The notes under the pieces: generated by a model
The model's database searches: none
What the model was told of the DNA's origin: nothing
What the model saw: the letters and a program-made list of their open reading frames with translations, nothing else
Source: Sphingobacterium composti
GTDB taxonomy: Bacteria > Bacteroidota > Bacteroidia > Sphingobacteriales > Sphingobacteriaceae
NCBI RefSeq assembly: GCF_009829075.1
Contig: NZ_WUQZ01000005.1
Coordinates: forward strand, 1 to 64,000
Length of the DNA: 64,000 nt
Direction: 5' to 3'
Position numbers and translations under genes: made by a program
In this document: positions 1-64,000 of the stretch, piece by piece
Layout of the letters: each line of letters starts with the position of its first letter
Numbering within the stretch: position 1 is the first letter of the stretch

Positions 1-72
1 GACAGATTGACAGCTTGTGCCCATAGATTACCTTTGAAAGGAAAATCATTAAGAAAGAAAAAAAATAACTAA
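1..72 (+). CDS. istB: IS21 helper ATPase IstB, C-terminal end only
   Basis: Frame 1 reads DRLTACAHRLPLKGKSLRKK and then KNN and a stop at 70-72. This is the characteristic tail of IstB, the AAA+ helper of IS21 transposases (DRL..AH.....G.S.R). Only 23 codons are in the window. The family identification is from remembered IstB tails and not from a search. Confidence 0.75.
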   Translation, partial: DRLTACAHRLPLKGKSLRKKKNN

Positions 73-121
73 GTTTGAACTATAAATCCAGTGGCAATAA
101 GTCCAAATTATTGGTTAAAAA

Positions 122-165
122 CTGGTGTACTTTACAGCGGAACAGCTGGTGTACTTTGTTCGGAA
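122..165 (+). repeat. Terminal tandem repeats of the IS element
   Basis: Two copies of CTGGTGTACTTT, each followed after 3-4 variable bases by CGGAA, are spaced 24 bp apart. They lie between the istB stop and the inferred IS end, where IS21 elements carry transposase-binding repeats. Confidence 0.7.
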
Positions 166-171
166 TAATCA

Positions 172-1275
172 GTTACTAAAGAAGACTTAAAACAAAGATC
201 TTATGTTGAAGTAAAAATTAACAATCAAAGATTTAAAGAGTATAATGGAAACATTATAGAAATGGATATACATCCAAACAAAGCCAAAACCATATCGGAA
301 CGTAAAGCCTTATTATCTTTATTAGAACGAGAAATTGCTAAAGCTATAATTAGTCAAAAATATAGGGAGAATAAAACGTCTTCTGTAAAAAGAAATTCTA
401 AAATTACTATCGAACGTGCTTTATCTGAATCATTACAACATAAGATTGATTCTAATATTAGTCCACTATATAAGCGTAATTTAAAGCGCATATACAATTC
501 TTTCAAAGATTTCATGGGAAAATCTATGCAAGAGGAATTCATACATCTGAACGCAGGAGATATTCAAAATTTTTTAAATTCTTTTGTCTCATCAAACACA
601 TATTATATGGACAAGAGAAGGGACTTGGGGGTTCTCGTATCTAAAGCTAATAGTCTTTTCGATATGAGTGTTGATGTAATAAAAAAGACTGATAGAAGAA
701 AACCTAAAAGTGTATTACATCAGATTTATGATGAGAAGCAAATTCACATTATACTGAATTACTTAAAGAATAATAATGTGAATTTATATTTGTGTTGTTT
801 AATTAGTTATGGTTGTTTTTTAAGACCACATAAAGAAATTAGAAAATTAAAGGGTAAGCATTTTAAAAATGATTTCAATGAAATCCACTTATCTGGTGAT
901 GAAAATAAGAGTGGGAGAGTTCGAGTAACTCCAATTCCTAATTATGTTCGTGAAGCTATATATGATAAAGCCAGTAAACTTTTGCCAAATCAAAATCTAT
1001 TTACTGGAACATCCGATTATTTTAATGAAGACTATTTTAGCAAGGCTTGGAATAGATGTGCCAGGAAGATGAAAGAGATAGGAATACTAAATGATAAGCA
1101 AACTATTTATTCTTTCCGACACACAGCCGCAGTCAACGTCTACAAGAAAACAAAAGACTTACATATACTCCAACAGCTTTTAGGACACTCAGATATGATA
1201 GTTACATTAAAATACTTACGAGGTCTTGGAGTTCACAACACAGAAGAATTAAGACATGTAATGCCTGAACTCTAA
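172..1275 (+). pseudogene. Tyrosine recombinase (integrase), 5' end lost to IS insertion
   Basis: Site-specific recombinase of the Bacteroidota island/ICE type. Counting from the ATG at 262 (337 aa), the catalytic residues are R188 (FLRPHKEI), K216, R286 in YSFRHT (the usual HxxR His is Tyr), H309 in LLGHS and Y318. The reading frame is open back to about 172 with integrase-like sequence (SYVEVKINNQRFKEYNG), so the natural protein began further upstream. The IS end at 171 has removed the start codon and promoter. No ATG, GTG or TTG lies in frame before 262, and starting there would drop about 30 residues of the N-terminal arm-type domain. A 50-bp inverted-repeat site follows 3 bp after the stop. 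The gene is probably inactive or altered unless the IS supplies expression signals. Confidence 0.85.
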
Positions 1276-1278
1276 AAG

Positions 1279-1328
1279 TTGGACACGAAAATATACATTT
1301 ATACCCCCTTGCAGAAAATGGTGTCCAA
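1279..1328 (+). repeat. 50-bp inverted-repeat site, copy 1 (candidate recombination site)
   Basis: It starts 3 bp after the integrase stop. The left end is TTGGACACGAAAA and the right end is GTGTCCAA, a perfect 8-bp inverted repeat with TTGGACAC. The centre reads TTATACCCCC. It has exactly the same length as copies at 5051, 10346 and 14499. A conserved palindromic site beside a tyrosine recombinase suggests an attachment or crossover site; that role is inference. Confidence 0.7.
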
Positions 1329-1345
1329 ACCATAAAACAAAATAG

Positions 1346-1377
1346 GCCCATTACCCTTTGTTGGGATGGGCTTTTTT
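1346..1377 (+). terminator. Rho-independent terminator after integrase
   Basis: Stem GCCCAT (1346-1351) with ATGGGC (1366-1371), extended inside by CCC/GGG, followed by six T. Confidence 0.75.
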
Positions 1378-1416
1378 GTTTATTATTAGCCACTAAAACT
1401 TTTACAACCCTAATAA

Positions 1417-2484
1417 ATGGATTATAACATTCAAACAGATTCCGAAAATGACATTTTTGTTGAAGAGTGTCATATTGATGGTGAAGTGGAAATCTCTGAT
1501 GATTTACGCAAATATTTCACACCAAATGATATCACTTACAACACAGTTGCTGGATCTAAATCAAGTGATATATTTGATAGGATCAAAAAGCAACGTGAAA
1601 TTTTAAGGATTGTAAATGTAAAATTCCGACTTAAATATATTGAGATTGATGAAGACAATGTTCAATATTTACCTGATTATAATGTTTATGAATTGACATC
1701 ATCTTTACTCTTTAAAAAGAAATGTGATGATTTAAATGAAGAACAGGAAAAACAAGTCCAACCGTTTTTTATTAAACTGGTTCAGCTCTTCGTTTTATAT
1801 AAAGCTGATTACTGGGATGATCATCTTTATAAATTTGAAGAACATATCACTAAGGAAGGATTTAATGAGGATATTGATGAAGTCCACACGTTAAAACAAT
1901 TGTTGGATAAGTGGGAAAACCTGTCGAATGTTGAAGTCTCAATTCGTAAGAAGGATAAATACGGTTCTGTGATAAATTCTGAAAGTCAAAAAGTATTAGA
2001 TCAAGATTTAGAGCTAATACTTAATTCCTATATAAAAACTAAATATTACAATTTCATTAAAGCATATAAGCTTGAAAAGTATATAGCAAAACATGAGGTT
2101 AATGAATTAAAGAAATATTCTCAAGATGTTGAAAAGAAGGAATCACTTACAAACTACGTTTCTGAAGCAATTACCATTTTATATTTCAGAGATATTAAGC
2201 CGTCATTCACATATTCATATTTTGAAGAACTATATGAAATGATTCATAACAATACGCATTTTGATACTAGGTTAACACCTACTTATGAATTTTTAAAGAT
2301 TGTTGTTCCTGCTTTGAATAGATTTATCGAAGATAATGCTATTGAAAAATATAAAAAGAAGGATAAGCATATGTTATTATTTGCAATGCTAAGAGCATTT
2401 GATTTCGTTCCAGACAAGAAAGGATTAGAATTAGATGGTAAAATTGATGTTAAAGAAGATTTTATAAAACAGCTTTTAAGATAG
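1417..2484 (+). CDS. Island protein of unknown function, 355 aa
   Basis: I do not recognise this protein. It is acidic, rich in Lys/Glu/Asp/Tyr, mostly helical in appearance, with no signal peptide, membrane segment or obvious catalytic motif. It starts 89 bp after the integrase/site-1 block and is followed by its own strong terminator, so it is probably a single-gene transcript. It lies between recombination-like sites 1 and 2 together with a 149-aa unknown and a helicase-like protein. That arrangement suggests a mobilisation, replication or control function of the element, but nothing in the sequence proves it. Confidence 0.6.
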   Translation: MDYNIQTDSENDIFVEECHIDGEVEISDDLRKYFTPNDITYNTVAGSKSSDIFDRIKKQREILRIVNVKFRLKYIEIDEDNVQYLPDYNVYELTSSLLFKKKCDDLNEEQEKQVQPFFIKLVQLFVLYKADYWDDHLYKFEEHITKEGFNEDIDEVHTLKQLLDKWENLSNVEVSIRKKDKYGSVINSESQKVLDQDLELILNSYIKTKYYNFIKAYKLEKYIAKHEVNELKKYSQDVEKKESLTNYVSEAITILYFRDIKPSFTYSYFEELYEMIHNNTHFDTRLTPTYEFLKIVVPALNRFIEDNAIEKYKKKDKHMLLFAMLRAFDFVPDKKGLELDGKIDVKEDFIKQLLR

Positions 2485-2503
2485 ATTAAAGCTACATCTC
2501 AAG

Positions 2504-2545
2504 AAGGGGGAATTAAAAAACTAACTGTTTTTTATCCCCCTTTTT
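2504..2545 (+). terminator. Long-stem terminator
   Basis: AAGGGGG-AATTAAAAAA pairs with TTTTTTAT-CCCCCTT around a 7-nt loop and is followed by a T-run. It lies 20 bp after the 355-aa gene. Confidence 0.75.
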
Positions 2546-2659
2546 CGTGTCTGCATCTTTGTATTGTCCGAAGGGGATAACACTTAAACAGTAAGGCGCC
2601 AAATGTTTGAGTGGGACACGAACCGGGATGACAGTTATAAATTTTAAAACATTAAAAAG

Positions 2660-3109
2660 ATGTTATTATCAAACTACAAAAGCTCTAAAGAGCAAAACAA
2701 CAATTCGGTGAAATCTTTGGCGCCGAAATTAATTTCTAAAGAAGATAAATTAGTGTACCAATTTGTTTTCGCTAATAAACATTTTTACACAGGTTCACAT
2801 AAGTCCCTGTCGATTTTAAGAAGAACAACATTCTTAAATCACTGTAAAAATTTAAGCAAAAAACAACTAATCACGTTAGCTCTGTTTTTCAAATCCTTAA
2901 ATGAAGATGGGGTTAAACATATCTCAGAGGTTAGAACAACTAAAACTAACAAACTGAATTACGTAACAGCAATATTTGAAGTTGATGGTAAAACTTATAC
3001 TGAGAATATTTTCACATTCTCAGGTTTTAATAAGTTAGTCTCTTACAGAGGCATTGCTAAATACAATTTATCCCTTAATGGTTTATTAGAAACTGAAACT
3101 AAAAAATAA
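2660..3109 (+). CDS. Island protein of unknown function, 149 aa
   Basis: I do not recognise this protein. It is small and basic, with no signal peptide or membrane helix. The middle part (KNLSKKQLITLALFFKSL) looks helical, and the end (LNYVTAIFEVDGKTYTENIF) looks like a beta hairpin. It is bracketed by two terminator hairpins, so it is probably transcribed alone, about 100 bp upstream of the helicase-like gene. The upstream gap 2546-2659 contains an isolated GGGACACGAA that resembles the left end of the 50-bp island site but has no matching right end. Confidence 0.55.
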   Translation: MLLSNYKSSKEQNNNSVKSLAPKLISKEDKLVYQFVFANKHFYTGSHKSLSILRRTTFLNHCKNLSKKQLITLALFFKSLNEDGVKHISEVRTTKTNKLNYVTAIFEVDGKTYTENIFTFSGFNKLVSYRGIAKYNLSLNGLLETETKK

Positions 3110-3124
3110 CCCTTAGTCCAAAAT

Positions 3125-3150
3125 AGCTGGGGAATCCTCCCCAGCTTATT
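3125..3150 (+). terminator. Hairpin terminator
   Basis: Nine-bp perfect stem AGCTGGGGA/TCCCCAGCT with a 4-nt loop, then TTATT. The T-run is weak. Confidence 0.6.
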
Positions 3151-3214
3151 CACAATTAATTTAATTAACAGAACAATAACACTGCATCAAAGATGCGGAC
3201 AAACCTCTTACGTT

Positions 3215-5050
3215 ATGAAAACTCAAGATATCAAAATCAATAAAAATAAATTCTTATCAAAACTTATTCCTTCTAACTGCATTTTCTTTAAAAATCTTAC
3301 AGGTATTGGAGCAACTCATGTGGAATTAAATATAGCTCAGCGCAATTCGATAGTAATTGAACCATTCGTTCCCGTAATCACTGGTAAATCAATAAATAAT
3401 GATAAAATATTAGGTGTTTATGAAGGTATTACAAAAAAGGATATTGTTAAATATTTACAATCTTATAATGGATTTAAGAAAATTGTATCTACACCAGAAT
3501 CATTTATATCTAAAGTTATTCCAGCTTTTATTGAATTGGGAATCGATTTCCTAAATGAATATTTCTTACTTATTGATGAGTGTGACAGATTAACAAAAGA
3601 CGTAAATTTTAGAGAGCAAATCATTGCTCCTATGGATTACTTCTTTCAGTTTAAAAACAAGGCTTTTGTAAGTGCAACAGCTTTAATCCCAACAGATCCA
3701 AGATTTAAAGAAAATAAATTTAGAATTCAAAATGTTATACCAACATACAATATTGAAAAAAATATCAATGTAATAAATACTAATCATACTTTAAGTGCTT
3801 TAAAATATCGATTAGAAAACGCCAAAGCTGATAAGGTTTTAATTTTCTTGAATAGTGTTTCAGGATCAGCAAGCATAATTAAAACATTAGGTATTGCCGA
3901 TAAATCATCTTTGTTTACCTCTACTGATGCTGTTAAAAATTTTGATAAAGAATATACAGGTGCTAAACCAAGACATCTTTGCTCAGATTTGGATATACGT
4001 AAATTTAGTAAGTATAATTTTCTAACCAGCAGGTACTTTTCTGCCGTTGATATAAAAATCGAGGAAATGGTTGAAATTATCATAGTATCAGACGTCAATA
4101 AATTCCAACACTCCTTAATCGATCCATATGCAGATTTGATTCAAATTATTGGAAGAGTAAGAAATAGCTACTACATCGGCAGCGTAAATTTCATTGTAAA
4201 TCTTGAATCAAAAATTGATTTTGTAGAAAAAGAAGAAATTGAGAAAGCATTTGAATTCGGAGCTAAATTGAGGGAGGTGCTTAAAACAGGATTAATGAGT
4301 ACAGATAATGAAGGAATTAAAAATTTTATAAAAGAGTTTGTTAACATCATGGGAGATAAAGCCTTTTTCAATGATGACTTCACAGATAACCACTTCATGA
4401 AGGATAATTTCAGAAATGAAAATTTTGTTAAGTCCTTATATCAAAATAAAGAAACTTTAATTGGGTACTTAAAATCATTAAAGGTAAGAAATACGGATAA
4501 ATCTTATTTAAATGTTATTGATTCTGAGGAAGTGTACAGAATTAATGATGACACTTTAAAACTTATAAGTGCAAGGAAGCCATTTGATCAAAAATATGAA
4601 GAATTAATTCAGTCTATGAAGAACGTACAAGAAATGAAGAAAGAGAATTTTGAAAAGAAATATCTATTAAATAATTATGAGGAAATCGAAAGACGATTAA
4701 TAAATCAATACAAAGAAATGTATGAAATATTTCTTTCAGAAGGAGAAGAAAAGTTGAGATCAATTGGTAATTCAGAGCATAAGATTAAAAGGTATTACAG
4801 CCTTAATTATGATAATACGCACTTAGATAATATGCCATTAATTAAAGAACTATATCAAGAATTTGAATGTGGGATAGATTATAACCAAACAAAATTGTTA
4901 AATAAATTTCATGAGATTCTGATAAAATATGAACCTACAGCAACCAAGACACTTCATAACCTTAATAGGTTTTACGAATTCTGTATGAAAAAATCAGGCA
5001 GTAAAAGATTTATTAAGTTGCAGAAAGAGAGATTCAATGTAAAAAACTAA
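3215..5050 (+). CDS. SF2 helicase-like protein with degenerate Walker A, 611 aa
   Basis: The order of motifs is that of a superfamily 2 helicase: a P-loop position at residues 29-35 reading TGIGATH, Walker B LLIDECD at about 118-124, motif III SAT at 153-155 and a motif VI-like QIIGRVRN near 310. The Walker A lysine is absent (GAT replaces GKT), so normal ATP binding is doubtful. The C-terminal half is rich in Lys/Glu and looks helical. I recall similar GIGAT/GCGAT proteins in Bacteroidota mobile elements, without a known function. The stop codon abuts site 2 of the 50-bp repeat with no gap. It could be a structural or regulatory helicase relative of the element. Confidence 0.65.
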   Translation: MKTQDIKINKNKFLSKLIPSNCIFFKNLTGIGATHVELNIAQRNSIVIEPFVPVITGKSINNDKILGVYEGITKKDIVKYLQSYNGFKKIVSTPESFISKVIPAFIELGIDFLNEYFLLIDECDRLTKDVNFREQIIAPMDYFFQFKNKAFVSATALIPTDPRFKENKFRIQNVIPTYNIEKNINVINTNHTLSALKYRLENAKADKVLIFLNSVSGSASIIKTLGIADKSSLFTSTDAVKNFDKEYTGAKPRHLCSDLDIRKFSKYNFLTSRYFSAVDIKIEEMVEIIIVSDVNKFQHSLIDPYADLIQIIGRVRNSYYIGSVNFIVNLESKIDFVEKEEIEKAFEFGAKLREVLKTGLMSTDNEGIKNFIKEFVNIMGDKAFFNDDFTDNHFMKDNFRNENFVKSLYQNKETLIGYLKSLKVRNTDKSYLNVIDSEEVYRINDDTLKLISARKPFDQKYEELIQSMKNVQEMKKENFEKKYLLNNYEEIERRLINQYKEMYEIFLSEGEEKLRSIGNSEHKIKRYYSLNYDNTHLDNMPLIKELYQEFECGIDYNQTKLLNKFHEILIKYEPTATKTLHNLNRFYEFCMKKSGSKRFIKLQKERFNVKN

Positions 5051-5100
5051 GTGGACACGAAAACCTACATCTTATACCCCTTGTAAATTTTGGAGTCCAA
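5051..5100 (+). repeat. 50-bp inverted-repeat site, copy 2
   Basis: It starts on the base after the helicase stop codon. Left GTGGACACGAAAA, centre CTTATACCCC, right GGAGTCCAA. Length is again exactly 50 bp. Outer arms TGGAC/GTCCA and inner TACA/TGTA are inverted. The core has the same orientation as copy 1 and the opposite orientation to copies 3 and 4. Confidence 0.7.
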
Positions 5101-5102
5101 AA

Positions 5103-5127
5103 CAGAGATAAGAAATTATCTCTGTTT
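5103..5127 (+). terminator. Terminator directly after site 2
   Basis: Perfect 9-bp stem CAGAGATAA/TTATCTCTG with loop GAAA, then TTT. Confidence 0.65.
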
Positions 5128-5470
5128 GTCGTTTATGGGTGTACCATCATACGTACAGATTTAACGTCTTTTCCTGAATGCTAGGAATTATAATCCTCCA
5201 ATTATAACAATAAAGAAGAGAATCATATTTTTAGTAATCTATTGTAAAACAATTATTTACAGTCGTTTTGCTTTAAGCACAATACAATATGTTGATTAAT
5301 AAGCTTTTATAAATCCCCCCTGTACTCTGTATTTCGTACGCCAACAGTATATATCTTCAACCCCCGCACATTGTTTTGGTGGAAAAGGGTTTTTCACAAC
5401 AATTATCATGATATGAGCCTATCCAAAAAACGGATAGGCTTTTTTTATTAACCAAAATTCACAAAATATT
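5128..5470 (+). other. Gene-free leader before radC with hairpins and a terminator
   Basis: About 340 bp without a convincing reading frame. It contains a hairpin GTGGAAAA-ggg-TTTTTCAC (5379-5397) and a strong terminator (AGCCTATCC/GGATAGGCT, 5416-5440, then T7) ending 24 bp before radC. Either a small RNA is made here or the terminator conditions radC expression. No good TAnnTTTG promoter is seen; the nearest is TATCTTCA at about 5352. Confidence 0.45.
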
Positions 5471-5923
5471 ATGCAACATTTAATGAATGTATCAGAAATT
5501 AAAGTCCAATTTAAACCTAAATTCAAGCTTTCTGAATGTCCTCAAATCAACAACTCTAAGGATGCCTATGAAATTTTAAAACGTGTCTGGGATGAAGGAT
5601 TAATGAGCTTTTTGGAAGAGTTTAAAGTTATACTACTTACTAAAGCGAATAAGGTTTTAGGTGTGGTGGATGTTGGAATGGGAGGTAAAGACTTTGTACC
5701 AGTTGATATGAAAATTATATTTTCTATCACTTTAAAAGCATCTGCATCTAAGATTATTTTAGTCCATAATCATCCATCAGGTAAATTAGAACCTAGTCCA
5801 CAAGACAAAGATATTACGAATAAAGCTGTTGAAGCTGGAAGGGTGCTTGATATTGAGGTGTGTGATCATATTATTGTGTCAGAAGACGGATACTATAGTT
5901 TAAAGGATGATGGATATTTTTAG
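5471..5923 (+). CDS. radC: RadC-like JAB-domain protein, 150 aa
   Basis: It has a JAMM/MPN+ metalloprotease-like fold with the motif LVHNHPSGKLEPSPQDKD, giving metal ligands H99, H101 and D112 and a candidate Glu at about 49-50. The protein is short and lacks the N-terminal helix-hairpin-helix of chromosomal RadC, as is usual for RadC-like proteins on Bacteroidota islands. Despite the historical name, a DNA-repair role is not established for the family. Degraded copies of its 3' end occur at 8849-8926 and 10426-10464, so such genes seem to travel with the island's modules. It is followed by a probable structured RNA. Confidence 0.85.
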   Translation: MQHLMNVSEIKVQFKPKFKLSECPQINNSKDAYEILKRVWDEGLMSFLEEFKVILLTKANKVLGVVDVGMGGKDFVPVDMKIIFSITLKASASKIILVHNHPSGKLEPSPQDKDITNKAVEAGRVLDIEVCDHIIVSEDGYYSLKDDGYF

Positions 5924-5943
5924 ATTGATATTCAATATTTATA

Positions 5944-5951
5944 TATCTTTG
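5944..5951 (+). promoter_or_regulatory. -7 box TATCTTTG for the RNA at 5957
   Basis: Perfect match to the Bacteroidota -7 consensus TAnnTTTG. The -33 element is weak (ATTG at 5924-5927). The box sits 20 bp after the radC stop. Confidence 0.5.
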
Positions 5952-5956
5952 TAATG

Positions 5957-6170
5957 TATAAAATATTAAAAGAATAAAGCGTTAGCTTACAGTTCTTGTC
6001 AACGAGAAAACCTGATAAATTTTCACAAGCACAAACAAGGACAGTTAGAGTTAACGTCTCACCTCATTATATGTCAAATATAAAGAGCGTGGGGCGTAAT
6101 CTATCTGTTTGTGCGGGTTCTCTCAGGTACCTCTCTTGACAGCTCTAGGTTATAGTCCCACGCTTTTTTA
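5957..6170 (+). ncRNA. Probable structured non-coding RNA, about 215 nt
   Basis: No protein is encoded, but long-range pairs nest: TGTCAA/TTGACA (5998-6003 with 6136-6141), ACCTGA/TCAGGT (6010-6015 with 6123-6128) and GCACAAACA/TGTTTGTGC (6029-6037 with 6106-6114). AAAGCGT near the 5' end can pair with ACGCTTT at the 3' end. An alternative 3' hairpin AGCGTGGG/CCCACGCT is followed by T6, acting as a terminator. A TATCTTTG promoter box lies just upstream. The long interrupted rod recalls 6S RNA, but a housekeeping 6S gene on an island would be odd. No reverse transcriptase is nearby, so a retron is unlikely. The start is inferred from the promoter. Confidence 0.5.
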
Positions 6171-6217
6171 TTTGCTAACCAATCGAATCGGGATTTATCG
6201 ATAACTAAACGAATTTT

Positions 6218-6724
6218 ATGAAAAAACTAATTTACTTCTTTTGTGTTATACTCTTATTGGGCTGTAATGAAAGTCCACAATCTAATTCAGGTTTTGGCGG
6301 TCAAGTCAAAGAGTATTTAAAATCCGATGAAGAAAAAAAACGGGAATCTGACGCTGAAAAAGCTGAATTAGCAAAAATTGAAGCTGAAAAAAAAAGAGAA
6401 TCTGCACAACATGAAGCCAATTGTCAATTTGAAAAAGCTCAATACACTGTTGATAATTATATTAATAAAAAAGGTTTTAAAATAATTGAAACACTGACAC
6501 CCAACTACTCTTATGGTGCTATGGATTTTTCAAGAGATGAATTTCACTGCAGTGCTACATATACTTTTTTAGTTAAAGAGTTAATTATGTCTTCTTCTAC
6601 AGGGAATATGTATAGCGACAAAATATATAGGCTGACTGTTACACTAATCAAATATGAAAATTATGAAGTAACTTCTTCAATATTATTTGATAGAAATACA
6701 GGGAGAGAGAGAATATTAATTTAG
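6218..6724 (+). CDS. Small island lipoprotein, 168 aa
   Basis: Signal peptide MKKLIYFFCVILLLGC with the lipobox LLGC and lipidated Cys16, so the protein is membrane-anchored. Residues about 35-65 form a highly charged Glu/Lys/Ala-rich helix (EEKKRESDAEKAELAKIEAE), probably a coiled coil. The rest looks like an alpha/beta domain of unknown family. It stands alone, transcribed rightward, between the structured RNA and a leftward gene cluster. The function is unknown; an entry-exclusion or cell-surface role for the element is possible but unsupported. Confidence 0.65.
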   Translation: MKKLIYFFCVILLLGCNESPQSNSGFGGQVKEYLKSDEEKKRESDAEKAELAKIEAEKKRESAQHEANCQFEKAQYTVDNYINKKGFKIIETLTPNYSYGAMDFSRDEFHCSATYTFLVKELIMSSSTGNMYSDKIYRLTVTLIKYENYEVTSSILFDRNTGRERILI

Positions 6725-6768
6725 CCTTACACTTAGCAAGTATAGTTTAAGCTATATAATTATGCTTG

Positions 6769-7302
6769 CTAATCAATTGATTCCAATCCGATAAAAGAAT
6801 CATCATCAATACTAATTTCTTTATAGAAGTTGCTCGGTTTCGACTCAGATTGCATATTTATTTTTTGAGCATCAATTGTGTTAATAATAGATTGATAAGA
6901 ATCATTCTCAAAATTTCTAAAATAATAATTACCTAAAATTTGTAAAGGAATATACTCATAAGCACTTTGGTTGACATCATATTTAAATAGAGCATACAAC
7001 TCAAATCCTCCATCACTAATTTTTGAACTGGTATATTTAATAAGTTCAACTGATTTCAAGTATTGAACATCGATTCCTAAAGATTTATTTGAGTCGGTTT
7101 TCGCACCAATTTTGATAGCTTCCTCTAGAGTTTCTAAAGAAATATATTGAGGTATATCACCTTTCTGATAACCCAAAATATCTTCGTTACTTTCGGGGTT
7201 GTTGTATGAATAAGCACTTCCATTTGGAAGTATAATATAGCTAAGGTTTTTTCTCGACCAAGCTATGTTGTAATGTTTATAGAAAAGGAAGTATTCGGTC
7301 AT
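6769..7302 (-). CDS. Unknown protein, 177 aa, last gene of a nuclease operon
   Basis: I do not recognise this protein. It is soluble, acidic and Tyr/Ser/Asn-rich, without signal peptide or clear motif. It is the third gene of a leftward set: nuclease (8702-7791), CxxC protein (7782-7327), then this gene after 24 bp. Co-transcription with a PD-(D/E)xK nuclease on an island suggests an accessory or immunity role, which is inference from context only. Confidence 0.55.
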   Translation of the reverse strand: MTEYFLFYKHYNIAWSRKNLSYIILPNGSAYSYNNPESNEDILGYQKGDIPQYISLETLEEAIKIGAKTDSNKSLGIDVQYLKSVELIKYTSSKISDGGFELYALFKYDVNQSAYEYIPLQILGNYYFRNFENDSYQSIINTIDAQKINMQSESKPSNFYKEISIDDDSFIGLESID

Positions 7303-7326
7303 ATTTATTAGGATATAAAACTTAAC

Positions 7327-7782
7327 TTAGGGTCTGCAACATTTACCATCAACATGCTTTACTATCTTATACTGATAGTTTTCATGATAATTTATAGCTC
7401 TTTTTCTCTCCTGACCTTCAAGAACTAAACCTAAATTATTAACTACATTTCCACAATATCCACATCTATAAAAAATTTCCCCTTCATAATAGTTAAAATC
7501 ATCTTCTGCTTCTAAATATCTAATAGATTTTGTATCATCTTTAATGATAATAACACTTTGTAATGGTACAAATTCATTTTCAGCCTCTCTAATAAGTACA
7601 CCTAAAAGAATATGAGGTATAGGCATACTTTCTTTATAAATTTCTCTATACTCTAGTATTAAATCGTCAAAGTTTTCAGTGCTTAATACAATAGTATCTT
7701 CCATAGTAAGTCCCTTATCAAGAATCAGATTTCTTAAATTCAAATAGTTAATTCTTGAAATTGGCACAGTTTCTATTCTCAT
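7327..7782 (-). CDS. Unknown CxxC-containing protein, 151 aa
   Basis: Residues 107-110 are CGYC and the protein ends with C148-C149, which together could form a zinc knuckle (CxxC...CC). The N-terminal two thirds looks like an alpha/beta domain with no recognised family. It lies 8 bp downstream of the nuclease gene, so the two are almost certainly co-transcribed. A DNA- or RNA-binding partner of the nuclease is possible but not shown. Confidence 0.55.
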   Translation of the reverse strand: MRIETVPISRINYLNLRNLILDKGLTMEDTIVLSTENFDDLILEYREIYKESMPIPHILLGVLIREAENEFVPLQSVIIIKDDTKSIRYLEAEDDFNYYEGEIFYRCGYCGNVVNNLGLVLEGQERKRAINYHENYQYKIVKHVDGKCCRP

Positions 7783-7790
7783 ATTAACTT

Positions 7791-8702
7791 TTATCTTAAT
7801 TTATAAAATATCTCTCCTGTTTGTGATGCATGTTGTCTTTTTATTAATAACATTTCACTTAAACCTATTCTACCATCAAAAATCATCATCAAATCTTCAC
7901 CATCCATTAATATCATTTGCTTTGTTATTGGGTTATTGTTTTCTATTCCTTCTTTAGAAAAACCATCTATTGATATGAACAAACCTAAAGTGTTTTTTAA
8001 TTTATTGGTGATCTTACCACCAAACGAATATAAGTCACTAGCAGGAATAAGATTCTTTTGCCATTTAGCTTCTAAAAGAAAGTCTGTGCCATCAAAAGTG
8101 AATGCACCATCAATTTGTTCACCAGAAATTTTAAATGAAGATTTAACTGAAAGTTCGAATAATAAAAATAATTCATTCAATAATTTCTCCAATTGAAAAC
8201 CTCTTTTCTGTTTGTCAGAATTAATAGCGATTTCAAAAAACACAGCTTTAAGTTCATCTAATTTTTGAGAAAAATACATATTTGTTTTAACAATTTGTAT
8301 GTTTTCTTCCCTCTTAGCTTCTGCAATTCTAAGCTGGTCTATTGCGTCAAAATACCCCTTAGTTTGATTTTTCAATTTATTAACTGTTTCCTTGGCTCGT
8401 CTTTTTAGACTACCATCTTTATCAAAATAATCCAAATGAGAAAAATCGTTAAAATTACTTGTCTCTTGAAACAATCTTAATAAATCATTACGGAATATAT
8501 CGGGTCTAGCAACCATTCTATCAATCAAAATTGACACACTCTCTTGCTTAAGTTGTTCTTGCCAATCGATCGTCGATACAATTGTGGAATTTTCAATAGT
8601 TAGTTCAACAAACTTCCGTAAATCCTTTTTGCGCCAGTAAATATTAGATAAAGCATCTTTAAGAGCAATAATTGCTTGTGTTGATATTTTTTGAAAAGCC
8701 AA
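7791..8702 (-). CDS. PD-(D/E)xK restriction-endonuclease-like protein, 303 aa
   Basis: The C-terminal half carries a restriction-endonuclease fold signature: RGFQLEKLLNELF (residues 168-180), then GEQIDGAF with D198 and FLLEAKWQ with E211 and K213. This is the D...ExK pattern of Mrr-like nucleases and predicts DNA cleavage. The N-terminal 150 residues look helical and may sense a target. The start appears to be TTG at 8702; no in-frame ATG precedes it. The gene heads a three-gene leftward operon. The 83-bp repeat that also precedes the helicase-nuclease gene lies 26 bp upstream. A solitary nuclease without a methylase suggests modification-dependent restriction or another defence function (inference). 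Confidence 0.7.
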   Translation of the reverse strand: MAFQKISTQAIIALKDALSNIYWRKKDLRKFVELTIENSTIVSTIDWQEQLKQESVSILIDRMVARPDIFRNDLLRLFQETSNFNDFSHLDYFDKDGSLKRRAKETVNKLKNQTKGYFDAIDQLRIAEAKREENIQIVKTNMYFSQKLDELKAVFFEIAINSDKQKRGFQLEKLLNELFLLFELSVKSSFKISGEQIDGAFTFDGTDFLLEAKWQKNLIPASDLYSFGGKITNKLKNTLGLFISIDGFSKEGIENNNPITKQMILMDGEDLMMIFDGRIGLSEMLLIKRQHASQTGEIFYKLR

Positions 8703-8727
8703 ATTAAATAATTTTTATTAAACTTTA

Positions 8728-8810
8728 GGTTATAAGGCATTCCGTTTCGGAATTACCGCTATGAAGATACGCCAAACTTCATAAATTAAAAATAGTGATG
8801 CTCACAATTT
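8728..8810 (-). repeat. 83-bp direct repeat, copy 1 (shared upstream region)
   Basis: Identical over 83 bp to 13146-13228, with weaker similarity for about 30 bp more. It sits 26 bp upstream of the nuclease start. It contains two palindromes, TATGAAG-N10-CTTCATA (8760-8783) and ATTCCG-TTT-CGGAAT (8739-8753), which could be operators. A shared promoter/operator is inferred. Confidence 0.8.
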
Positions 8811-8848
8811 TCAATTTATTGTAAACAGTTTATCATGCTTTATAGTAA

Positions 8849-8926
8849 GTTGATATAGAGGTTTGTGATCATATTATTGTATCTGAGGATGGATATTATA
8901 GTTTGAAGGATGAATGGTATTTTTAA
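8849..8926 (+). pseudogene. radC 3'-end fragment
   Basis: The frame from 8849 reads VDIEVCDHIIVSEDGYYSLK, then DEWYF and stop, nearly matching the last 25 residues of the intact RadC-like protein at 5471. Stops occur immediately upstream. This is a remnant of a former radC gene, followed at once by a half copy of the 50-bp site. Confidence 0.8.
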
Positions 8927-8928
8927 TA

Positions 8929-8953
8929 ATACCCTTTATAATTTTTAGTCCAA
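8929..8953 (+). repeat. Degenerate right half of the 50-bp site
   Basis: ATACCCTTTATAATTTTTAG followed by TCCAA resembles the core-plus-right-arm of copy 2, but is two bases shorter and has no left arm. It overlaps the last codons of the leftward gene ending at 8945. Confidence 0.5.
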
Positions 8954-9841
8954 ACTATTAATCAAGTCGATATTAAATTTGTCAATTTCATCTGACATAG
9001 CTACAGTTTTAGCTTTTCCTTTAACCATAGTTTCAGAAACAAAAACAATTTGACCTTTTTTGTTTTTGAAATAATCAGACTTGAGTACCCTAAAATGACC
9101 TCTTCTAAAATGTGGAATTTTAGAAATTGGTAAATTATCCTCTGTTATTTTATCTGCAATTTGAATTTTCAGATTTTTAGCTAGTTTATTTTCACTATAA
9201 TCAACATAATCATTTGGAACTCCATCACTAACACAATTAGGAAAACAATTTATGTAAGCTATTGTATTAATAGCTAAGCGAAATATTCTAGAGTGTGTTT
9301 TAGATATTTCATCCTCTTTTTTTATTATCTCTTTGTAGAATTTATCAGACATAAGTCCATAAATTTTTCCATAAGTATAATATAAAGTTAAACTACCATC
9401 ATCCTCAATATTTAGAATAAAAGCATATCCTTCTCCATCAAATGGAACATGTAAGGCGAATTTAAATACAAAGGTTTCTTTAATTTCATTAGAATATATA
9501 TAGGTTATGTCTCTAATTTGCCCATTATTATAAAGATAATTTTTGATCCCATCCAAATCCGCCAATGCGGTCGTTTCAAGAAATTGTCTTAATCCTCTTT
9601 CTACAAAGAATAAATGTAACAAATCACCTTTAGAATCATCTCTCCATAAATCTAAACCTGTAATCGTTAAACTCCTCATATCAAGAGTTTCATCAGGTGC
9701 TAATGGGTTCGATAAAAGATTTCTTTTAATGACAAAATGGATTTGTTCATCTGAAAACTCAGGTGCTAATTTTTTTTGTATACCATAAAGCTCATTCCAA
9801 AAGAATCTAAGTGGTTTACTATAATATTTTTTCTTTCCCAT
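8945..9841 (-). CDS. Unknown island protein with a C-terminal RRGHFR segment, 298 aa
   Basis: The function is not recognised. No signal peptide or membrane helix is visible. The C-terminal region reads IPHFRRGHFRVL and ends with VKGKAKTV. This resembles the RRGHWR...GKGKR pattern I associate with uncharacterised phage and plasmid proteins, including relatives of the anti-CRISPR AcrVA2; the likeness is weak and from memory. It is second in a two-gene leftward unit, 21 bp after the 131-aa DUF2158-like gene. The pair occupies its own module between the half-site at 8929 and site 3 at 10346. Confidence 0.5.
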   Translation of the reverse strand: MGKKKYYSKPLRFFWNELYGIQKKLAPEFSDEQIHFVIKRNLLSNPLAPDETLDMRSLTITGLDLWRDDSKGDLLHLFFVERGLRQFLETTALADLDGIKNYLYNNGQIRDITYIYSNEIKETFVFKFALHVPFDGEGYAFILNIEDDGSLTLYYTYGKIYGLMSDKFYKEIIKKEDEISKTHSRIFRLAINTIAYINCFPNCVSDGVPNDYVDYSENKLAKNLKIQIADKITEDNLPISKIPHFRRGHFRVLKSDYFKNKKGQIVFVSETMVKGKAKTVAMSDEIDKFNIDLINSLD

Positions 9842-9862
9842 AGTATAAGCTTTGATAATTTA

Positions 9863-10258
9863 TTAAATAGCCTCTAACTCTGGAAGTGTTTTATATATAT
9901 ACAAAAACTCATTATCCTTATCAGACCAATATTTACATATGATATATAGAATATCCGCACCTAATGAATATGAATTTATAATCATTTCACTAAAAATATC
10001 TGTATAGAAAAAATAAGTGTACCTTTTGTTGTATACAATACGTCCATTAGTTAGTTCAGTTATTGATTTTCTATCTTTATTTACAAAAACTTTTTGGCGT
10101 ATAAATTTTTTAGGCTTAAATTTTTGATTAATAACTTCATTTGTATCAGAGGAAAAACCAACAATCAACATGATGGGACCTCCCGATTTATCGACAACTT
10201 TAGTTCCTGCTAATAATAAGTTTTCCTCTGTGATTATATCCTTAAAGTTATTAGTCAT
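9863..10258 (-). CDS. DUF2158-like (YodC-type) N-terminus, 131 aa
   Basis: Residues about 17-35 read GTKVVDKSGGPIMLIVGF, resembling the GDxVxLKSGGPxMTV core of the small DUF2158/YodC family, whose function is unknown. The remaining 90 residues are unrelated to that family as I know it. It precedes the 298-aa protein gene by 21 bp and is probably co-transcribed leftward. Upstream, site 3 of the 50-bp repeat lies 87 bp away. The role is unknown. Confidence 0.5.
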   Translation of the reverse strand: MTNNFKDIITEENLLLAGTKVVDKSGGPIMLIVGFSSDTNEVINQKFKPKKFIRQKVFVNKDRKSITELTNGRIVYNKRYTYFFYTDIFSEMIINSYSLGADILYIICKYWSDKDNEFLYIYKTLPELEAI

Positions 10259-10345
10259 TTGTTTTTATTTCCATCTTTTATGAAAAGGAAAACCTTTCTC
10301 AGTTTATTAATTTATTGAATATATAAAATTTTGTAATATTTATCG

Positions 10346-10395
10346 TTGGGCACGAAAATTTTCAAAGGGGTATTAAAGCGGATTTTGAAGTCCAT
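10346..10395 (+). repeat. 50-bp inverted-repeat site, copy 3
   Basis: Left TTGGGCACGAAAA, centre AGGGGTATTA, right GAAGTCCAT. Length is 50 bp. The GGGGTAT core is reversed relative to copies 1 and 2. This copy is the most diverged in the arms. It lies between the DUF2158-like unit and the helicase-nuclease unit. Confidence 0.65.
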
Positions 10396-10425
10396 TTTTT
10401 GAATCTTTTAGAACTAATGGATATT

Positions 10426-10464
10426 AAATATTGAGGTTGTTCATAAAAGTATTGTATCAGAGGG
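10426..10464 (+). pseudogene. Decayed radC 3' remnant
   Basis: The bases ATATTGAGGTTGTTCATAAA then AGTATTGTATCAGAGG follow the radC stretch encoding IEVCDHIIVSED with several substitutions and indels. It starts 31 bp after site 3. Homology is clear by eye over about 37 bp only. Confidence 0.5.
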
Positions 10465-10495
10465 AAGACCTCATTTATTTAAAACGAGGTCTTCT
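10465..10495 (+). terminator. Hairpin in the 10.26-10.59 kb gap
   Basis: GAAGACCTC/GAGGTCTTC stem (10465-10473, 10487-10495) with a 13-nt loop and an imperfect T-rich tail (ATTAATTTTT). Apart from this, site 3 and the radC remnant, the 332-bp gap shows nothing else. Confidence 0.4.
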
Positions 10496-10590
10496 ATTAA
10501 TTTTTCAGGAGCGAATAAAATTTCTTAAGGAGTTTTGATAGGAGAAAAACTAATCAATTAGATATTTCTTCTAATCACTTATAAAATTTA

Positions 10591-13128
10591 CTAACGAATG
10601 TATTTTTCACTATAATTATTTGAAAGTGATTCAATATCAAGACTATGATTAACTAAGAATTCTTGAACTTTTTCGCTAGTGATTGTTCTCAAATCATAGT
10701 CTTTAAACTCTTTTATAAAACCTTTAATTGAAAGTTTTAAATTTTTTAATTTCCCTTTCCTTATAATTTCAACATTATGTGTAAAGTTCGCAACATTAGA
10801 TAACTTTTTAGTTGGGATTATCATATAATATTTTACTTTCGCATCTTTTCCGTATTCTTCTTCAAACCATCCACAATGGTTATTCATTTGACCAGACTCT
10901 GATTTAACAATTTCTGATCTATCTAATTCGACTTCAGACTTACATTCAAAAACAAAATATTCATTTACAGAAACACACCAAAGATTGTCAGGTCCTTTTT
11001 TAATCTCTTTGTCAGGTCTCTCCGAAAGAAAACCTAACAATTCACCAGTTTTTTGGAGCGCTCGTTCAAATTTGTCATGACTAATACCAAAATCTAAATT
11101 AGATAGAATTTCCTCTATTTCTAAAGAAAACTCTGAATAATCCTTGAACTTTAGTATGAAATTTTTAATTCTTTGAATTCTGTCTTCATTTATATAACTA
11201 AGCTTTTTATAAGTAATACCTTCTTTGGGTTTTAATAATTCATAATTTTGACTAAATGCACTTTTCTGCAACTTATTCGCCTCGATTTTACTTTCCTTAT
11301 ATAAAAACCTTGCCTTTAACTGTAAATACCATCCTTTTTCTAATTCATCATCCAAATAGGTATCAATAATTTCTTGAATACATTCTCCTGCTTTACCATA
11401 TTCTCCCATATAATATAGCTTATTTGCTTTTTTCTCAAGCTCATATATTTTATAATTATAAGATACATCATGGTTATCCTCAATCGAATCCATTTCATCA
11501 GTATAATAATCTTTCCAACCTTCATCCCTATTTAAACTTTGCTTAATAAGATCAATTAATTGATTGATGCGATTGTCTTTGTATTTTTCATCATCATCGT
11601 TTGCCATATTGGCTATCTCCAAACCAATATCTATTTGCTTTCTGGTTTGTGCAGAAAAGTACTTATTTGTTTGTGAGCTTTTAATAAATTTTACAAGATC
11701 AGCTCCTATAATTAATATTGCGCTAAAATCTTTTTCACCACGAACACTTCTTCCTAATCCTTGCTCAATTTTTTGAGCTAATTTTATATTAGTATAATCA
11801 CTATTTGCTCTTGACTGTTCTTCATATTTATCAGATAAAGATGTGAAATTCGGTTTTCCATCTAATATTAAAACTCTACAACTTTCATCAGGTAAATCAA
11901 TTCCATCATATCTATTTGCTAATACTAAACAGTTACTAAAATCACCAGACTTAAGTTTTTTTATTTCATTGAATAGATTTGATGTATTGGGAGTTATTGC
12001 TCCTTGATAAAAATACAGTTGAGATTTTACAAATGAAGAAACTAAAGACACAACCCCAAATTTTCTACTTTTATTTGGAGGTGAGAATAATGAAATTACT
12101 CTATCTCTTGTAAGATCATCATGAATTAGTGATGGTAATAATATCATTTTTTCTCCAGACCATTTTTTGTGAATATCTCGTAAAGGTCTTTTAATTGCAT
12201 CAATAGATAAATCTAATCCCTTAATAAAGAAAGAATCATCTTGAGTTGTTGCGGACATTAAGATTCTATTTTTAGCATTTGCAAAAAATGAAAACTTCTC
12301 TATTGGAAGATGAATTGATGATATCTCAATAGAATTCCCTGAAATAAATGCTTGACATTTATTTACATTATCTTTTAATAAAGGCCATGTAAACTTTATA
12401 AAGTTTTCTTCTTTAAAATCTGATAATATACTAATAACTTCATCAGCTTTATCTTCCCATTCCCAATATGGTATAGGAAGGAATGAGTCATTTGATTTAG
12501 TATATAACTCTAAATACGACCCCATACCTTGTTCTTGGAGTGCTGTATCAAATAAATTAAATATTTTTTTATAACAATCCTTTGATTCATTTAAAGAACT
12601 ATCAATTGTTATTGTAAATGAGGACTTAATTGAATCTACACAAGCATGTGCATCATCTAAAACAATTGAACCAATGTTAACACCCTTATTGCCAATACCA
12701 AATATAGATTTTCCGTTAAAAATCTTCTGAACATGCGTTACCAAAATTTTTCTACCATTTAAAAACTCGTCTGGTAACATGTTATCTTTCTCAATTATAC
12801 AAATTGGTATACCGAATTTATTTGCATCTTCAATAGCTTGATTTACTAAATATATATTGGGACATACAAAAACACATGGCCCTTCATTAGAATTAATTTT
12901 TGATTGAAGAATCAATAAACCAATTAGAGTTTTTCCTTCACCTGTATGAAGTTTAATTATTAGATCCTTGTCATCTTTTCTTTCTGTAAACCATTCGTTT
13001 AGAATACTATTTTGAATAGGTCTTAATGGCCCTGTAACACTTCTTCTATCTAAAGTATCGTATATTTCTACGGGATTAAGTTTTTTATTTATAATTGTTT
13101 TATTTAATTTCTTTTTGAAATCTACCAT
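10591..13128 (-). CDS. SF2 helicase fused to a PD-(D/E)xK nuclease-like domain, 845 aa
   Basis: The N-terminal helicase core has a Q-like RPIQNSI, Walker A HTGEGKT (61-67, K66), a Walker B variant VLDDAHA, motif III MSATTQDD, motif V NRYDGIDLPDESCRVLILDG and motif VI QGLGRSVRGEKDF. The last two resemble DinG/XPD-type helicases. After a helical middle with a TPR-like stretch (about 570-640), the C-terminus has GPDNLW (D714) and FVFECK (E728, K730), the spacing of a PD-(D/E)xK nuclease. A helicase plus nuclease on an island, under the same 83-bp upstream repeat as a second nuclease, fits an antiphage or anti-plasmid enzyme. I cannot assign it to a named system; Hachiman-like logic (helicase and nuclease) is only an analogy. 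Confidence 0.75.
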   Translation of the reverse strand: MVDFKKKLNKTIINKKLNPVEIYDTLDRRSVTGPLRPIQNSILNEWFTERKDDKDLIIKLHTGEGKTLIGLLILQSKINSNEGPCVFVCPNIYLVNQAIEDANKFGIPICIIEKDNMLPDEFLNGRKILVTHVQKIFNGKSIFGIGNKGVNIGSIVLDDAHACVDSIKSSFTITIDSSLNESKDCYKKIFNLFDTALQEQGMGSYLELYTKSNDSFLPIPYWEWEDKADEVISILSDFKEENFIKFTWPLLKDNVNKCQAFISGNSIEISSIHLPIEKFSFFANAKNRILMSATTQDDSFFIKGLDLSIDAIKRPLRDIHKKWSGEKMILLPSLIHDDLTRDRVISLFSPPNKSRKFGVVSLVSSFVKSQLYFYQGAITPNTSNLFNEIKKLKSGDFSNCLVLANRYDGIDLPDESCRVLILDGKPNFTSLSDKYEEQSRANSDYTNIKLAQKIEQGLGRSVRGEKDFSAILIIGADLVKFIKSSQTNKYFSAQTRKQIDIGLEIANMANDDDEKYKDNRINQLIDLIKQSLNRDEGWKDYYTDEMDSIEDNHDVSYNYKIYELEKKANKLYYMGEYGKAGECIQEIIDTYLDDELEKGWYLQLKARFLYKESKIEANKLQKSAFSQNYELLKPKEGITYKKLSYINEDRIQRIKNFILKFKDYSEFSLEIEEILSNLDFGISHDKFERALQKTGELLGFLSERPDKEIKKGPDNLWCVSVNEYFVFECKSEVELDRSEIVKSESGQMNNHCGWFEEEYGKDAKVKYYMIIPTKKLSNVANFTHNVEIIRKGKLKNLKLSIKGFIKEFKDYDLRTITSEKVQEFLVNHSLDIESLSNNYSEKYIR

Positions 13129-13145
13129 AATTTATTTTATTGTTT

Positions 13146-13228
13146 GGTTATAAGGCATTCCGTTTCGGAATTACCGCTATGAAGATACGCCAAACTTCAT
13201 AAATTAAAAATAGTGATGCTCACAATTT
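13146..13228 (-). repeat. 83-bp direct repeat, copy 2 (shared upstream region)
   Basis: Perfectly identical to 8728-8810 and placed 18 bp upstream of the helicase-nuclease start, in the same relation to its gene as copy 1. It carries the same two palindromes. Similarity continues more weakly to about 13260. Confidence 0.8.
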
Positions 13229-13352
13229 ATAATTTATTGTTTCACAGTTTGTCATACTTCATGCTTGGTAATACCTACACTTCATAAAAGCACCTAAATC
13301 TTTTTAATAAGTGCTATGCACCCATTAAAAATCTTCAAGCTTTTAGAGTTTG

Positions 13353-13502
13353 GCTCGCCTGCGGATCGCTCAGGCTTCGATGTTGTCACTATTTTTGAAA
13401 CAAAAATACCGCCAACAGTCTTCGTCTATTTCATAGATATCGTTGAATCATGCTTGCGCATTTCTCTTCAACGACCTTCGCTCAACTCGCAGGACGGCGA
13501 GC
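13353..13502. repeat. 150-bp GC-rich inverted-repeat element (MITE-like?)
   Basis: It is bounded by a perfect 7-bp inverted repeat GCTCGCC/GGCGAGC with further imperfect complementarity (CCTGCG/CGCAGG). It is clearly richer in G+C than the DNA on either side. An inner hairpin CGTTGAA/TTCAACG lies at 13441-13473. It codes for nothing convincing; the rightward open frame across it reads into the antisense of the next gene. It could be a small non-autonomous mobile element or dispersed repeat. Confidence 0.5.
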
Positions 13503-13509
13503 AAGACTA

Positions 13510-14463
13510 TCATTTATTGAATAATATTTTTCTCATTTTCAAATATCTTTTCTGCGACGTATCATCATTTAATTTTTTAGGAAAACTATTTAGAATCTTT
13601 TCATATTCTTCACAGCCAATCACTTTGCATATATACGCTTCGTGTATGTAATTTAAGTATCCTACGATATTACTTAAATATGTATGGAAAGCTCTAAAAT
13701 CAATATCAGCATTAATAAAAGTTTCAACATCATGATAGTTTGATTTTATTCTTAATCTATATAAAAAGTTCAAAACCGTTGTTTCAGGAATTGATTTGTA
13801 AATATAATCCCAGTGTCTTTTAGTGAATTTTTTTGTCAATAAACCTTCTTTTGTGTGATATTTTGGATCTTTTTTATCTACACGTTCTCTTTTATGCTCA
13901 GCATTTTGTTCTCGCGTTGATTTAAGCATATTAATTATTTGGTCTTTAGAATCTTGAAGATTTCTAATTTTCGCTAAAGCTTTAAAATTATCTATCTGTT
14001 TAGTTGTATTTTGAATTCCTACATATACAAACTCCTTATAAAGACCTTTACAATAAAAACTTACTGATTTTGGGTAATGGTTATTTTTTATCGAATTATT
14101 GAAGTTTTTAATAGTCTTTTCATGTTGATCAACATCCATTTCTTGTGTATAATGAAAAGCTGTTAATGCTAAATACACTGAATAATAAGCTTGAGGAAAA
14201 TTCCAATGTAAGGAAGATTTATAAAATTCAGAGTCATCAATAAAACTAGTCATGAGAAAAGAATATTCAGTACTCCAAGAATTCCACAACAATTTTCTTA
14301 TTCTATCTAAATCGAGATGTTGTTTATTTTTAAGATTGTTATAATAATTAACATTTTTCAAATTATATCGATCAGTAAAACTTTCTATATAAAAGCTCAA
14401 TGCATGAAATCTGTTGAAAATTATTTGTGAAGGAATTGATTTGTCATTATCTGTATTATTCAT
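13510..14463 (-). CDS. HEPN-like helical protein, 317 aa
   Basis: The protein is almost entirely helical. Two segments recall HEPN proteins: WNFPQAYYSVYLALTAF (87-103), a typical first-helix pattern, and LRIKSNYHD, where R238 and H244 could be the RNase motif Rx4-6H. HEPN proteins are frequent RNases or structural partners in toxin and defence systems. The gene precedes the helicase-nuclease on the same strand, but 381 bp containing a repeat element and the 83-bp upstream region lie between, so the two are separate transcripts. The family call is tentative. Confidence 0.5.
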   Translation of the reverse strand: MNNTDNDKSIPSQIIFNRFHALSFYIESFTDRYNLKNVNYYNNLKNKQHLDLDRIRKLLWNSWSTEYSFLMTSFIDDSEFYKSSLHWNFPQAYYSVYLALTAFHYTQEMDVDQHEKTIKNFNNSIKNNHYPKSVSFYCKGLYKEFVYVGIQNTTKQIDNFKALAKIRNLQDSKDQIINMLKSTREQNAEHKRERVDKKDPKYHTKEGLLTKKFTKRHWDYIYKSIPETTVLNFLYRLRIKSNYHDVETFINADIDFRAFHTYLSNIVGYLNYIHEAYICKVIGCEEYEKILNSFPKKLNDDTSQKRYLKMRKILFNK

Positions 14464-14498
14464 TTTTTATTAATTAGTCTGAAGTAAATATAAACAAT

Positions 14499-14548
14499 TT
14501 GGACACGAAAATTTACATGGGGGTATAGATGTAAAGAATGGAGTCCAA
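14499..14548 (+). repeat. 50-bp inverted-repeat site, copy 4 (outer island edge)
   Basis: This copy is the most symmetric. Outer TTGGAC/GTCCAA and inner TTTACAT/ATGTAAA arms flank GGGGGTATAG. It is the last island-like element before the tRNA gene and lies 35 bp upstream of the HEPN-like gene start. The 193 bp between it and the tRNA show no gene. Confidence 0.75.
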
Positions 14549-14710
14549 ATATTTCTACGTTTAATCTAAAAGTGAACCAAGATTGAACCAGATTAGAGGG
14601 TTTTTATTATGTTTTTTAGTAAATTAGCATTAATTAATTAACAGAGTGTTTACAGGCTCACTTCTTGATTAATTATGGTTAAATAGCTGAATAGAATAGG
14701 TTTACAAACA

Positions 14711-14738
14711 AAAAATCCCCACATTTCTGTGAGGATTT
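14711..14738 (-). terminator. Terminator of the tRNA gene
   Basis: Read leftward: AAATCCTCAC / GTGGGGATTT with a 6-nt loop and a T-run, starting 3 bp after the tRNA. Confidence 0.75.
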
Positions 14739-14741
14739 AAG

Positions 14742-14815
14742 TGCTCCCAACTGGGCTCGAACCAGTGACCAAAAGATTATGAGTCTTCTACTCTAACCAA
14801 CTGAGCTATAGGAGC
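14742..14815 (-). tRNA. tRNA with CAT anticodon (Met elongator or Ile2)
   Basis: A complete 74-nt cloverleaf: acceptor GCTCCTA/TGGGAGC with discriminator A, D arm GCTC/GAGT, anticodon stem GAAGA/TCTTT with loop CTCATAA, and T arm ACTGG-TTCGAGC-CCAGT. CCA is not encoded. C4-G69 and C5-G68 in the acceptor stem are features used by the lysidine synthetase TilS on tRNA-Ile2, so this may be tRNA-Ile(k2CAU) and not tRNA-Met. Its 3' end faces the island, the usual side for integration. Confidence 0.9.
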
Positions 14816-14899
14816 GGTTTTTATTAGTGTCAATTGTGAACTTTATTCCCTTTTGACGATGCAAATATTGATATTTGTCCTGAGAAAACCAAATTTAAA

Positions 14900-15532
14900 A
14901 TGCAAAAAATTGAAAATATTATACTTGATTATGGCAATGTGATTTTTATGATTGACTTTGAAAAATCGCAACATGCTTTTACTCAATTGGGTATATCTAA
15001 TGTGGCTGAAATATTTGCTCATTCGGGCCAAATCGAACTTTTTGATGATTTTGATAAAGGAAACATAAGTGCGGCAGAGTTTCGAGATGGAATACGACAT
15101 TTGACGAAAAACAATACGCTTACAGATGGTGAAATTGATATGGCTTGGAATGCTTTATTGATTGGTGTACCTGAAGGGAAACATGAATTATTATTGAAGT
15201 TGAAAAATAAATATAGAACATTTCTGCTGAGCAACAATAATGAGATACACTATGCGTATTGTATGAAACATATTCAAGATAAATATGGGATAGAAGATAA
15301 TAGCTTTTTTTTTGATTTCGCTTATTACTCTCATATGATGGGGATGAGGAAACCCAATGCAGATATTTTCGAATATGTGTTGAAAGATCAGAATTTAGAT
15401 CCAAAGAAAACATTATTCATTGACGATAGTCCGCAACATTTGCGTACGGCTACTGCGTTGGGATTGCATACAGCGTTATGTACAACTGAGGAACCATTGG
15501 AGGTGATTGTATCCAAATGGAATCTCTTATAG
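14900..15532 (+). CDS. HAD-superfamily (IA) phosphatase-like hydrolase, 210 aa
   Basis: HAD motifs in order: DYGNV near residues 10-14 (nucleophile Asp), a cap domain, LLSNNN with the motif II Ser, the motif III Lys in MRKPNADIF, and FIDDSPQHL (motif IV). The motif I second Asp is replaced (DxGN, not DxDG), as in the YihX/epoxide-hydrolase N-domain subgroup, so the substrate and even the phosphatase activity are uncertain. It starts 85 bp from the tRNA on the opposite strand. It is a plausible cytosolic sugar-phosphate phosphatase. Confidence 0.8.
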   Translation: MQKIENIILDYGNVIFMIDFEKSQHAFTQLGISNVAEIFAHSGQIELFDDFDKGNISAAEFRDGIRHLTKNNTLTDGEIDMAWNALLIGVPEGKHELLLKLKNKYRTFLLSNNNEIHYAYCMKHIQDKYGIEDNSFFFDFAYYSHMMGMRKPNADIFEYVLKDQNLDPKKTLFIDDSPQHLRTATALGLHTALCTTEEPLEVIVSKWNLL

Positions 15533-15600
15533 TAACACTAAATGATGAAATGATATATTAATTATAAAAGGATAAAAAAGTTATTTAATCTGTAATAGAG

Positions 15601-15631
15601 TTTGTAAGTATAAGTTTTATTTCTACCTTTG
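15601..15631 (+). promoter_or_regulatory. Promoter of rpsU
   Basis: TTTG (15601-15604), 19 bp, then TACCTTTG (15624-15631): an exact fit to the Bacteroidota housekeeping promoter TTTG-N19-TAnnTTTG. Transcription should begin near 15637. Confidence 0.8.
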
Positions 15632-15655
15632 CACCACAAAGAATTTTCCAAAGGG

Positions 15656-15663
15656 AAGGAGGT
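15656..15663 (+). promoter_or_regulatory. Strong Shine-Dalgarno of rpsU
   Basis: AAGGAGGT is fully complementary to the 16S 3' end, 10 bases before the ATG. Bacteroidota genes generally lack such sites, because bS21 and its neighbours hide the anti-SD. rpsU is a known exception, which lets ribosomes lacking bS21 translate it (autoregulation known from Flavobacterium). Confidence 0.8.
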
Positions 15664-15673
15664 ATACAGAACT

Positions 15674-15868
15674 ATGATTATTATCAATGTAAAAGAAGGC
15701 GAATCTTTAGATAGAGCACTTAAGCGTTTCAAGAAGAAATTTGAGAAGACTGGTGTTGTTCGCGAATTACGTGCACGTCAAGCTTTCGAGAAGAAGTCTG
15801 TAACTCGTCGTATTCAAATTAAGAAAGCAATCTACAAACAAGGATTACAGCAAGATACTAACGCTTAA
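15674..15868 (+). CDS. rpsU: Ribosomal protein bS21, 64 aa
   Basis: Small-subunit protein bS21. MIIINVKEGESLDRALKRFK and the basic tail are typical, and 64 residues is the normal length. The ATG at 15674 is chosen because the frame's longer extension upstream lacks homology and the Shine-Dalgarno points to this ATG. It is monocistronic, with its own promoter and terminator. bS21 binds near the 16S 3' end and, in Bacteroidota, contributes to occlusion of the anti-Shine-Dalgarno. Confidence 0.97.
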   Translation: MIIINVKEGESLDRALKRFKKKFEKTGVVRELRARQAFEKKSVTRRIQIKKAIYKQGLQQDTNA

Positions 15869-15890
15869 TTTTTTGTTTAGTACAATATAA

Positions 15891-15917
15891 AAGCCAATCG
15901 AAAACGATTGGCTTTTT
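15891..15917 (+). terminator. rpsU terminator
   Basis: AAGCCAATCG/CGATTGGCTT stem with an AAAA loop, then TTT. It may also serve the convergent rpoN. Confidence 0.85.
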
Positions 15918-15965
15918 GTTTTTAAGAGTGTTAAACTGATTAGTAAAAAGAAAGGAATTATATTG

Positions 15966-17429
15966 CTATAATTCCTTTCTTAATCTTGCTACAGGTATAT
16001 TCATAGACTCTCTATATTTTGCGACCGTACGTCTCGCTATAGTGTAACCTTTTTCTTTTAATATTTCCGTAAGCTTTTCGTCTGCTAATGGTTTACGTTT
16101 ATCTTCGTTGGCAATACATTCTTCTAGAATCTTTTTAACCTCTTTGTTGGATACTTCTTCTCCAGAATCTGTTTGAATTGCTTCAGAGAAAAAAGATTTC
16201 AATAAGAAAGTACCAAATTCAGTTTGTACATACTTGGAATTGGCGACACGAGATACTGTAGAAATATCCATGTCAATTTCCTCTGCAATATCTTTTAAGA
16301 TCATAGGCTTTAGCATACGATCATCACCTGTCAAGAAATACTCATATTGGTATTTCATAATGGCATTCATTGTTTTCAGAAGTGTTTGTTGTCTTTGCTT
16401 GATCGCATCGATAAACCATTTTGCAGAATCTAATTTGGATTTAACAAACTGAACGGCTTCCTTCATCTTTTTATCGTTCTTTTCTGCTTTTTCGTAATGT
16501 TCAAACATCCCTTGGTAGGTGCGAGAAACACGAAGTTCTGGGGCATTTCGTCCATTAAGTGTCAAATGAAGTACACCATCATTATTTGAAATATGAAAAT
16601 CAGGGATGATTTGCAACTGTTTTCCAGCGACAGCAGCAGAATCTCCAGGTTTTGGATTTAATTTCAAAATCTCGTTGATGATATCTTTTAGTTCTTCTGA
16701 ATTTACGTTAAGTTGTTTTTCGATTTTATCATAATGCTTTTTAGTGAATTCATCCAAATAATTTTTCACTACTTCAATAGCTTTTTTTACGATCGAACTA
16801 TCTTGGTCTTTTTTACGTAATTGTATCAACAAACATTCTTGCAAATCACGCGCGCCAATGCCTGCAGGTTCAAATTCTTGAATGACAGCTAGCATTTCTT
16901 CAACCTCAGATTCTTCTGCCATGACATTTTGAGAGAAAGCCAAATCATCAATCAACGATAATATTGGTCTTCGTAAATAACCATCGTCATCTAGACTGCC
17001 AATAATTTGATTACCTACAAGGTATTGTTTGTCCGTCAAAGCCAATAAATCCAATTGATTTTGCAACTTTTCGAAAAACGAATCTTGTATTGCTATCGGC
17101 ATTTCTTTATGGTCGTCATCATCGTCGTTGTTGTAATTGCCGCCATAATCTTTATAATCGTCTTCTTGTATATACTCTTCTAATGAAAACTCTTCCTCAT
17201 AGCCTTCGTCACTATTATTATCATAATCATCTGGATCTTTGTCCGGATAATCTTCCATAGGATCATTCATATTTGCCAAGCTTCCATCTTCCAATGCAGG
17301 ATTTTCTTCCAACTCTTCTTTGATGCGTGTATCCAAAGAAGCGGTCGGGACCTGCAGTAGCTTGATGAACTGTATCTGCTGGGGAGATAATTTTTGTAAT
17401 AACTTTTGTTGTAATGTTTGTTTTAACAT
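15966..17429 (-). CDS. rpoN: RNA polymerase sigma-54 factor, 487 aa
   Basis: All three regions are present. The Gln-rich activator-interacting N-terminus reads MLKQTLQQKLLQKLSPQQIQ. An acidic Asp/Glu-rich linker follows (about 45-100), then the core-binding domain, a helix-turn-helix (IAEEIDMDISTVSRVANSK) and the RpoN box ARRTVAKYRE near the end. The ATG at 17429 is preferred over a TTG 11 codons upstream because Bacteroidota RpoN proteins start MLKQ. Sigma-54 directs -24/-12 promoters with AAA+ activators; no such activator is encoded nearby. It stands alone between rpsU and the divergent PBP gene. Confidence 0.95.
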   Translation of the reverse strand: MLKQTLQQKLLQKLSPQQIQFIKLLQVPTASLDTRIKEELEENPALEDGSLANMNDPMEDYPDKDPDDYDNNSDEGYEEEFSLEEYIQEDDYKDYGGNYNNDDDDDHKEMPIAIQDSFFEKLQNQLDLLALTDKQYLVGNQIIGSLDDDGYLRRPILSLIDDLAFSQNVMAEESEVEEMLAVIQEFEPAGIGARDLQECLLIQLRKKDQDSSIVKKAIEVVKNYLDEFTKKHYDKIEKQLNVNSEELKDIINEILKLNPKPGDSAAVAGKQLQIIPDFHISNNDGVLHLTLNGRNAPELRVSRTYQGMFEHYEKAEKNDKKMKEAVQFVKSKLDSAKWFIDAIKQRQQTLLKTMNAIMKYQYEYFLTGDDRMLKPMILKDIAEEIDMDISTVSRVANSKYVQTEFGTFLLKSFFSEAIQTDSGEEVSNKEVKKILEECIANEDKRKPLADEKLTEILKEKGYTIARRTVAKYRESMNIPVARLRKEL

Positions 17430-17652
17430 ATCGTTATCTAAATGCAAGGTAAATTTAGACAAATATTATGAATTTTATAATGCCCGTTGCACAGTTGTTT
17501 TATTCCGTAAAGACTTCGCTACTGAACTAATTGGTGGTGTTTAATTTAACCAAAAACAAAGATTTGTTAAAATTCGTTAATTTTATAAATCCATAGTCTT
17601 TAAAGATTGTTTTATATGCGATTATACAAAACATTTTTGTCATATTTACTCT

Positions 17653-19977
17653 ATGTTTAGACGTGTTAAAAATCGATTCTTGCGATACTTTATAATAGGA
17701 TTTTATTCTATAGTATTGCTTACATGTGCCGTTCAACTTAATTTTTTGGGTCTATTTGGATATTCCCCGACACAGAAAGACATTTTATTGCCCACACTTA
17801 ATGTCGCTTCCGAACTATATACAGCAGACTCTGTATTGATTGGACGTTATTTTGATGAAGATCGTGATCCTGTTTCTTTTGATAGTATATCACCTCAAGT
17901 TATCAATGCTTTGATTGCGACTGAAGATATTCGTTTTTATAAACACAATGGAGTAGATTTCTTGGGTTTGGTTTCAGGTGTGGTATCTACTATTAAAGGC
18001 GATCAACGTGGAGCCAGTACGATCACTCAACAACTAGCAAAAAATCTATTCAAAACACGATATGCACATTCTCAAGGATATTTGAGTAAGATTCCGGGTT
18101 TGCGCATTTTGATTACAAAATACAAAGAGTGGATGACAGCTTACAAATTGGAAAGTAAGTATCCTAAAAATGATATTATTACTATGTACTTAAATACAGT
18201 TTCCTTTAGTAATAATGCATATGGTATCAAGTCCGCATCTCTTCGTTATTTTAATAAACTTCCTTCCACATTAGACACTAATGAAAGTGCGCTTTTGATT
18301 GGTATGCTGAAAGGCACAACGATTTATAATCCAATTAGAAATCCTAAAAATGCTTTACAAAGACGCAACGTAGTATTGGGGCAAATGGAGAAAGCTGGAT
18401 ATATCAATCAAGTCCAAGTAGCAAAATTAACACAAGACTCGTTAAGATTAGACTTGAGTTTTCACGATAATGTGGACGCAAATGACTCCTATCTTCGTTC
18501 GGCAGTATATCGTTGGTTGGATAAATGGAGTCAAGACAATGAAATTGATATCAACAAAGCGGGCTTAAAAATTTATACAACTATTGATTCCCGTATGCAA
18601 AAGATTGCGGAGGAAGTAGTAGCAAAAAAAATGGAAGAATTGCAACGCAGGCTTAAGAATACTTGGGGAAATAGTGAGCCATGGAGAGACAAGGAGGGGA
18701 ATGTTATTCCTGAATTTTTGGAGAATCAAGCGAGGAAGCTTTCTATATATAAGAATTTAATGGACCGCTATAGCAATAATGAGGATAGCGTATTTAATGT
18801 ATTGCATCGGAAAAAAGAAATGGAAGTCTTCACTTGGGATGGTATGGAAAAAGTGAATTATTCTACCATGGATTCATTAAAACACTATGTAATGATGTTA
18901 AATACGGGTATGATGGCTATGAATCCATATAATGGTGAAATTAAAGTTTGGGTTGGAGGTATTAACCATCAGTATTATAAATTTGACCATGTAAATCAGG
19001 CAAAAAGACAAGCTGGTTCTACTTTTAAGCCTTTCGCATACTTAGCTGCGTTAGAATCCGGTATGTCACCATGTGATAAATTTACCGACAAGCCTGTTAA
19101 AATCGATTTTATTGGTAAAGATGGTCCTGAATCGTGGGAGCCTAAGAATGCAGATTGGTCAATCTCTTATAGCGATATGACTATGCGTCACGCGATGGCA
19201 CGTTCGTTAAATACGATTACGGCTCAAGTAACACAAGCAGTAGGGCCAAATAAAGTTGTTGAAGCAGCACACAAATGTGGTATCGACAGCAAATTGCAGG
19301 CGGTTCCATCTGTAGGATTGGGTCCTAATGATGTATCTGTGTATGAGATGGTGAAAGCATACAGCACTTTTATGAATGCAGGAAAGACAACAGAACCTAT
19401 TTTAGTATCTAAAATTGTTGATCAAGAGGGAAATGTCATTGCATCCTTCCAAACAGAGCACAAACAGGTTATTAGCCCAGAAAATGCATGGCTTATGACA
19501 TATATGTTGCGTGGAACTTTGGAAGAGCCGCGTGGCACTTCACAAGCATTATGGGAGTGGGATTTATTTAAAGAAAACAATGAAATTGGGGGTAAAACAG
19601 GGACCTCTTCGGATTATGTAGATGCTTGGTATATGGGTGTGACAAAGGATTTAGTAGCAGGAGTTTGGGTTGGCTGTGATGAACAAAGTATTCATTTTAA
19701 AAATTCAGCTACCGGAGAAGGTTCTAAAACAGCACTCCCTATCTATGCAGCTTTTATGGAGGAACTGTATAAACGTCCAGAGTTGGGTGTGACTTATGGA
19801 AAATTTCCTGAGCCAACTGTTGAAATTACGAAAACGTACAAATGCCCAACGCCTAGATCAATGTATGTGGCTCCAGTGGATAGTACAAGTAATGATTTGG
19901 ATGATGATTTGGAATTGGATCCTATTGATGAAAATCAAAACACTGGGCAGCAATCTCAATCTACCAATGAACAATAA
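17653..19977 (+). CDS. mrcA: Class A penicillin-binding protein 1A, 774 aa
   Basis: Bifunctional peptidoglycan synthase of the inner membrane. One membrane segment (about 12-34) is followed by the GT51 glycosyltransferase with EDIRFYKHNG (E91) and RGASTITQQLAKNLF, then the transpeptidase with STFK (S456, K459), the SLNT motif and KTGTSSD (K648). The tail is Asp/Gln-rich. It polymerises lipid II and cross-links stem peptides. It is followed after 38 bp by the large exported protein gene on the same strand, possibly co-transcribed. Gene symbol by analogy with E. coli. Confidence 0.95.
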   Translation: MFRRVKNRFLRYFIIGFYSIVLLTCAVQLNFLGLFGYSPTQKDILLPTLNVASELYTADSVLIGRYFDEDRDPVSFDSISPQVINALIATEDIRFYKHNGVDFLGLVSGVVSTIKGDQRGASTITQQLAKNLFKTRYAHSQGYLSKIPGLRILITKYKEWMTAYKLESKYPKNDIITMYLNTVSFSNNAYGIKSASLRYFNKLPSTLDTNESALLIGMLKGTTIYNPIRNPKNALQRRNVVLGQMEKAGYINQVQVAKLTQDSLRLDLSFHDNVDANDSYLRSAVYRWLDKWSQDNEIDINKAGLKIYTTIDSRMQKIAEEVVAKKMEELQRRLKNTWGNSEPWRDKEGNVIPEFLENQARKLSIYKNLMDRYSNNEDSVFNVLHRKKEMEVFTWDGMEKVNYSTMDSLKHYVMMLNTGMMAMNPYNGEIKVWVGGINHQYYKFDHVNQAKRQAGSTFKPFAYLAALESGMSPCDKFTDKPVKIDFIGKDGPESWEPKNADWSISYSDMTMRHAMARSLNTITAQVTQAVGPNKVVEAAHKCGIDSKLQAVPSVGLGPNDVSVYEMVKAYSTFMNAGKTTEPILVSKIVDQEGNVIASFQTEHKQVISPENAWLMTYMLRGTLEEPRGTSQALWEWDLFKENNEIGGKTGTSSDYVDAWYMGVTKDLVAGVWVGCDEQSIHFKNSATGEGSKTALPIYAAFMEELYKRPELGVTYGKFPEPTVEITKTYKCPTPRSMYVAPVDSTSNDLDDDLELDPIDENQNTGQQSQSTNEQ

Positions 19978-20015
19978 TAAAATATTATTAAATTTATAAT
20001 GCTAGCTGAATAATT

Positions 20016-23000
20016 ATGAGTTTGTTATTGAAAAAAAATATTTATAAGATTTTCTGTTTTATAACCTTATTCCTTGCTTTTGGAGGAACGGTCGATGCAC
20101 AGTATTTTGGCCAAAACAAAATGCGTTACAAGAAGTTAAACTTCAAGGTTTACGATACGCCGCATTTTAATATTTATTATTACCTCGAAAATGATTCTAT
20201 GATGCGTTGGTTGTCCAAAGAATCTGAAGTTTGGTATGATATGCACCAGCAAGTTTTCCAAGATACTTTTGCTAGAAAGAACCCTATAATTTTCTACAAT
20301 AATCATCCTGAATTTCAACAGACAACAGCAATTAATGGCGAGATTTCTGTAGGGACAGGAGGGGTCACTGAAGCCTTCAAACAACGTGTTATAATGCCTA
20401 TAATGCAGATTAATCAGCAAACGAGGCACGTTTTAGGGCACGAGATGGTTCATGCTTTCCAATATCGTGTGATTATGGAAGGTGGTGATTCTACGCGTTT
20501 AGAAAACATTGGTAATATTCCACTTTGGATGATAGAGGGTATGGCAGAATATTTTTCAATTGGAAAAAAAGATGCATTTACATCAATGTGGATGCGTGAT
20601 GCATATTTACACAAAGATATACCATCGTTGAAGCAAATGACCGAGCAATCTTATAATTATTTTCCTTATCGGTATGGGCAGGCATTTTGGTCATTTATAG
20701 GCTCTACTTATGGTGATACTGTTATTATGCCGCTTTTTATTGAAACAGCAAAGTATGGTTATGAATTTGCAATGCGTAGAGTATTCGGCTATGATGCGCA
20801 GACAATGTCAACTTTGTGGAAAAATAGTATTGAACAAGCTTATAGAAACCTAGGCAGAGATACTACCACTCGTCCTATAGGTATTAATCTTATTAATCAG
20901 ACTAATGCTGGAGAAATGAATCTATCGCCAACTATATCTCCTGATGGAAAATATGTCGTATATCTTTCCGAACAAGATTTGTTTAGCATTGATTTATACC
21001 TTGCGGATGCGAACACCGGAAAGCGAATACGGAAATTGGGAAGTAAATTAACCAATAAAGATATCGACGAGTTTAGTTTCTTAGAGTCTGCTGGATCTTT
21101 TTCTCCTGATTCCAAAAAGTTTGCCTTTTCTGTATTTTCTCAAGGAAAAAATAAACTGATGGTGGTAGATATCGAAACCGGTAAGCCACTATTAACAGAA
21201 GCGATGGGAGACATCATTGAGTTTGCAAATATTGCTTGGGCGCCAGATGGTGAAACAGTTGCTTTTTCAGGATTAGTTCAGGGACATTCCGATTTGTATA
21301 CATATAATACAAGAACCAAAGAGCTAAAACAATTGACCGACGATGTGTATTCGGATTATCAACCAAATTATTCTCGTGATGGAAAGTATATCGTATTTAG
21401 TACTGATCGTTTAGCATTGCAGAGCGATAGCAGAGCGGTAACAATTCCTATGAATTTGGCATTATATGAAGTGACTACAGGTAAAATAACGAATATAGAT
21501 GTGTTTCCTAATGCTAACAATCTTAATCCACAATTCTCTGGAGATGGCACTTCTATATTTTTCTTATCCAATAGTGATGGTTTCCGTAATATGTACAGAT
21601 ATCATTTGAGTTCAAGTACAGTAGAGCGTTTGACGGATTATTTCACGGGTATTTCAGGTATTACAGAATATTCTCCCGCAATATCTGTGTCAGCCAATGA
21701 CGACATTGTGTATTCTTTTTTCAAGAAGAAAAAATACAATATTTATAAGGCAAATGTATCTGAATTTGTTCCTGTTCAAATATCTGCGCATGAAGTAGAT
21801 ATGACTGCGGCAATTTTGCCTCCAAATGTTGACAGGGGTGTCAATGTAGTAAATAGAAATTTAAGCAATTTCAACGTATTTCAACGTATTTCGGATAATC
21901 AAATTAATAATATCGCTTATACGCCAAAATTCAAATTAGATTATCTCGCAAACTCAGGCGTAGGGATGTCTGTAGGATCACGTTATGGTGCGGGGATTAG
22001 TTCTGGTATTCAAGGTCAATTCTCTGATATTTTAGGTTATAATCAAATTTTTTCAGCATTAAATATCAATGGTGAGATTTATGATTTTGGTGGACAAGTA
22101 GCTTATATAAATCAGCGAAGCCGACTTAATTGGGGTGGTGCTTTATCACATATTCCTTATATGACAGGTTTTTCACAATATGGTTATGAGGATTTTGGCT
22201 ATGGAAATGAATTAGCTGTTAGCACATACATGATTCGTACATTCCAAACTCAAGCAGAAGGATTTGTGGCTTATCCATTCAATCGTAATCATCGTTTTGA
22301 AGTGGGTGCTGCGATTTCTAGATATGGATATCGTGTTGATAAATGGAGACAAAGTTATTATTATGGATATGGGGATAGGCAACGAATCACTAATGAAGAA
22401 GCATCAGGATTACTAGGAGGAAATTTTAAACCTTTTATAATTCAACAAGTTAATTCAGGGTTTGTGGGCGATAATGCTGTGTTTGGTATTACAGCTCCTT
22501 TGCAAGGGTTTCGATATAGATTAGGTGCGGAACAATATTTTGGTGATTATAATTTTACAGCACTTAATATAGACTTACGTAAATATAATCGTTATAAGCC
22601 TGTTACTATAGCCGCACGCTTGTATTCATATATGCGTTTGGGCGAGGATAACAAGGCTTTATACCCACTTTATATTGGGTATCCATACCTTATCCGTGGT
22701 TATGAAAGTGGGAATGTCGATGTAACAGGAAATACTGGATTTGAACAATTATCAGGTTCTAAGATGGCTGTAGGTAATTTTGAAATACGCATTCCATTTA
22801 CGGGTCCTGAAAAACTTGCCTTAATTAAATCTGGCTTATTGTTTTCTGACTTGAATTTCTTTTTGGATGGTGGTGTGGCTTGGGACAGAAATCAATATAC
22901 TTTCGATATTAATAATCCTACTGACACAAAGCTTGTGCATAATACGGATTTCAAGCCAGTCTACAGTGCAGGAGTATCGCTTCGTATTAATTTATTCGGA

Positions 23001-23093
23001 GCAATGATATTAGAGCCTTATTATGCTATTCCATTCCAAAAGACCAAATCAAAATTTGGAACATTTGGATTAAACTTTGCGCCTGGCTGGTAG
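20016..23093 (+). CDS. Exported gluzincin-like / TolB-type propeller / beta-barrel protein, 1025 aa
   Basis: The signal peptide ends near VDAQ (28). An N-terminal peptidase-MA-like domain has HEMVH (H142, E143, H146) and a downstream EGMAEYF that could give the third zinc ligand. The middle (about 290-590) has TolB/PD40-type blades (SPDGKYVVY, SPDSKKFAF, APDGETVAF, SRDGKYIVF). The C-terminal third is aromatic-rich and beta-barrel-like, ending in an Omp85/surface-antigen-like strand pattern (FGTFGLNFAPGW). It is probably an outer-membrane protein with a periplasmic or surface protease head. The substrate is unknown. Confidence 0.75.
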   Translation: MSLLLKKNIYKIFCFITLFLAFGGTVDAQYFGQNKMRYKKLNFKVYDTPHFNIYYYLENDSMMRWLSKESEVWYDMHQQVFQDTFARKNPIIFYNNHPEFQQTTAINGEISVGTGGVTEAFKQRVIMPIMQINQQTRHVLGHEMVHAFQYRVIMEGGDSTRLENIGNIPLWMIEGMAEYFSIGKKDAFTSMWMRDAYLHKDIPSLKQMTEQSYNYFPYRYGQAFWSFIGSTYGDTVIMPLFIETAKYGYEFAMRRVFGYDAQTMSTLWKNSIEQAYRNLGRDTTTRPIGINLINQTNAGEMNLSPTISPDGKYVVYLSEQDLFSIDLYLADANTGKRIRKLGSKLTNKDIDEFSFLESAGSFSPDSKKFAFSVFSQGKNKLMVVDIETGKPLLTEAMGDIIEFANIAWAPDGETVAFSGLVQGHSDLYTYNTRTKELKQLTDDVYSDYQPNYSRDGKYIVFSTDRLALQSDSRAVTIPMNLALYEVTTGKITNIDVFPNANNLNPQFSGDGTSIFFLSNSDGFRNMYRYHLSSSTVERLTDYFTGISGITEYSPAISVSANDDIVYSFFKKKKYNIYKANVSEFVPVQISAHEVDMTAAILPPNVDRGVNVVNRNLSNFNVFQRISDNQINNIAYTPKFKLDYLANSGVGMSVGSRYGAGISSGIQGQFSDILGYNQIFSALNINGEIYDFGGQVAYINQRSRLNWGGALSHIPYMTGFSQYGYEDFGYGNELAVSTYMIRTFQTQAEGFVAYPFNRNHRFEVGAAISRYGYRVDKWRQSYYYGYGDRQRITNEEASGLLGGNFKPFIIQQVNSGFVGDNAVFGITAPLQGFRYRLGAEQYFGDYNFTALNIDLRKYNRYKPVTIAARLYSYMRLGEDNKALYPLYIGYPYLIRGYESGNVDVTGNTGFEQLSGSKMAVGNFEIRIPFTGPEKLALIKSGLLFSDLNFFLDGGVAWDRNQYTFDINNPTDTKLVHNTDFKPVYSAGVSLRINLFGAMILEPYYAIPFQKTKSKFGTFGLNFAPGW

Positions 23094-23132
23094 TCTATAT
23101 ACCATACATTGCGATATATGTTAAGGTTGTAA

Positions 23133-23170
23133 AAAGCTGTTGTTTATGTTTAGGCATAAACAGCAGCTTT
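23133..23170. terminator. Bidirectional terminator
   Basis: A 16-bp stem (AAAGCTGTTGTTTATG with CATAAACAGCAGCTTT, one G-U) around TTTAGG, placed between convergent genes and overlapping the last codons of the leftward one. Confidence 0.8.
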
Positions 23171-23467
23171 CTTTATTATAGTAGTATCTAAGGTGTGGAT
23201 TCCTAACCAATTAGGATTGTATCGACGAATTAATTTTTCCTTTTGCATACGCGTGAAGGTGTTCAATTCATTTTTTCTCCGCTCTGCGGCTTCAAAAGTA
23301 TCAAACTCTTCCGTATGTACTATTCTTGAAAATTTAGATCCACACAACATAAACGAGTTTGCTGAATTTTGTAATTCAAATAATTTTAGGCTAATGTCTT
23401 GACAGTAACCGGCTTCAACATAAATTCTATTTGCGTCTGTAATGATGTATACGATGTGTTTTTGCAT
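23150..23467 (-). CDS. Divergent GIY-YIG nuclease-family protein, 105 aa
   Basis: The start HIVYIITDANRIYVEAGYCQ matches the first strands of a GIY-YIG domain (VYI...IYVEAG in place of GIY...YIG). A later AERRKNELNTF helix and NPNWLG end fit the UvrC-like single-domain family common in Bacteroidota. The core YIG tripeptide is altered, so catalysis is uncertain. It is convergent with the 1025-aa protein gene and divergent from the LexA-like repressor gene, about 100 bp away. Confidence 0.7.
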   Translation of the reverse strand: MQKHIVYIITDANRIYVEAGYCQDISLKLFELQNSANSFMLCGSKFSRIVHTEEFDTFEAAERRKNELNTFTRMQKEKLIRRYNPNWLGIHTLDTTIIKKAAVYA

Positions 23468-23571
23468 GCTTTTTACTAAAATATTTGGGTTTACAAAATA
23501 TGTTTACTAATTTTATTGGCACAATATTACTAATAATTTTAGTATTCACAAATAATTTTGAAAAATATATA

Positions 23572-24348
23572 ATGTCAAATATTGCATCTAATCTTAAGTT
23601 TCTCCGCAAGAAACATAGTCTTACACAGCAGCAGTTCGCTGATTTAATGGAAATTAAACGTGCTTCGGTTGGTGCGTATGAAGAAGATCGTGCCGAACCT
23701 AAATACGAATTGCTAAAAAAAATAGCGGAATATTATGGTTTGAGTATGGACGAATTAGCGAATGATGTGATAGACGAAAAGTGGAAGCCTATTGCTAAAA
23801 GTAATTCTTCCAACTTGCGCGTATTGTCCGTGACCGTTGATGCAGACGATAGAGAAAATATCGAACTAGTTCCTGTTAAAGCAAGTGCTGGTTATTTAAA
23901 TGGATATGCTGATCCAGAATATGTTAAGGAATTGCCTAAGTTTTCTTTACCAATGTTTAATCAAGGAACTTATCGTGCTTTTGAAATTAAAGGAGATTCT
24001 ATGTTGCCATTGCCAAGTGGTTCAATCGTAATAGGAGAATATGTTGAAAATTGGCATGATATCAAACCTGGTCAAACATATATAGTTATTTCGAAAGACG
24101 AAGGTGTAGTGTATAAAAGAGTCGCGTTTAAATATAAAGATGAAAAAGGGTTAAAATTAATATCCGATAATAAAATTTATGAACCATATTGGGTGCAAAC
24201 TGACGATATATTAGAAGTTTGGAAAGCGAAAGCATATATATCGACTGAATTTCCAGAGCCTACTTCAGAACCTACCATTGAGTCATTAACGACTATGATG
24301 GCACAAATGCAAAAAACTATAAATTCTGTAGTTGAAACGAAAAAATAG
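23572..24348 (+). CDS. XRE-HTH / S24 LexA-like repressor, 258 aa
   Basis: An N-terminal XRE helix-turn-helix (residues about 5-60: LTQQQFADLMEIKRASVGAY) is joined to a C-terminal S24 peptidase domain with the Ser-Lys dyad S143 (GDSML) and K182 (VVYKRVAF). The putative self-cleavage bond is A106-G107 (KASAGY). Such proteins repress genes until cleaved after damage or stress. The ATG at 23572 is chosen over one 29 codons upstream because the HTH follows directly and a TAATTTTG -7 box lies at 23553-23560. Whether it is the SOS repressor cannot be told from here. Confidence 0.85.
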   Translation: MSNIASNLKFLRKKHSLTQQQFADLMEIKRASVGAYEEDRAEPKYELLKKIAEYYGLSMDELANDVIDEKWKPIAKSNSSNLRVLSVTVDADDRENIELVPVKASAGYLNGYADPEYVKELPKFSLPMFNQGTYRAFEIKGDSMLPLPSGSIVIGEYVENWHDIKPGQTYIVISKDEGVVYKRVAFKYKDEKGLKLISDNKIYEPYWVQTDDILEVWKAKAYISTEFPEPTSEPTIESLTTMMAQMQKTINSVVETKK

Positions 24349-24382
24349 TATGTCGAAATTTCTTGCTTATATAATAAATGTG

Positions 24383-24432
24383 TATATTTGCATTATCTGA
24401 AAGGAAAGGGGGCATGGAATGCCCCCTTTTTT
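24383..24432 (+). promoter_or_regulatory. Promoter box and terminator-like hairpin before rimP
   Basis: TATATTTG (24383-24390) fits the -7 consensus. Just downstream, AAAGGGGGCAT/ATGCCCCCTTT (24405-24429) with loop GGA and T6 forms an intrinsic terminator. It may simply end the repressor transcript, or it may be an attenuator in the rimP-nusA-infB leader, because it follows the promoter and precedes rimP by 20 bp. Confidence 0.6.
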
Positions 24433-24451
24433 AATTCAATTTTGAAATAAT

Positions 24452-24916
24452 ATGCAGGTTGAAAAACGCGTTAGAGAATTAGTAGAAGAGAAAATATCCG
24501 ATCGTCCCGAACTTTTTATCGTTAATATCACTATGTTAAAAAATGGGATTTTATCCATTTTGTTAGATGGTGATAATGGGATTTCGATCGAGGATTGTGT
24601 TGCTGTAAGCAGACATGTAGGTTATCATTTGGAAGAAGAAAATGTAATCGAACAGGCTTATCGATTGGAAGTCTCTTCGCCAGGTATTGACTCTCCATTA
24701 ACTATGCAACGTCAGTATGACAAAAATATTGGCAGAGATGTGCGCGTGAAATTAGTTAATGGTGACAAGAAGGAAGGTAAACTTTTAGCTGCATCTGCTT
24801 CAGAAATTGTTGTTGAAGAAAAAGTAAAAGAAAAGGGCAAAAAAGCAGAATTAAAAGAAGCGATATTGCCAATAGATCAAATAAAAGAAACAAGAGTTTT
24901 AATTTCATTTAAATAA
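24452..24916 (+). CDS. rimP: Ribosome maturation factor RimP, 154 aa
   Basis: Assembly factor for the 30S subunit. The N-terminal RimP domain includes GISIEDCVAVSRHV and LEVSSPGIDSPL, the most conserved family segment, followed by the SH3-like C-terminal domain (VRVKLVNGDKKEGKLLAA). Length is normal. It is first in the classical rimP-nusA-infB operon, with nusA starting one base after its stop. Confidence 0.95.
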   Translation: MQVEKRVRELVEEKISDRPELFIVNITMLKNGILSILLDGDNGISIEDCVAVSRHVGYHLEEENVIEQAYRLEVSSPGIDSPLTMQRQYDKNIGRDVRVKLVNGDKKEGKLLAASASEIVVEEKVKEKGKKAELKEAILPIDQIKETRVLISFK

Positions 24917-24917
24917 A

Positions 24918-26159
24918 ATGAGCAGCACCAATATTAATTTGATTGACTCTTTTCAGGAGTTTAAAGAGTTCAAAAATATTGACCGTCCAACGGTAATCAC
25001 AGTACTTGAAGAAGTATTTCGTAGTATGATTCGTAAACGTTTCGGTACGGATGAGAATGTTGACGTAATCGTAAACCCAGATAATGGTGACTTAGAGATC
25101 TGGAGAACACGTGTGGTAATGGAAGATGGTTTCTCAGAAGACGATGATTTAGAAATCGAATTAGCAGAGGCACATCAATACGATCCAGATTTGGAAGTCG
25201 GTGACGATTATATCGAACAAATCACGTTAGAAAGCTTTGGTAGACGTGCTATTTTAGCTGCTCGTCAGACTTTAGTTTCTAAAGTATTAGAATTAGAAAA
25301 AGACGAAGTATTCAAAAAATACAAAGATCGTGAAGGCGAATTGGTAATCGGTGAAGTTTACCAAATTTGGAAAAAAGAAATCTTAGTATTAGATGAAGAT
25401 GGTAATGAATTATTGTTACCAAAAACAGAACAAATTCCTGCGGATTATTTCAAAAAAGGAGATAGTATTCGCGCAGTAGTGCATAAGGTAGATATGATGA
25501 ATAGTAATCCTAAGATTATTATTTCACGTACAGCACCTGAATTTTTACAACGTTTATTTGAGTTAGAGGTTCCTGAGATATTTGATGGTTTGATTACTAT
25601 CAAGAAAATCGTTCGTGAACCAGGAGAGCGTGCTAAAGTCGCGGTTGAATCTTACGATGACCGTATTGATCCAGTAGGAGCTTGTGTGGGTATGAAAGGT
25701 TCACGTATTCATGGTATCGTTCGCGAGTTGCGTAATGAGAATATTGATGTGATTAACTTCACTACAAATTCTTCATTATATATCACTCGTGCATTGAGCC
25801 CAGCTCGTATTACATCTATCAAAATTGATGATGAAAATAAAACGGCTGCTGTATACTTAAAACCTGATCAGGTATCGTTGGCAATCGGCCGTGGTGGGCA
25901 CAACATCAAGTTGGCAGGTAAGTTGACAGGTTATGAAATTGACGTTTATCGTGAAAATGACGAAGTAGAGGAGGATGTGGATATCGAAGAATTCGCAGAC
26001 GAAATTGACAGCTGGATAATTGACGAATTAAAACGTGTTGGATTGGATAGTGCGAAATCAGTATTGTCATTATCACACGAAGAATTGGTGCGTCGTACAG
26101 ATTTAGAAGAAGATACAATCCAAGAGATCGTTCGCATTTTAGCATCTGAGTTTGAATAA
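24918..26159 (+). CDS. nusA: Transcription termination/antitermination factor NusA, 413 aa
   Basis: N-terminal RNA-polymerase-binding domain, S1 domain (EGELVIGEVYQIWKKEILVL) and two KH domains (VGACVGMKGSRIHGIVREL and LAIGRGGHNIKLAGKLTG), with a short acidic/HhH-like tail. It controls pausing, termination and antitermination. Length is normal for Bacteroidota, which lack the long E. coli repeats. It lies in the rimP-nusA-infB operon. Confidence 0.97.
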   Translation: MSSTNINLIDSFQEFKEFKNIDRPTVITVLEEVFRSMIRKRFGTDENVDVIVNPDNGDLEIWRTRVVMEDGFSEDDDLEIELAEAHQYDPDLEVGDDYIEQITLESFGRRAILAARQTLVSKVLELEKDEVFKKYKDREGELVIGEVYQIWKKEILVLDEDGNELLLPKTEQIPADYFKKGDSIRAVVHKVDMMNSNPKIIISRTAPEFLQRLFELEVPEIFDGLITIKKIVREPGERAKVAVESYDDRIDPVGACVGMKGSRIHGIVRELRNENIDVINFTTNSSLYITRALSPARITSIKIDDENKTAAVYLKPDQVSLAIGRGGHNIKLAGKLTGYEIDVYRENDEVEEDVDIEEFADEIDSWIIDELKRVGLDSAKSVLSLSHEELVRRTDLEEDTIQEIVRILASEFE

Positions 26160-26199
26160 AACTCAGATTGCAAAATAAGTTACAGAGAAAATGTAAATA

Positions 26200-26233
26200 T
26201 TTGTTAAAGGCGTCCGAAAAAATCATATTTTTG
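26200..26233 (+). promoter_or_regulatory. Possible internal promoter of infB
   Basis: TTTG (26200-26203) and TATTTTTG (26226-26233), 22 bp apart, lie in the 107-bp gap between nusA and infB. Spacing is slightly long. Confidence 0.45.
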
Positions 26234-26266
26234 TAAAGAACAGAATTTTTAGAAGGTTAATATTAG

Positions 26267-29200
26267 ATGACAGAAGGTAAAAGCATAAACTTACTTAAAG
26301 CGGCAAAAGAGCTTAATATTGGTATTGGTACTGCGGTTGATTATTTGAAGGAAAAAGGTTTTGATGTAGAAGCAAAACCAACTACAAAGTTAGCTGCGGA
26401 TATGTACGATGTTCTTTTGCGTAAATTTCAAGGAGACAAAATCGCAAAAGATGAAGCTAAGCAAATTGTAATTGGCAAGATTCGTCGTGAAGAAGCTCCT
26501 GTATCAGGCAATTCTGCTCCTTCTCCAGAGTCATCTCCTTCAAAAAATGATGAAGCAGAAAATGAGATTTTAATTAAGAGTCCTTTGGTAACTCCTCCTG
26601 CAGTGACTAAAGAACAACCTGCGAAGGAAGAGAAAGAGGAAACAAATACAGGTGCTTTAAAGGTTGTTGGTAAAATTGATTTAGATAGTTTAAATAAACC
26701 AAAGCCTAAAAAGGTTGAGGAAACTGTCGCTCCGAAGCCAATTGAAACTCCAGTGGCTGAGAAAAAAGAAGAACCTAAACCAGAACCTATAATAAAAGAG
26801 GTGAAAGAAGAACCCAAAGTAGAGGTAAAACCTGTACAAGTTGAAAAAGTAGAAGCTCCTAAACCTGTCAAGGAAGAGGTTAAGCCTGTACAAGAAGTTG
26901 TCGCTCCGAAAGTGGAAAGTAAGCCTGTGGAAAAAGCAGAACAAAAACCTGTGACTCCAGCAGCAGCAGCAGTTCCTGCAACTCCACCTGTGAGTAAAGA
27001 GCCTGTTGACGATGTTATTCGCGCACGCTCAGAAAAATTAGAGGGCCCTAAGGTTATCGGTAAAATTGAATTACCAACTTTCAAACCGAAAGAAAAACCG
27101 GTAGCTTCATCTTCTAATTCAAATCAAGATAACAAACGTAAGCGTAAGCGTACGAATAAGCCTGGTTCTCCTGTATCTCCAAATGATCAAAACAATCAGC
27201 AACAAGGTGGTCAAAATAGACAACAAGGCGCTCCTTATGGTCAGAATAGACCACAAGGTCAAGGTGGACAAAATAGACCTGGAGGTCAACAACAAGGTGG
27301 CCCAAGAGGTAACAATACAAATGTAAATCGTCCTGGAGGTAATAATAACAACCAAGGGAATAGAGGAAGATTTGATAATAGAGGTAAGGGCGGAAGAAAT
27401 GATGCTCCTAAAGAAGAATTGTCTGAAAAAGAAATTCAAGATCAAATTAAAGCAACACTTGCTCGTTTGAGTGGCGCAGGTAAGTCTGGTAAATTTGCTC
27501 AACGTGCTAAATTACGTCGTCAAAAGCGTGATGATATAGCTCTTTCAGCTGAAGAAGCAGCAATGGAGCAAGAATTACAAGCTAAAATTTTGCGTGTAAC
27601 TGAATTTGTTACGGCAAATGAATTAGCAAATCTAATGGATGTTCAAGTTACTCAGATTATTGCTACTTGTATGAGTTTGGGTATGTTTGTGTCAATCAAT
27701 CAAAGATTGGATGCAGAAACATTAACTATAGTTGCAGATGAATTTGGTTACCAAGTTGAATTTATTAAACCTGAAGATGAGGAAATAGCTGAACTTGAAG
27801 AAGAAGATAACGAAGCAAACTTAATCCCTCGTGCTCCAATCGTTACAGTAATGGGACACGTTGACCATGGTAAAACTTCATTATTAGATTATGTTCGTAA
27901 AGCTAATGTTACTAAAGGAGAAGCGGGTGGTATTACCCAACATATTGGTGCATATGCGGTAAAATTAGATGATGGTCGTAAGATTACATTTTTAGATACA
28001 CCAGGTCACGAAGCCTTTACAGCGATGCGTGCTCGTGGTGCTAAAGTAACGGATATCGTTATTATCGTAATCGCAGCAGATGATGCCGTGATGCCTCAAA
28101 CGCGAGAAGCCATCAACCACGCACAAGCAGCTGGTTCACCGATTGTATTTGCTTTCACCAAAGTAGATAAACCAGGTGCTAATGCTGACCGAATTCGTGA
28201 ACAATTATCAGCAATGAACATTTTAGTAGAGGATTGGGGTGGTAAATACCAAGCTCAAGAGATTTCTGCTAAGACTGGTGAAAACGTTGATTTATTATTA
28301 GAAAAAGTATTATTAGAAGCTGAATTATTAGAATTAAAAGCAGACCCTAAAAAGCGTGCTGTAGGTTCGGTAATCGAATCAGCTTTGGATAAAGGTCGCG
28401 GTATCGTGACGACAGTATTAGTTCAAGGTGGTACTTTGCGTGTTGGAGATGCTATTTTAGCAGGTTCTCACTCAGGTAAAGTGAAAGCGTTAACTAATGA
28501 GCGTGGCGAACGTGTGAAAGAGGCTGGACCTTCAACTCCTGTACAAATATTAGGTATGTCTGGTGCGCCGACAGCTGGTGATAAACTTTATGTTTTAGAA
28601 AGTGAGTCTGAAGCACGTCAAGTTGCAAATAAACGTTTACAACTTCAACGTGAGCAAGGAATGCGTGCTACTAAACATATTACATTAGATGAAATTGGTC
28701 GTCGTTTAGCAATTGGTAACTTCAAAGAGTTGAATGTAATCGTGAAAGGTGACGTGGATGGTTCTATTGAAGCATTATCTGATTCATTGTTGAAATTGTC
28801 TACTGACGAAATTCAAGTTAATATTATCCACAAGTCAGTGGGTGCTATCTCTGAATCTGATGTTTTATTAGCTTCAGCTTCTGATGCGATTATAATAGGT
28901 TTCCAAGTTCGTCCTACACAAAATGCACGTAAGCTTGCTGAAGCGGAACAAATTGATGTTCGTTTGTATTCAATCATTTATGATGCTATTGACGAATTGA
29001 AATCAGCGATGGAAGGTATGTTGGCTCCTAAGTTTGAAGAGAAAATCGTGGGTGAAGTTGAAATTCGTGAAACTTTCAAAATTACAAAAGTCGGTACAAT
29101 CGCAGGATGTATGGTTACTAGTGGAAAAATCACACGTCAAAATGATATCCGTATCATTCGCGATGGTGTCGTAATTCATACAGGAAAATTAGCATCATTG

Positions 29201-29335
29201 AAACGTTTCAAAGATGATGTTAAAGAAGTAACACATGGTTATGAATGTGGTTTGAACATCGACAAATTCAATGATATTCAAGTAGGCGATATCGTAGAAG
29301 CATACGAACAAGTAGAAGTAAAACGTAAGTTGTAA
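26267..29335 (+). CDS. infB: Translation initiation factor IF-2, 1022 aa
   Basis: GTPase that brings initiator tRNA to the 30S subunit. An N-terminal IF2_N helix bundle (residues 1-55) is followed by a long Pro/Lys/Glu-rich linker (about 75-280) and a Gly/Asn/Gln/Arg-rich stretch (about 285-380). The G domain then shows GHVDHGKT (G1), [18 protein letters not shown] (G3), TKVDKPG (G4, T for N) and SAKTG (G5). Domains II-IV follow. The low-complexity linker is lineage-variable. It is third in its operon, possibly with its own promoter, and ends with a strong terminator. Confidence 0.98.
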
Positions 29336-29356
29336 TCTTGCACATAATATTAATGT

Positions 29357-29387
29357 AAAATCCTGACTCGAAGAGTCAGGATTTTTT
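29357..29387 (+). terminator. Terminator of the rimP-nusA-infB operon
   Basis: AAAATCCTGACTC / GAGTCAGGATTTT with a 3-nt loop and T-run. Confidence 0.9.
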
Positions 29388-29420
29388 ATTTGTGAATCAT
29401 TTTCTTTATATCTTTAGTCT

Positions 29421-30467
29421 ATGTATGAATTTAGTGTTTCGGAAATAATTCAACGTCCTAACCATATAATATCTATTCGTTTTGAGGATAAATCTGGTCA
29501 ATTTCCAGCTTACAAGGCTGGTCAATTCCTTACATTGTCTTTTGAGTTTGGAGAGCGTGAAGTTAGACGTTCTTATTCATTTAGTAGTTCACCTGCTTTG
29601 TCAGAACCGCTTGAAATCACTGTTAAACGAGTAGAAAATGGTGAAATTTCTAGACTATTACATCATAAACTGCAAGTTGGTGACACGATTAATGTATTGG
29701 AACCACAAGGGTTATTTATATACGAGCCTAACATAAATTCTCAACGAACAGTTTTTCTTTTCGCTGCGGGAGTAGGGATTACACCGCTATATTCTATTTT
29801 GAAAACGGCGTTGATTGAAGAACAAAACACAAAGATTATATTGGTTTATAGTAATTCATCAAGAGAAAAAACTGCTTTTTACGATGAATTATTAGAATGG
29901 CAGCAGAAATACCCAAATAGATTGAAAATTGAGTTTATATGGTCAGATTCTAAGAATTTGTCTAAAGCTAGGCTAAACAGAGAGTATCTAATATCATTGT
30001 TGAATGAAAATTTGTTGAATGATAAGGAGGATGCTTTATTCTATACTTGTGGTCCATTGTTTTATATGGATTTGGTAAAATTCACCTTATTAGGAATGGG
30101 ATTCCCAGAAGAGAATGTTCGAAAAGAAACTTTTCATTTTCCTGAAGAAGAAGAGGACGATGATGAACGTGAGGAAGAGGTTATTGACGATAAGGAATAT
30201 AATGTTACACTATTGTTTAATGGAGAAGAATTCAAATTGATAGTTCCATCAAATAAAACAATCTTAGATGTAGGATTGGAGCATAAAATTAAGTTGCCGT
30301 ATTCATGTAAGTCAGGTATGTGTAGTACATGTATTTCTCAAGTAACAAAAGGTGCTGTTAAGATGGATTATAACGAAGTATTAACAGATAATGAAGTTGA
30401 AAGAGGTAAATGTTTGATTTGTGTGTCACATCCAACTGAAGATGGAACAATAATTGACATATTGTAA
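29421..30467 (+). CDS. Ferredoxin-NAD(P)H reductase-like flavoprotein with 2Fe-2S domain (PaaE-like), 348 aa
   Basis: Domains in order: FAD-binding barrel with RRSYSFSS, NAD(P)-binding domain with AAGVGITPLYSI and CGP, an acidic linker (EEEEDDDEREEE, about 240-252), and a plant-type 2Fe-2S ferredoxin domain with CKSGMCSTC and a distant Cys in CLICVSHP. This is the layout of the reductase subunit of phenylacetyl-CoA epoxidase and related oxygenase reductases. No oxygenase genes are nearby, so the electron acceptor is unknown. It probably works in the cytosol. Confidence 0.85.
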   Translation: MYEFSVSEIIQRPNHIISIRFEDKSGQFPAYKAGQFLTLSFEFGEREVRRSYSFSSSPALSEPLEITVKRVENGEISRLLHHKLQVGDTINVLEPQGLFIYEPNINSQRTVFLFAAGVGITPLYSILKTALIEEQNTKIILVYSNSSREKTAFYDELLEWQQKYPNRLKIEFIWSDSKNLSKARLNREYLISLLNENLLNDKEDALFYTCGPLFYMDLVKFTLLGMGFPEENVRKETFHFPEEEEDDDEREEEVIDDKEYNVTLLFNGEEFKLIVPSNKTILDVGLEHKIKLPYSCKSGMCSTCISQVTKGAVKMDYNEVLTDNEVERGKCLICVSHPTEDGTIIDIL

Positions 30468-30486
30468 ATAATTAAAAGCCAATTTG

Positions 30487-32151
30487 ATGAAAAAATTCTT
30501 CTTTCTGATTTTTTTTGCATTCGTTACTCATAGTATCAAAGCTCAAGTCTATAAAATTACTTACAATTTAACGCGAAACAATCAAATATTAGATGTTGAT
30601 CCTGTAATTGTATTTGCTGATAAGGATAGGTCTGTCATAACTAAACAGAGTATTCTTGATAATAAGTTTAAACAAACAGCTGAAGAAAGTATAATAGATA
30701 ATAAATCTAAAATCATTTATAAGAAATCAATATTTCAAAATCGAAGTGTCATTTTTGCTGCCGATTCTACAGGTTATAATAGGTATTCTTTTAGCGATAA
30801 AAACGAATCGAAAATTATATTAGATAAGAAAACAATAAAGTCTACAACTTCTGTTAATTCTAATACGATTGATATATTTTACACCAAAGAGTTGAACATC
30901 TATGCAGGTCCTACAGAAATTGGTATATCAAAAGGTTTAGTTTTGGAATATATACGAAATGGGAATAGTGGTCTAGTAGCTACTAAAATAGAGGAAGTAA
31001 AAGATTTTCCTAAAGCTCATATAATTCCAAGTTCTGATGAAGTTTTAGATATTTTGACCTACCGTGACGAAGTATGGAAGAGCAAATTTATTCAAATACC
31101 AATCTTTAGGAATGAAAGAATTTGCTTTGATCCCGATAATGTTAAGTCTGATTCAATATTACGATTTGCAGCAGGTACGGTGATTTTGAAAAAAATTAAG
31201 GTACCACAGTTATTAGATGAAAGTCAGGCTTTTATTGAGTTGATTGAGAAATCAAATGGGGATGCATATGATCGTACTGGATCGGTTTTTATGATTGCAG
31301 AGGATCAGCCACTAACATTTTTCGATGGTATGATAAATGGAATGTCAACATTACCAAAGTATGATGTAGGCGATGGCAAAGACTATTGGGGAATGGTGCG
31401 TACTACTGATTTTTCTCCGGTTCTCGAATTGATGAGGTTTTTTACGCCATTTGGTGTTTCACATTTTAATGACAGGTTAACATTAAAGGGTAAAACCTGG
31501 CAAGATTCGGTTACTTATAGACAAGATGTTTCTGAGTTTTTAGCTACTATGTCAGGGAAGGAGGTCTATATAGGAACTTATATTGGCAATTATGATAAGG
31601 GGGGACATATAATAAGTCTGGAATTGACAATACATCCCGGCAATTCTAATTATGCAAGAAAAACTGAGACAATGTCTTTATTTAATACCACAAATGTGAT
31701 GGAAATGGGCGGCCAAACTTATCCAACTTTATTTGGATCACAAAAGGGATTAGAATTTGAGTTCGAGTTAAAAGAGGATATTACGAACGCGCGACTTCGT
31801 TACATCACCACTGGACATGGTGGTTGGTGGAATGGAGATGAATTTGTTCCAAAGGTAAATTCAATTTATATCAATAATGAATTGAAATTTCAGTTTACGC
31901 CATGGCGTGTCGATTGTGGTAGTTATAGATTATATAATCCTGTATCTGGTAATTTTGATAGTGGACTTTCTTCTTCGGATTTGAGTCGTTCCAATTGGTG
32001 TCCTGGCACTATTACTTATCCGAATTATATAGATTTGGGGGATTTGAAAGCTGGTAAGCATAAAATTCGCGTGCACATACCTCAAGGGCCAGCAGAAGGC
32101 GATAGTCAAAGTTTTTGGAATGTAAGTGGCGCATTACTCTATGATAAATAG
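30487..32151 (+). CDS. Secreted PNGase F-like peptide-N-glycosidase, 554 aa
   Basis: It has a signal peptide (ends near IKAQ) and an N-terminal region of about 190 aa not found in classical PNGase F. Two PNGase F-type beta domains follow. The C-terminal one has GHGGWWNGDEFVPK, PWRVDCGSYRLYNP, SRSNWCPGT and SFWNVSG, all strongly characteristic. In the first, GDAYDRTGSVF holds an Asp that may be the catalytic acid. The enzyme cleaves the Asn-glycan amide bond of glycoproteins, probably outside the cell. ATG 30487 is used; the upstream TTG adds one residue only. It heads a co-directional run of exported proteins. Confidence 0.85.
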   Translation: MKKFFFLIFFAFVTHSIKAQVYKITYNLTRNNQILDVDPVIVFADKDRSVITKQSILDNKFKQTAEESIIDNKSKIIYKKSIFQNRSVIFAADSTGYNRYSFSDKNESKIILDKKTIKSTTSVNSNTIDIFYTKELNIYAGPTEIGISKGLVLEYIRNGNSGLVATKIEEVKDFPKAHIIPSSDEVLDILTYRDEVWKSKFIQIPIFRNERICFDPDNVKSDSILRFAAGTVILKKIKVPQLLDESQAFIELIEKSNGDAYDRTGSVFMIAEDQPLTFFDGMINGMSTLPKYDVGDGKDYWGMVRTTDFSPVLELMRFFTPFGVSHFNDRLTLKGKTWQDSVTYRQDVSEFLATMSGKEVYIGTYIGNYDKGGHIISLELTIHPGNSNYARKTETMSLFNTTNVMEMGGQTYPTLFGSQKGLEFEFELKEDITNARLRYITTGHGGWWNGDEFVPKVNSIYINNELKFQFTPWRVDCGSYRLYNPVSGNFDSGLSSSDLSRSNWCPGTITYPNYIDLGDLKAGKHKIRVHIPQGPAEGDSQSFWNVSGALLYDK

Positions 32152-32155
32152 AAAG

Positions 32156-33022
32156 ATGAAATTTTCGAAAAGTACTTATTTGCACATTTTTCTAGTTTTC
32201 ATTGGTCTTTTTGTGTTAAATATATCAAACGGACAAAGCCCTCTAAAGCTTGGAAAAGTAACAAGTTCTGCTATAACAGAAATCTCAGGTATAACGCCAT
32301 ATACATTTAAAAAGGGGTGTTTTTGGGTACACAATGATAGTGGAGATGGAGCGAACATATATTTGATTGATTCTACAGCATCGGTTAAAGTTAAAGTTGA
32401 AATAGAAGGAGTAAAAGCTATAGATTGTGAAGATATTACACGTTTTAAATATAAAGGAAAAAAATTTTTGATGTTAGGAGATATTGGTAATAATCTTAGG
32501 AACAGGGAAATATTATCACTATACATTATCGAAGAACCTAACCTAGATATTAGTAATAATTCTACTATGAAAGTTCCCTTATTTAAAGAAATTAAATACA
32601 AATATGCTGACAAAAGGAGAGATGCTGAGGCACTTTTCGTTGACCCGATTGATAATCAGGTTTATATCATATCAAAACGTGATCTAGAAAGTACTGTATT
32701 TAGTTTTCCTTTAGAAATGGAAAGTAACTCAACATTGGTATTAGACCCAAAATTAACTTTACCATTCACTTTCACCACTGCAGCAGACATTTCGCAAGAC
32801 GGAAATGTAATTATAGCTAAAAATTTGACAAATGTATTTTTTTGGGAAAGGAAGAGTAATGAGCGGTTGATTGAAACATTAAAAAGAATTCCTAAGAATA
32901 TACCTTATCTTATCGAACCGCAAGGTGAGGCAATTTGTTTTGACTTAGAAAAACGCTATTTCTATACGATTTCTGAGCGTCCTTTTGGTTTGGATTCCTA
33001 TCTTTACAAATACGATTTTTAA
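32156..33022 (+). CDS. Exported beta-propeller-like protein, 288 aa
   Basis: A signal peptide (LVFIGLFVLNISNGQ) precedes a domain with HNDSGDGANIYLID, IDCEDITRF, LGDIGNNLRNRE and DAEALFVDPIDNQVYIIS. These are repeats of an Asp-rich propeller found in secreted Bacteroidota proteins and related to SdiA-regulated/phytase-esterase-like propellers. The function is unknown. The ATG at 32156 lies 4 bp after the preceding stop and directly before the signal peptide. Likely co-transcribed with the PNGase-like gene. Confidence 0.7.
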   Translation: MKFSKSTYLHIFLVFIGLFVLNISNGQSPLKLGKVTSSAITEISGITPYTFKKGCFWVHNDSGDGANIYLIDSTASVKVKVEIEGVKAIDCEDITRFKYKGKKFLMLGDIGNNLRNREILSLYIIEEPNLDISNNSTMKVPLFKEIKYKYADKRRDAEALFVDPIDNQVYIISKRDLESTVFSFPLEMESNSTLVLDPKLTLPFTFTTAADISQDGNVIIAKNLTNVFFWERKSNERLIETLKRIPKNIPYLIEPQGEAICFDLEKRYFYTISERPFGLDSYLYKYDF

Positions 33023-33028
33023 AAAATT

Positions 33029-33835
33029 ATGAAAAACCTTTATTCTTTATTACTCATCTTTATTTTTGTCGGAACACAGCAATCTTTTGCTTCAAAAGTA
33101 GATACTATTGAGGTTTATTCTCCTAGTATGAATAAGAAAATTAAAGCCGTAGTGATTGTTCCTGATAATTCAAATGATAAGATAATTCCTACTTTGTATT
33201 TACTTCATGGTTATAGTGGTAACTATTCGAATTGGGTTGATAAAGTCCCTTATCTCAAGACTTTAGTAGATCGCTACAATTATATGGTTGTGTGTCCTGA
33301 CGGTGGCTTTGGTAGTTGGTATTGGGATACAACGTCTGAATTTCAATATGAAACATTTGTTAGTAAAGAATTGATTGATCATATTGAAACGAATTATAAA
33401 GTTTGCAAACACCGCTCTGGAAGAGCTATTACAGGCTTGAGCATGGGTGGACATGGGGCACTTTATTTAGCTATACGTCATCAAGATATATATGGCGCTG
33501 TAGGTAGTACTGCGGGTGGGGTTGATATTCGTCCTTTTCCGAATAACTGGGATATGAGTAAAAGATTAGGTGAATACGCCTTAAATAAGGAAAAGTGGAA
33601 TGAACATACGGTGATGGAAATGTTGCATTTGATAAAACCCAATAACCTTAAAATATTCATAGATTGTGGGTATGACGATTTTTTCTTTGGAGTAAACGAA
33701 GAATTACATAAAAAATTGACTTATCTTAATATTCAACATTCCTATTTGAACATGCCTGGCAAACACGACTGGAATTATTGGGCACAGTCATTACCTTATC
33801 AAATGGCATTTTTTGATCAGTTTTTTAGAAATTAA
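33029..33835 (+). CDS. Exported esterase D-like alpha/beta hydrolase, 268 aa
   Basis: Signal peptide (ends near SFASK), then an EstA/S-formylglutathione-hydrolase-type fold: LYLLHGYSGN (oxyanion hole), GLSMGGHGAL with the nucleophile Ser, DCGYDDFFF with the Asp and GKHDWNYW with the His. Being exported, it more likely acts on acyl or acetyl esters of extracellular material than on S-formylglutathione. It lies 6 bp after the propeller gene and 17 bp before the TonB receptor, so one operon is likely. Confidence 0.85.
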   Translation: MKNLYSLLLIFIFVGTQQSFASKVDTIEVYSPSMNKKIKAVVIVPDNSNDKIIPTLYLLHGYSGNYSNWVDKVPYLKTLVDRYNYMVVCPDGGFGSWYWDTTSEFQYETFVSKELIDHIETNYKVCKHRSGRAITGLSMGGHGALYLAIRHQDIYGAVGSTAGGVDIRPFPNNWDMSKRLGEYALNKEKWNEHTVMEMLHLIKPNNLKIFIDCGYDDFFFGVNEELHKKLTYLNIQHSYLNMPGKHDWNYWAQSLPYQMAFFDQFFRN

Positions 33836-33852
33836 AATTTTATTTATATCAT

Positions 33853-36177
33853 ATGTTTCGACAATACGTATTATTTGTTGTTGCCTGTTTGTTTCATGTC
33901 AGCTTATTTGGACAAGAGAAAGTCAGTATTAGTGGATATGTAAAAGACGCGTCATCGGGAGAAATATTAATTGGTGCAACTATACAAGCCAAGGAGTCCA
34001 ATCGTACTGTTCGAACAAATAGTTATGGCTTCTTTTCTCTAGAGTTAGACAATAAAGAAACTACGCTACTAATTTCTTATGTAGGATATCAACCTATTGA
34101 AGAAAGTATAAATACGGATGAACAGAAAAGATTCAATTTTGAATTGACGTCAATAGGGCGAGAAATCGAAGAGGTTGTAATTTCTGGAAAAAAGCAGAAT
34201 AAAAATGTAACTAGCCCACAAATGGGAGCTTTTAATTTCACTATTGAAGAGATTAAAAATGTACCTGTTATTTTTGGTGAGCGAGATATTTTGAAAACAA
34301 TTCAAATGCTTCCAGGAGTAGGTAAAGGGGGAGAAGGTTCATCAAGCTTTTTTGTTCGTGGTGGTGGTGGTGACCAAAATTTGATTTTATTAGACGAAGC
34401 TACAGTTTATAATGCATCCCATTTACTTGGTTTTTTCTCCACCTTCAATTCTGATGCTATTAAGGACGTTGAGTTATTTAAGGGTGGTATTCCAGCACAA
34501 TATGGTGGTCGTATTTCATCAGTGATGGATATCCATATGATCGATGGTAATAATAAAAACTTCGCTGCTGAGGGTGGAATTGGTTTGATAGCTTCTCGAT
34601 TAAAGTTAGAAGGGCCAATTCAAAAAGATAAAAGCTCTTTTATGATCAGTGGTCGTCGTACTTATGCGGATCTCTTTCTAAAGGCATCTAGTGATCAGAC
34701 TGTGAAAGATAGCAAGTTGTATTTCTATGATTTGAATGCTAAGCTGAACTATAGAATTAATGACAAGAATACTATATATGCCTCTGGATATTTTGGTAAG
34801 GATGATTTGGGCTACGGTGACTTATTTAGCTTTGATTGGGGTAATGCTACGGCTACTGTTCGTTGGAATCATATCCTGAATGAAAAACTTTTCAGCAATA
34901 CGTCTTTAATTTACAGTGATTTCACGTACAATGTGAATGTAAATAATGATAATAGTGAATTTGTTATAGCTTCAAAAATTGAAAATTTCAATTTGAAGCA
35001 AGATTTTTCATATTATGCTAATAATAAAAGTACATGGAGATTTGGTTTGAATGCATTAAAACAAAAGATTTCTCCAGCCAGCCTTAATGCGAATGCGAAT
35101 TCGGCAGTTAATTCAATAAATATTGAAAAGCGTCATGGTATAGAACTTGCAGCATATTTGTCTCATGAATGGAATCCTACTTATTGGTTTTCGGTATTGT
35201 ATGGTATGCGTGCAACTGATTTTATGGTCCAAGGTCCAGGTACTTTTTATGAATTTGATCGTGATGGTGAAGCGATTTCAAGTGAGAAATATACAAGTTC
35301 TGAAATTGTTAAACATCACTTTAATATTGAACCAAGACTTTCAGCATCCTTTATTCTTGATGACAAGCAAAGTATTAAAACATCCTATAATAGAATTGTT
35401 CAAAATCTACACCAGTTGACAAATACAACATCTTCTTTGCCAACAGATCAATATGTATTGAGTAGTATCAATATAAAACCTCAGTATGCCGATCAAGTAG
35501 CATTAGGGTATTTCAGAAACTTTGCCAATAATACGTATGAATTTTCGGTAGAAAGCTTCTATAAGTATATGGGAAATCAAATTGATTTTCGTAATGGAGC
35601 TGATTTGCAGGCAAATGAATTTTTAGAAGGTGAGTTGTTGTTTGGTCAGGGCCGTGCATATGGTTTAGAGTTGTACCTACGCAAGACTAAGGGCAAATTT
35701 AACGGATGGATTAGTTATACACTTGGGAAAAGTGAGAGACAATTTGAGCAGATCAATAATGGGGATTGGTTTAATGCAAGACAAGATCGTACACATGACG
35801 TATCTATAGTTGGTATTTATCAATTAAGTAATAAATGGAATGTGGGTGCAAACTTTGTTTATTATACAGGTAATGCGATTACTTTTCCAAGCGGCAAATA
35901 CACTGTAGATGGTCGTACTTCTTTTTATTATACTGAAAGAAATGGATATAGAATGCCAGACTACCATCGTTTAGATTTGTCTGCTAATTATGATCCATCA
36001 CCTAAAAATAAGCGTTTTGCATCGAGTTGGTCTTTTGGACTTTATAATGTTTACAATCGTAAAAATGCCTACATTATAGACTTTAGAGAGAATGAAAATA
36101 ATGCAAATATTACAGAAGCATACAAAATTGCATTATTTGGAATTATACCATCAGTAACATGGAACTTTAAATTTTAA
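33853..36177 (+). CDS. TonB-dependent outer-membrane receptor, 774 aa
   Basis: Signal peptide, then a CarboxypepD_reg-like domain (ISGYVKDASSGEILIGATIQ), a plug domain (FGERDILKTIQMLPGVGKGG, FFVRGGGGDQNLILLDE) and a 22-strand barrel ending in Phe. It takes up an unknown ligand with TonB energy. It is shorter than SusC-type receptors and is paired with a DUF4249 lipoprotein 2 bp downstream, a pairing frequent in this phylum and distinct from SusC/SusD. It is in the same run as the PNGase-like and esterase genes. Confidence 0.92.
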   Translation: MFRQYVLFVVACLFHVSLFGQEKVSISGYVKDASSGEILIGATIQAKESNRTVRTNSYGFFSLELDNKETTLLISYVGYQPIEESINTDEQKRFNFELTSIGREIEEVVISGKKQNKNVTSPQMGAFNFTIEEIKNVPVIFGERDILKTIQMLPGVGKGGEGSSSFFVRGGGGDQNLILLDEATVYNASHLLGFFSTFNSDAIKDVELFKGGIPAQYGGRISSVMDIHMIDGNNKNFAAEGGIGLIASRLKLEGPIQKDKSSFMISGRRTYADLFLKASSDQTVKDSKLYFYDLNAKLNYRINDKNTIYASGYFGKDDLGYGDLFSFDWGNATATVRWNHILNEKLFSNTSLIYSDFTYNVNVNNDNSEFVIASKIENFNLKQDFSYYANNKSTWRFGLNALKQKISPASLNANANSAVNSINIEKRHGIELAAYLSHEWNPTYWFSVLYGMRATDFMVQGPGTFYEFDRDGEAISSEKYTSSEIVKHHFNIEPRLSASFILDDKQSIKTSYNRIVQNLHQLTNTTSSLPTDQYVLSSINIKPQYADQVALGYFRNFANNTYEFSVESFYKYMGNQIDFRNGADLQANEFLEGELLFGQGRAYGLELYLRKTKGKFNGWISYTLGKSERQFEQINNGDWFNARQDRTHDVSIVGIYQLSNKWNVGANFVYYTGNAITFPSGKYTVDGRTSFYYTERNGYRMPDYHRLDLSANYDPSPKNKRFASSWSFGLYNVYNRKNAYIIDFRENENNANITEAYKIALFGIIPSVTWNFKF

Positions 36178-36179
36178 TT

Positions 36180-36959
36180 ATGAGATTCTATTATTTATAT
36201 ACAGTTTTATTTTGCATGTTATTTGCCTCATGCGAAGAGTTAATAGACGTGAATTTAAATGAAGCAAACCCAAGATATGTGATTGAAGGTGATCTAAGTG
36301 ATCTAACATCTGAGCAAATAATAAAAGTATCTCAAACAGTAGCTTTTAACGCGCCTGTACGCAATAAACCAATCGACAATGCAATAGTGCGTGTTATGAA
36401 TGACAAAGGTGAAGTATATACTTTTAATTCTATTGGAGATGGAGCTTATTCAGCCTCCTTCAAACCGAAAGACAAAACAAGATATAATTTAAGTGTTACA
36501 ATAGGTGATGAAGTATTCGAATCATCCTCTTATATGAATCCTTACATTGATGTTGATTCATTAGGCATCATTGAGGATGTTATCTTTTCAGACACCGTTT
36601 ATTCTGTTACATTAAAATTCGTTGACCCAAAAGATCAACCAAATTATTATAAGTATAATATTTCTGTCAATGGAAAGGATTTTATTTTTAGTCGTGTTTT
36701 CAGTGATAAATTTAATGATGGTTTGTATGTAACACATCAGATTTCTGACAATAGGAATGATATATTGATAGGAGATACTGTAGTTGTTCGAAGACAGATA
36801 ATTGATAAGCCAGTATTTACCTATTGGAATGATGTCTTGTCCATAAACCCAGGAAGTGCTGCTCCAGCCAACCCCACCTCAAATATCTCTAATGGAGCAT
36901 TAGGATATTTTAGTGTTAGTAGTGCGAAGAAATATGGCTTTAGAATAAAATTTAAATAA
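36180..36959 (+). CDS. DUF4249 lipoprotein, 259 aa
   Basis: Lipobox FASC with lipidated Cys near residue 18, followed by EELIDVNLNEANPRYVIEGDL, the hallmark start of DUF4249, and an Ig/beta-sandwich-like domain (DNAIVRVMNDKGEVYTF). DUF4249 proteins accompany TonB receptors and are presumed surface partners. The function in uptake is inferred from pairing. It is the last gene of the run. Confidence 0.88.
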   Translation: MRFYYLYTVLFCMLFASCEELIDVNLNEANPRYVIEGDLSDLTSEQIIKVSQTVAFNAPVRNKPIDNAIVRVMNDKGEVYTFNSIGDGAYSASFKPKDKTRYNLSVTIGDEVFESSSYMNPYIDVDSLGIIEDVIFSDTVYSVTLKFVDPKDQPNYYKYNISVNGKDFIFSRVFSDKFNDGLYVTHQISDNRNDILIGDTVVVRRQIIDKPVFTYWNDVLSINPGSAAPANPTSNISNGALGYFSVSSAKKYGFRIKFK

Positions 36960-36967
36960 GATTTAGA

Positions 36968-37576
36968 TTAAAGAATTTCAAATGTAAACCCTTTACCTAA
37001 GAAATATTCAATGGTTTTAGGTAGAGCATATTGAACCCTAGGAATGGCTTTAATATTGTCGTGAAAAACAATGATAGATCCATTTTTGGTATGTTTCTGT
37101 ACATTTTGGAAACAGGCTTCAGCAGATAGTTTGATGTCAAAATCGCCTGATAAGACATCCCAATAGACAAATTCAAAGTCATTCTTTAGAAGATTCAATT
37201 GTGATTTTTTAGCGCGTGCATATGGGGGACGAAATAAATTGGTTTGTGTCAGTTCGTTACATTTGTACACGTTTTCAATATATTCCTTATCTGTAGTATT
37301 CCAGCCTTTTAGATGGTTGTATGTGTGATTTCCGATGCGATGTCCTTCTTCGATTAGTCGTTGAAAAATATCAGGATGTTTACTAATATTTTCTCCAACA
37401 CAAAAAAAAGTTGCTTTAATATCATAATTCGCTAAAGTATCTATAATCCAAGGGGTGATTTCAGGAATAGGACCATCGTCAAATGTCAGATAAAGTTTTT
37501 TTTCTTTTCTAGACTTATTCCATAGAACAGCAGGGTAGTACCAACGTAAAAAAAATGGCGCGTTGACGAAATACAT
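36968..37576 (-). CDS. Polysaccharide deacetylase (NodB family), 202 aa
   Basis: NodB homology motifs: YLTFDDGP (catalytic Asp and metal Asp), GNHTYNH (metal His pair), FRPPYAR, WDVLSGDFD and IIVFHD near the end. It deacetylates peptidoglycan or another N-acetylglucosamine polymer. No signal peptide is obvious in the first residues (MYFVNAPFFLRWYYPAVLW is a short hydrophobic start), so its location is uncertain. Converges on the DUF4249 gene with an 8-bp gap. Confidence 0.9.
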   Translation of the reverse strand: MYFVNAPFFLRWYYPAVLWNKSRKEKKLYLTFDDGPIPEITPWIIDTLANYDIKATFFCVGENISKHPDIFQRLIEEGHRIGNHTYNHLKGWNTTDKEYIENVYKCNELTQTNLFRPPYARAKKSQLNLLKNDFEFVYWDVLSGDFDIKLSAEACFQNVQKHTKNGSIIVFHDNIKAIPRVQYALPKTIEYFLGKGFTFEIL

Positions 37577-37665
37577 TTCTAAATCACAGTTATATTTTGC
37601 AAATTTAATCTAATCATACTTAAATAGGGCAACCAATTATAGCACAATAAAATCATTCTTTTGAT

Positions 37666-38580
37666 ATGATGGCTAAATTTTTTAAATATTTTCAATTTAC
37701 AAAGGTCGAACGTAATGGATTTATTGTGTTAGCCACTCTAGTTATTTTATCTAATATCACCATGTTACTGTATCGTGTGTTACAAAAGTAGGAGGAAATT
37801 ACACATACACTATATATTCTTGGGAAGGATGAGATTAAAGAGGAAAATGCAGAAATTAATATAGCAACTGATTATTCGCGTCCACAGTACAAATCATTAA
37901 ATACTGAAAAAAGTATTAACTACTTTACTTTTGATCCAAATATTATCTCTGAATCGGAGTGGGAGCAGCTAGGACTTTCTTCCAAACAAATAAAAGTCAT
38001 TCAAAATTATACTGCCAAAGGAGGGAAATTCTATAAAAAAGAGGACTTGAAAAAAATCTATTCTATTTCTGAAAATGATTACCGTCGATTAGAACCATAT
38101 ATTAAAATAAGTACAAAAGAAGATAAATTTATAGATGATACGGAGAGCAAACACGAAGCAAAACCATATAAACATAAAGAGTCGTCTAAAATAAATCTTA
38201 ATATCGCCGACATAACAGCATTAAAAGAATTACGAGGAATTGGTTCAGTGTTAGCTAATCGAATTATTAAATTCCGTGATGCTCTTGGAGGTTTTCATGA
38301 AGTGAGTCAATTGCGTGAAGTTTATGGCATAAGTGAAGATAACTATGAACTAATAAAACATAAAATAGTGATTTCTGCATCTCAACTAAAAAAGTTACCT
38401 ATTAATAGATTCAGCGCGACAGAACTGAGCAAACATCCGTATATATCAAAAAAACAGGCACAGTCGATAGTTAATTATAGAGATCATCATGGAAGTTATT
38501 TAGATATTTATACTTTATCTCAAAACAAAGCTTTAGATCAAGATTTTTTACGTAAAATTGAGCCATACTTAGAATTTTGA
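37666..38580 (+). pseudogene. ComEA-like helix-hairpin-helix protein interrupted by TAG
   Basis: A single frame from ATG 37666 to the stop at 38580 gives a 304-codon protein except for a TAG at 37789-37791 (codon 42). Before the stop are a membrane segment (NGFIVLATLVILSNITMLLY) and LQK; after it the frame continues without break into helix-hairpin-helix repeats (LNIADITALKELRGIGSVLA, FSATELSKHPYISKKQAQSI). The long open part beginning at TTG 38047 is only a piece. HhH proteins of this type bind DNA or act at the membrane in competence-like uptake. A C-to-T change from CAG is the simplest explanation. A sequencing error, readthrough, or reinitiation (GGAGG overlaps the TAG) is possible. Confidence 0.8.
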
Positions 38581-38583
38581 TAC

Positions 38584-39111
38584 ATGTTAGAAAACAAATT
38601 AAAAAATGTGATCCGTGACATTCCTGATTTTCCTCAACCAGGAATTATTTTTAAAGATATTACCCCTATACTTAAAGATGCGCAATTGTGTACAGAAATT
38701 GTAGATGCTTTTGCTGAAGAAGTTCGAGACTATAATATAGATGTAATTGCAGGAATAGAAAGTCGTGGATTTCTTTTTGGACTAATGTTGGCAAACAAAT
38801 TGAACATTCCATTTGTTCCAATACGAAAGCAAGGGAAATTGCCTGCGAAAACAATAGCTGAATCGTATAAATTGGAATATGGTCAAGCAACAATAGAAAT
38901 TCATGATGATGCTTTCCCCAAAGGAACTAAAGTACTTATTCACGATGATTTATTAGCAACAGGTGGTACGGTCGTTGCAGCAGCTAAATTAATTGAAAAA
39001 TTGGGCGGAGAGGTGGTTGGATTTTCATTTGTAATTAACTTGCAATTTTTAAATGGTGAAGGAAGACTACACCGATTTAGTGATAAAGTAATATCTCTAG
39101 TAAATTATTAA
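38584..39111 (+). CDS. apt: Adenine phosphoribosyltransferase, 175 aa
   Basis: Converts adenine and PRPP to AMP in purine salvage. FPQPGIIFKDITPIL, GIESRGFLFG and the PRPP-binding VLIHDDLLATGGTVVAA are diagnostic. Length is normal. The ATG is 3 bp after the stop of the interrupted HhH gene, suggesting they share a transcript. Confidence 0.97.
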   Translation: MLENKLKNVIRDIPDFPQPGIIFKDITPILKDAQLCTEIVDAFAEEVRDYNIDVIAGIESRGFLFGLMLANKLNIPFVPIRKQGKLPAKTIAESYKLEYGQATIEIHDDAFPKGTKVLIHDDLLATGGTVVAAAKLIEKLGGEVVGFSFVINLQFLNGEGRLHRFSDKVISLVNY

Positions 39112-39136
39112 TTATTATTCACTATAAAACTATCGT

Positions 39137-39931
39137 ATGGAATGGTTGTCTGATCCACAAATTTGGATCTCATTTTTAACATTAACAGTATTGGAGATTG
39201 TTTTAGGCATTGATAACATTGTCTTTATCTCTATTCAAAGTGCTAAACTCCCTGTCGAGCAACAAAAAAAAGCTAGACAAATAGGCTTATTGTTGGCTTT
39301 AGTAATGCGTGTCGCACTATTGTTTTCAATTAAGTGGGTGATGGGATTAACAGCTCCACTAGTTAATTTTTCCGAATGGTTTAATATCACTAATGAGCAA
39401 TATGCGCCATATTTGATCCTATCAGGAAGGGATTTAATATTGTTTATTGGAGGTTTATTTTTAATTTACAAGAGTACGACAGAAATCCATCACAAGGTAG
39501 AAGGTCATGTTGAAGCTACAGGTGCTAATGCAAAAGTAGTTACGTTTTCTTCAGTTATTATCCAGATTATAATTTTGGATTTAGTCTTTTCTTTAGATTC
39601 GGTGATTACAGCGGTTGGTATGGTCGATCAGATTGGCGTTATGATTGCTTCTGTTATTGTAGCAGTTGGTATAATGCTTGTATCAGCAGAAGCGATTAGT
39701 AGTTTTGTGAATAATCATCCTACGGTGAAAATGCTAGCTTTAGCTTTCTTACTGCTTATAGGTGTGTCACTGACAGCAGAAGCATTTGATCAACATATTC
39801 CAAAAGGCTATATCTATTTTGCAATGGCATTTTCAGTTTTAGTGGAGTTTTTAAATATTAAAGCTATGAAGAAAGCATTAAAAAGTGAGAATGCAAGAAT
39901 TGTGAAGGAAAATGAAATTTCAAAAAATTAG
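39137..39931 (+). CDS. TerC-family integral membrane protein, 264 aa
   Basis: Seven to eight membrane segments with the TerC acidic motifs LEIVLGIDNIVFI and LDLVFSLDSVITAVG. The family includes Alx and MeeF/MeeY manganese exporters, so metal export during or after secretion is plausible. The tail is charged (LKSENARIVKENE). Follows apt by 25 bp and ends in a shared convergent terminator. Confidence 0.9.
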   Translation: MEWLSDPQIWISFLTLTVLEIVLGIDNIVFISIQSAKLPVEQQKKARQIGLLLALVMRVALLFSIKWVMGLTAPLVNFSEWFNITNEQYAPYLILSGRDLILFIGGLFLIYKSTTEIHHKVEGHVEATGANAKVVTFSSVIIQIIILDLVFSLDSVITAVGMVDQIGVMIASVIVAVGIMLVSAEAISSFVNNHPTVKMLALAFLLLIGVSLTAEAFDQHIPKGYIYFAMAFSVLVEFLNIKAMKKALKSENARIVKENEISKN

Positions 39932-39938
39932 ATAAAAC

Positions 39939-39969
39939 AAAAATGGTTAGCTTTCGCTAACCATTTTTG
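39939..39969. terminator. Bidirectional terminator between terC and alkaline phosphatase genes
   Basis: AAAATGGTTAGC/GCTAACCATTTT stem with a 4-nt loop, T-runs both ways. Confidence 0.85.
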
Positions 39970-39974
39970 TTTTA

Positions 39975-41384
39975 CTAAAAATTCAATTGGGCAGCTTGTG
40001 CTATTTTTTTAGGAATATCTGTATTATCCATCTTGTGATTGAATAATTCAGCACCTTCACCGATTGCATAAACCGGCACATAAGCACCTGAGTGTCCTCC
40101 AGAGGCCCAACCTAAGGATGCCAAACGATTTAAAATACTTATACTTAAAGATGCAATTTTGTCATCATTAGCATATAAACTTTTCGAAGTTTCATTTTCA
40201 TGATTTACAAAGCTTTTTTCGTAAGCTTTATGTAACTCTTTTTCATCTTTTTCAGAAACTTTCACAGCAGCAAAAAGTCCTGTATTTTCACTAATCAAAG
40301 TTTTTACATCTTCCCAAGTAGCATTAGGCTTCTCTTTTCTCAAATTGCCTATTAAAGCTGAAAGAGATCCTTGAGAAATTTTTTGATGACTTAAAATTTT
40401 AGTATTCAATGTCGAAGAACCGTTACCAACCGCAAGCCCGCCAGTTTCATGATCTGCTGTTACAACTATTAATGTTTCTTTGGGATATTTTTGATAGAAT
40501 TCGTATGCCAGTTGAATCGTTTTATAAAAATCTAAAACCTCTTTTAATGTAGTTGCACCATCATTCGCATGTGAAGACCAGTCTATTTTACCACCTTCTA
40601 CCATTAAAAAGAAGCCCTTATTGTTATTATGACTTAATTTTTTAATAGCACCACGGGTAATATCTTCCAAAGACATATCATTCGCATTTTGATCGATTGC
40701 ATATTTTAAAGATTCACTACTTTCAGACTTTTCATTCAACCAAACTACTTTTTTACCCTCATATGTGGAGTTTGAAAATGCGCTTTTTCCACGTACAATT
40801 GTATATCCCTTTTTCTCAATTTCTTTATGTACATCTACTACTTCTTTTTTATCATAAGTGGTAGTAGGTTTTAAAAATCCAGCACCCGCAAACAAATCAA
40901 ATCCAGAAGCAGGAATCTCAGATGCAATTTCGTAATAATTGTTGCGACTTGGCTGATGGGCATAAAATGAAGCTGGTGTCGCATGGTCAACACTTACACT
41001 TGTAGTGATACCCACTTTCAAACCTTTTTCTTTAGCAGCGAATGCAATGCTTTTATAAGGTGTAGTACCTAAACTATCAGTTCCGATATTCCCATTTCTG
41101 GTTTTTTTACCCACTGCTAATGCCGTACCTCCAGCACCAGAGTCTGTTACTCCGTGCGAAAGTGAATTAGTGGATGCAAATCCAACGTAAGGGAAGTTTG
41201 ATAAAAGTTGAGGTTGGTAACCAATTTTACCTTTGGATTCTGCTAAATAAATTTCAGAAAGATTTACATGGTTTAGTCCCATTCCATCACCTATAAGATA
41301 AAAGATGTATTTTGGTTGACCATAACTTAGTGCAGCACAGCATAAAGAAAAGAATATTGTGGCTACAATCGATTTGTATTTCAT
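39975..41384 (-). CDS. Exported alkaline phosphatase (PhoA-type), 469 aa
   Basis: Signal peptide MKYKSIVATIFFSLCC...SYGQ. Metal and catalytic motifs: FYLIGDGMGLNH (Asp), HGVTDSGAGGTALAVG (nucleophile Ser), SVDHATPASFYAH, VEGGKIDWSSHAND, VTADHETGGL and SGGHSGAYVPVYAIG. It is a periplasmic phosphomonoesterase. The ATG at 41384 is chosen because the signal peptide begins there; an upstream TTG would add nine hydrophilic residues. No Pho box could be judged. Confidence 0.93.
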   Translation of the reverse strand: MKYKSIVATIFFSLCCAALSYGQPKYIFYLIGDGMGLNHVNLSEIYLAESKGKIGYQPQLLSNFPYVGFASTNSLSHGVTDSGAGGTALAVGKKTRNGNIGTDSLGTTPYKSIAFAAKEKGLKVGITTSVSVDHATPASFYAHQPSRNNYYEIASEIPASGFDLFAGAGFLKPTTTYDKKEVVDVHKEIEKKGYTIVRGKSAFSNSTYEGKKVVWLNEKSESSESLKYAIDQNANDMSLEDITRGAIKKLSHNNNKGFFLMVEGGKIDWSSHANDGATTLKEVLDFYKTIQLAYEFYQKYPKETLIVVTADHETGGLAVGNGSSTLNTKILSHQKISQGSLSALIGNLRKEKPNATWEDVKTLISENTGLFAAVKVSEKDEKELHKAYEKSFVNHENETSKSLYANDDKIASLSISILNRLASLGWASGGHSGAYVPVYAIGEGAELFNHKMDNTDIPKKIAQAAQLNF

Positions 41385-41515
41385 AGTATTATAATTGTTT
41401 GACTTTCTCAAATATAACCTAAGTCAATCAATATACCATATAAGTAACAGAAATATTAAAAACAAACAAATATCACTTTAACTTGTTGTGTATTTTGTTA
41501 ACTATTTATACTGAA

Positions 41516-42820
41516 ATGGAAAGTAATCTATTGAATAATGTTAAGTCTTACTTCACAACTGAAGTGATTAACAAGCTTGGCGCAAATTTAGGAGAATCAC
41601 CAGACGCCATACAAAAGGGTTTAGACTTGTCAATACCTTCTTTATTATTAGGAATGCAAGGTAAAAGTGGCGATGGCTTGAGTAGTATACTTACATCGGC
41701 ACAGCATTTATTTGGTTCTTTTGATTTTAATAATTTGTTTGGGAATTTTTTTGGAACACCTGCGGGAACAGACAATTCAAAATTTGAAACACAAAATTTG
41801 CTGACATCTATTTTTGGAGAAAGATTGCCCACTGTAGTTTCATCTATTGCCTCATATTTAGGTATTAGAAATGAATCTGTATTAGGAATATTAGGGGCTA
41901 GTCTACCCGCTGTAATCTCAGGTATTACCAGTAAGGGAGCGCATTGGGATGCGAGTTCAATTGGTAGTTTATTAAGTGCTAATAAATCTTCATTTGCAGC
42001 AGCTCTACCAACAGGTCTTGGGCTAGGTGCATTTGGATCGTTGTTTGCACAGGCTGATCACCCAGCTGAATTACCTAATGAGCCAATACATGAGCAACCA
42101 ATCACGGATAGCCCTATGGTTGAACAACTGCCACCTAGAAAACCCGAAGTAGTACATACACAAGAGCGAGTTGAAGAAGAGAAAAAGGGTGCAGGTTTTT
42201 GGTGGATATTGATTCCATTATTGCTTATCGGGCTGTGGTTTTTATTAGGTCGAGGATGTGATGGTGATACTAAAGAAAATGTATTAAGAGATTCCATAAA
42301 TAATGCAGATACGACAGCAACAATTACTAATCCCCTAACTCAAAGCGAAAGGCAACAAATAGATGTAAAATTACCAGATGGCGCTTCTTTGAAAGCATAT
42401 CCTGCTGGTATCGAAGAGAATCTAATTGCTTTCTTACAAACGGATTATAAATCATTATCAGACGATCAGCTTAAAGATAAATGGTTTGATTTTGATAATT
42501 TGAATTTTGAGACAGGTACAGCTATTGTGATGCCGGAGAGTCAACAACAATTGGAAAATATAGCTTCTATTCTTCGCTTGTTTCCAGATGCCAAAATAAA
42601 GATTGGAGGATATACTGATAGAACTGGTGATGAAGCTGTGAATGAAAGAATATCAGAAGAAAGAGCGGAAGCAGTGAAAACATTCCTTGAATCAAAAGGG
42701 TTAGGAAGTCAAGTGACAGATGCTGAAGGATATGGTTCTGAATTTGCTACTGTGCCCGCTGAAGCATCAGATGCTGAAAGAGCAAAGGATAGAAGGGTAG
42801 CGGTAAGTGTAAGAAAATAG
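41516..42820 (+). CDS. DUF937-OmpA fusion membrane protein, 434 aa
   Basis: The N-terminal half is a DUF937/YidB-like repeat region (SPDAIQKGLDLSIPSLLLGM, SVLGILGASLPAVISGI). A Pro-rich linker and one membrane helix follow (WWILIPLLLIGLWFLLG). The C-terminal periplasmic OmpA-like domain has FETGTAIVMPESQQQLENIA and GGYTDRTGDEAVNERISEER, which bind peptidoglycan. The ATG at 41516 fits the DUF937 start; a longer frame from 41483 would add a non-homologous stretch. It probably tethers a cytoplasmic DUF937 domain to the wall. The function is unknown. Confidence 0.85.
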   Translation: MESNLLNNVKSYFTTEVINKLGANLGESPDAIQKGLDLSIPSLLLGMQGKSGDGLSSILTSAQHLFGSFDFNNLFGNFFGTPAGTDNSKFETQNLLTSIFGERLPTVVSSIASYLGIRNESVLGILGASLPAVISGITSKGAHWDASSIGSLLSANKSSFAAALPTGLGLGAFGSLFAQADHPAELPNEPIHEQPITDSPMVEQLPPRKPEVVHTQERVEEEKKGAGFWWILIPLLLIGLWFLLGRGCDGDTKENVLRDSINNADTTATITNPLTQSERQQIDVKLPDGASLKAYPAGIEENLIAFLQTDYKSLSDDQLKDKWFDFDNLNFETGTAIVMPESQQQLENIASILRLFPDAKIKIGGYTDRTGDEAVNERISEERAEAVKTFLESKGLGSQVTDAEGYGSEFATVPAEASDAERAKDRRVAVSVRK

Positions 42821-42842
42821 AATTATTATTTTTAGTAATTTT

Positions 42843-42874
42843 GAGGCATATCACCTAAAGTGATATGCCTTTTT
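42843..42874 (+). terminator. Terminator after the DUF937-OmpA gene
   Basis: AGGCATATCAC/GTGATATGCCT stem, 5-nt loop, T5. Confidence 0.85.
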
Positions 42875-42878
42875 AGAT

Positions 42879-43187
42879 ATGTTGGATTTTGAAATTAGTA
42901 AGAAATTAGAAAAAGATTTTGAAAAATATATGCTTTCATTCTATGGGAAGCATCAGCGTTTCTCCATTGAAGATTTTGGAAATTTTGCGAGCAGTATTAT
43001 CAATTATAACGTACAAAACCATCTAATAGATCCAAAAATTAAAAAGGAATATGCCTACTATTTAACAACATTATATAATAAAGGGATTGGAAATAAAATC
43101 ACGGAAGAACACCTTCAGGTTATTGCTAAGGCTATTTCTTCCGATTCATCTGTTGATTTTGGGGTCATCCAAGAATTGTTTGCATAG
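42879..43187 (+). CDS. Small protein of unknown function, 102 aa
   Basis: I do not recognise a family. It is a soluble, mainly helical protein with no signal peptide or cysteines. Starts 5 bp after the preceding terminator, and its stop is one base from the stop of the convergent lipocalin gene. It looks like a real conserved small gene by its codon use and clean spacing. Confidence 0.6.
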   Translation: MLDFEISKKLEKDFEKYMLSFYGKHQRFSIEDFGNFASSIINYNVQNHLIDPKIKKEYAYYLTTLYNKGIGNKITEEHLQVIAKAISSDSSVDFGVIQELFA

Positions 43188-43188
43188 C

Positions 43189-43722
43189 TTATTCTTGGAT
43201 TGTCCAAACCAAATCATTAATGTTATATCCTGCACTTCTGGCATAATTTAAATATTTGGTTTGAAGCTCTGCCGGTATGGTTTTATTGCGAGATAAAATC
43301 CACATGTAGTCTAGATTTTCTCCAAAAATCAGTGCATGTTCATAATCTCCATCTATATGCATGATATTATATCCTGAGTAGAATGGACCAAAGAAAGATA
43401 CTTTTAAGGCACCCTCATTAGGTAGACCTTTAAACTTAGCTTTTCCTATACTTACTTTCGTTTTATTGTCTTTAATTTTTACTCCTGAATTAATGACTTT
43501 GATACTTCCATCTTCATTCAAAGAATATTTTGCAGTAACATTTTTCAATCCTTTTTCCCAAAAGAAATCCAAACGGGCGATTTCATACCATTGACCAAGA
43601 TATTTTTCTTTTTCAAAATCTGTGATCACTGGTAATTCTGACTTTACTGGCTTCCAAATATTGTAGATAACTGTACCTGCTGCTGCTGCGGTTAATAATA
43701 GCAATGATTTCTTCTTGTTCAT
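43189..43722 (-). CDS. blc: Bacterial lipocalin (Blc-like), 177 aa
   Basis: Eight-stranded lipocalin barrel with the signature YLGQWYEIARLDFFWEKG and SRNKTIPAELQTKYLNYA near the C-terminus, both typical of Blc/apolipoprotein D-like proteins. The N-terminus is a hydrophobic segment (LLLLTAAAAGTVIYNIW) without a lipobox Cys, so it is a membrane anchor or uncleaved signal and not a lipoprotein. Binds hydrophobic ligands, perhaps lysophospholipids. Confidence 0.9.
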   Translation of the reverse strand: MNKKKSLLLLTAAAAGTVIYNIWKPVKSELPVITDFEKEKYLGQWYEIARLDFFWEKGLKNVTAKYSLNEDGSIKVINSGVKIKDNKTKVSIGKAKFKGLPNEGALKVSFFGPFYSGYNIMHIDGDYEHALIFGENLDYMWILSRNKTIPAELQTKYLNYARSAGYNINDLVWTIQE

Positions 43723-43801
43723 GAAATTACTTTTTTAAGTTTAACAAAATAGTGACTGCAAAAGTTTATCCAATTTTTTATTTTTGTGAAAATTTTAAGT
43801 T

Positions 43802-44263
43802 TTGTATTCAAAAGAAGAAGCAAGAAATCTAAAAGAAACATTCTGGACTACGTTTGGTCAATATATGTCAGCGGTTCCTTCGGCTGATGGTGATAGGGTA
43901 AATTGGGTTAATTACAAAACTGGAATTAAGCACCTGCATTTTAGGATGGATGCCACGAATAAAATGGCACATATTTATATTGAAATTTCACATCCAGACG
44001 AAAGTATACGTCATCTTATATTTGAGCAATTCAAAGAACTGCAACAAATTTTCCAAGGAATCGTAATTGAAGAATGGGAGTGGGACGAAATGTATTATGA
44101 TGAATATGGTAAAAAGACTGCTCGTATTTCCGCTTCAATAGAAAAAACTTCTATTTTTAATAAGACACAATGGCCAGAGCTAATCAGCTTTTTTAAGCCA
44201 CGTATAATCGCTTTAGACGAATTTTGGTCTATGGCAAAATATTCATTCGACATTTTTAAATAA
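43802..44263 (+). CDS. DUF4268 protein, 153 aa
   Basis: Matches the Bacteroidota DUF4268 pattern: FWTTFGQYM, VNWVNYKTGIKHLHFRMDA, EEWEWDE and FFKPRIIALDEFWSMAKY. The function is unknown; the fold may resemble endonuclease-associated domains. The start is TTG 43802, since no ATG precedes the conserved YSKEEARNL. A TATTTTTG promoter box (43780-43787) sits only 14 bp upstream. The S1/P1 nuclease gene follows after 7 bp and is probably co-transcribed. Confidence 0.8.
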   Translation: MYSKEEARNLKETFWTTFGQYMSAVPSADGDRVNWVNYKTGIKHLHFRMDATNKMAHIYIEISHPDESIRHLIFEQFKELQQIFQGIVIEEWEWDEMYYDEYGKKTARISASIEKTSIFNKTQWPELISFFKPRIIALDEFWSMAKYSFDIFK

Positions 44264-44270
44264 TTAAAAT

Positions 44271-45074
44271 ATGAAAAACAAGTTAAGTGTAATCGTTTTG
44301 TTAGTGAGTTGCATGATATTAAGTCAAATGCAAAAGGCGCAAGCTTGGGGGATGACAGGACATCGTGTGATTGCTGAAATTGCAGAAAGACACTTGAGCA
44401 AAAAAGCTAAAAGGAATATCCAAAAAGTTATTGGAAATCAACATATCGCTTATTGGTCTAATTGGGCTGATTTTATAAAATCAGATACCAGTGCAGCTTT
44501 CAAGAAAACTGCTTCATGGCATTTTGTGAATACTTCCGCAAATTTGACTTACGATCAATTCCATGCAGAATTACAACAATCTCCAGACAACAACTTATAT
44601 AAAGCTTATTTGAATGTGAAAAAAGAGACAATCGAAAAGAAAGATTTGTCTTTAGCACAGCAGCAAGAAAATCTATACTTTATTTTGCATCTTTTTGCTG
44701 ACGCACATCAGCCGATGCACGTAGGTAGAGCAGCAGATTTGGGCGGAAATAAGATTGAAGTTATGTTTTTTGGTCGAAAAACGAATATTCACCGTGTGTG
44801 GGATTCTGACTTGGTAGAAAATGAGCAGTATAGCTATACAGAATATTCCTCTGTGTTGGATATTCACGACAAAAAATTCTATAAAAAATTCAACGTATCA
44901 TTCGAACAAGCTTTGTATGAAACGCATCAATTAGCTAATAAGATTTATGCTGATGTGGAGTATAATGCCAACTTAAGCTATACGTATGTCTATGATTACA
45001 AATATGTAATGGAGGAAGCTTTATTGAAGGCTGGTATTCGCTTAGCAAATGAATTGAATGAGATTTACGGATAA
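44271..45074 (+). CDS. Exported S1/P1-family nuclease, 267 aa
   Basis: The signal peptide ends at AQA, so the mature chain begins WGMTGHR with the Trp1 and His metal ligands of the S1/P1 family. Further ligands are in YWSNWADFIKSD, LHLFADAHQPMHVG and NIHRVWDSDLVE. This is a tri-zinc enzyme cutting single-stranded DNA and RNA, here probably periplasmic or secreted for nucleotide scavenging. Confidence 0.92.
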   Translation: MKNKLSVIVLLVSCMILSQMQKAQAWGMTGHRVIAEIAERHLSKKAKRNIQKVIGNQHIAYWSNWADFIKSDTSAAFKKTASWHFVNTSANLTYDQFHAELQQSPDNNLYKAYLNVKKETIEKKDLSLAQQQENLYFILHLFADAHQPMHVGRAADLGGNKIEVMFFGRKTNIHRVWDSDLVENEQYSYTEYSSVLDIHDKKFYKKFNVSFEQALYETHQLANKIYADVEYNANLSYTYVYDYKYVMEEALLKAGIRLANELNEIYG

Positions 45075-45137
45075 AAACTGATTATTTTTCCTCGTCAAAT
45101 AGTAAAAATTGACTTCCTAATATTAATATCTAAATTG

Positions 45138-45145
45138 TACCTTTG
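45138..45145 (+). promoter_or_regulatory. guaA -7 box TACCTTTG
   Basis: It fits TAnnTTTG and ends only 4 bp before the guaA ATG, so transcription would begin at or next to the start codon (leaderless mRNA). No good -33 box at the usual distance. Confidence 0.5.
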
Positions 45146-45149
45146 CACT

Positions 45150-46700
45150 ATGTCTGAAAAAATTATTATCCTTGATTTTGGTTCACAATATACGCAGCTA
45201 ATTGCTCGTCGTGTGAGAGAACTAAATGTATATTGTGAGATTCATCCTTTTAATAAAGTTCCTGAGTTTGATGACAACGTAAAAGGCGTTATTTTCTCCG
45301 GAAGTCCTTATTCCGTACGTCAAGAAGACGCTCCACAAATTGATTATAAAGCTATTCAATCACGTTTCCCTCTATTAGGTGTTTGTTATGGCGCTCAATA
45401 TTTGGCACAGCAATCAGGTGGTGAAGTATTACCATCAGAAATCCGTGAATATGGCAGAGCTAATTTACAATTTGTCGATGATTCAAATGAATTATTGAAA
45501 GGAATCCCTGCACAGTCGCAGGTATGGATGTCTCATGGGGATACGATCAAAGAAGTTCCAGCAAATTTCAAAGTAATTGCTAGTACAGACAAAGTTCGCG
45601 TAGCTGCTTATCACATAGAAGGTACGAAAACTTACGGTATTCAATTTCATCCGGAAGTAACACATAGTACGGATGGTCAGATTTTGATTAAAAATTTCGT
45701 AGTCGATATCTGTGGTTGTTCACAAGATTGGACTTCTGAATCTTTTGTAGAGTCTACTGTAGCAGAACTTAAGATGCAGTTAGGTAATGATCATGTAATT
45801 ATGGCTTTATCGGGTGGAGTGGACTCAACAGTAGCTGCGGTTTTATTACATCAAGCTATTGGTGAAAGACTACACTGTTTCTTCGTAGATCACGGACTTT
45901 TGCGCAAAAATGAATATGATCAAGTATTAGATTCATACAAAAATATGGGTCTTAATATTAAAGGTGTCAATGCAAAAGAATCATTCTTTAATAAATTGGC
46001 GGGAGTTTCAGAACCAGAAGCTAAACGTAAAATTATTGGCGGAGCATTTATTGATGTATTTGATCAGGCTTCAAAAGATATTCAAAAAGAATTGCCAGAA
46101 GGAGCAGAGGCTAGATGGTTAGGTCAAGGTACAATTTACCCTGATATTATTGAGTCAATATCAGTAAAAGGACCTTCTGCTACAATTAAATCGCATCATA
46201 ATGTTGGAGGTCTTCCTGATTATATGAAATTAAAGGTTATTGAGCCTTTAAAAACATTATTCAAAGATGAAGTTCGTCGTGTCGGAAAGACTTTAAATGT
46301 TGATCCTAATATTCTAAATAGACATCCATTTCCTGGACCTGGATTAGGAATTCGTATTTTAGGTGATATTACAGAAGAAAAGGTACGAATTTTGCAGGAT
46401 GCAGATGATATTTATATTCGTAATCTGAAGGAATCTGGTTGGTACGATAAAGTATGGCAAGCAGGAACAATCTTTTTACCAGTACAATCCGTAGGAGTGA
46501 TGGGGGATGAGCGTACTTACGAACACGTAGTAGCATTGAGAGCCGTAGGATCATTGGATGGTATGACAGCAGATTGGATTCACTTACCGTATGAGTTATT
46601 AGCTAAGATTTCGAATGAAATAATAAATCATGTTAAAGGAATCAATAGGGTCGTGTATGACATCAGTTCAAAACCACCAGCTACAATTGAGTGGGAATAA
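45150..46700 (+). CDS. guaA: GMP synthase (glutamine-hydrolysing), 516 aa
   Basis: Makes GMP from XMP, glutamine and ATP. Glutamine amidotransferase domain with [12 protein letters not shown] (Cys nucleophile) and [11 protein letters not shown] (His, Glu), ATP-pyrophosphatase domain with [15 protein letters not shown], and dimerisation domain ending PPATIEWE. The ATG at 45150 ([15 protein letters not shown]) is chosen over an upstream TTG that lies in the promoter box. Confidence 0.97.
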
Positions 46701-46704
46701 TAAT

Positions 46705-47958
46705 TTGAGAAAATCTTATTTAATATATGCAGTTTCTTTACTTTTAGGGGTATCAGCTTGTACTCCTAAAAGTACTGTTTTACGTGCGCCAAGTAATCCT
46801 GGACAGGTAACAAGCACGGAATCTAATACCGCAAAAACCGAAGAAGAAAAGGCTGCAGCCACGAAAGAAGCAGAAGAGAAAGAAAGAAGAATAGCTGCTG
46901 AACGAAGCATTGCTTTATTGTTACCTTTTCAACTTGATAATATTAATAAGTTGGGGGTTCAAGAAAGTGATGTGAAACGCTCTGCACTGGCATTAGATTT
47001 TTATCAAGGTTTTCAATTAGGATTGAATGAGGTTAGTAGAAACGCGAAACCTTATAGTTTAAAAGTTATTGATTCTAAGGATAATGTATACTTTAATTCA
47101 ACTCTTGCTTCATCTGAGGAAATAGATCAAGTAGGGTTAGTAGTTGGTCCTATTTATCCAATTGAGATAAAAGCTTTTGGCAACAACTTGCCAAATAAGG
47201 ATAAACTTATTATTAGTCCTTTGGCTGCATCTCCAGCTTCTGAATTTGGGTTAAATAATTTAGTTACTATTACCCCATCCATTAAATCTCATACCAATGG
47301 TATCGCTAAGCGCGTAGCAAAGGATTTTATAACGGGTGATATTATTATTATTTACAACACTTCAGATAATGATAGCCGTCAATTTTTGAGTGGTATGTTA
47401 AATGCCGTAAAGGAGTATAAATCTACTGTCAATATTGTTTCAGTTTCTACTTTAGCTCAGCTAAATGAAAAATTATCTCAAACTGGTACGAATTTAGTAA
47501 TTAGCGGAACGACTGATAAAACGCAATTGAATAATTTGATTAGTAATCTTTCAAAAAGAAATACTGAATCATATAATTCTATAAAATTGTACGGTCATCC
47601 ACTATGGGATAGATTCGATTTCAGCAATCATACTAACTTCTATAATTTGAATCCGATAATTACTAGTGAAAGTAGTTATAAGCCTTGGACAGCCACAGCG
47701 CGTAATTTCAAAGAATTATACAAGCAAAAATTTGGTGTGCTTCCATCAGATCAATCGTTCAAAGGTTATGATGTTGCTGTTTACTTTGGAAGATTAATTG
47801 ATAAATACGGTGTCGACAATATAAAATCAAAATTGACAGAAGAGAGTTATACGGGCCTATTCAATACCTACAAATTCATTTACAATGATAACTGGGGATT
47901 CACCAATGAAGCAGTATCTTACAAAGAATATATGCATGGTGCATTCCAATTACAATAA
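46705..47958 (+). CDS. Periplasmic-binding-protein-like lipoprotein, 417 aa
   Basis: Signal with lipobox VSAC, then a Lys/Glu-rich helix, then a type-1 periplasmic-binding fold (IALLLPFQLDNINK, FYQGFQLGLNEV, VGPIYPIEIKAFG, IISPLAASPASEFG) like LivK/LppC. No transporter genes are adjacent, so it may be a structural or sensory relative and not an ABC receptor. In related genomes such domains often follow LysM domains, absent here. TTG 46705, 4 bp after guaA, is preferred because the signal peptide begins there. Confidence 0.75.
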   Translation: MRKSYLIYAVSLLLGVSACTPKSTVLRAPSNPGQVTSTESNTAKTEEEKAAATKEAEEKERRIAAERSIALLLPFQLDNINKLGVQESDVKRSALALDFYQGFQLGLNEVSRNAKPYSLKVIDSKDNVYFNSTLASSEEIDQVGLVVGPIYPIEIKAFGNNLPNKDKLIISPLAASPASEFGLNNLVTITPSIKSHTNGIAKRVAKDFITGDIIIIYNTSDNDSRQFLSGMLNAVKEYKSTVNIVSVSTLAQLNEKLSQTGTNLVISGTTDKTQLNNLISNLSKRNTESYNSIKLYGHPLWDRFDFSNHTNFYNLNPIITSESSYKPWTATARNFKELYKQKFGVLPSDQSFKGYDVAVYFGRLIDKYGVDNIKSKLTEESYTGLFNTYKFIYNDNWGFTNEAVSYKEYMHGAFQLQ

Positions 47959-47963
47959 TTTTT

Positions 47964-49142
47964 ATGATAATTAATGAAAATCGTGTGGCTCAACATGTTC
48001 GGAACTTTGAACGTGCTTTGAGTAGATATAATTACAACGAGCCCATGTCTCGATATCTAGCGCGCTTTTTTAAAGAAAATAAACAAATGGGGTCATCTGA
48101 TAGAAAGATGACCTCTCGTTTTATTTATAACTATTTCAGATTAGGAAATGCGCTTAAAAGCGAATCAGTGTTTTCAAGACTTATTTATGCTGAGTTTTTA
48201 TGTGAATCAATTTCTCCGTTGGTTACTATTCATAAGGAGGAGTTGGCAAAGCACTTAACAAAACCATTGCTTGAGAAAGTTGATATTTTGAAGTCTTACA
48301 TTGGGTTTGATGTAAATGATGTATTTCCTTTGCATGAAAGCTTATCGACAGATTTAATTAAGGAAAAATTTGTATGTAGTCATTTTATTCAACCTGATTT
48401 ATTTATCCGAATCAAACGTGGAAATGAAAGTGAAGTACTTTCAGCCTTAGAAGCAAAAGAGTTTCCATATAAATTGATAAATACTAATACTTTAGCGCTT
48501 CCTAATGGCTTTAGATTGCAAGATTTTCCAAAATTAGCTGGAAAATTTGAGGTGCAAGATTTATCTTCACAACACACTATTGACTTTATGAAATCAAGTC
48601 CAAATGAAAATTGGTGGGATGCATGTGCTGCATCGGGGGGTAAAGCTTTGATGTTTTTGGATAAATATCCGTCAGCTAAATTATTAGTATCAGATATTAG
48701 ATTGTCTATATTAAGAAATTTAAACGAGCGTTTTGATAAGGCGAGTGTTCATGCTCCCTCACGTCAGAAAGTTTTGGATTTGACGAATGATACTTCAATT
48801 ATATTAGGAAAGGAAGAATTTGATGGTATTATATTAGATGTTCCTTGCTCGGGTTCTGGAACTTGGGGAAGAACACCAGAAATGTTACAACAGATAACGG
48901 CTGAAAAATTGGAAGAGTTTTCAGAGTTACAAAAGCGTATAGCATCTAATGTCGTAAAACATCTTAAAATTGGTAAACCATTGGTATATATCACTTGCTC
49001 TGTTTATAAAAAAGAAAATGAAGAGGTGGTGCAATATTTAGTTGATCAATTTCAGTTTGAAATAGAGAAAGTGGAACTAATTAGAGGATACGAAAATAAA
49101 GCTGATAGTATGTTTGCGGCGCGATTAATCCGTAAAAACTAA
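47964..49142 (+). CDS. RsmB/NOP-family RNA (cytosine-5) methyltransferase, 392 aa
   Basis: SAM-binding motif WWDACAASGGKALMFLDKYP, then FDGIILDVPCSGSGTWGRTPE with the motif IV Pro-Cys and YITCSVYKKENEE with the catalytic motif VI Cys, the two-cysteine layout of m5C RNA methyltransferases. The N-terminal helical region replaces the NusB-like domain of E. coli RsmB in part. The target is probably 16S rRNA but unproven. Its stop overlaps that of the convergent usp gene. Confidence 0.9.
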   Translation: MIINENRVAQHVRNFERALSRYNYNEPMSRYLARFFKENKQMGSSDRKMTSRFIYNYFRLGNALKSESVFSRLIYAEFLCESISPLVTIHKEELAKHLTKPLLEKVDILKSYIGFDVNDVFPLHESLSTDLIKEKFVCSHFIQPDLFIRIKRGNESEVLSALEAKEFPYKLINTNTLALPNGFRLQDFPKLAGKFEVQDLSSQHTIDFMKSSPNENWWDACAASGGKALMFLDKYPSAKLLVSDIRLSILRNLNERFDKASVHAPSRQKVLDLTNDTSIILGKEEFDGIILDVPCSGSGTWGRTPEMLQQITAEKLEEFSELQKRIASNVVKHLKIGKPLVYITCSVYKKENEEVVQYLVDQFQFEIEKVELIRGYENKADSMFAARLIRKN

Positions 49143-49600
49143 TTACAATGTATGGGCACTACAAGGACTGGACAAGTCGCCTTGCGAATAACAGATTCTG
49201 ACACACTACCTGAGATAAAGTGATCAAATCCAGATCGTCCATTAGAACCCATAACTATTAAATCAGCAGACCATTCATCAGCTAGTAGTAGAATTTCTTC
49301 CTTAATATTTCCTATTCGTGTGAATGTAAATGTTTCAAAGTTATAGCTAAATTCGTTTGCTATTTTAGCTATAAATTGTTCAGCTGTATTTTGTTGTATT
49401 TCTGTTATTTCTGGAACTATTATAGCTTGTTGACCTAAAAGAGGATCTGCACCATAGGTGGTAGGACTAGCAGGAGGTACTACAGTCAAAAGTGCAAGAG
49501 AAATGTCTTCATTTGCAATCATTTCTTTAGCATAGTTCACAATTTTATCTGTGCAAGGTGAGTCATCTAGAGCTAACAAAATGCGACGAAATTTTTTCAT
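49139..49600 (-). CDS. Universal stress protein (UspA family), 153 aa
   Basis: UspA fold with the ATP-binding signature GSNGRSGFDHFISGSVSESV (G-2x-G-9x-GS) and the start RRILLALDDSPCTDK. Single-domain cytosolic dimer involved in stress survival. Separated from the divergent NlpC/P60 gene by 80 bp. Confidence 0.92.
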   Translation of the reverse strand: MKKFRRILLALDDSPCTDKIVNYAKEMIANEDISLALLTVVPPASPTTYGADPLLGQQAIIVPEITEIQQNTAEQFIAKIANEFSYNFETFTFTRIGNIKEEILLLADEWSADLIVMGSNGRSGFDHFISGSVSESVIRKATCPVLVVPIHCN

Positions 49601-49680
49601 ATCCTTATTATTTAGTTCATTTAAAAAGTATCTTAGTAAGAATAAAACAATTGAAAAGGTGTTAATGTTTTTAAGAATAA

Positions 49681-50436
49681 ATGCCCATGGATATTTCAGC
49701 CTGTAATCTCAATATAGTACCCCTTCGTGCAGAAGCATCTCATCGGAGTGAAATGGTATCGCAAGTGTTATTTGGTGAACAATTCGAAATTTTGGAAGAA
49801 GGATCAGATTTCACTAAGATTAAACTATCAGATACCAAGTATGTGGGATGGATTCAAAATAATCAATTTGGATCTCTAGTATTATCAGGTGTAAAAACAG
49901 ATAGTATCGTTGATCTAGGAGGAGCAAATGCAATATCTGCTGCAAAGACTATAAATTTACTTCATGGCACTACCGTAACAGGTAATTCAATTACAATTGG
50001 TCAAGATACATATATTATCGAAGGTGCGATTCGAGAGACAAACATTGGTGATTTTAATAAAGAGTTCCCTAAACTTATTCAACATTATAAAGACACTCCA
50101 TACATGTGGGGAGGAAGATCGCGATATGGGATTGATTGTTCTGGATTTAGTCAATTAATCTATAAGCATTTTGGAATAGCATTATTAAGAGATGCTTATC
50201 AGCAAGCGGAAAGTGGACAAAGCGTTGATTTTCTTCCAGAAATATTACCAGGAGATTTAGCTTTTTTTGACAATGAAGCGGGCAAAATAACCCACGTAGG
50301 AGTAATGATAGATCATGAAACAATCATTCATGCCGCTGGGAGAGTGAGAATTGATAAAATGGATAATCAAGGAATCTTTAATACTGAATTGAATCGGTAT
50401 ACACATAATCTACGTATCGTAAAACGTTATTTTTAA
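49681..50436 (+). CDS. NlpC/P60 (C40) peptidase with SH3 domain, 251 aa
   Basis: N-terminal SH3b-like domain (residues 10-75, NIVPLRAEASHRSEMVSQVL), then a C40 cysteine peptidase with GIDCSGFSQLIY (Cys), ITHVGVMID (His) and IIHAAGRVRID. It cuts gamma-D-Glu-diaminopimelate bonds in cell-wall peptides. No signal peptide is seen, suggesting cytosolic muropeptide recycling like YkfC. The ATG at 49687 is an alternative. Confidence 0.9.
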   Translation: MPMDISACNLNIVPLRAEASHRSEMVSQVLFGEQFEILEEGSDFTKIKLSDTKYVGWIQNNQFGSLVLSGVKTDSIVDLGGANAISAAKTINLLHGTTVTGNSITIGQDTYIIEGAIRETNIGDFNKEFPKLIQHYKDTPYMWGGRSRYGIDCSGFSQLIYKHFGIALLRDAYQQAESGQSVDFLPEILPGDLAFFDNEAGKITHVGVMIDHETIIHAAGRVRIDKMDNQGIFNTELNRYTHNLRIVKRYF

Positions 50437-50448
50437 TTATTAATCCCA

Positions 50449-51450
50449 ATGATTTTACAAGCAAATAATTATTATAATTTAGCTAGTTCGCAATTATTTC
50501 CATTCAACATTACTAATATTTCTACAAGCAACAATGGTGAGGCCATTGACTTAGCAACCCATGCTTATCACTTTGTTCTTAAAGAAAATTATTCAGAAGC
50601 TATAGAAACTTATAGTAAAGCTATACAGCAATATCCAGAACAGCCTTTCTTCTATGCCTGCCGCTCTATTCTTCATAACTTTAATGGAGACGACGAAAGT
50701 GCATATTATGATTATCAGATAGCAAAAAGAGTAGACTTTAATTATCATCATTATTTAGAGTGGTTAGAAAATCAAGGTGAGATGGTGGAATCACCAGAAT
50801 TAGTAGAGCTGAATGCTGCAATTCAGTCACAAACTGAAAATGCACAATTATTCATAAACAGAGCAATGTTGCAAGTTCAGCATTTCAACTATGCCGAAGC
50901 AATAAGTGATTACTCAAATGCATTCGTGTTGAATAGTGATGTAAATATTCTAATTTCTCGTGCTGCCATTTATATGTATATTCTACAATACGATAAGGCA
51001 TTGGCCGACTTAGATTTGGTTACAGAAAGTAATCCTTCTGTTCAAGCATATCTTTATCGAGCAAAACTATTCATGGCTATTAAAGAATTTGATTTGGCAT
51101 TAAGAGATTTTGATGTGGCATTGCAATTGGATAGTTCTGACGTTTCAATATACGAAGAACGCGCTCAATTATATGAAAACATAGAACAATTTGATAAAGC
51201 TATAGCCGATTATTCTACAATTATTAATGCAAATAAAGATGATTTTTACGCCTATGTGTTGAGAGCTGATGTCTATGAAAAAACTCACAATTGGAAAGAA
51301 GCTATTTCAGATTATTCTGAAGCAATTCGCTTGAACCCTTATTACTCAGACTTGTACCAATATCGTGCAACATTATTTGAAAAAACTGGTGACAGCGAAT
51401 CGGCCGCAGCGGATTTTGCAAAATTTGAAGAATTAGAAGATGAAGACTAG
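50449..51450 (+). CDS. Tetratricopeptide-repeat protein, 333 aa
   Basis: At least six TPR units, e.g. YSEAIETYSKAIQQYPEQPF, YAEAISDYSNAFVLNSDVNI, FDLALRDFDVALQLDSSDVS and WKEAISDYSEAIRLNPYYSD. No signal peptide or membrane segment. A protein-interaction scaffold of unknown partner. Starts 12 bp after the NlpC/P60 gene and is probably co-transcribed with it. Confidence 0.88.
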   Translation: MILQANNYYNLASSQLFPFNITNISTSNNGEAIDLATHAYHFVLKENYSEAIETYSKAIQQYPEQPFFYACRSILHNFNGDDESAYYDYQIAKRVDFNYHHYLEWLENQGEMVESPELVELNAAIQSQTENAQLFINRAMLQVQHFNYAEAISDYSNAFVLNSDVNILISRAAIYMYILQYDKALADLDLVTESNPSVQAYLYRAKLFMAIKEFDLALRDFDVALQLDSSDVSIYEERAQLYENIEQFDKAIADYSTIINANKDDFYAYVLRADVYEKTHNWKEAISDYSEAIRLNPYYSDLYQYRATLFEKTGDSESAAADFAKFEELEDED

Positions 51451-51499
51451 CGTTAAACTATTGGTTAAAAGTGAAGTCCAAGTCAAAAAATAATAATAA

Positions 51500-51859
51500 A
51501 TGAAACAAACTTATTTAAAGAAAGCATTTAAATTATTCAGCGCTTATAAAGCACATCAGCTGACTGTAGATGATTTGAACCAGGCAGATGCTAAAGCATT
51601 AAACTTGGATGAAAAGATGGGTGATTTCAAGGTATTGGTTAATATGGCCAAAGACGTTATGGCTGGGAAATTTAAAGTCAATACATGGAATGCTTCAATT
51701 ATCGTAGCGACAATTATTTACGTAGTTTCTCCGATAGACGCCATCCCAGATCTGATACCGGTATTAGGATGGTTGGATGATGTTACTATTGTAGGTTATG
51801 CACTGACAAAGCTTTCCGAAGAAATGAAACGTTATAAAGAATCAATGAATTCTATATAA
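51500..51859 (+). CDS. YkvA-family DUF1232 membrane protein, 119 aa
   Basis: The DUF1232 hallmark YVVSPIDAIPDLIPVLGWLDDVTIVG forms a hydrophobic hairpin after a basic helical N-terminus. Function unknown in general. Followed by a strong terminator. Confidence 0.88.
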   Translation: MKQTYLKKAFKLFSAYKAHQLTVDDLNQADAKALNLDEKMGDFKVLVNMAKDVMAGKFKVNTWNASIIVATIIYVVSPIDAIPDLIPVLGWLDDVTIVGYALTKLSEEMKRYKESMNSI

Positions 51860-51885
51860 CTTAAACAAATATTATTATTTATGTA

Positions 51886-51911
51886 GCCGTATAAGAAATT
51901 ATACGGCTTTT
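51886..51911 (+). terminator. Terminator after the DUF1232 gene
   Basis: Perfect stem GCCGTATAA/TTATACGGC with loop GAAA, then TTTT. Confidence 0.85.
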
Positions 51912-51927
51912 CTATTATTTTTACGCT

Positions 51928-52362
51928 ATGTCAAAATCCAACAGCTACCTAAAAAAAATAAAAGACTTAGCCGCGAAAAATTTATCAGAGGGTGTTGAGT
52001 TTTTAGCAAAGAATGCACAAAGAGAGAAAGTTATAACCCTAGCATCTGGTTTGCAATATGAAATCATTCATCAAGGCGATGGAGATATTCCAACAGCTAA
52101 AGATAAAGTCTTATGTCACTATAAAGGCACTTTGCTAAATGGCGAAGTTTTCGATAGTTCTTACAAAAGGAAACGCCCAGAAGCATTTTTTGTAAAAGAA
52201 TTAATCAAAGGTTGGCAAGAAGCATTAACATTGATGCCAGTAGGGAGTAAATGGATTATTTATGTACCTCATAATCTTGCTTATGGTTTTGAATCATTGA
52301 CTCCTACTAGTGGAGGGAATTGTACACTGATTTTCGAGATGGAACTAATATCAATTTTATAG
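51928..52362 (+). CDS. FKBP-type peptidyl-prolyl isomerase, 144 aa
   Basis: FKBP domain with VLCHYKGTLLNGEVFDSSYK, GWQEALTLMPVGSKWIIYVP and LAYGFE. The helical N-terminus resembles the FkpA/Mip dimer region but is short. There is no signal peptide, so it is probably cytosolic. One base separates it from the following serine hydrolase gene. Confidence 0.92.
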   Translation: MSKSNSYLKKIKDLAAKNLSEGVEFLAKNAQREKVITLASGLQYEIIHQGDGDIPTAKDKVLCHYKGTLLNGEVFDSSYKRKRPEAFFVKELIKGWQEALTLMPVGSKWIIYVPHNLAYGFESLTPTSGGNCTLIFEMELISIL

Positions 52363-52363
52363 T

Positions 52364-53455
52364 ATGTTAAAATCAATATTGTTTGCAGTAAGTATGCTTG
52401 TATATACATTAAGTTTTAGCCAAACTTACCGTAATATTTTATCAAATTATTACGCGGACTCTACCAAACCAGGAGGAGTATTATTATTCAAAAGCGATTC
52501 CAAAAATGAAAGTGTTTATACTGGTGTTGCTCATGTAGAAAAACAAATTTTAATAGCAGCGGATACTAGATTTAGAATGGCGTCAGTTAGCAAGAATTTC
52601 ACGGCGATGGCTTTGTATATGCTAATTCAAGATGGCAAAATTAGTTTTGAAACACCAATTCGATCCATCATTCCAGAATTACCTCAGCGATGTTCAGCTA
52701 TTCAAATCAAACATCTTTTAAACCATAGTTCTGGACTTGTTGATTATGAAAATGTAATCCCTTCTTCACAAAAAGATCAATTAGCTGATAAAGATGTCTT
52801 GACTTTAGTTCAAGATATAGACACCGTTTATTTTGAAGCTGGTACTAGTTTTCGATACAGTAATACAGCATATTGTTTACTTTCTCTAATTGTTGAGCGA
52901 GTAACTAATCAATCATATGAAGATTTTTGTAAACAAAGAATTTTCGATAAGCTGAATATGACAGGTGCACAGATTTCTGCTCCTAGTAATTTAGAGGACA
53001 GAGCTTATGGTTATAAAATTAGAAATTCATCATTCTTCTTTGCCGACCAAAGCATAACCTCTGCAACAAGGGGAGATGGTGGGGTATATATATCAGCTCA
53101 AGATTTTGCAAAATGGATGGATAAAAATAATTCTTTATTTACTGCACAGTTTTATGCTGATTTAGAAAAATATAAAATATTAGTCAAAGATAATGTTTAC
53201 TATAGTTTAGGATTGTTTTTTACAAAATCATCAGATGGATATTTCACATTATTTCATTCAGGAGAAAGTACAGGATTCCATAATATCTTTTTATTCCAAC
53301 CGCAACGTAATTATGGAATATCCTTGTTTACTAACAGAGATGATTTATTAATTTCAGATATTTTCCAAGAAGTAATGAATTCAGAAAAAGTTTATTTACC
53401 AAATCTTAATGATCCGTTATTCATATGGTTGACAAAAGTGTATAGTAATGAATAA
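52364..53455 (+). CDS. Exported beta-lactamase-family serine hydrolase, 363 aa
   Basis: Signal peptide (ends near LSFSQ) and class C-type fold: SVSK (nucleophile Ser and Lys), YSNTAYCLLS (YxN) and HSGESTGFHN (HxG, replacing KTG). Such proteins are D-Ala-D-Ala carboxypeptidases or esterases more often than antibiotic-degrading enzymes; resistance should not be inferred. Co-transcribed with the FKBP gene. Confidence 0.88.
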   Translation: MLKSILFAVSMLVYTLSFSQTYRNILSNYYADSTKPGGVLLFKSDSKNESVYTGVAHVEKQILIAADTRFRMASVSKNFTAMALYMLIQDGKISFETPIRSIIPELPQRCSAIQIKHLLNHSSGLVDYENVIPSSQKDQLADKDVLTLVQDIDTVYFEAGTSFRYSNTAYCLLSLIVERVTNQSYEDFCKQRIFDKLNMTGAQISAPSNLEDRAYGYKIRNSSFFFADQSITSATRGDGGVYISAQDFAKWMDKNNSLFTAQFYADLEKYKILVKDNVYYSLGLFFTKSSDGYFTLFHSGESTGFHNIFLFQPQRNYGISLFTNRDDLLISDIFQEVMNSEKVYLPNLNDPLFIWLTKVYSNE

Positions 53456-53456
53456 A

Positions 53457-53481
53457 GGAAAGCTTAAAGCTTTCCCTTTTT
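53457..53481. terminator. Convergent terminator
   Basis: GGAAAGCTT/AAGCTTTCC stem with a minimal loop, then T6, between convergent genes. Confidence 0.75.
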
Positions 53482-54317
53482 TATATATCCGATAGTCTGA
53501 AAATATCTTTAACTCGAATACCTTTATCAGTTTGCTGTAATGTACAACATTCGTTGACGGGATCATGCTCAAAGAAGAGTATATATTCATTTTCGACAGC
53601 TTCTTGCCAATAGGAAATTCGTTCTTTCATAGTTACTAGCGGTCGTACATCATAGCTCATGACATAGGGAAGTGGTATATGCCCGACAGATGGAAGTAAG
53701 TCAGCCATATATAAAATTGTTTTGTCCTTATATTTTATTTGTGGCAACATCATAGCTTCTGTATGTCCATGTGCATACCGTATGTCAATATTCGTATCGT
53801 AAGATTGTCCTTCTTTGATAAACTGAAGTTGACCAGATTCTTGAATGGGATGGATATTTTCTTTTAAAAACGAAGCTTTCTCACGTGGGTTTGGATTGAT
53901 AGTCGCCCAATTCCAATGCTTTTCATTGCTCCAAAATCTAGCATTTTTGAAGGCTGGTATAAAGCGTTCTCCATCTCTTTTAATAGCTCCACCACAATGA
54001 TCAAAATGAAGGTGCGTCAATATGATATCTGTAATATCATCTCGATGAAACCCGTATTTTGCCAACGATGTATCTATTGTATCATCACCATGAATAAAAT
54101 AATGCCCGAAAAATTTGGCATCCTGTTTATTTCCTAATGCCGTATCTACAAGTGTCAATCGCTTTCCATCTTCAATTAGCAGGAGACGATTGGCCCAGGT
54201 GCACAAATTATTTTCATCAGCTGGATTTGTTCGTTGCCACAATGATTTGGGTACTACACCAAACATCGCCCCTCCATCAAGTTTGAAATAACCAGTATCA
54301 ATTGTATATAATTTCAT
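53481..54317 (-). CDS. Metallo-beta-lactamase-fold hydrolase, 278 aa
   Basis: Di-metal motif THLHFDHCGG plus later His/Asp in YAHGHTEAMMLP and YMADLLPS. Overall layout is that of AiiA-like lactonases and related hydrolases. The substrate is unknown and a quorum-quenching role is only one option. It is the last gene of the leftward operon with the ATP-grasp, DUF1704 and amidohydrolase genes, 55 bp after the ATP-grasp gene. Confidence 0.85.
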   Translation of the reverse strand: MKLYTIDTGYFKLDGGAMFGVVPKSLWQRTNPADENNLCTWANRLLLIEDGKRLTLVDTALGNKQDAKFFGHYFIHGDDTIDTSLAKYGFHRDDITDIILTHLHFDHCGGAIKRDGERFIPAFKNARFWSNEKHWNWATINPNPREKASFLKENIHPIQESGQLQFIKEGQSYDTNIDIRYAHGHTEAMMLPQIKYKDKTILYMADLLPSVGHIPLPYVMSYDVRPLVTMKERISYWQEAVENEYILFFEHDPVNECCTLQQTDKGIRVKDIFRLSDI

Positions 54318-54372
54318 CGTTTAAAAGAAAAAAGTACAATCAAAGGTATCAAAAATTAATGGTTAGGGGATA

Positions 54373-55380
54373 CTAATGCTTGTAAAAGCTGGGCACTCTC
54401 TCTTCTAAATCTTTTATTAAATATTCAATATAATCCACATTATTTAGATTACTGGCCGCACTCAAAGCACCTGGACTAAACACATTAATCTCCATAATTT
54501 TGTCACCTACAATATCTAATCCAACCAAATACATACCATCTCTACGAAGTTTATCTGAGACTTTGTTGACTAATTTTAATGTGCCTTCAGTTACACTAGC
54601 TATTTCTGCTTTAGCGCCTTGATGAATATTGCTTCTTATTTCTCCTTGTTGTTGAACACGTTGTAATGCGGCATATTTACCATCAATAACGATCGGTTCA
54701 CCATTTAATAGAAAAAATCGCATATCACCTTTTGTTGCTTCTGGTAAATATTCTTGTCCGATAACATAACCGTCTCTAGCGATTACTTCGACAGTTTGTT
54801 TGAGATTGTGCAACTCATTGGGGCTAATCATAAACACATTTTTGCCTCCAGAACCCTTGAGTGGCTTGAGAATTATTTTATCATTCTGCTTATTCATAAA
54901 ATCCAATATATCATCGTAATTACGTGTAACCACTGTTTTTGGTCTTATTTCACGAGGGAAATTTTCCAGATAAAGTTTATTACTAGCTTGAATCAATTCA
55001 TCGGGATCATTTATTACAAATCTTCCTAATTTCTTCAGTAATTGAGCAAATTGTAACCCCATAGAAGGTGCCCAAGGTCTATTGTGCATATCTATAACAG
55101 GATCAAAACGTAACCACAGTACATCTACATCCATCATCGAAATACGTTCTTTAGGTTGTTTTTTTAATTTTTCGAGTAATTCCTCATTATCTGTTAATGA
55201 AGTGTCGGGATTTATGAGACGAACATGCGCATCAATATGCTTGTCGTCCACATAGACAAAATCGGCTAATCCTATATACAGTATTGTATGACCACGTTTT
55301 AAAGCGTGCAAAGCCATAGTTGTTGTCGTAAAATAGGCTTCTTCTTTGTGCGTTTGATTAATTAGGAATGCGATTTTCAT
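54373..55380 (-). CDS. GshB-like ATP-grasp ligase, 335 aa
   Basis: Prokaryotic glutathione-synthetase-type ATP-grasp: N-terminal substrate domain (MKIAFLINQTHKEEAYFTTT), IILKPLKGSGGKNVF (ATP lid Lys and Gly loop), GDMRFFLLNGEP and the metal-binding EINVFSPG. It forms an amide bond using ATP. No gamma-glutamylcysteine synthetase is nearby, and the gene is four bases from a DUF1704 peptidase gene, so the product may not be glutathione. See the findings for a ligase/peptidase cycle hypothesis. Confidence 0.85.
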   Translation of the reverse strand: MKIAFLINQTHKEEAYFTTTTMALHALKRGHTILYIGLADFVYVDDKHIDAHVRLINPDTSLTDNEELLEKLKKQPKERISMMDVDVLWLRFDPVIDMHNRPWAPSMGLQFAQLLKKLGRFVINDPDELIQASNKLYLENFPREIRPKTVVTRNYDDILDFMNKQNDKIILKPLKGSGGKNVFMISPNELHNLKQTVEVIARDGYVIGQEYLPEATKGDMRFFLLNGEPIVIDGKYAALQRVQQQGEIRSNIHQGAKAEIASVTEGTLKLVNKVSDKLRRDGMYLVGLDIVGDKIMEINVFSPGALSAASNLNNVDYIEYLIKDLEERVPSFYKH

Positions 55381-55384
55381 AGAT

Positions 55385-57214
55385 TTATTTTATGAGTTTA
55401 AATATAGATCCTTCTTTTTTTATCAATTCTAAACGTGATGAATATGTTTTAGACAAATAGCGTGGAATAACTGCTGGTTGACGTAAATATCCTCGCTGAA
55501 TAAGATCTTGAATAATGGGAATGTAATCCTTTCTAATCTTACCAATTGTCAAAATATTAATGTCATTACCTTCTCGAATGTAATCTATAAGTTCTATTAG
55601 TCCTTGTAAATAAACGGCATCTTTGGTTAGACCTCCTCCTCGATATACACGCATAGCTATTAGAAAGGCAGTGTCTTCGGAAAATTCATATTGCTCCACC
55701 AACATTGAAAAAGTGTCGATAAAAGTATTACCCATGAGCATATGCCTAACACATATCACTCTAGCCGCTAAGATTCTTAATCTTTCATTATTTAGTCCAT
55801 TAACCATATATTCTGCAAATACAGCAAGACCTTCTTGTAATTTTTCATATCCTGGTACACCTAGACTGAACAATTGTAAAGACTGGGATTTTCCGTTAAA
55901 ATACGTAGCAATATGCGTCCCAACTTCATGTTGAATCAAGGCTTCGGCTCTTTCTTTACTTACTTTATAATTAGTACTAATATTCAGTATGCCCCGATTT
56001 ACCATCACCCCTGATACGTCATTACGAACACGTACAGTTGTATTTAGTTCAGTATTTTGAGATTTTAAATATTCAATTTCTTGTGTTGCTAGTTTGGCAA
56101 ATTGCTCCGCATTTAGCTTTTCTTCATTTCTTGCTGCAGTTGGCGTTTTGTTATTCTCAATGACAGTAATGATGGCTTCAGCTACTTGCATCAATTTGTC
56201 ATTTATATTTCCAAAAACCTGTAGACTCCCATGAACAAAATCAGGTGTATTGCGATCATCTAGCATACTCATCATTTCGTCCAATTCTCTGCGCTTATCT
56301 CTAAATAAATAGGCAATATTCGGATCGTGAATATCTTCTATAGGAAGGTTATAGAGATTTCTTTTCACCAAATCAGGATCTATGGGCATTGGTCTATATT
56401 GAAATACAGGATCCTTAGCATACCTGTTTTTCTTAAAAGTTTGCCAAGCCTCTTCTACATTTGTAGGTGTAACTAACATTAGGAAATCAAAGCGTTGACT
56501 TTCTGCTAATAGTGCCTTGTCAATTTCAAATATATTTGGTGTAATTTCCTTATGGACATTCAATTTGAATTTTGCAGGATTCAAATTTGTATATAGGCGT
56601 AAGTATTCAAAAAATGTACGAGACAATGTCTTACTCATTGATTCTCTAAAGTGTCTTTCTAACAATGGGAGCGTATCACCCAAAATATTTATATAACTGT
56701 TTTTTATACTCAATCCTAGAAGATAGATGTTATTCTCTTGCAGATATTTTAAAGAATATAGCGGTTTGAAATCTGGATTAGATGGCGTATTTTTTTGTTT
56801 GATTATAACAGATTTTAAATCCGAAGCTTCTATATTGATGTTTTTGTGGATATATTCAGCTAATGGTAAGGCTACTTTTTGTGCAATGTGAATCGATATT
56901 TCATCTTCTTTGTCATTATCCACCCAAACTTCAATAATTAGGCAACTTCCAAATTCTGCTTTAAGTTCTTGCGCTATTTCTTTAATATAGCTATGTAAAT
57001 TGTCAGAATCATAATTCAAAATAATACTTGATAGCTGAGATTTTGCTAAATCAGCAATCATACGTTGTTTAGTTGACGTACTAGAGATACGGTATAAAAA
57101 GAAATAAGGTACAATTTTATTAAATACAACCTTGCCAACATTTGGAATTTGCTCGTGAAAAGCTTCCCTGTTGTGAATACAAGATTTGATATATTTAAAT
57201 ATTTTTTCTTCCAC
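55385..57214 (-). CDS. DUF1704 / QEGLA-motif metallopeptidase-like protein, 609 aa
   Basis: Member of the family formerly named flavohemoglobin-expression-modulating QEGLA protein. The gluzincin-like site is intact: HEVGTH at 429-434 and QEGLA at 460-464 (E461). The eukaryotic relatives MATCAP remove C-terminal Tyr from tubulin, so carboxypeptidase activity is plausible. The N-terminal 220 residues look like an unrelated alpha/beta domain. It is sandwiched between an N-formylglutamate amidohydrolase-like gene (5 bp) and the ATP-grasp gene (4 bp). The substrate is unknown. Confidence 0.85.
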   Translation of the reverse strand: MEEKIFKYIKSCIHNREAFHEQIPNVGKVVFNKIVPYFFLYRISSTSTKQRMIADLAKSQLSSIILNYDSDNLHSYIKEIAQELKAEFGSCLIIEVWVDNDKEDEISIHIAQKVALPLAEYIHKNINIEASDLKSVIIKQKNTPSNPDFKPLYSLKYLQENNIYLLGLSIKNSYINILGDTLPLLERHFRESMSKTLSRTFFEYLRLYTNLNPAKFKLNVHKEITPNIFEIDKALLAESQRFDFLMLVTPTNVEEAWQTFKKNRYAKDPVFQYRPMPIDPDLVKRNLYNLPIEDIHDPNIAYLFRDKRRELDEMMSMLDDRNTPDFVHGSLQVFGNINDKLMQVAEAIITVIENNKTPTAARNEEKLNAEQFAKLATQEIEYLKSQNTELNTTVRVRNDVSGVMVNRGILNISTNYKVSKERAEALIQHEVGTHIATYFNGKSQSLQLFSLGVPGYEKLQEGLAVFAEYMVNGLNNERLRILAARVICVRHMLMGNTFIDTFSMLVEQYEFSEDTAFLIAMRVYRGGGLTKDAVYLQGLIELIDYIREGNDINILTIGKIRKDYIPIIQDLIQRGYLRQPAVIPRYLSKTYSSRLELIKKEGSIFKLIK

Positions 57215-57219
57215 AAATA

Positions 57220-58014
57220 TTAAACTTGAATCTTTTGTAAATACGAATTCATTGACTGCAACACATTTTTCAAAAGTTGATTAATAGCAGCTATTTTATC
57301 CATATAAGGTTCTCCAGACCATTCGTCCATAAAATCCTTTCTAAACTCAATCGATAAAACACAGCCTAATTCTCCATATTGATTGATTATATGCTGCGCT
57401 AAATTTCCGCCCTTGAATTTTACATTCTCACGAACATCAATAGTTTCATCATTCAACTTGAACTTATTGAATGCAGACCTAAACTCATCTATCAAATCTC
57501 TCCATTTATCATGGTTATAGTATGTTCCCAAATTTATTTGGGGATTTTTCACTTTGTTTATCTCTTGTTCTGCGCCTTCTCGTTTGGCATTGTAACTATG
57601 AATATCCAGAATTATAAAGAAGCCAAACTTCTTGATCGTAGTCGATAAATGTCTTTCAATAGTATAATAAATTGATTGATGCTGTTTGTATAATTCTAAC
57701 AAATAATTGGAGGGAAGGTTTGCTCTAAATACATTTAATCCCCATGCTTGGTCAGGATGAAGATATACCGCATTTTCCAAATCTCTGTTTAAATCAAGTT
57801 GAAAACGCGATGTTTCAACAATAAATTGATTGACAGGTAAGTCCGCAATTTTCGCAGTAAATGGATCTTCTTCTCTTAGTCGCTCTTTGTCTGATAGCGA
57901 GATATAGGAAAGAAAATCTTCATCAATGTGATGACCATCGTGAATAGCGAATGACCACATTGGACTTTCCTGATTTTTGATTTGATATAGTATTTCTAAA
58001 CCCATTATGAACAT
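57220..58014 (-). CDS. N-formylglutamate amidohydrolase-like protein, 264 aa
   Basis: The family pattern includes FAIHDGHHID near the start (metal-binding His), RFQLDLNRDLENAVYL, FFIILDIHSYN (Asp/His) and SIEFRKDFMDE. It is a metal-dependent hydrolase that removes formyl or aminoacyl groups from glutamate-like ends. No hut genes are present, so histidine degradation is unlikely. First gene of the leftward operon. Confidence 0.85.
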   Translation of the reverse strand: MFIMGLEILYQIKNQESPMWSFAIHDGHHIDEDFLSYISLSDKERLREEDPFTAKIADLPVNQFIVETSRFQLDLNRDLENAVYLHPDQAWGLNVFRANLPSNYLLELYKQHQSIYYTIERHLSTTIKKFGFFIILDIHSYNAKREGAEQEINKVKNPQINLGTYYNHDKWRDLIDEFRSAFNKFKLNDETIDVRENVKFKGGNLAQHIINQYGELGCVLSIEFRKDFMDEWSGEPYMDKIAAINQLLKNVLQSMNSYLQKIQV

Positions 58015-58088
58015 TTGTTGATTAATTTAATAACAACTGTCCATAATAAAAGTTTAGAAGACTTGTATCAATTGGTTAAATAATTGTT

Positions 58089-60161
58089 TTATAAAGAAAT
58101 AATGGCGCCAGCATAGGCATTTCTCAGTGAAGCTGCATTAAAGAAACGTCCACCAAATGCATTAATATCATTTCCCAAACTATATTTCTGATTAAGTAGA
58201 TTATCTATTCCTACAAATAAGGTGTATTTAGTACGTAATTTTTCAATAGAATTGCTCCAATTTAGCCTAGCTTGAATCAAATCATATTTAGGGGCGAACA
58301 CAGTATTAGCATCGTCCAAAGGTATAGAGCTCGTATGATTATGTGTGATATTCAATTGGAATTGTTTTGCTAAGATTAAATATAAGCTATTGCTCATTGT
58401 CCAATCAGGAACTGATGTAATCTTATTATTAGAAAAATCGTTGTTGGCATTACTATATTGACCAAATCTATAATGATTATATGTAATGGCTGCATTAAAT
58501 TGAATCGAATTTAGAAATTTTGTGTTGATGTTCCAACTTGACCAATAAGATAATTCTACTCCTTTTTGATTCATTTCCCCTGCGTTGCTATAATATTCTA
58601 CGCCCGATTCATTCAGTCTTCTTACTATTCCATTTTCCATCTCAAATTGATATACAGCAAGATCCACTAACCAATTTTTATTACGCCCTTGTAATTTGTA
58701 TCCTATTTCATAATTAATACCATCTTCAGCTAGCAGATCAGTGTTTATGGTATTATCTGATGACCTCACTTCCGCTAGTGTAGGGGTGGAGTAACCTTTA
58801 GATATTGAAGCCCTTAACGCCATTAAATTATTAATTTGGTAAGACGTAGCAAGACGAGGCATCCATACATTATCAAACTTTATATTTCCTTCTGATTGAG
58901 ATTCTAAGGGATATAATGTTTCATATCGGATAGAATTTTTATTGAGACCTAATGATCCTTCGAGAACCCAATTTTTCGTGATGTCTAATTGTGTTCTTGA
59001 AAATAAATTCATTTGTTGATTAGCTAATAGATCATTGGCTTGAGGATTTCCCATGACACCCTTATTGTTATCGTAATTATTGATTTTATTCCAGCCTTTA
59101 ATTCCCTCCATACCAAATTGGAACTGAAATGGAAGCGATAAATCATTATTTTGGTAAGATAGGAATGTTCTTAATCCTAAATTCTTCTCCGTTCTGAATT
59201 CATAGTTGGTAATAAATGGATTTTCGAAATCTGTATACGAACCAAAAACACCTATATAATGTGAAAGTTTAGATGAAATTTGATAATCATGTCCCAATCC
59301 ACTGAAAAACGTTTTATTATATATTGCAGCTTTTTGTTCTACAGCACTTGGATTCGGTCCAGCTGCAGGACGCGCAGATTTTGGATTTTCTTCGTACTGT
59401 GCTAAAGTCAATCCTCCTGGAGTCTGATATCCCAAATCAGTATAAAACGCAAATAACTTTAATTGTCCCTTAGGATTGTAGTTAAATTGATGCGCTGTTT
59501 GGAAAGATTTACGCTCAAATGCAGCATTTTCTCTATATCCATCAGAATTTAGATAGGATTGATTGAAAGCAAATTGATACCTATCATTTACTTTTTTATT
59601 TATGCCTAGATTTTGTTGAAATAAACCAAAAGATCCACCTAAAACTTGAAGAGAAATCTCATCATTCGCACTATCAAAACCTTGCGGACTTATACGAATG
59701 ACACCACCAGAATTGGCACCGAATAGAGAGCCATCTGGACCTTTTAAAATTTGAATTGACTCGAGAGATTGTGGGTCCAAAAGATTTAGATAGGTGTTTC
59801 CTCCTGCATCTGTAAAGGGTATTTCATCAATATATACTTTCGTATTTCGTATACCAAAAGGTGATCGTATTAAGCTGCCGCGCATCGATAAACGATACGA
59901 CCCAGGTGATCGTTCTTCCATCCGAATACCCGCTACCGTATTTAAGGCTGATGTGAGTGAGGTGGGTGACTGCGAGTTTATAGTTGAAGATGATAGAGTA
60001 TGCGCACTATTGGTAAGTTCTAAAATTGATTGTTTATTAAAATATTGTTTAATTTCTACTGGTTGCAATACTATGGAATTGGATGGTAAAGAGTCAGTTT
60101 GTGCAATTAAAATTTTTGTGGATGAAAGTATAACCGCAAGTATAGAAAAAGTATATTTCAT
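58089..60161 (-). CDS. TonB-dependent receptor, siderophore/metal type, 690 aa
   Basis: Signal peptide MKYTFSILAVILSSTKILIAQ, plug domain with LTSALNTVAGIRMEERSPGS, RLSMRGSLIRSPFG and ILKGPDGSLFGANSGGVI, then a 22-strand barrel. No carboxypeptidase-regulatory domain, so it is of the classical FecA/FhuE-like layout and not SusC-like. The start 60161 is chosen because the signal peptide begins there; the longer frame runs into the upstream gene. It follows an Omp85-like gene by 11 bp. Confidence 0.9.
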   Translation of the reverse strand: MKYTFSILAVILSSTKILIAQTDSLPSNSIVLQPVEIKQYFNKQSILELTNSAHTLSSSTINSQSPTSLTSALNTVAGIRMEERSPGSYRLSMRGSLIRSPFGIRNTKVYIDEIPFTDAGGNTYLNLLDPQSLESIQILKGPDGSLFGANSGGVIRISPQGFDSANDEISLQVLGGSFGLFQQNLGINKKVNDRYQFAFNQSYLNSDGYRENAAFERKSFQTAHQFNYNPKGQLKLFAFYTDLGYQTPGGLTLAQYEENPKSARPAAGPNPSAVEQKAAIYNKTFFSGLGHDYQISSKLSHYIGVFGSYTDFENPFITNYEFRTEKNLGLRTFLSYQNNDLSLPFQFQFGMEGIKGWNKINNYDNNKGVMGNPQANDLLANQQMNLFSRTQLDITKNWVLEGSLGLNKNSIRYETLYPLESQSEGNIKFDNVWMPRLATSYQINNLMALRASISKGYSTPTLAEVRSSDNTINTDLLAEDGINYEIGYKLQGRNKNWLVDLAVYQFEMENGIVRRLNESGVEYYSNAGEMNQKGVELSYWSSWNINTKFLNSIQFNAAITYNHYRFGQYSNANNDFSNNKITSVPDWTMSNSLYLILAKQFQLNITHNHTSSIPLDDANTVFAPKYDLIQARLNWSNSIEKLRTKYTLFVGIDNLLNQKYSLGNDINAFGGRFFNAASLRNAYAGAIISL

Positions 60162-60172
60162 ATATAGCAAAA

Positions 60173-61486
60173 TTAAAAAGCTTCGTTTAGTCCTAAAAAT
60201 AAACCTTTTTGTCCAAATCTTCCGTATGCATAATCTATACATAGATTTGTACGTGTCAATTTATTAAACAATATACGTAAACCCGCACCACCGGCAGGTT
60301 GCCACTGCTTGAACATTTTACTTCCGATTTCGTCATCGACAGTTTGTAGATTTCCAAAGACTACTCCACTTAGGAATTGGTTGCGGAGTATTGGGAATCT
60401 ATACTCTAATTCGCCGTATGCAAAGGATTTTCCTCTAAAATATCCGTTAGTATATCCACGTCCTGAGCGCGCATAAGGATCTTTCCCAGTTCCCGGCAAA
60501 TCTAAATACCCCAAATCCCCACCAACATTATAAGATCCATAATACCAAAATGCTAAAACATGATTTGGTATTTCTGTAGATAATTGCCAATACTTTCGAA
60601 AATCCGTTAGCAATTGGAATCCTTCTTGAGAGCTGCCCAACCAGGTTTGGTTTGCTCGTAAAACCACATCGGTATAAATTCCTTTATATGCACTATTGGG
60701 ATTATCTCGGGTCATATACTGCAAATTAAGCATTAAGCCATTGTTGTTATTCATAATAGCGTTATAACCTTTTCGCTTACTATATATCTCAAGAGGAGTA
60801 TCTCCCGACGCACCAACCGTTTTTATATTTCTTTTTAAATCAATGTACACACCAGCTCCTAAAAAAAGATTGTCAGCTAATTGACGATATATTCTCTCAC
60901 TTAGACCGTAGATAGTATAATTATTGACAAAACGAGTTCTTTCAGGATTATTTAATATATATTCTTCGTGAGTAGCGTCTTCTAATGGAATGCCTAAACC
61001 TAAACCATAATCTAGACCGACTAATTTCGCAATATGAAGACTACCTTTTAGATTCCATTTGTTCTCTCTTGTATATGTGTCATGAAACAAATAGCCTAAA
61101 ACAATTCCTCGAGTCGTGTAATTTAATGCTGTCGCAAATACCGACATACTCGTATTCTCCCGATCACCCAAGTATAATCCCCCCACTGCTTTAACACCTA
61201 TTTGAAATCCTATACTTGGATTATAATTGATATTGGGCAAATAGGAAATAGCTGAGCGCTTTTTTGTAGAGTTATCCTTATTTTTACTCTTAAATGGATT
61301 AACATCCTTAAATAAATCTACTATATCATACAAAGAATCTGTAGTTTGATTTGGGACAACTTCAGTATTTGTCTTCTTTAAAGAATCTAAATGTAGTAAA
61401 TTCTCATTGATTTGTGCTTTTGCAGAAGCATTAACTATTAGATTTGCTAATAAAAAGAATATTAGATGTTTAAAATTTGTTTTCAA
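60173..61486 (-). CDS. Omp85/BamA-type outer-membrane barrel protein, 437 aa
   Basis: A signal peptide (KTNFKHLIFFLLANLIVNASAKAQ) precedes a soluble linker of about 60 residues and a barrel resembling the surface-antigen/Omp85 C-terminus, with YGELEYRFPILRNQFLSGVV and QPAGGAGLRILFNKLTRTNL. No POTRA domains are visible. The start is a TTG at 61486, because the longer frame upstream is hydrophobic junk overlapping the neighbouring promoter. It is probably in an operon with the downstream TonB receptor. The cargo or role is unknown. Confidence 0.8.
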   Translation of the reverse strand: MKTNFKHLIFFLLANLIVNASAKAQINENLLHLDSLKKTNTEVVPNQTTDSLYDIVDLFKDVNPFKSKNKDNSTKKRSAISYLPNINYNPSIGFQIGVKAVGGLYLGDRENTSMSVFATALNYTTRGIVLGYLFHDTYTRENKWNLKGSLHIAKLVGLDYGLGLGIPLEDATHEEYILNNPERTRFVNNYTIYGLSERIYRQLADNLFLGAGVYIDLKRNIKTVGASGDTPLEIYSKRKGYNAIMNNNNGLMLNLQYMTRDNPNSAYKGIYTDVVLRANQTWLGSSQEGFQLLTDFRKYWQLSTEIPNHVLAFWYYGSYNVGGDLGYLDLPGTGKDPYARSGRGYTNGYFRGKSFAYGELEYRFPILRNQFLSGVVFGNLQTVDDEIGSKMFKQWQPAGGAGLRILFNKLTRTNLCIDYAYGRFGQKGLFLGLNEAF

Positions 61487-61617
61487 TGATGTAAATGTAT
61501 AAGCTGTAAAAACGTATGTGTAAAAATAGAACAAACCATTGTGAATAACGATTATAATAATTAATAAAACAATTCGAATTGCTAAATTGTTACGTATAAA
61601 TAGTGAGGAGTAAAAAT

Positions 61618-61899
61618 ATGTTAGTAAAACATGAAGAGCTAGACAATAAAGGTGCATTTATCGCATCTGAAGATGGTGTTAAAATAGGTGAGATGACCTA
61701 TTCAAAAGCTGGTGCGGATAAAATAATAATTGACCATACGGAGGTCAACGAAAATCAAAAAGGTAAAGGTATAGGGAAGATATTATTGTCTAAAGCAGTT
61801 GATTATGCTCGAGAAAATAATATTAAAATAATACCATTATGTCCATTTGCGAAATCGGTATTCGATAAAGATGTTGATATTCGTGATGTCCTAGCGTAA
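61618..61899 (+). CDS. GNAT-like N-acetyltransferase (YjdJ type), 93 aa
   Basis: Short GNAT fold with the acetyl-CoA loop NQKGKGIGKILLSKAVDYA and the conserved IIPLCPFAKSVFDK of the YjdJ/NATD1 family. Substrate unknown. The ATG at 61618 is preceded by GAGGAG, one of few Shine-Dalgarno-like sites here. Confidence 0.9.
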   Translation: MLVKHEELDNKGAFIASEDGVKIGEMTYSKAGADKIIIDHTEVNENQKGKGIGKILLSKAVDYARENNIKIIPLCPFAKSVFDKDVDIRDVLA

Positions 61900-61923
61900 A
61901 ATATTTTTCTGTGCTAAGGAGAT

Positions 61924-61962
61924 ATATAGAGCGTATTTGATATTATCAAGTACGCTCTATAT
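61924..61962. terminator. Bidirectional terminator
   Basis: ATATAGAGCGTA/TACGCTCTATAT 12-bp stem with TTGA/TCAA inside, between convergent genes. Confidence 0.75.
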
Positions 61963-61969
61963 ATTTAAA

Positions 61970-62668
61970 TTAAGCTTGTGAAAGCTTACGAATTAAATCG
62001 ATAAAGTTATTTGAATTTGTTTTATTCAAAATATTTTTACGGTGGGTATCTACAGTATACTTACTGGTACAAATTTTATCTGCTATTTCAGTACTATTTA
62101 ATCCTTCTTGAACCAATTTCAAAATTTCTAGTTCCCTTTTTGTTAACTTATAGCAATTTTCCGTATCCAAAAAGATATTACGGCTTTTGTCATAAATTCT
62201 TCTATCATTGAAAGGTCGTTCCTCGTAATCATTGATCCGTTGATGAATGACCAAAGTTTTAGTTAGATCCCCTTTATTATTAACTTCTAATGCTTGACAG
62301 GTTTGTTTTATCGTAATATAAATATCTTGAGCAGTTCGTATTTTATAGGTATAAGAATACAGATAGTTAAAATGCTCATTAAATCTTAATTTGTTTTTAA
62401 AATTTAAATCCTTCTCTTCACACGAGAAGAAATAATCCTTATCATCAGGATGAATAATATCAATTAGATCCTCAACGGTAAATGTGGTGGCATCATATCC
62501 TGTGATGGTCTGAAATGCCATATTCATAAATGAAATAACATTTTGATTGCAATCAAAGATAAAATAATAACTGTCTACAAGAGCTTTATTTTCTTCTTCT
62601 TGTGTAGTTTTTGAACTCTGTTTTCGGAATAAATCATTCCATTTTTCGTTTTTAATTTCAATAGGCAT
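61970..62668 (-). CDS. PAS-LuxR transcriptional regulator, 232 aa
   Basis: A PAS/PAC sensor region (about 30-135: ISFMNMAFQTITGYDATTF, IIHPDDKDYFF) is joined to a C-terminal LuxR helix-turn-helix (LTKRELEILKLVQEGLNSTE, CTSKYTVDTHRKNILNK). Similar short PAS-LuxR proteins are common in Bacteroidota without a cognate kinase. Ligand and targets unknown. The 287 bp upstream hold nothing clear beyond AT-rich DNA and the promoter of the next gene. Confidence 0.88.
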   Translation of the reverse strand: MPIEIKNEKWNDLFRKQSSKTTQEEENKALVDSYYFIFDCNQNVISFMNMAFQTITGYDATTFTVEDLIDIIHPDDKDYFFSCEEKDLNFKNKLRFNEHFNYLYSYTYKIRTAQDIYITIKQTCQALEVNNKGDLTKTLVIHQRINDYEERPFNDRRIYDKSRNIFLDTENCYKLTKRELEILKLVQEGLNSTEIADKICTSKYTVDTHRKNILNKTNSNNFIDLIRKLSQA

Positions 62669-62955
62669 TTCTTAAGGTAGTTGTTTGGTACACAAATATA
62701 CCTAAAAATAGTATGTTTAATAGAATATAGTTGAGAATTCATTGAATTTCGATAAATTTCTTTTTACTGTATTTTCCTATTTATTAAGTTTACTTTTTCT
62801 TATAGGTGTTTAATAGTTTAAGTTTTTTTAATTGATATGAAGGATGGTTTTATAGTTTTTTTCCGTTTCATTAATATGTTGCTAAATAAAATTTAGTTTT
62901 TATTGTGCAAAAATGTAAACAAATGAATTTTCAATATATTGTTTAGATTTGCAAT

Positions 62956-63486
62956 ATGAATAAAGGAGTAAAAAAGCACATAAATAAAAAGGAAATATCA
63001 CCTAATACAACAGTAGAATTCTACTTTAAAAATTTAGATAATCAAATTTTGGGCAACAAATCCATTTATGCACTATTCCTAACACTTGCATTTTTCGGAG
63101 TAATGGGTTTGGTGTGGATGATTCCTTTTCCGCAGTTGGAATTTTTGCAAAAGATGAATGCGCAGACTTTTTTAAATTGGGGCTCATTTTATATTGCTAT
63201 TATTATCTATTGTTACCTTCGACTAGCGCCGACATTATCCTATGCTATGTTGTTTACCATTGCTATCATGAGTTTTTTTATTGTGCAATTAGAATATATA
63301 GAGCGCGATGGAGGTCCGACAGTGGTATTAGTTTGTTCTATAATTTCATTGATCGGAATCATAGGATCTTGGGTTTTACTCAAAAAGGAAAAAGCCTTAT
63401 CAGGAAAATTATTCAAAGATTTTTTGACTATTGGTCCAATATGGTTGTGGTCAAAGGTATTTGATAAATTTAAGATAAAATATTAA
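62956..63486 (+). CDS. DUF962/Mpo1-like membrane protein lacking the usual His, 176 aa
   Basis: Four hydrophobic segments and the motifs GVMGLVWMIPFP, FLNWGSFYIAIIIYCYLRL and FLTIGPIWLWSKVF fit the DUF962 (Mpo1-like) family. The family's conserved His-containing stretch (NPTNKxIHW) is NQILGNKSIYA here, so the Fe-dependent dioxygenase activity known for yeast Mpo1 is doubtful. A TAGATTTG -7 box ends 4 bp before the ATG. Confidence 0.65.
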   Translation: MNKGVKKHINKKEISPNTTVEFYFKNLDNQILGNKSIYALFLTLAFFGVMGLVWMIPFPQLEFLQKMNAQTFLNWGSFYIAIIIYCYLRLAPTLSYAMLFTIAIMSFFIVQLEYIERDGGPTVVLVCSIISLIGIIGSWVLLKKEKALSGKLFKDFLTIGPIWLWSKVFDKFKIKY

Positions 63487-63504
63487 TTGAAATTAAAATA
63501 TTTG

Positions 63505-63536
63505 AAATCCCGAGTATATAATATTCGGGATTTTTT
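63505..63536 (+). terminator. Terminator after the DUF962-like gene
   Basis: AAATCCCGA/TCGGGATTT stem, 11-nt loop, T-run. Confidence 0.8.
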
Positions 63537-63565
63537 CTATTTTGGACTTTTATAAAAGAGAAGAA

Positions 63566-64000
63566 ATGAGCCAATATAACTATCCTTTACATTTTAAATT
63601 TAAAATAGGGACACTTTCCAACGATTTCGTAGGTACAGACGCTTTCGGTAAAACAATCTTTTATGTGCGAGAGAAGATATTTGCGTGGCGTGACCAAATT
63701 AAAATTTACAGTGATGAGTCTAAAACAGAATTATTATACGAATTGAAATCAAATAAACTAATAGATTTTCAACAAACATTTACAATAACTAATTCTATAG
63801 GAAATGTTATAGGTAAAGTTAGAAGAAGTACACTAAAGTCATTTTGGAAATCTACATTCAAATTAATGAATCCACAAGATGAACATGATCATACTATACA
63901 AGAGAAAAACGCTTTTGTCAAAATGTGGGATGGTGTTTTTGGAGAAATTCCAGTAATAGGCATGTTATCAGGTTATTTTTTTAATCCTGCTTATATACTT
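63566..64000 (+). CDS. Tubby/LURP-one-like protein, 5' part (145 aa in window)
   Basis: The frame from ATG 63566 is open to the window edge. FKIGTLSNDFVGTDAFGKTI, FYVREKIFAWRDQIKIYSDE and FTITNSIGNVIGKVRRSTLK resemble the beta-strand pattern of LURP-one/scramblase-like tubby folds (bacterial YxjI-type). The ending with GYFFNPAYIL looks like the start of a hydrophobic segment. Function unknown and the 3' end is outside the window. Confidence 0.6.
   Translation, partial: MSQYNYPLHFKFKIGTLSNDFVGTDAFGKTIFYVREKIFAWRDQIKIYSDESKTELLYELKSNKLIDFQQTFTITNSIGNVIGKVRRSTLKSFWKSTFKLMNPQDEHDHTIQEKNAFVKMWDGVFGEIPVIGMLSGYFFNPAYIL

Follow-up and report, generated by a model that had tools for sequence, protein, structure and literature searches.

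A folded element ahead of unrelated, often defense-type genes in a probable family of mobile islands of Sphingobacteriaceae

What places the same stretch of DNA ahead of two different genes? In the window (the whole 64-kb stretch of DNA analyzed), positions 8728-8810 and 13146-13228, both read on the minus strand, are identical over 83 of 83 bp. Direct comparison confirmed the perfect direct repeat described in the earlier note together with its distances: copy 1 lies 18 bp ahead of the ATG at 13128 of an 845-aa gene, and copy 2 lies 26 bp ahead of the TTG start at 8702 of a 303-aa gene, both leftward. By reasoning, an exact 83-mer occurring twice in 64 kb far exceeds chance, and a chance origin was rejected. 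The exact identity of the two copies probably goes back to a recent duplication or conversion. Sequence related to the repeat was found at four places in the source genome, with element copies on contigs C45, C2, and C4.

The repeat and the element that contains it

The 83-bp identity stood, but not the repeat as a unit. Sequence comparison extended the similarity of the copies to 8708-8840 and 13127-13259 at 90% (about 134 bp). Copy 1 forms the end of an element of ~360 bp, and copy 2 is part of a truncated one that retains just the last ~115-130 bp, i.e. the final hairpin D3 (Table 1). At the truncated copy, the covariance model of D1 (R1) gave no match up to E 5, while it scored 185.4 bits at the D1 of the full element. 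Full-length relatives of ~360-390 bp showed 71-92% identity with almost invariant ends in BLAST, and in locus-pair comparisons the similarity stopped at both element ends within the 40-column resolution.

Table 1. Coordinates of the features in the window
Feature	Position	Strand	Remarks
Tyrosine integrase of island	262..1275	+	Phage_integrase 4.2e-12; PHROG integrase
355-aa backbone ORF	1417..2484	+	Of 93 genus genomes, 6 carry a homologue (E <= 1e-5)
149-aa backbone ORF	2660..3109	+	
611-aa protein	3215..5050	+	Predicted fold of an SF2 helicase (DEAD-box-like); encoded in backbone, linked to element
radC	5471..5923	+	JAB domain; convergent border of cargo zone
177-aa ORF of cargo 2	6769..7302	-	No Pfam family
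151-aa ORF of cargo 2	7327..7782	-	No Pfam family
Cargo gene 2, 303 aa	7791..8702	-	Restriction-endonuclease-like by eye
Truncated element	8708..8840	-	D3 only, D1 and D2 lost; holds repeat copy 2
Copy of radC 3' end	8850..8925	+	87% to 5847-5922; beside truncated element
298-aa ORF	8945..9841	-	No Pfam family; in locus L079, homologue directly behind element
131-aa ORF of cargo 1	9863..10258	-	No Pfam family
Cargo gene 1, 845-aa helicase	10591..13128	-	PADLOC PDC-S28
83-bp repeat, copy 1	13146..13228	-	Covers 3' arm and loop of the D3 hairpin and the element's gene-side end
Full element (~360 bp)	13146..13504	-	Near-constant BLAST ends in relatives, covariance model, alignments
D3	~13146-13302	-	Third domain, 5' to 3' on minus strand
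D2	~13281-13361	-	Second domain
D1	13352-13504	-	First domain
317-aa ORF	13510..14463	-	Ends just short of element (gene A side)
tRNA-Met	14741..14815	-	Taken as island's integration end

The element alignment comprised 25 of 38 loci. D1 and D3, the two domains tested, covary strongly. Both sides had changed in 11 of the 45 pairs of D1 and in 18 of the 35 pairs of D3, where 93.4% of the cells were paired. None of 500 shuffles scored as high as D3 on four of five measures and one did on the fifth, and all six slid-alignment controls were far below the real alignment. Compensatory changes beyond these controls indicate a folded single strand, which is not by itself proof of RNA. Consensus folding energies on the sense and antisense strands were -44.0 and -38.1 for D1, -13.2 and -4.0 for D2, and -17.2 and -4.7 for D3. 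In structures derived from the antisense strand without G-U pairs, 32 G-T cells were counted on the sense strand versus 10 A-C cells; with each column pair counted once, the numbers were 20 versus 9 (p 0.06), a weak strand test.

Two palindromes had been described in each copy, with a shared promoter/operator as the proposed function, i.e. double-stranded DNA bound by an island repressor. The palindrome ATTCCG/CGGAAT is mostly conserved, with 91.2% of its cells paired in the family, whereas TATGAAG/CTTCATA is not kept (67.8%). Neither covaries, and a palindromic operator was rejected because jointly the two score like shuffles. What is conserved is an imperfect hairpin of greater length, in which the palindrome bases pair with other partners. 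An ordinary promoter/operator would suit a constant region before changing genes, and it would also suit the last ~50 nt of the element, which by eye appear most conserved. However, the compensatory changes in D1 and D3 argue for a folded single strand and not for operator half-sites, and the element far exceeds operator length. The promoter/operator is thus regarded as quite improbable, and simple palindromic repressor sites gave way to a folded element of ~360 bp that belongs to a mobile island. By eye, the element shows no clear promoter of the Bacteroidota type, which counts against a leader that supplies expression. D1 holds one TAnnTTTG-like stretch, but a clear -33 partner is missing.

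Genes behind the element

Of 93 genomes in the genus group, 33 contain relatives of the element; the group is mostly named Sphingobacterium and includes records named Parapedobacter sp. and Rhinopithecimicrobium. The D1 covariance model matched in 84 of 301 family genomes, with 1-3 copies per positive genus genome and at most 6 elsewhere; the family and class genome samples are subsets. Nine of 38 pattern matches came from unrelated taxa. Plasmid and phage records gave no match to the element, and the exact D1 pattern was found in 0 viral contigs.

Unrelated genes follow at 9-119 nt in 28 of the 33 copies that are intact in the genus. Under a strict test, from which loci L006, L075, L084, L086, and L093 were left out because their gene-side end is missing, 26 of 33 copies pass and 7 fail, a pass being a same-strand ORF (at least 90 aa) that starts within 150 nt; the pass rate was 14.7% for random intergenic points and 6.5% for points placed at random in the same loci. 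Because of this difference, the randomly placed dispersed repeat, which the earlier note had named as the opposing case, was rejected within the genus. Outside this set, 51 of 52 further D1 copies were evaluated (one 24.6-bit match was left out), 49 of them in other genera. Here the element continues some hundred nt past D1. A sense ORF starts within 150 nt of D1 in 1 of the 51, and in 31 no sense ORF of 90 aa begins within 1.5 kb. A divergent gene start lies within 110 nt of the 5' end of the element in 10 of 23 further loci viewed. A leader role is therefore not general, since these copies rarely precede a sense ORF and often have a divergent gene nearby. Likewise, the constant region before changing genes holds for the genus, but the 31 copies show that it does not generally serve as an upstream region for nuclease genes.

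Defense-type domains were found in 11 of 24 downstream proteins scanned in the genus, a raw, uncontrolled share. These 24 were taken from 34 proteins after near-identical, fragmentary, or late-starting ones had been dropped. The domains comprise the helicase PDC-S28, GmrSD (twice), an N6 methylase, RelA/SpoT with PDC-S33, NACHT, SIR2, AAA_21 with AbiLi, AAA_15 (twice; L087 matches AriA/PtuA in PADLOC), and Schlafen AlbA_2. One further downstream protein, beyond the 11, is SocA/Panacea. PADLOC was run on 10 of the 24 proteins, and 8 matched. In the window, the 845-aa protein contains ResIII, DEAD, and Helicase_C_2 (Pfam) and matches PDC-S28 at 1052 bits. The translation of the 303-aa gene contains an endonuclease-like LLEAKW motif, by eye, and gave no Pfam nuclease match.

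Exchange of the flanking genes was assessed in 15 locus pairs, which were hand-chosen and not random. In 5 pairs the whole element was alike and both immediate flanks were unrelated, and in 2 pairs the gene was far more alike than the element. Element and gene diverge to a similar degree in 2 of the 5 gene-sharing pairs, which therefore give no evidence of exchange. The proposal of a landing pad with swapped cargo gained support from the pairs that share the element with different genes and from the two pairs with the more similar gene. Judged from these comparisons, gene swapping around a fixed element is likely.

The island and its helicase-like protein

The island is ordered as tRNA, gene A, element, cargo B, radC, SF2-helicase-like protein, integrase, and tRNA copy. 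The source window shows the tRNA-Met side only, since window base 1 is also the first base of the contig. A tyrosine integrase lies in the unit, and at other loci a tRNA and its 3'-end copy form the borders. Among 21 windows of 20 kb (source window counted), the 611-aa homologue was present in 11, radC in 12, and the integrase in 9, and 9 showed no backbone gene. A tRNA 3'-end copy of 46-92 nt (97-100%) lies past the backbone genes in 4 of the 21 (L187, L188, L192, and L196). A tRNA gene and its 3'-end copy at opposite borders were also found in L069 and L098, and an intact tRNA-Lys lies behind the integrase in five more windows. The copy of the radC 3' end beside the truncated element is taken as the scar of a cargo junction. 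No relaxase was found among the 13 island ORFs with Pfam; the 355-aa and 611-aa proteins had no Pfam match and the 149-aa protein a sub-threshold one, so that an unknown type is conceivable. The element itself and its membership in mobile islands are considered very probable.

The predicted structure of the 611-aa protein (pLDDT 87.9) has an SF2 core fold. The best VIA-align match was to eIF4A1 (Z 20.4, rmsd 4.0, 314 aligned), and DEAD-box, RecQ-type, DinG, and RIG-I rows all scored high, the rows covering mainly model residues 1-441. Of 27 helicase homologues, 20 were used together with the window's own, partial or odd ones being dropped. By eye, DECD, SAT, and QIxGRFR-type motifs are present in the family, and a complete Walker A (GxGKT) is absent, with TGIGATT as the consensus. 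The helicase occurred in 44 of 84 genomes with D1 versus 27 of 217 without (Fisher p 4e-12), assuming that both searches covered the same 301 genomes; 40 of the 84 D1 genomes lack it. D1 lies within 15 kb in 40 of 82 helicase matches and not in the other 42 (82 of 85 rows, three second fragments of split genes being left out). In these 40, the helicase is 3' of D1 in all and on the opposite strand in 38.

This orientation-locked linkage fits the main rival explanation, a DNA element such as a replication or transfer origin, a packaging site, or a folded single-strand recombination site. The SF2-helicase-like protein or a recombinase would act on such a site, and cargo zones would border it. 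In genome G116, D1 occurs with another type of element (XRE, SymE, primase-like, two tyrosine recombinases); in G535, a weak D1 (33 bits) is found next to paired tyrosine recombinases. The recombinases beside D1 in both genomes also argue for a DNA element. The fold could work as single-stranded DNA, similarity breaks at both ends within the alignment resolution, and no clear promoter was seen in the element. Against these points stand the bias toward the sense strand, seen in folding energy and in counts of G-T against A-C cells (weak by column), the position shortly before ORF starts on the same strand in the genus, and the differing helicase and primase types near the same fold. A DNA element is possible but less likely than not. 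For the G116 recombinase, the source genome yielded only weak matches.

A small dispersed repeat of MITE or REP type, moving by itself and inserting near genes, would share the sharp ends and the four places in the source genome. However, the low copy number, the lack of plasmid or phage matches, the constant side and near-constant strand relative to the 611-aa gene, and the upstream placement in the genus leave this already disfavored explanation very improbable.

Relation to known systems and proposed role

Islands and satellites that integrate at tRNA genes and carry defense cargo are known in kinds such as PICI, PICMI, and P4-like. Likened by description, the island studied here resembles them in three respects: one end carries a tyrosine integrase, both borders show copies of a tRNA 3' end (visible in four windows, 11.1-14.2 kb), and the cargo is variable and often of defense type. 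It differs in that its cargo zone contains a constant structured element, and PHROGs on five window backbone proteins matched the integrase and radC and no other phage family.

By functional analogy, an integron with its Pc promoter also has a fixed, possibly expression-giving region behind which genes are exchanged, as well as folded single strands; tyrosine recombinases lie near D1 in two lineages. In contrast, Pfam and PHROGs place the window integrase in general integrase families, with no adjacent integron integrase recognized, and the exchange here appears homologous. The D3 arms TATGACAAAC and GTTTGGCGTA do not match the R-box core consensus RYYYAAC...GTTRRRY, and the arms GACAAAC/GTTTGGC misfit RYYYAAC/GTTRRRY.

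Among defense-associated ncRNAs are those of retrons, DRT, type III toxin-antitoxin systems, and AbiF. Likened by description, they share a structured, RNA-like element before defense genes, whereas many unrelated genes follow the element studied here. A retron or DRT was rejected in the source genome, where the three RVT_1 matches lie on contigs C16, C18, and C67, apart from the contigs with element copies. The element is a covarying multi-hairpin like the structured RNAs of Rfam, but only tRNAs exceeded the gathering threshold in 12 loci scanned (4 + 8), with no family over the element. For positions 13040-13620, the only matches (E 1 to 5) were to unrelated families and no better than chance.

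We consider it an even chance that the element is a structured leader or ncRNA of a tRNA-integrated island family of Sphingobacteriaceae, behind which promoterless cargo is captured. The gene-sense strand would be the folded strand and would be produced as RNA. Since the cargo starts 9-29 nt behind the element in 17 of 33 genus copies, it would be transcribed through or from the element, which would thereby act as a shared structured leader for the captured genes. That an RNA leader supplies expression to the cargo falls slightly short of an even chance. The conserved last ~50 nt may double as homology for cargo exchange. In the window, capture may have occurred twice, the cargo with the 303-aa gene retaining only D3 beside a leftover of an earlier radC end. 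It is doubtful, but conceivable, that a new structured RNA family and the linked DEAD-box-like protein form an RNP of an undescribed mobile-element family with a common leader switch, the RNA opening, for instance, upon phage or island activity. Unrelated defenses gained by exchange would then fall at once under one control.

It is an open question by what means defense genes newly arrived in a host come to be expressed and regulated. For one group of islands, a folded element that stays constant before interchangeable, often defense-related genes would be a concrete answer. The literature listings searched contained no description of the element or its island family. The element also marks a mobile-element family in Sphingobacteriaceae whose cargo zones, with further unknown defense genes, may be located with the D1 covariance model.

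Extent and folding of the element

Direct comparison within the window confirmed that the two 83-bp stretches described in the earlier note are identical and lie where it had placed them. In BLAST searches the similarity reached beyond the 83 bp, with 8708-8840 matching 13127-13259 at ~90%. Full-length genus relatives, retrieved with a 365-bp query (13140-13504) and 71–92% identical to it, had near-constant limits, at ~13146-13150 on the gene side and at 13502-13504 on the far side. The true unit is the region up to 13504 and is larger than the 83-bp repeat; its domains are called, 5′ to 3′, D1, D2, and D3, the last holding the 83-mer. Two further element sites were found in the same genome. 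Copy 2 of the window consists of D3 only and adjoins the leftover of a radC end, and a second junction of this kind was found at L006; either D3 is able to stand alone before a gene or copy 2 is a decaying remnant. At L096, the gene-side and far parts of the element were separated by ~1.2–1.3 kb, with several radC end fragments close by.

Positions of the element and of a ~50-bp hairpin
Feature	Position	Strand	Location
Element (~360 bp)	13146-13504	-	window
D1	13352-13504	-	window
D3	~13146-13302	-	window
83-bp repeat, copy 1	13146-13228	-	window
83-bp repeat, copy 2	8728-8810	-	window
Element copy, full	C2:16598-16952		own genome
Element copy without gene-side ~65 bp	C4:40769-41071		own genome
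TTGGACACGAAAATTTACAT..GGAGTCCAA-type hairpin (start of CACGAAA core)	1283, 5055, 10351, 14503	+	window

The fold was assessed in an alignment of 25 full copies out of 38 loci. Compensatory changes were present in 11 of the 45 pairs of D1. In D3, 93.4% of the cells were paired and both sides had changed in 18 of 35 pairs; on four of five measures these values were reached by none of 500 shuffles, on the fifth by a single one, and slid versions of the domain were only 35–50% paired. The two palindromes proposed in the earlier note scored at the level of shuffles. The gene-sense strand of the consensus folded more strongly than its complement. Even when structures were taken from the opposite strand with G-U pairs disallowed, G-T cells outnumbered A-C cells by 32 to 10 (20 to 9 with each column pair counted once, p = 0.06). 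Folding of the element as a single strand is therefore well supported. This folded strand is likely to be RNA rather than DNA; the chief rival reading takes the element for a DNA site used in replication, transfer, or recombination. Scans of 12 loci and of the window stretch gave no fitting Rfam family.

Genes behind the element and probable exchange at its ends

With the 38 genus loci brought into one orientation, a loose count placed the same-strand ATG of a 90-aa ORF 9–119 nt behind 28 of 33 intact copies. In a strict count, a same-strand ORF start lay within 150 nt of 26 of the 33, versus 14.7% at random intergenic points. For 17 of the 33 the cargo started 9–29 nt past the end of the element. 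This leaves no room for a separate cargo promoter, and transcription would therefore pass through the element or arise from it. The genes in this position are mutually unrelated. Defence-type domains were detected in 11 of 24 downstream proteins scanned and an antitoxin-like Panacea domain in one, seven had no family, and the remaining five were DUFs and an SprT-like match below its cut-off; PADLOC matched 8 of the 10 also scanned with it. A tRNA gene lay upstream on the same strand, 0.15–6.7 kb away, in 22 of the 38 loci. By eye, the full element at L005 (C2:8000-26000 of the own genome) lies near relaxase-, primase-, integrase-, and RteC-like ORFs and has a NADAR-like gene downstream. A NADAR-like gene behind the element of L073 (element end to +600) is apparently frameshifted.

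Fifteen locus pairs of our choosing were compared in 40-column steps. In five (L076/L082, L078/L082, L005/L067, L080/L074, and L080/L081) the whole element was alike and both immediate flanks were unrelated. Five others (L091/L095, L074/L077, L076/L078, L073/L079, and L068/L070) had some upstream sequence in common and not the gene, and five had the gene in common. Gene similarity far exceeded element similarity in window/L090 and L071/L075, an argument for exchange; element and gene differed to a similar degree in L081/L085 and L087/L101, and both were alike in L069/L070. At each of its two ends, the element thus forms a border to sequence that changes.

The carrier island

From tRNA-Met, the window holds a 317-aa ORF, the element, the helicase, 131- and 298-aa ORFs, a radC end fragment with the truncated element, 303-, 151-, 177-, and 168-aa ORFs, radC, the 611-aa protein, 149-aa and 355-aa products, and the integrase. 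This order was recurrent among 21 20-kb windows, our own included, with a homologue of the 611-aa protein in 11, radC in 12, and the integrase in 9. In nine of the 21 the element was present without any backbone gene, and decayed islands are therefore common. Four windows had a tRNA 3′-end copy (46–92 nt, 97–100%) beyond the backbone genes; measured from the start of the tRNA to the end of the copy, these islands span ~11.1, 11.7, 13.0, and 14.2 kb, and one of them (L188) had no match to the window's integrase. Five other windows had an intact tRNA-Lys 0.3–0.4 kb past the integrase. The carrier belongs to a known kind, the tRNA-integrated island with defence-type cargo; for the element there was no Rfam match in what was scanned, and no description was found in the open-access literature searched at listing level. 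At L091 and L095, two serial short tRNA-Ser 3′-end copies each lie between the tRNA and the element and may record repeated integrations.

Taking the D1 and 611-aa searches as drawn from one 301-genome sample, the 611-aa protein was present in 71 genomes, in 44 of them together with D1 (Fisher p = 4e-12). Forty of its 82 matches lay within 15 kb of D1, all 3′ of it and 38 on the opposite strand. An SF2 core is present in the predicted structure of the protein (pLDDT 87.9). In structure comparison, over an alignment covering residues up to ~441, DEAD-box RNA helicases ranked top (Z 20.4, rmsd 4.0, 314 aligned), with BLM/RecQ, DinG, and RIG-I little below. Activity of the 611-aa protein is uncertain because the Walker A lysine is apparently replaced (consensus TGIGATT).

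Two of the TTGGACACGAAAATTTACAT..GGAGTCCAA hairpins directly follow stop codons (integrase and 611-aa gene), and in other genomes relatives are found a short distance ahead of the element; these hairpins may serve the islands as terminators or exchange sites. A second type of hairpin (CCCACTCACGAAACCCTCCAAGTTTCAAGTGAGTGGG and variants) was seen at cargo ends, e.g. at L072 (relR +1632). At places picked from BLAST hits, it closed the cargo zone in 15 of 18 printed loci, with one of the 15 partial; at L098 it immediately precedes the tRNA-Lys 3′-end copy. Strong palindromes at 61922-61964 (93%) and 39928-39978 (88%) of the window are probably terminators.

Distribution and proposed role

By BLAST, the gene-side part was matched in 33 of 93 genus genomes, some matches being partial, and the 365-bp query in 64 of 399 family genomes, many over short stretches; plasmid and phage collections gave no match. 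The exact D1 pattern occurred in 38 stretches of named genomes, of which Sphingobacteriaceae accounted for 29 (26 in Sphingobacterium, 2 in Parapedobacter, and 1 in Rhinopithecimicrobium). A D1 covariance model detected 39 of 93 genus genomes (1–3 copies each), and 84 of 301 family genomes, spread over 12 of 25 genera (≤6 copies). In the class it detected 11 of 295 genomes, including five from outside the family at 30–53 bits.

In other genera D1 continues into a longer element. Among 51 further D1 copies (49 in other genera), a start lay within 150 nt of D1 in one, and no sense start was present within 1.5 kb in 31; by our reading of the table, 10 of 23 printed loci had a divergent gene start within 110 nt of the 5′ end of D1. 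Copies in genome G116 adjoin paired tyrosine recombinases, SymE-like and primase-like genes, and Rhs tips, and a weak D1 match in G535 adjoins related recombinases. At L105 and L184 of G116, repeated ~7-kb units that carry XRE, SymE-like, primase/ATPase-like, and paired tyrosine recombinase genes lie beside D1 and beside C-terminal Rhs tips accompanied by putative immunity genes; the arrangement resembles a device for exchanging modules of Rhs loci.

We favor a structured leader RNA, originally a component of the mobile element; the last ~50 nt of the leader would be the likely place of exchange. Most D1 copies elsewhere have no close sense gene behind them, and thus the leader role is proposed for the genus only, where it would supply expression to captured genes.
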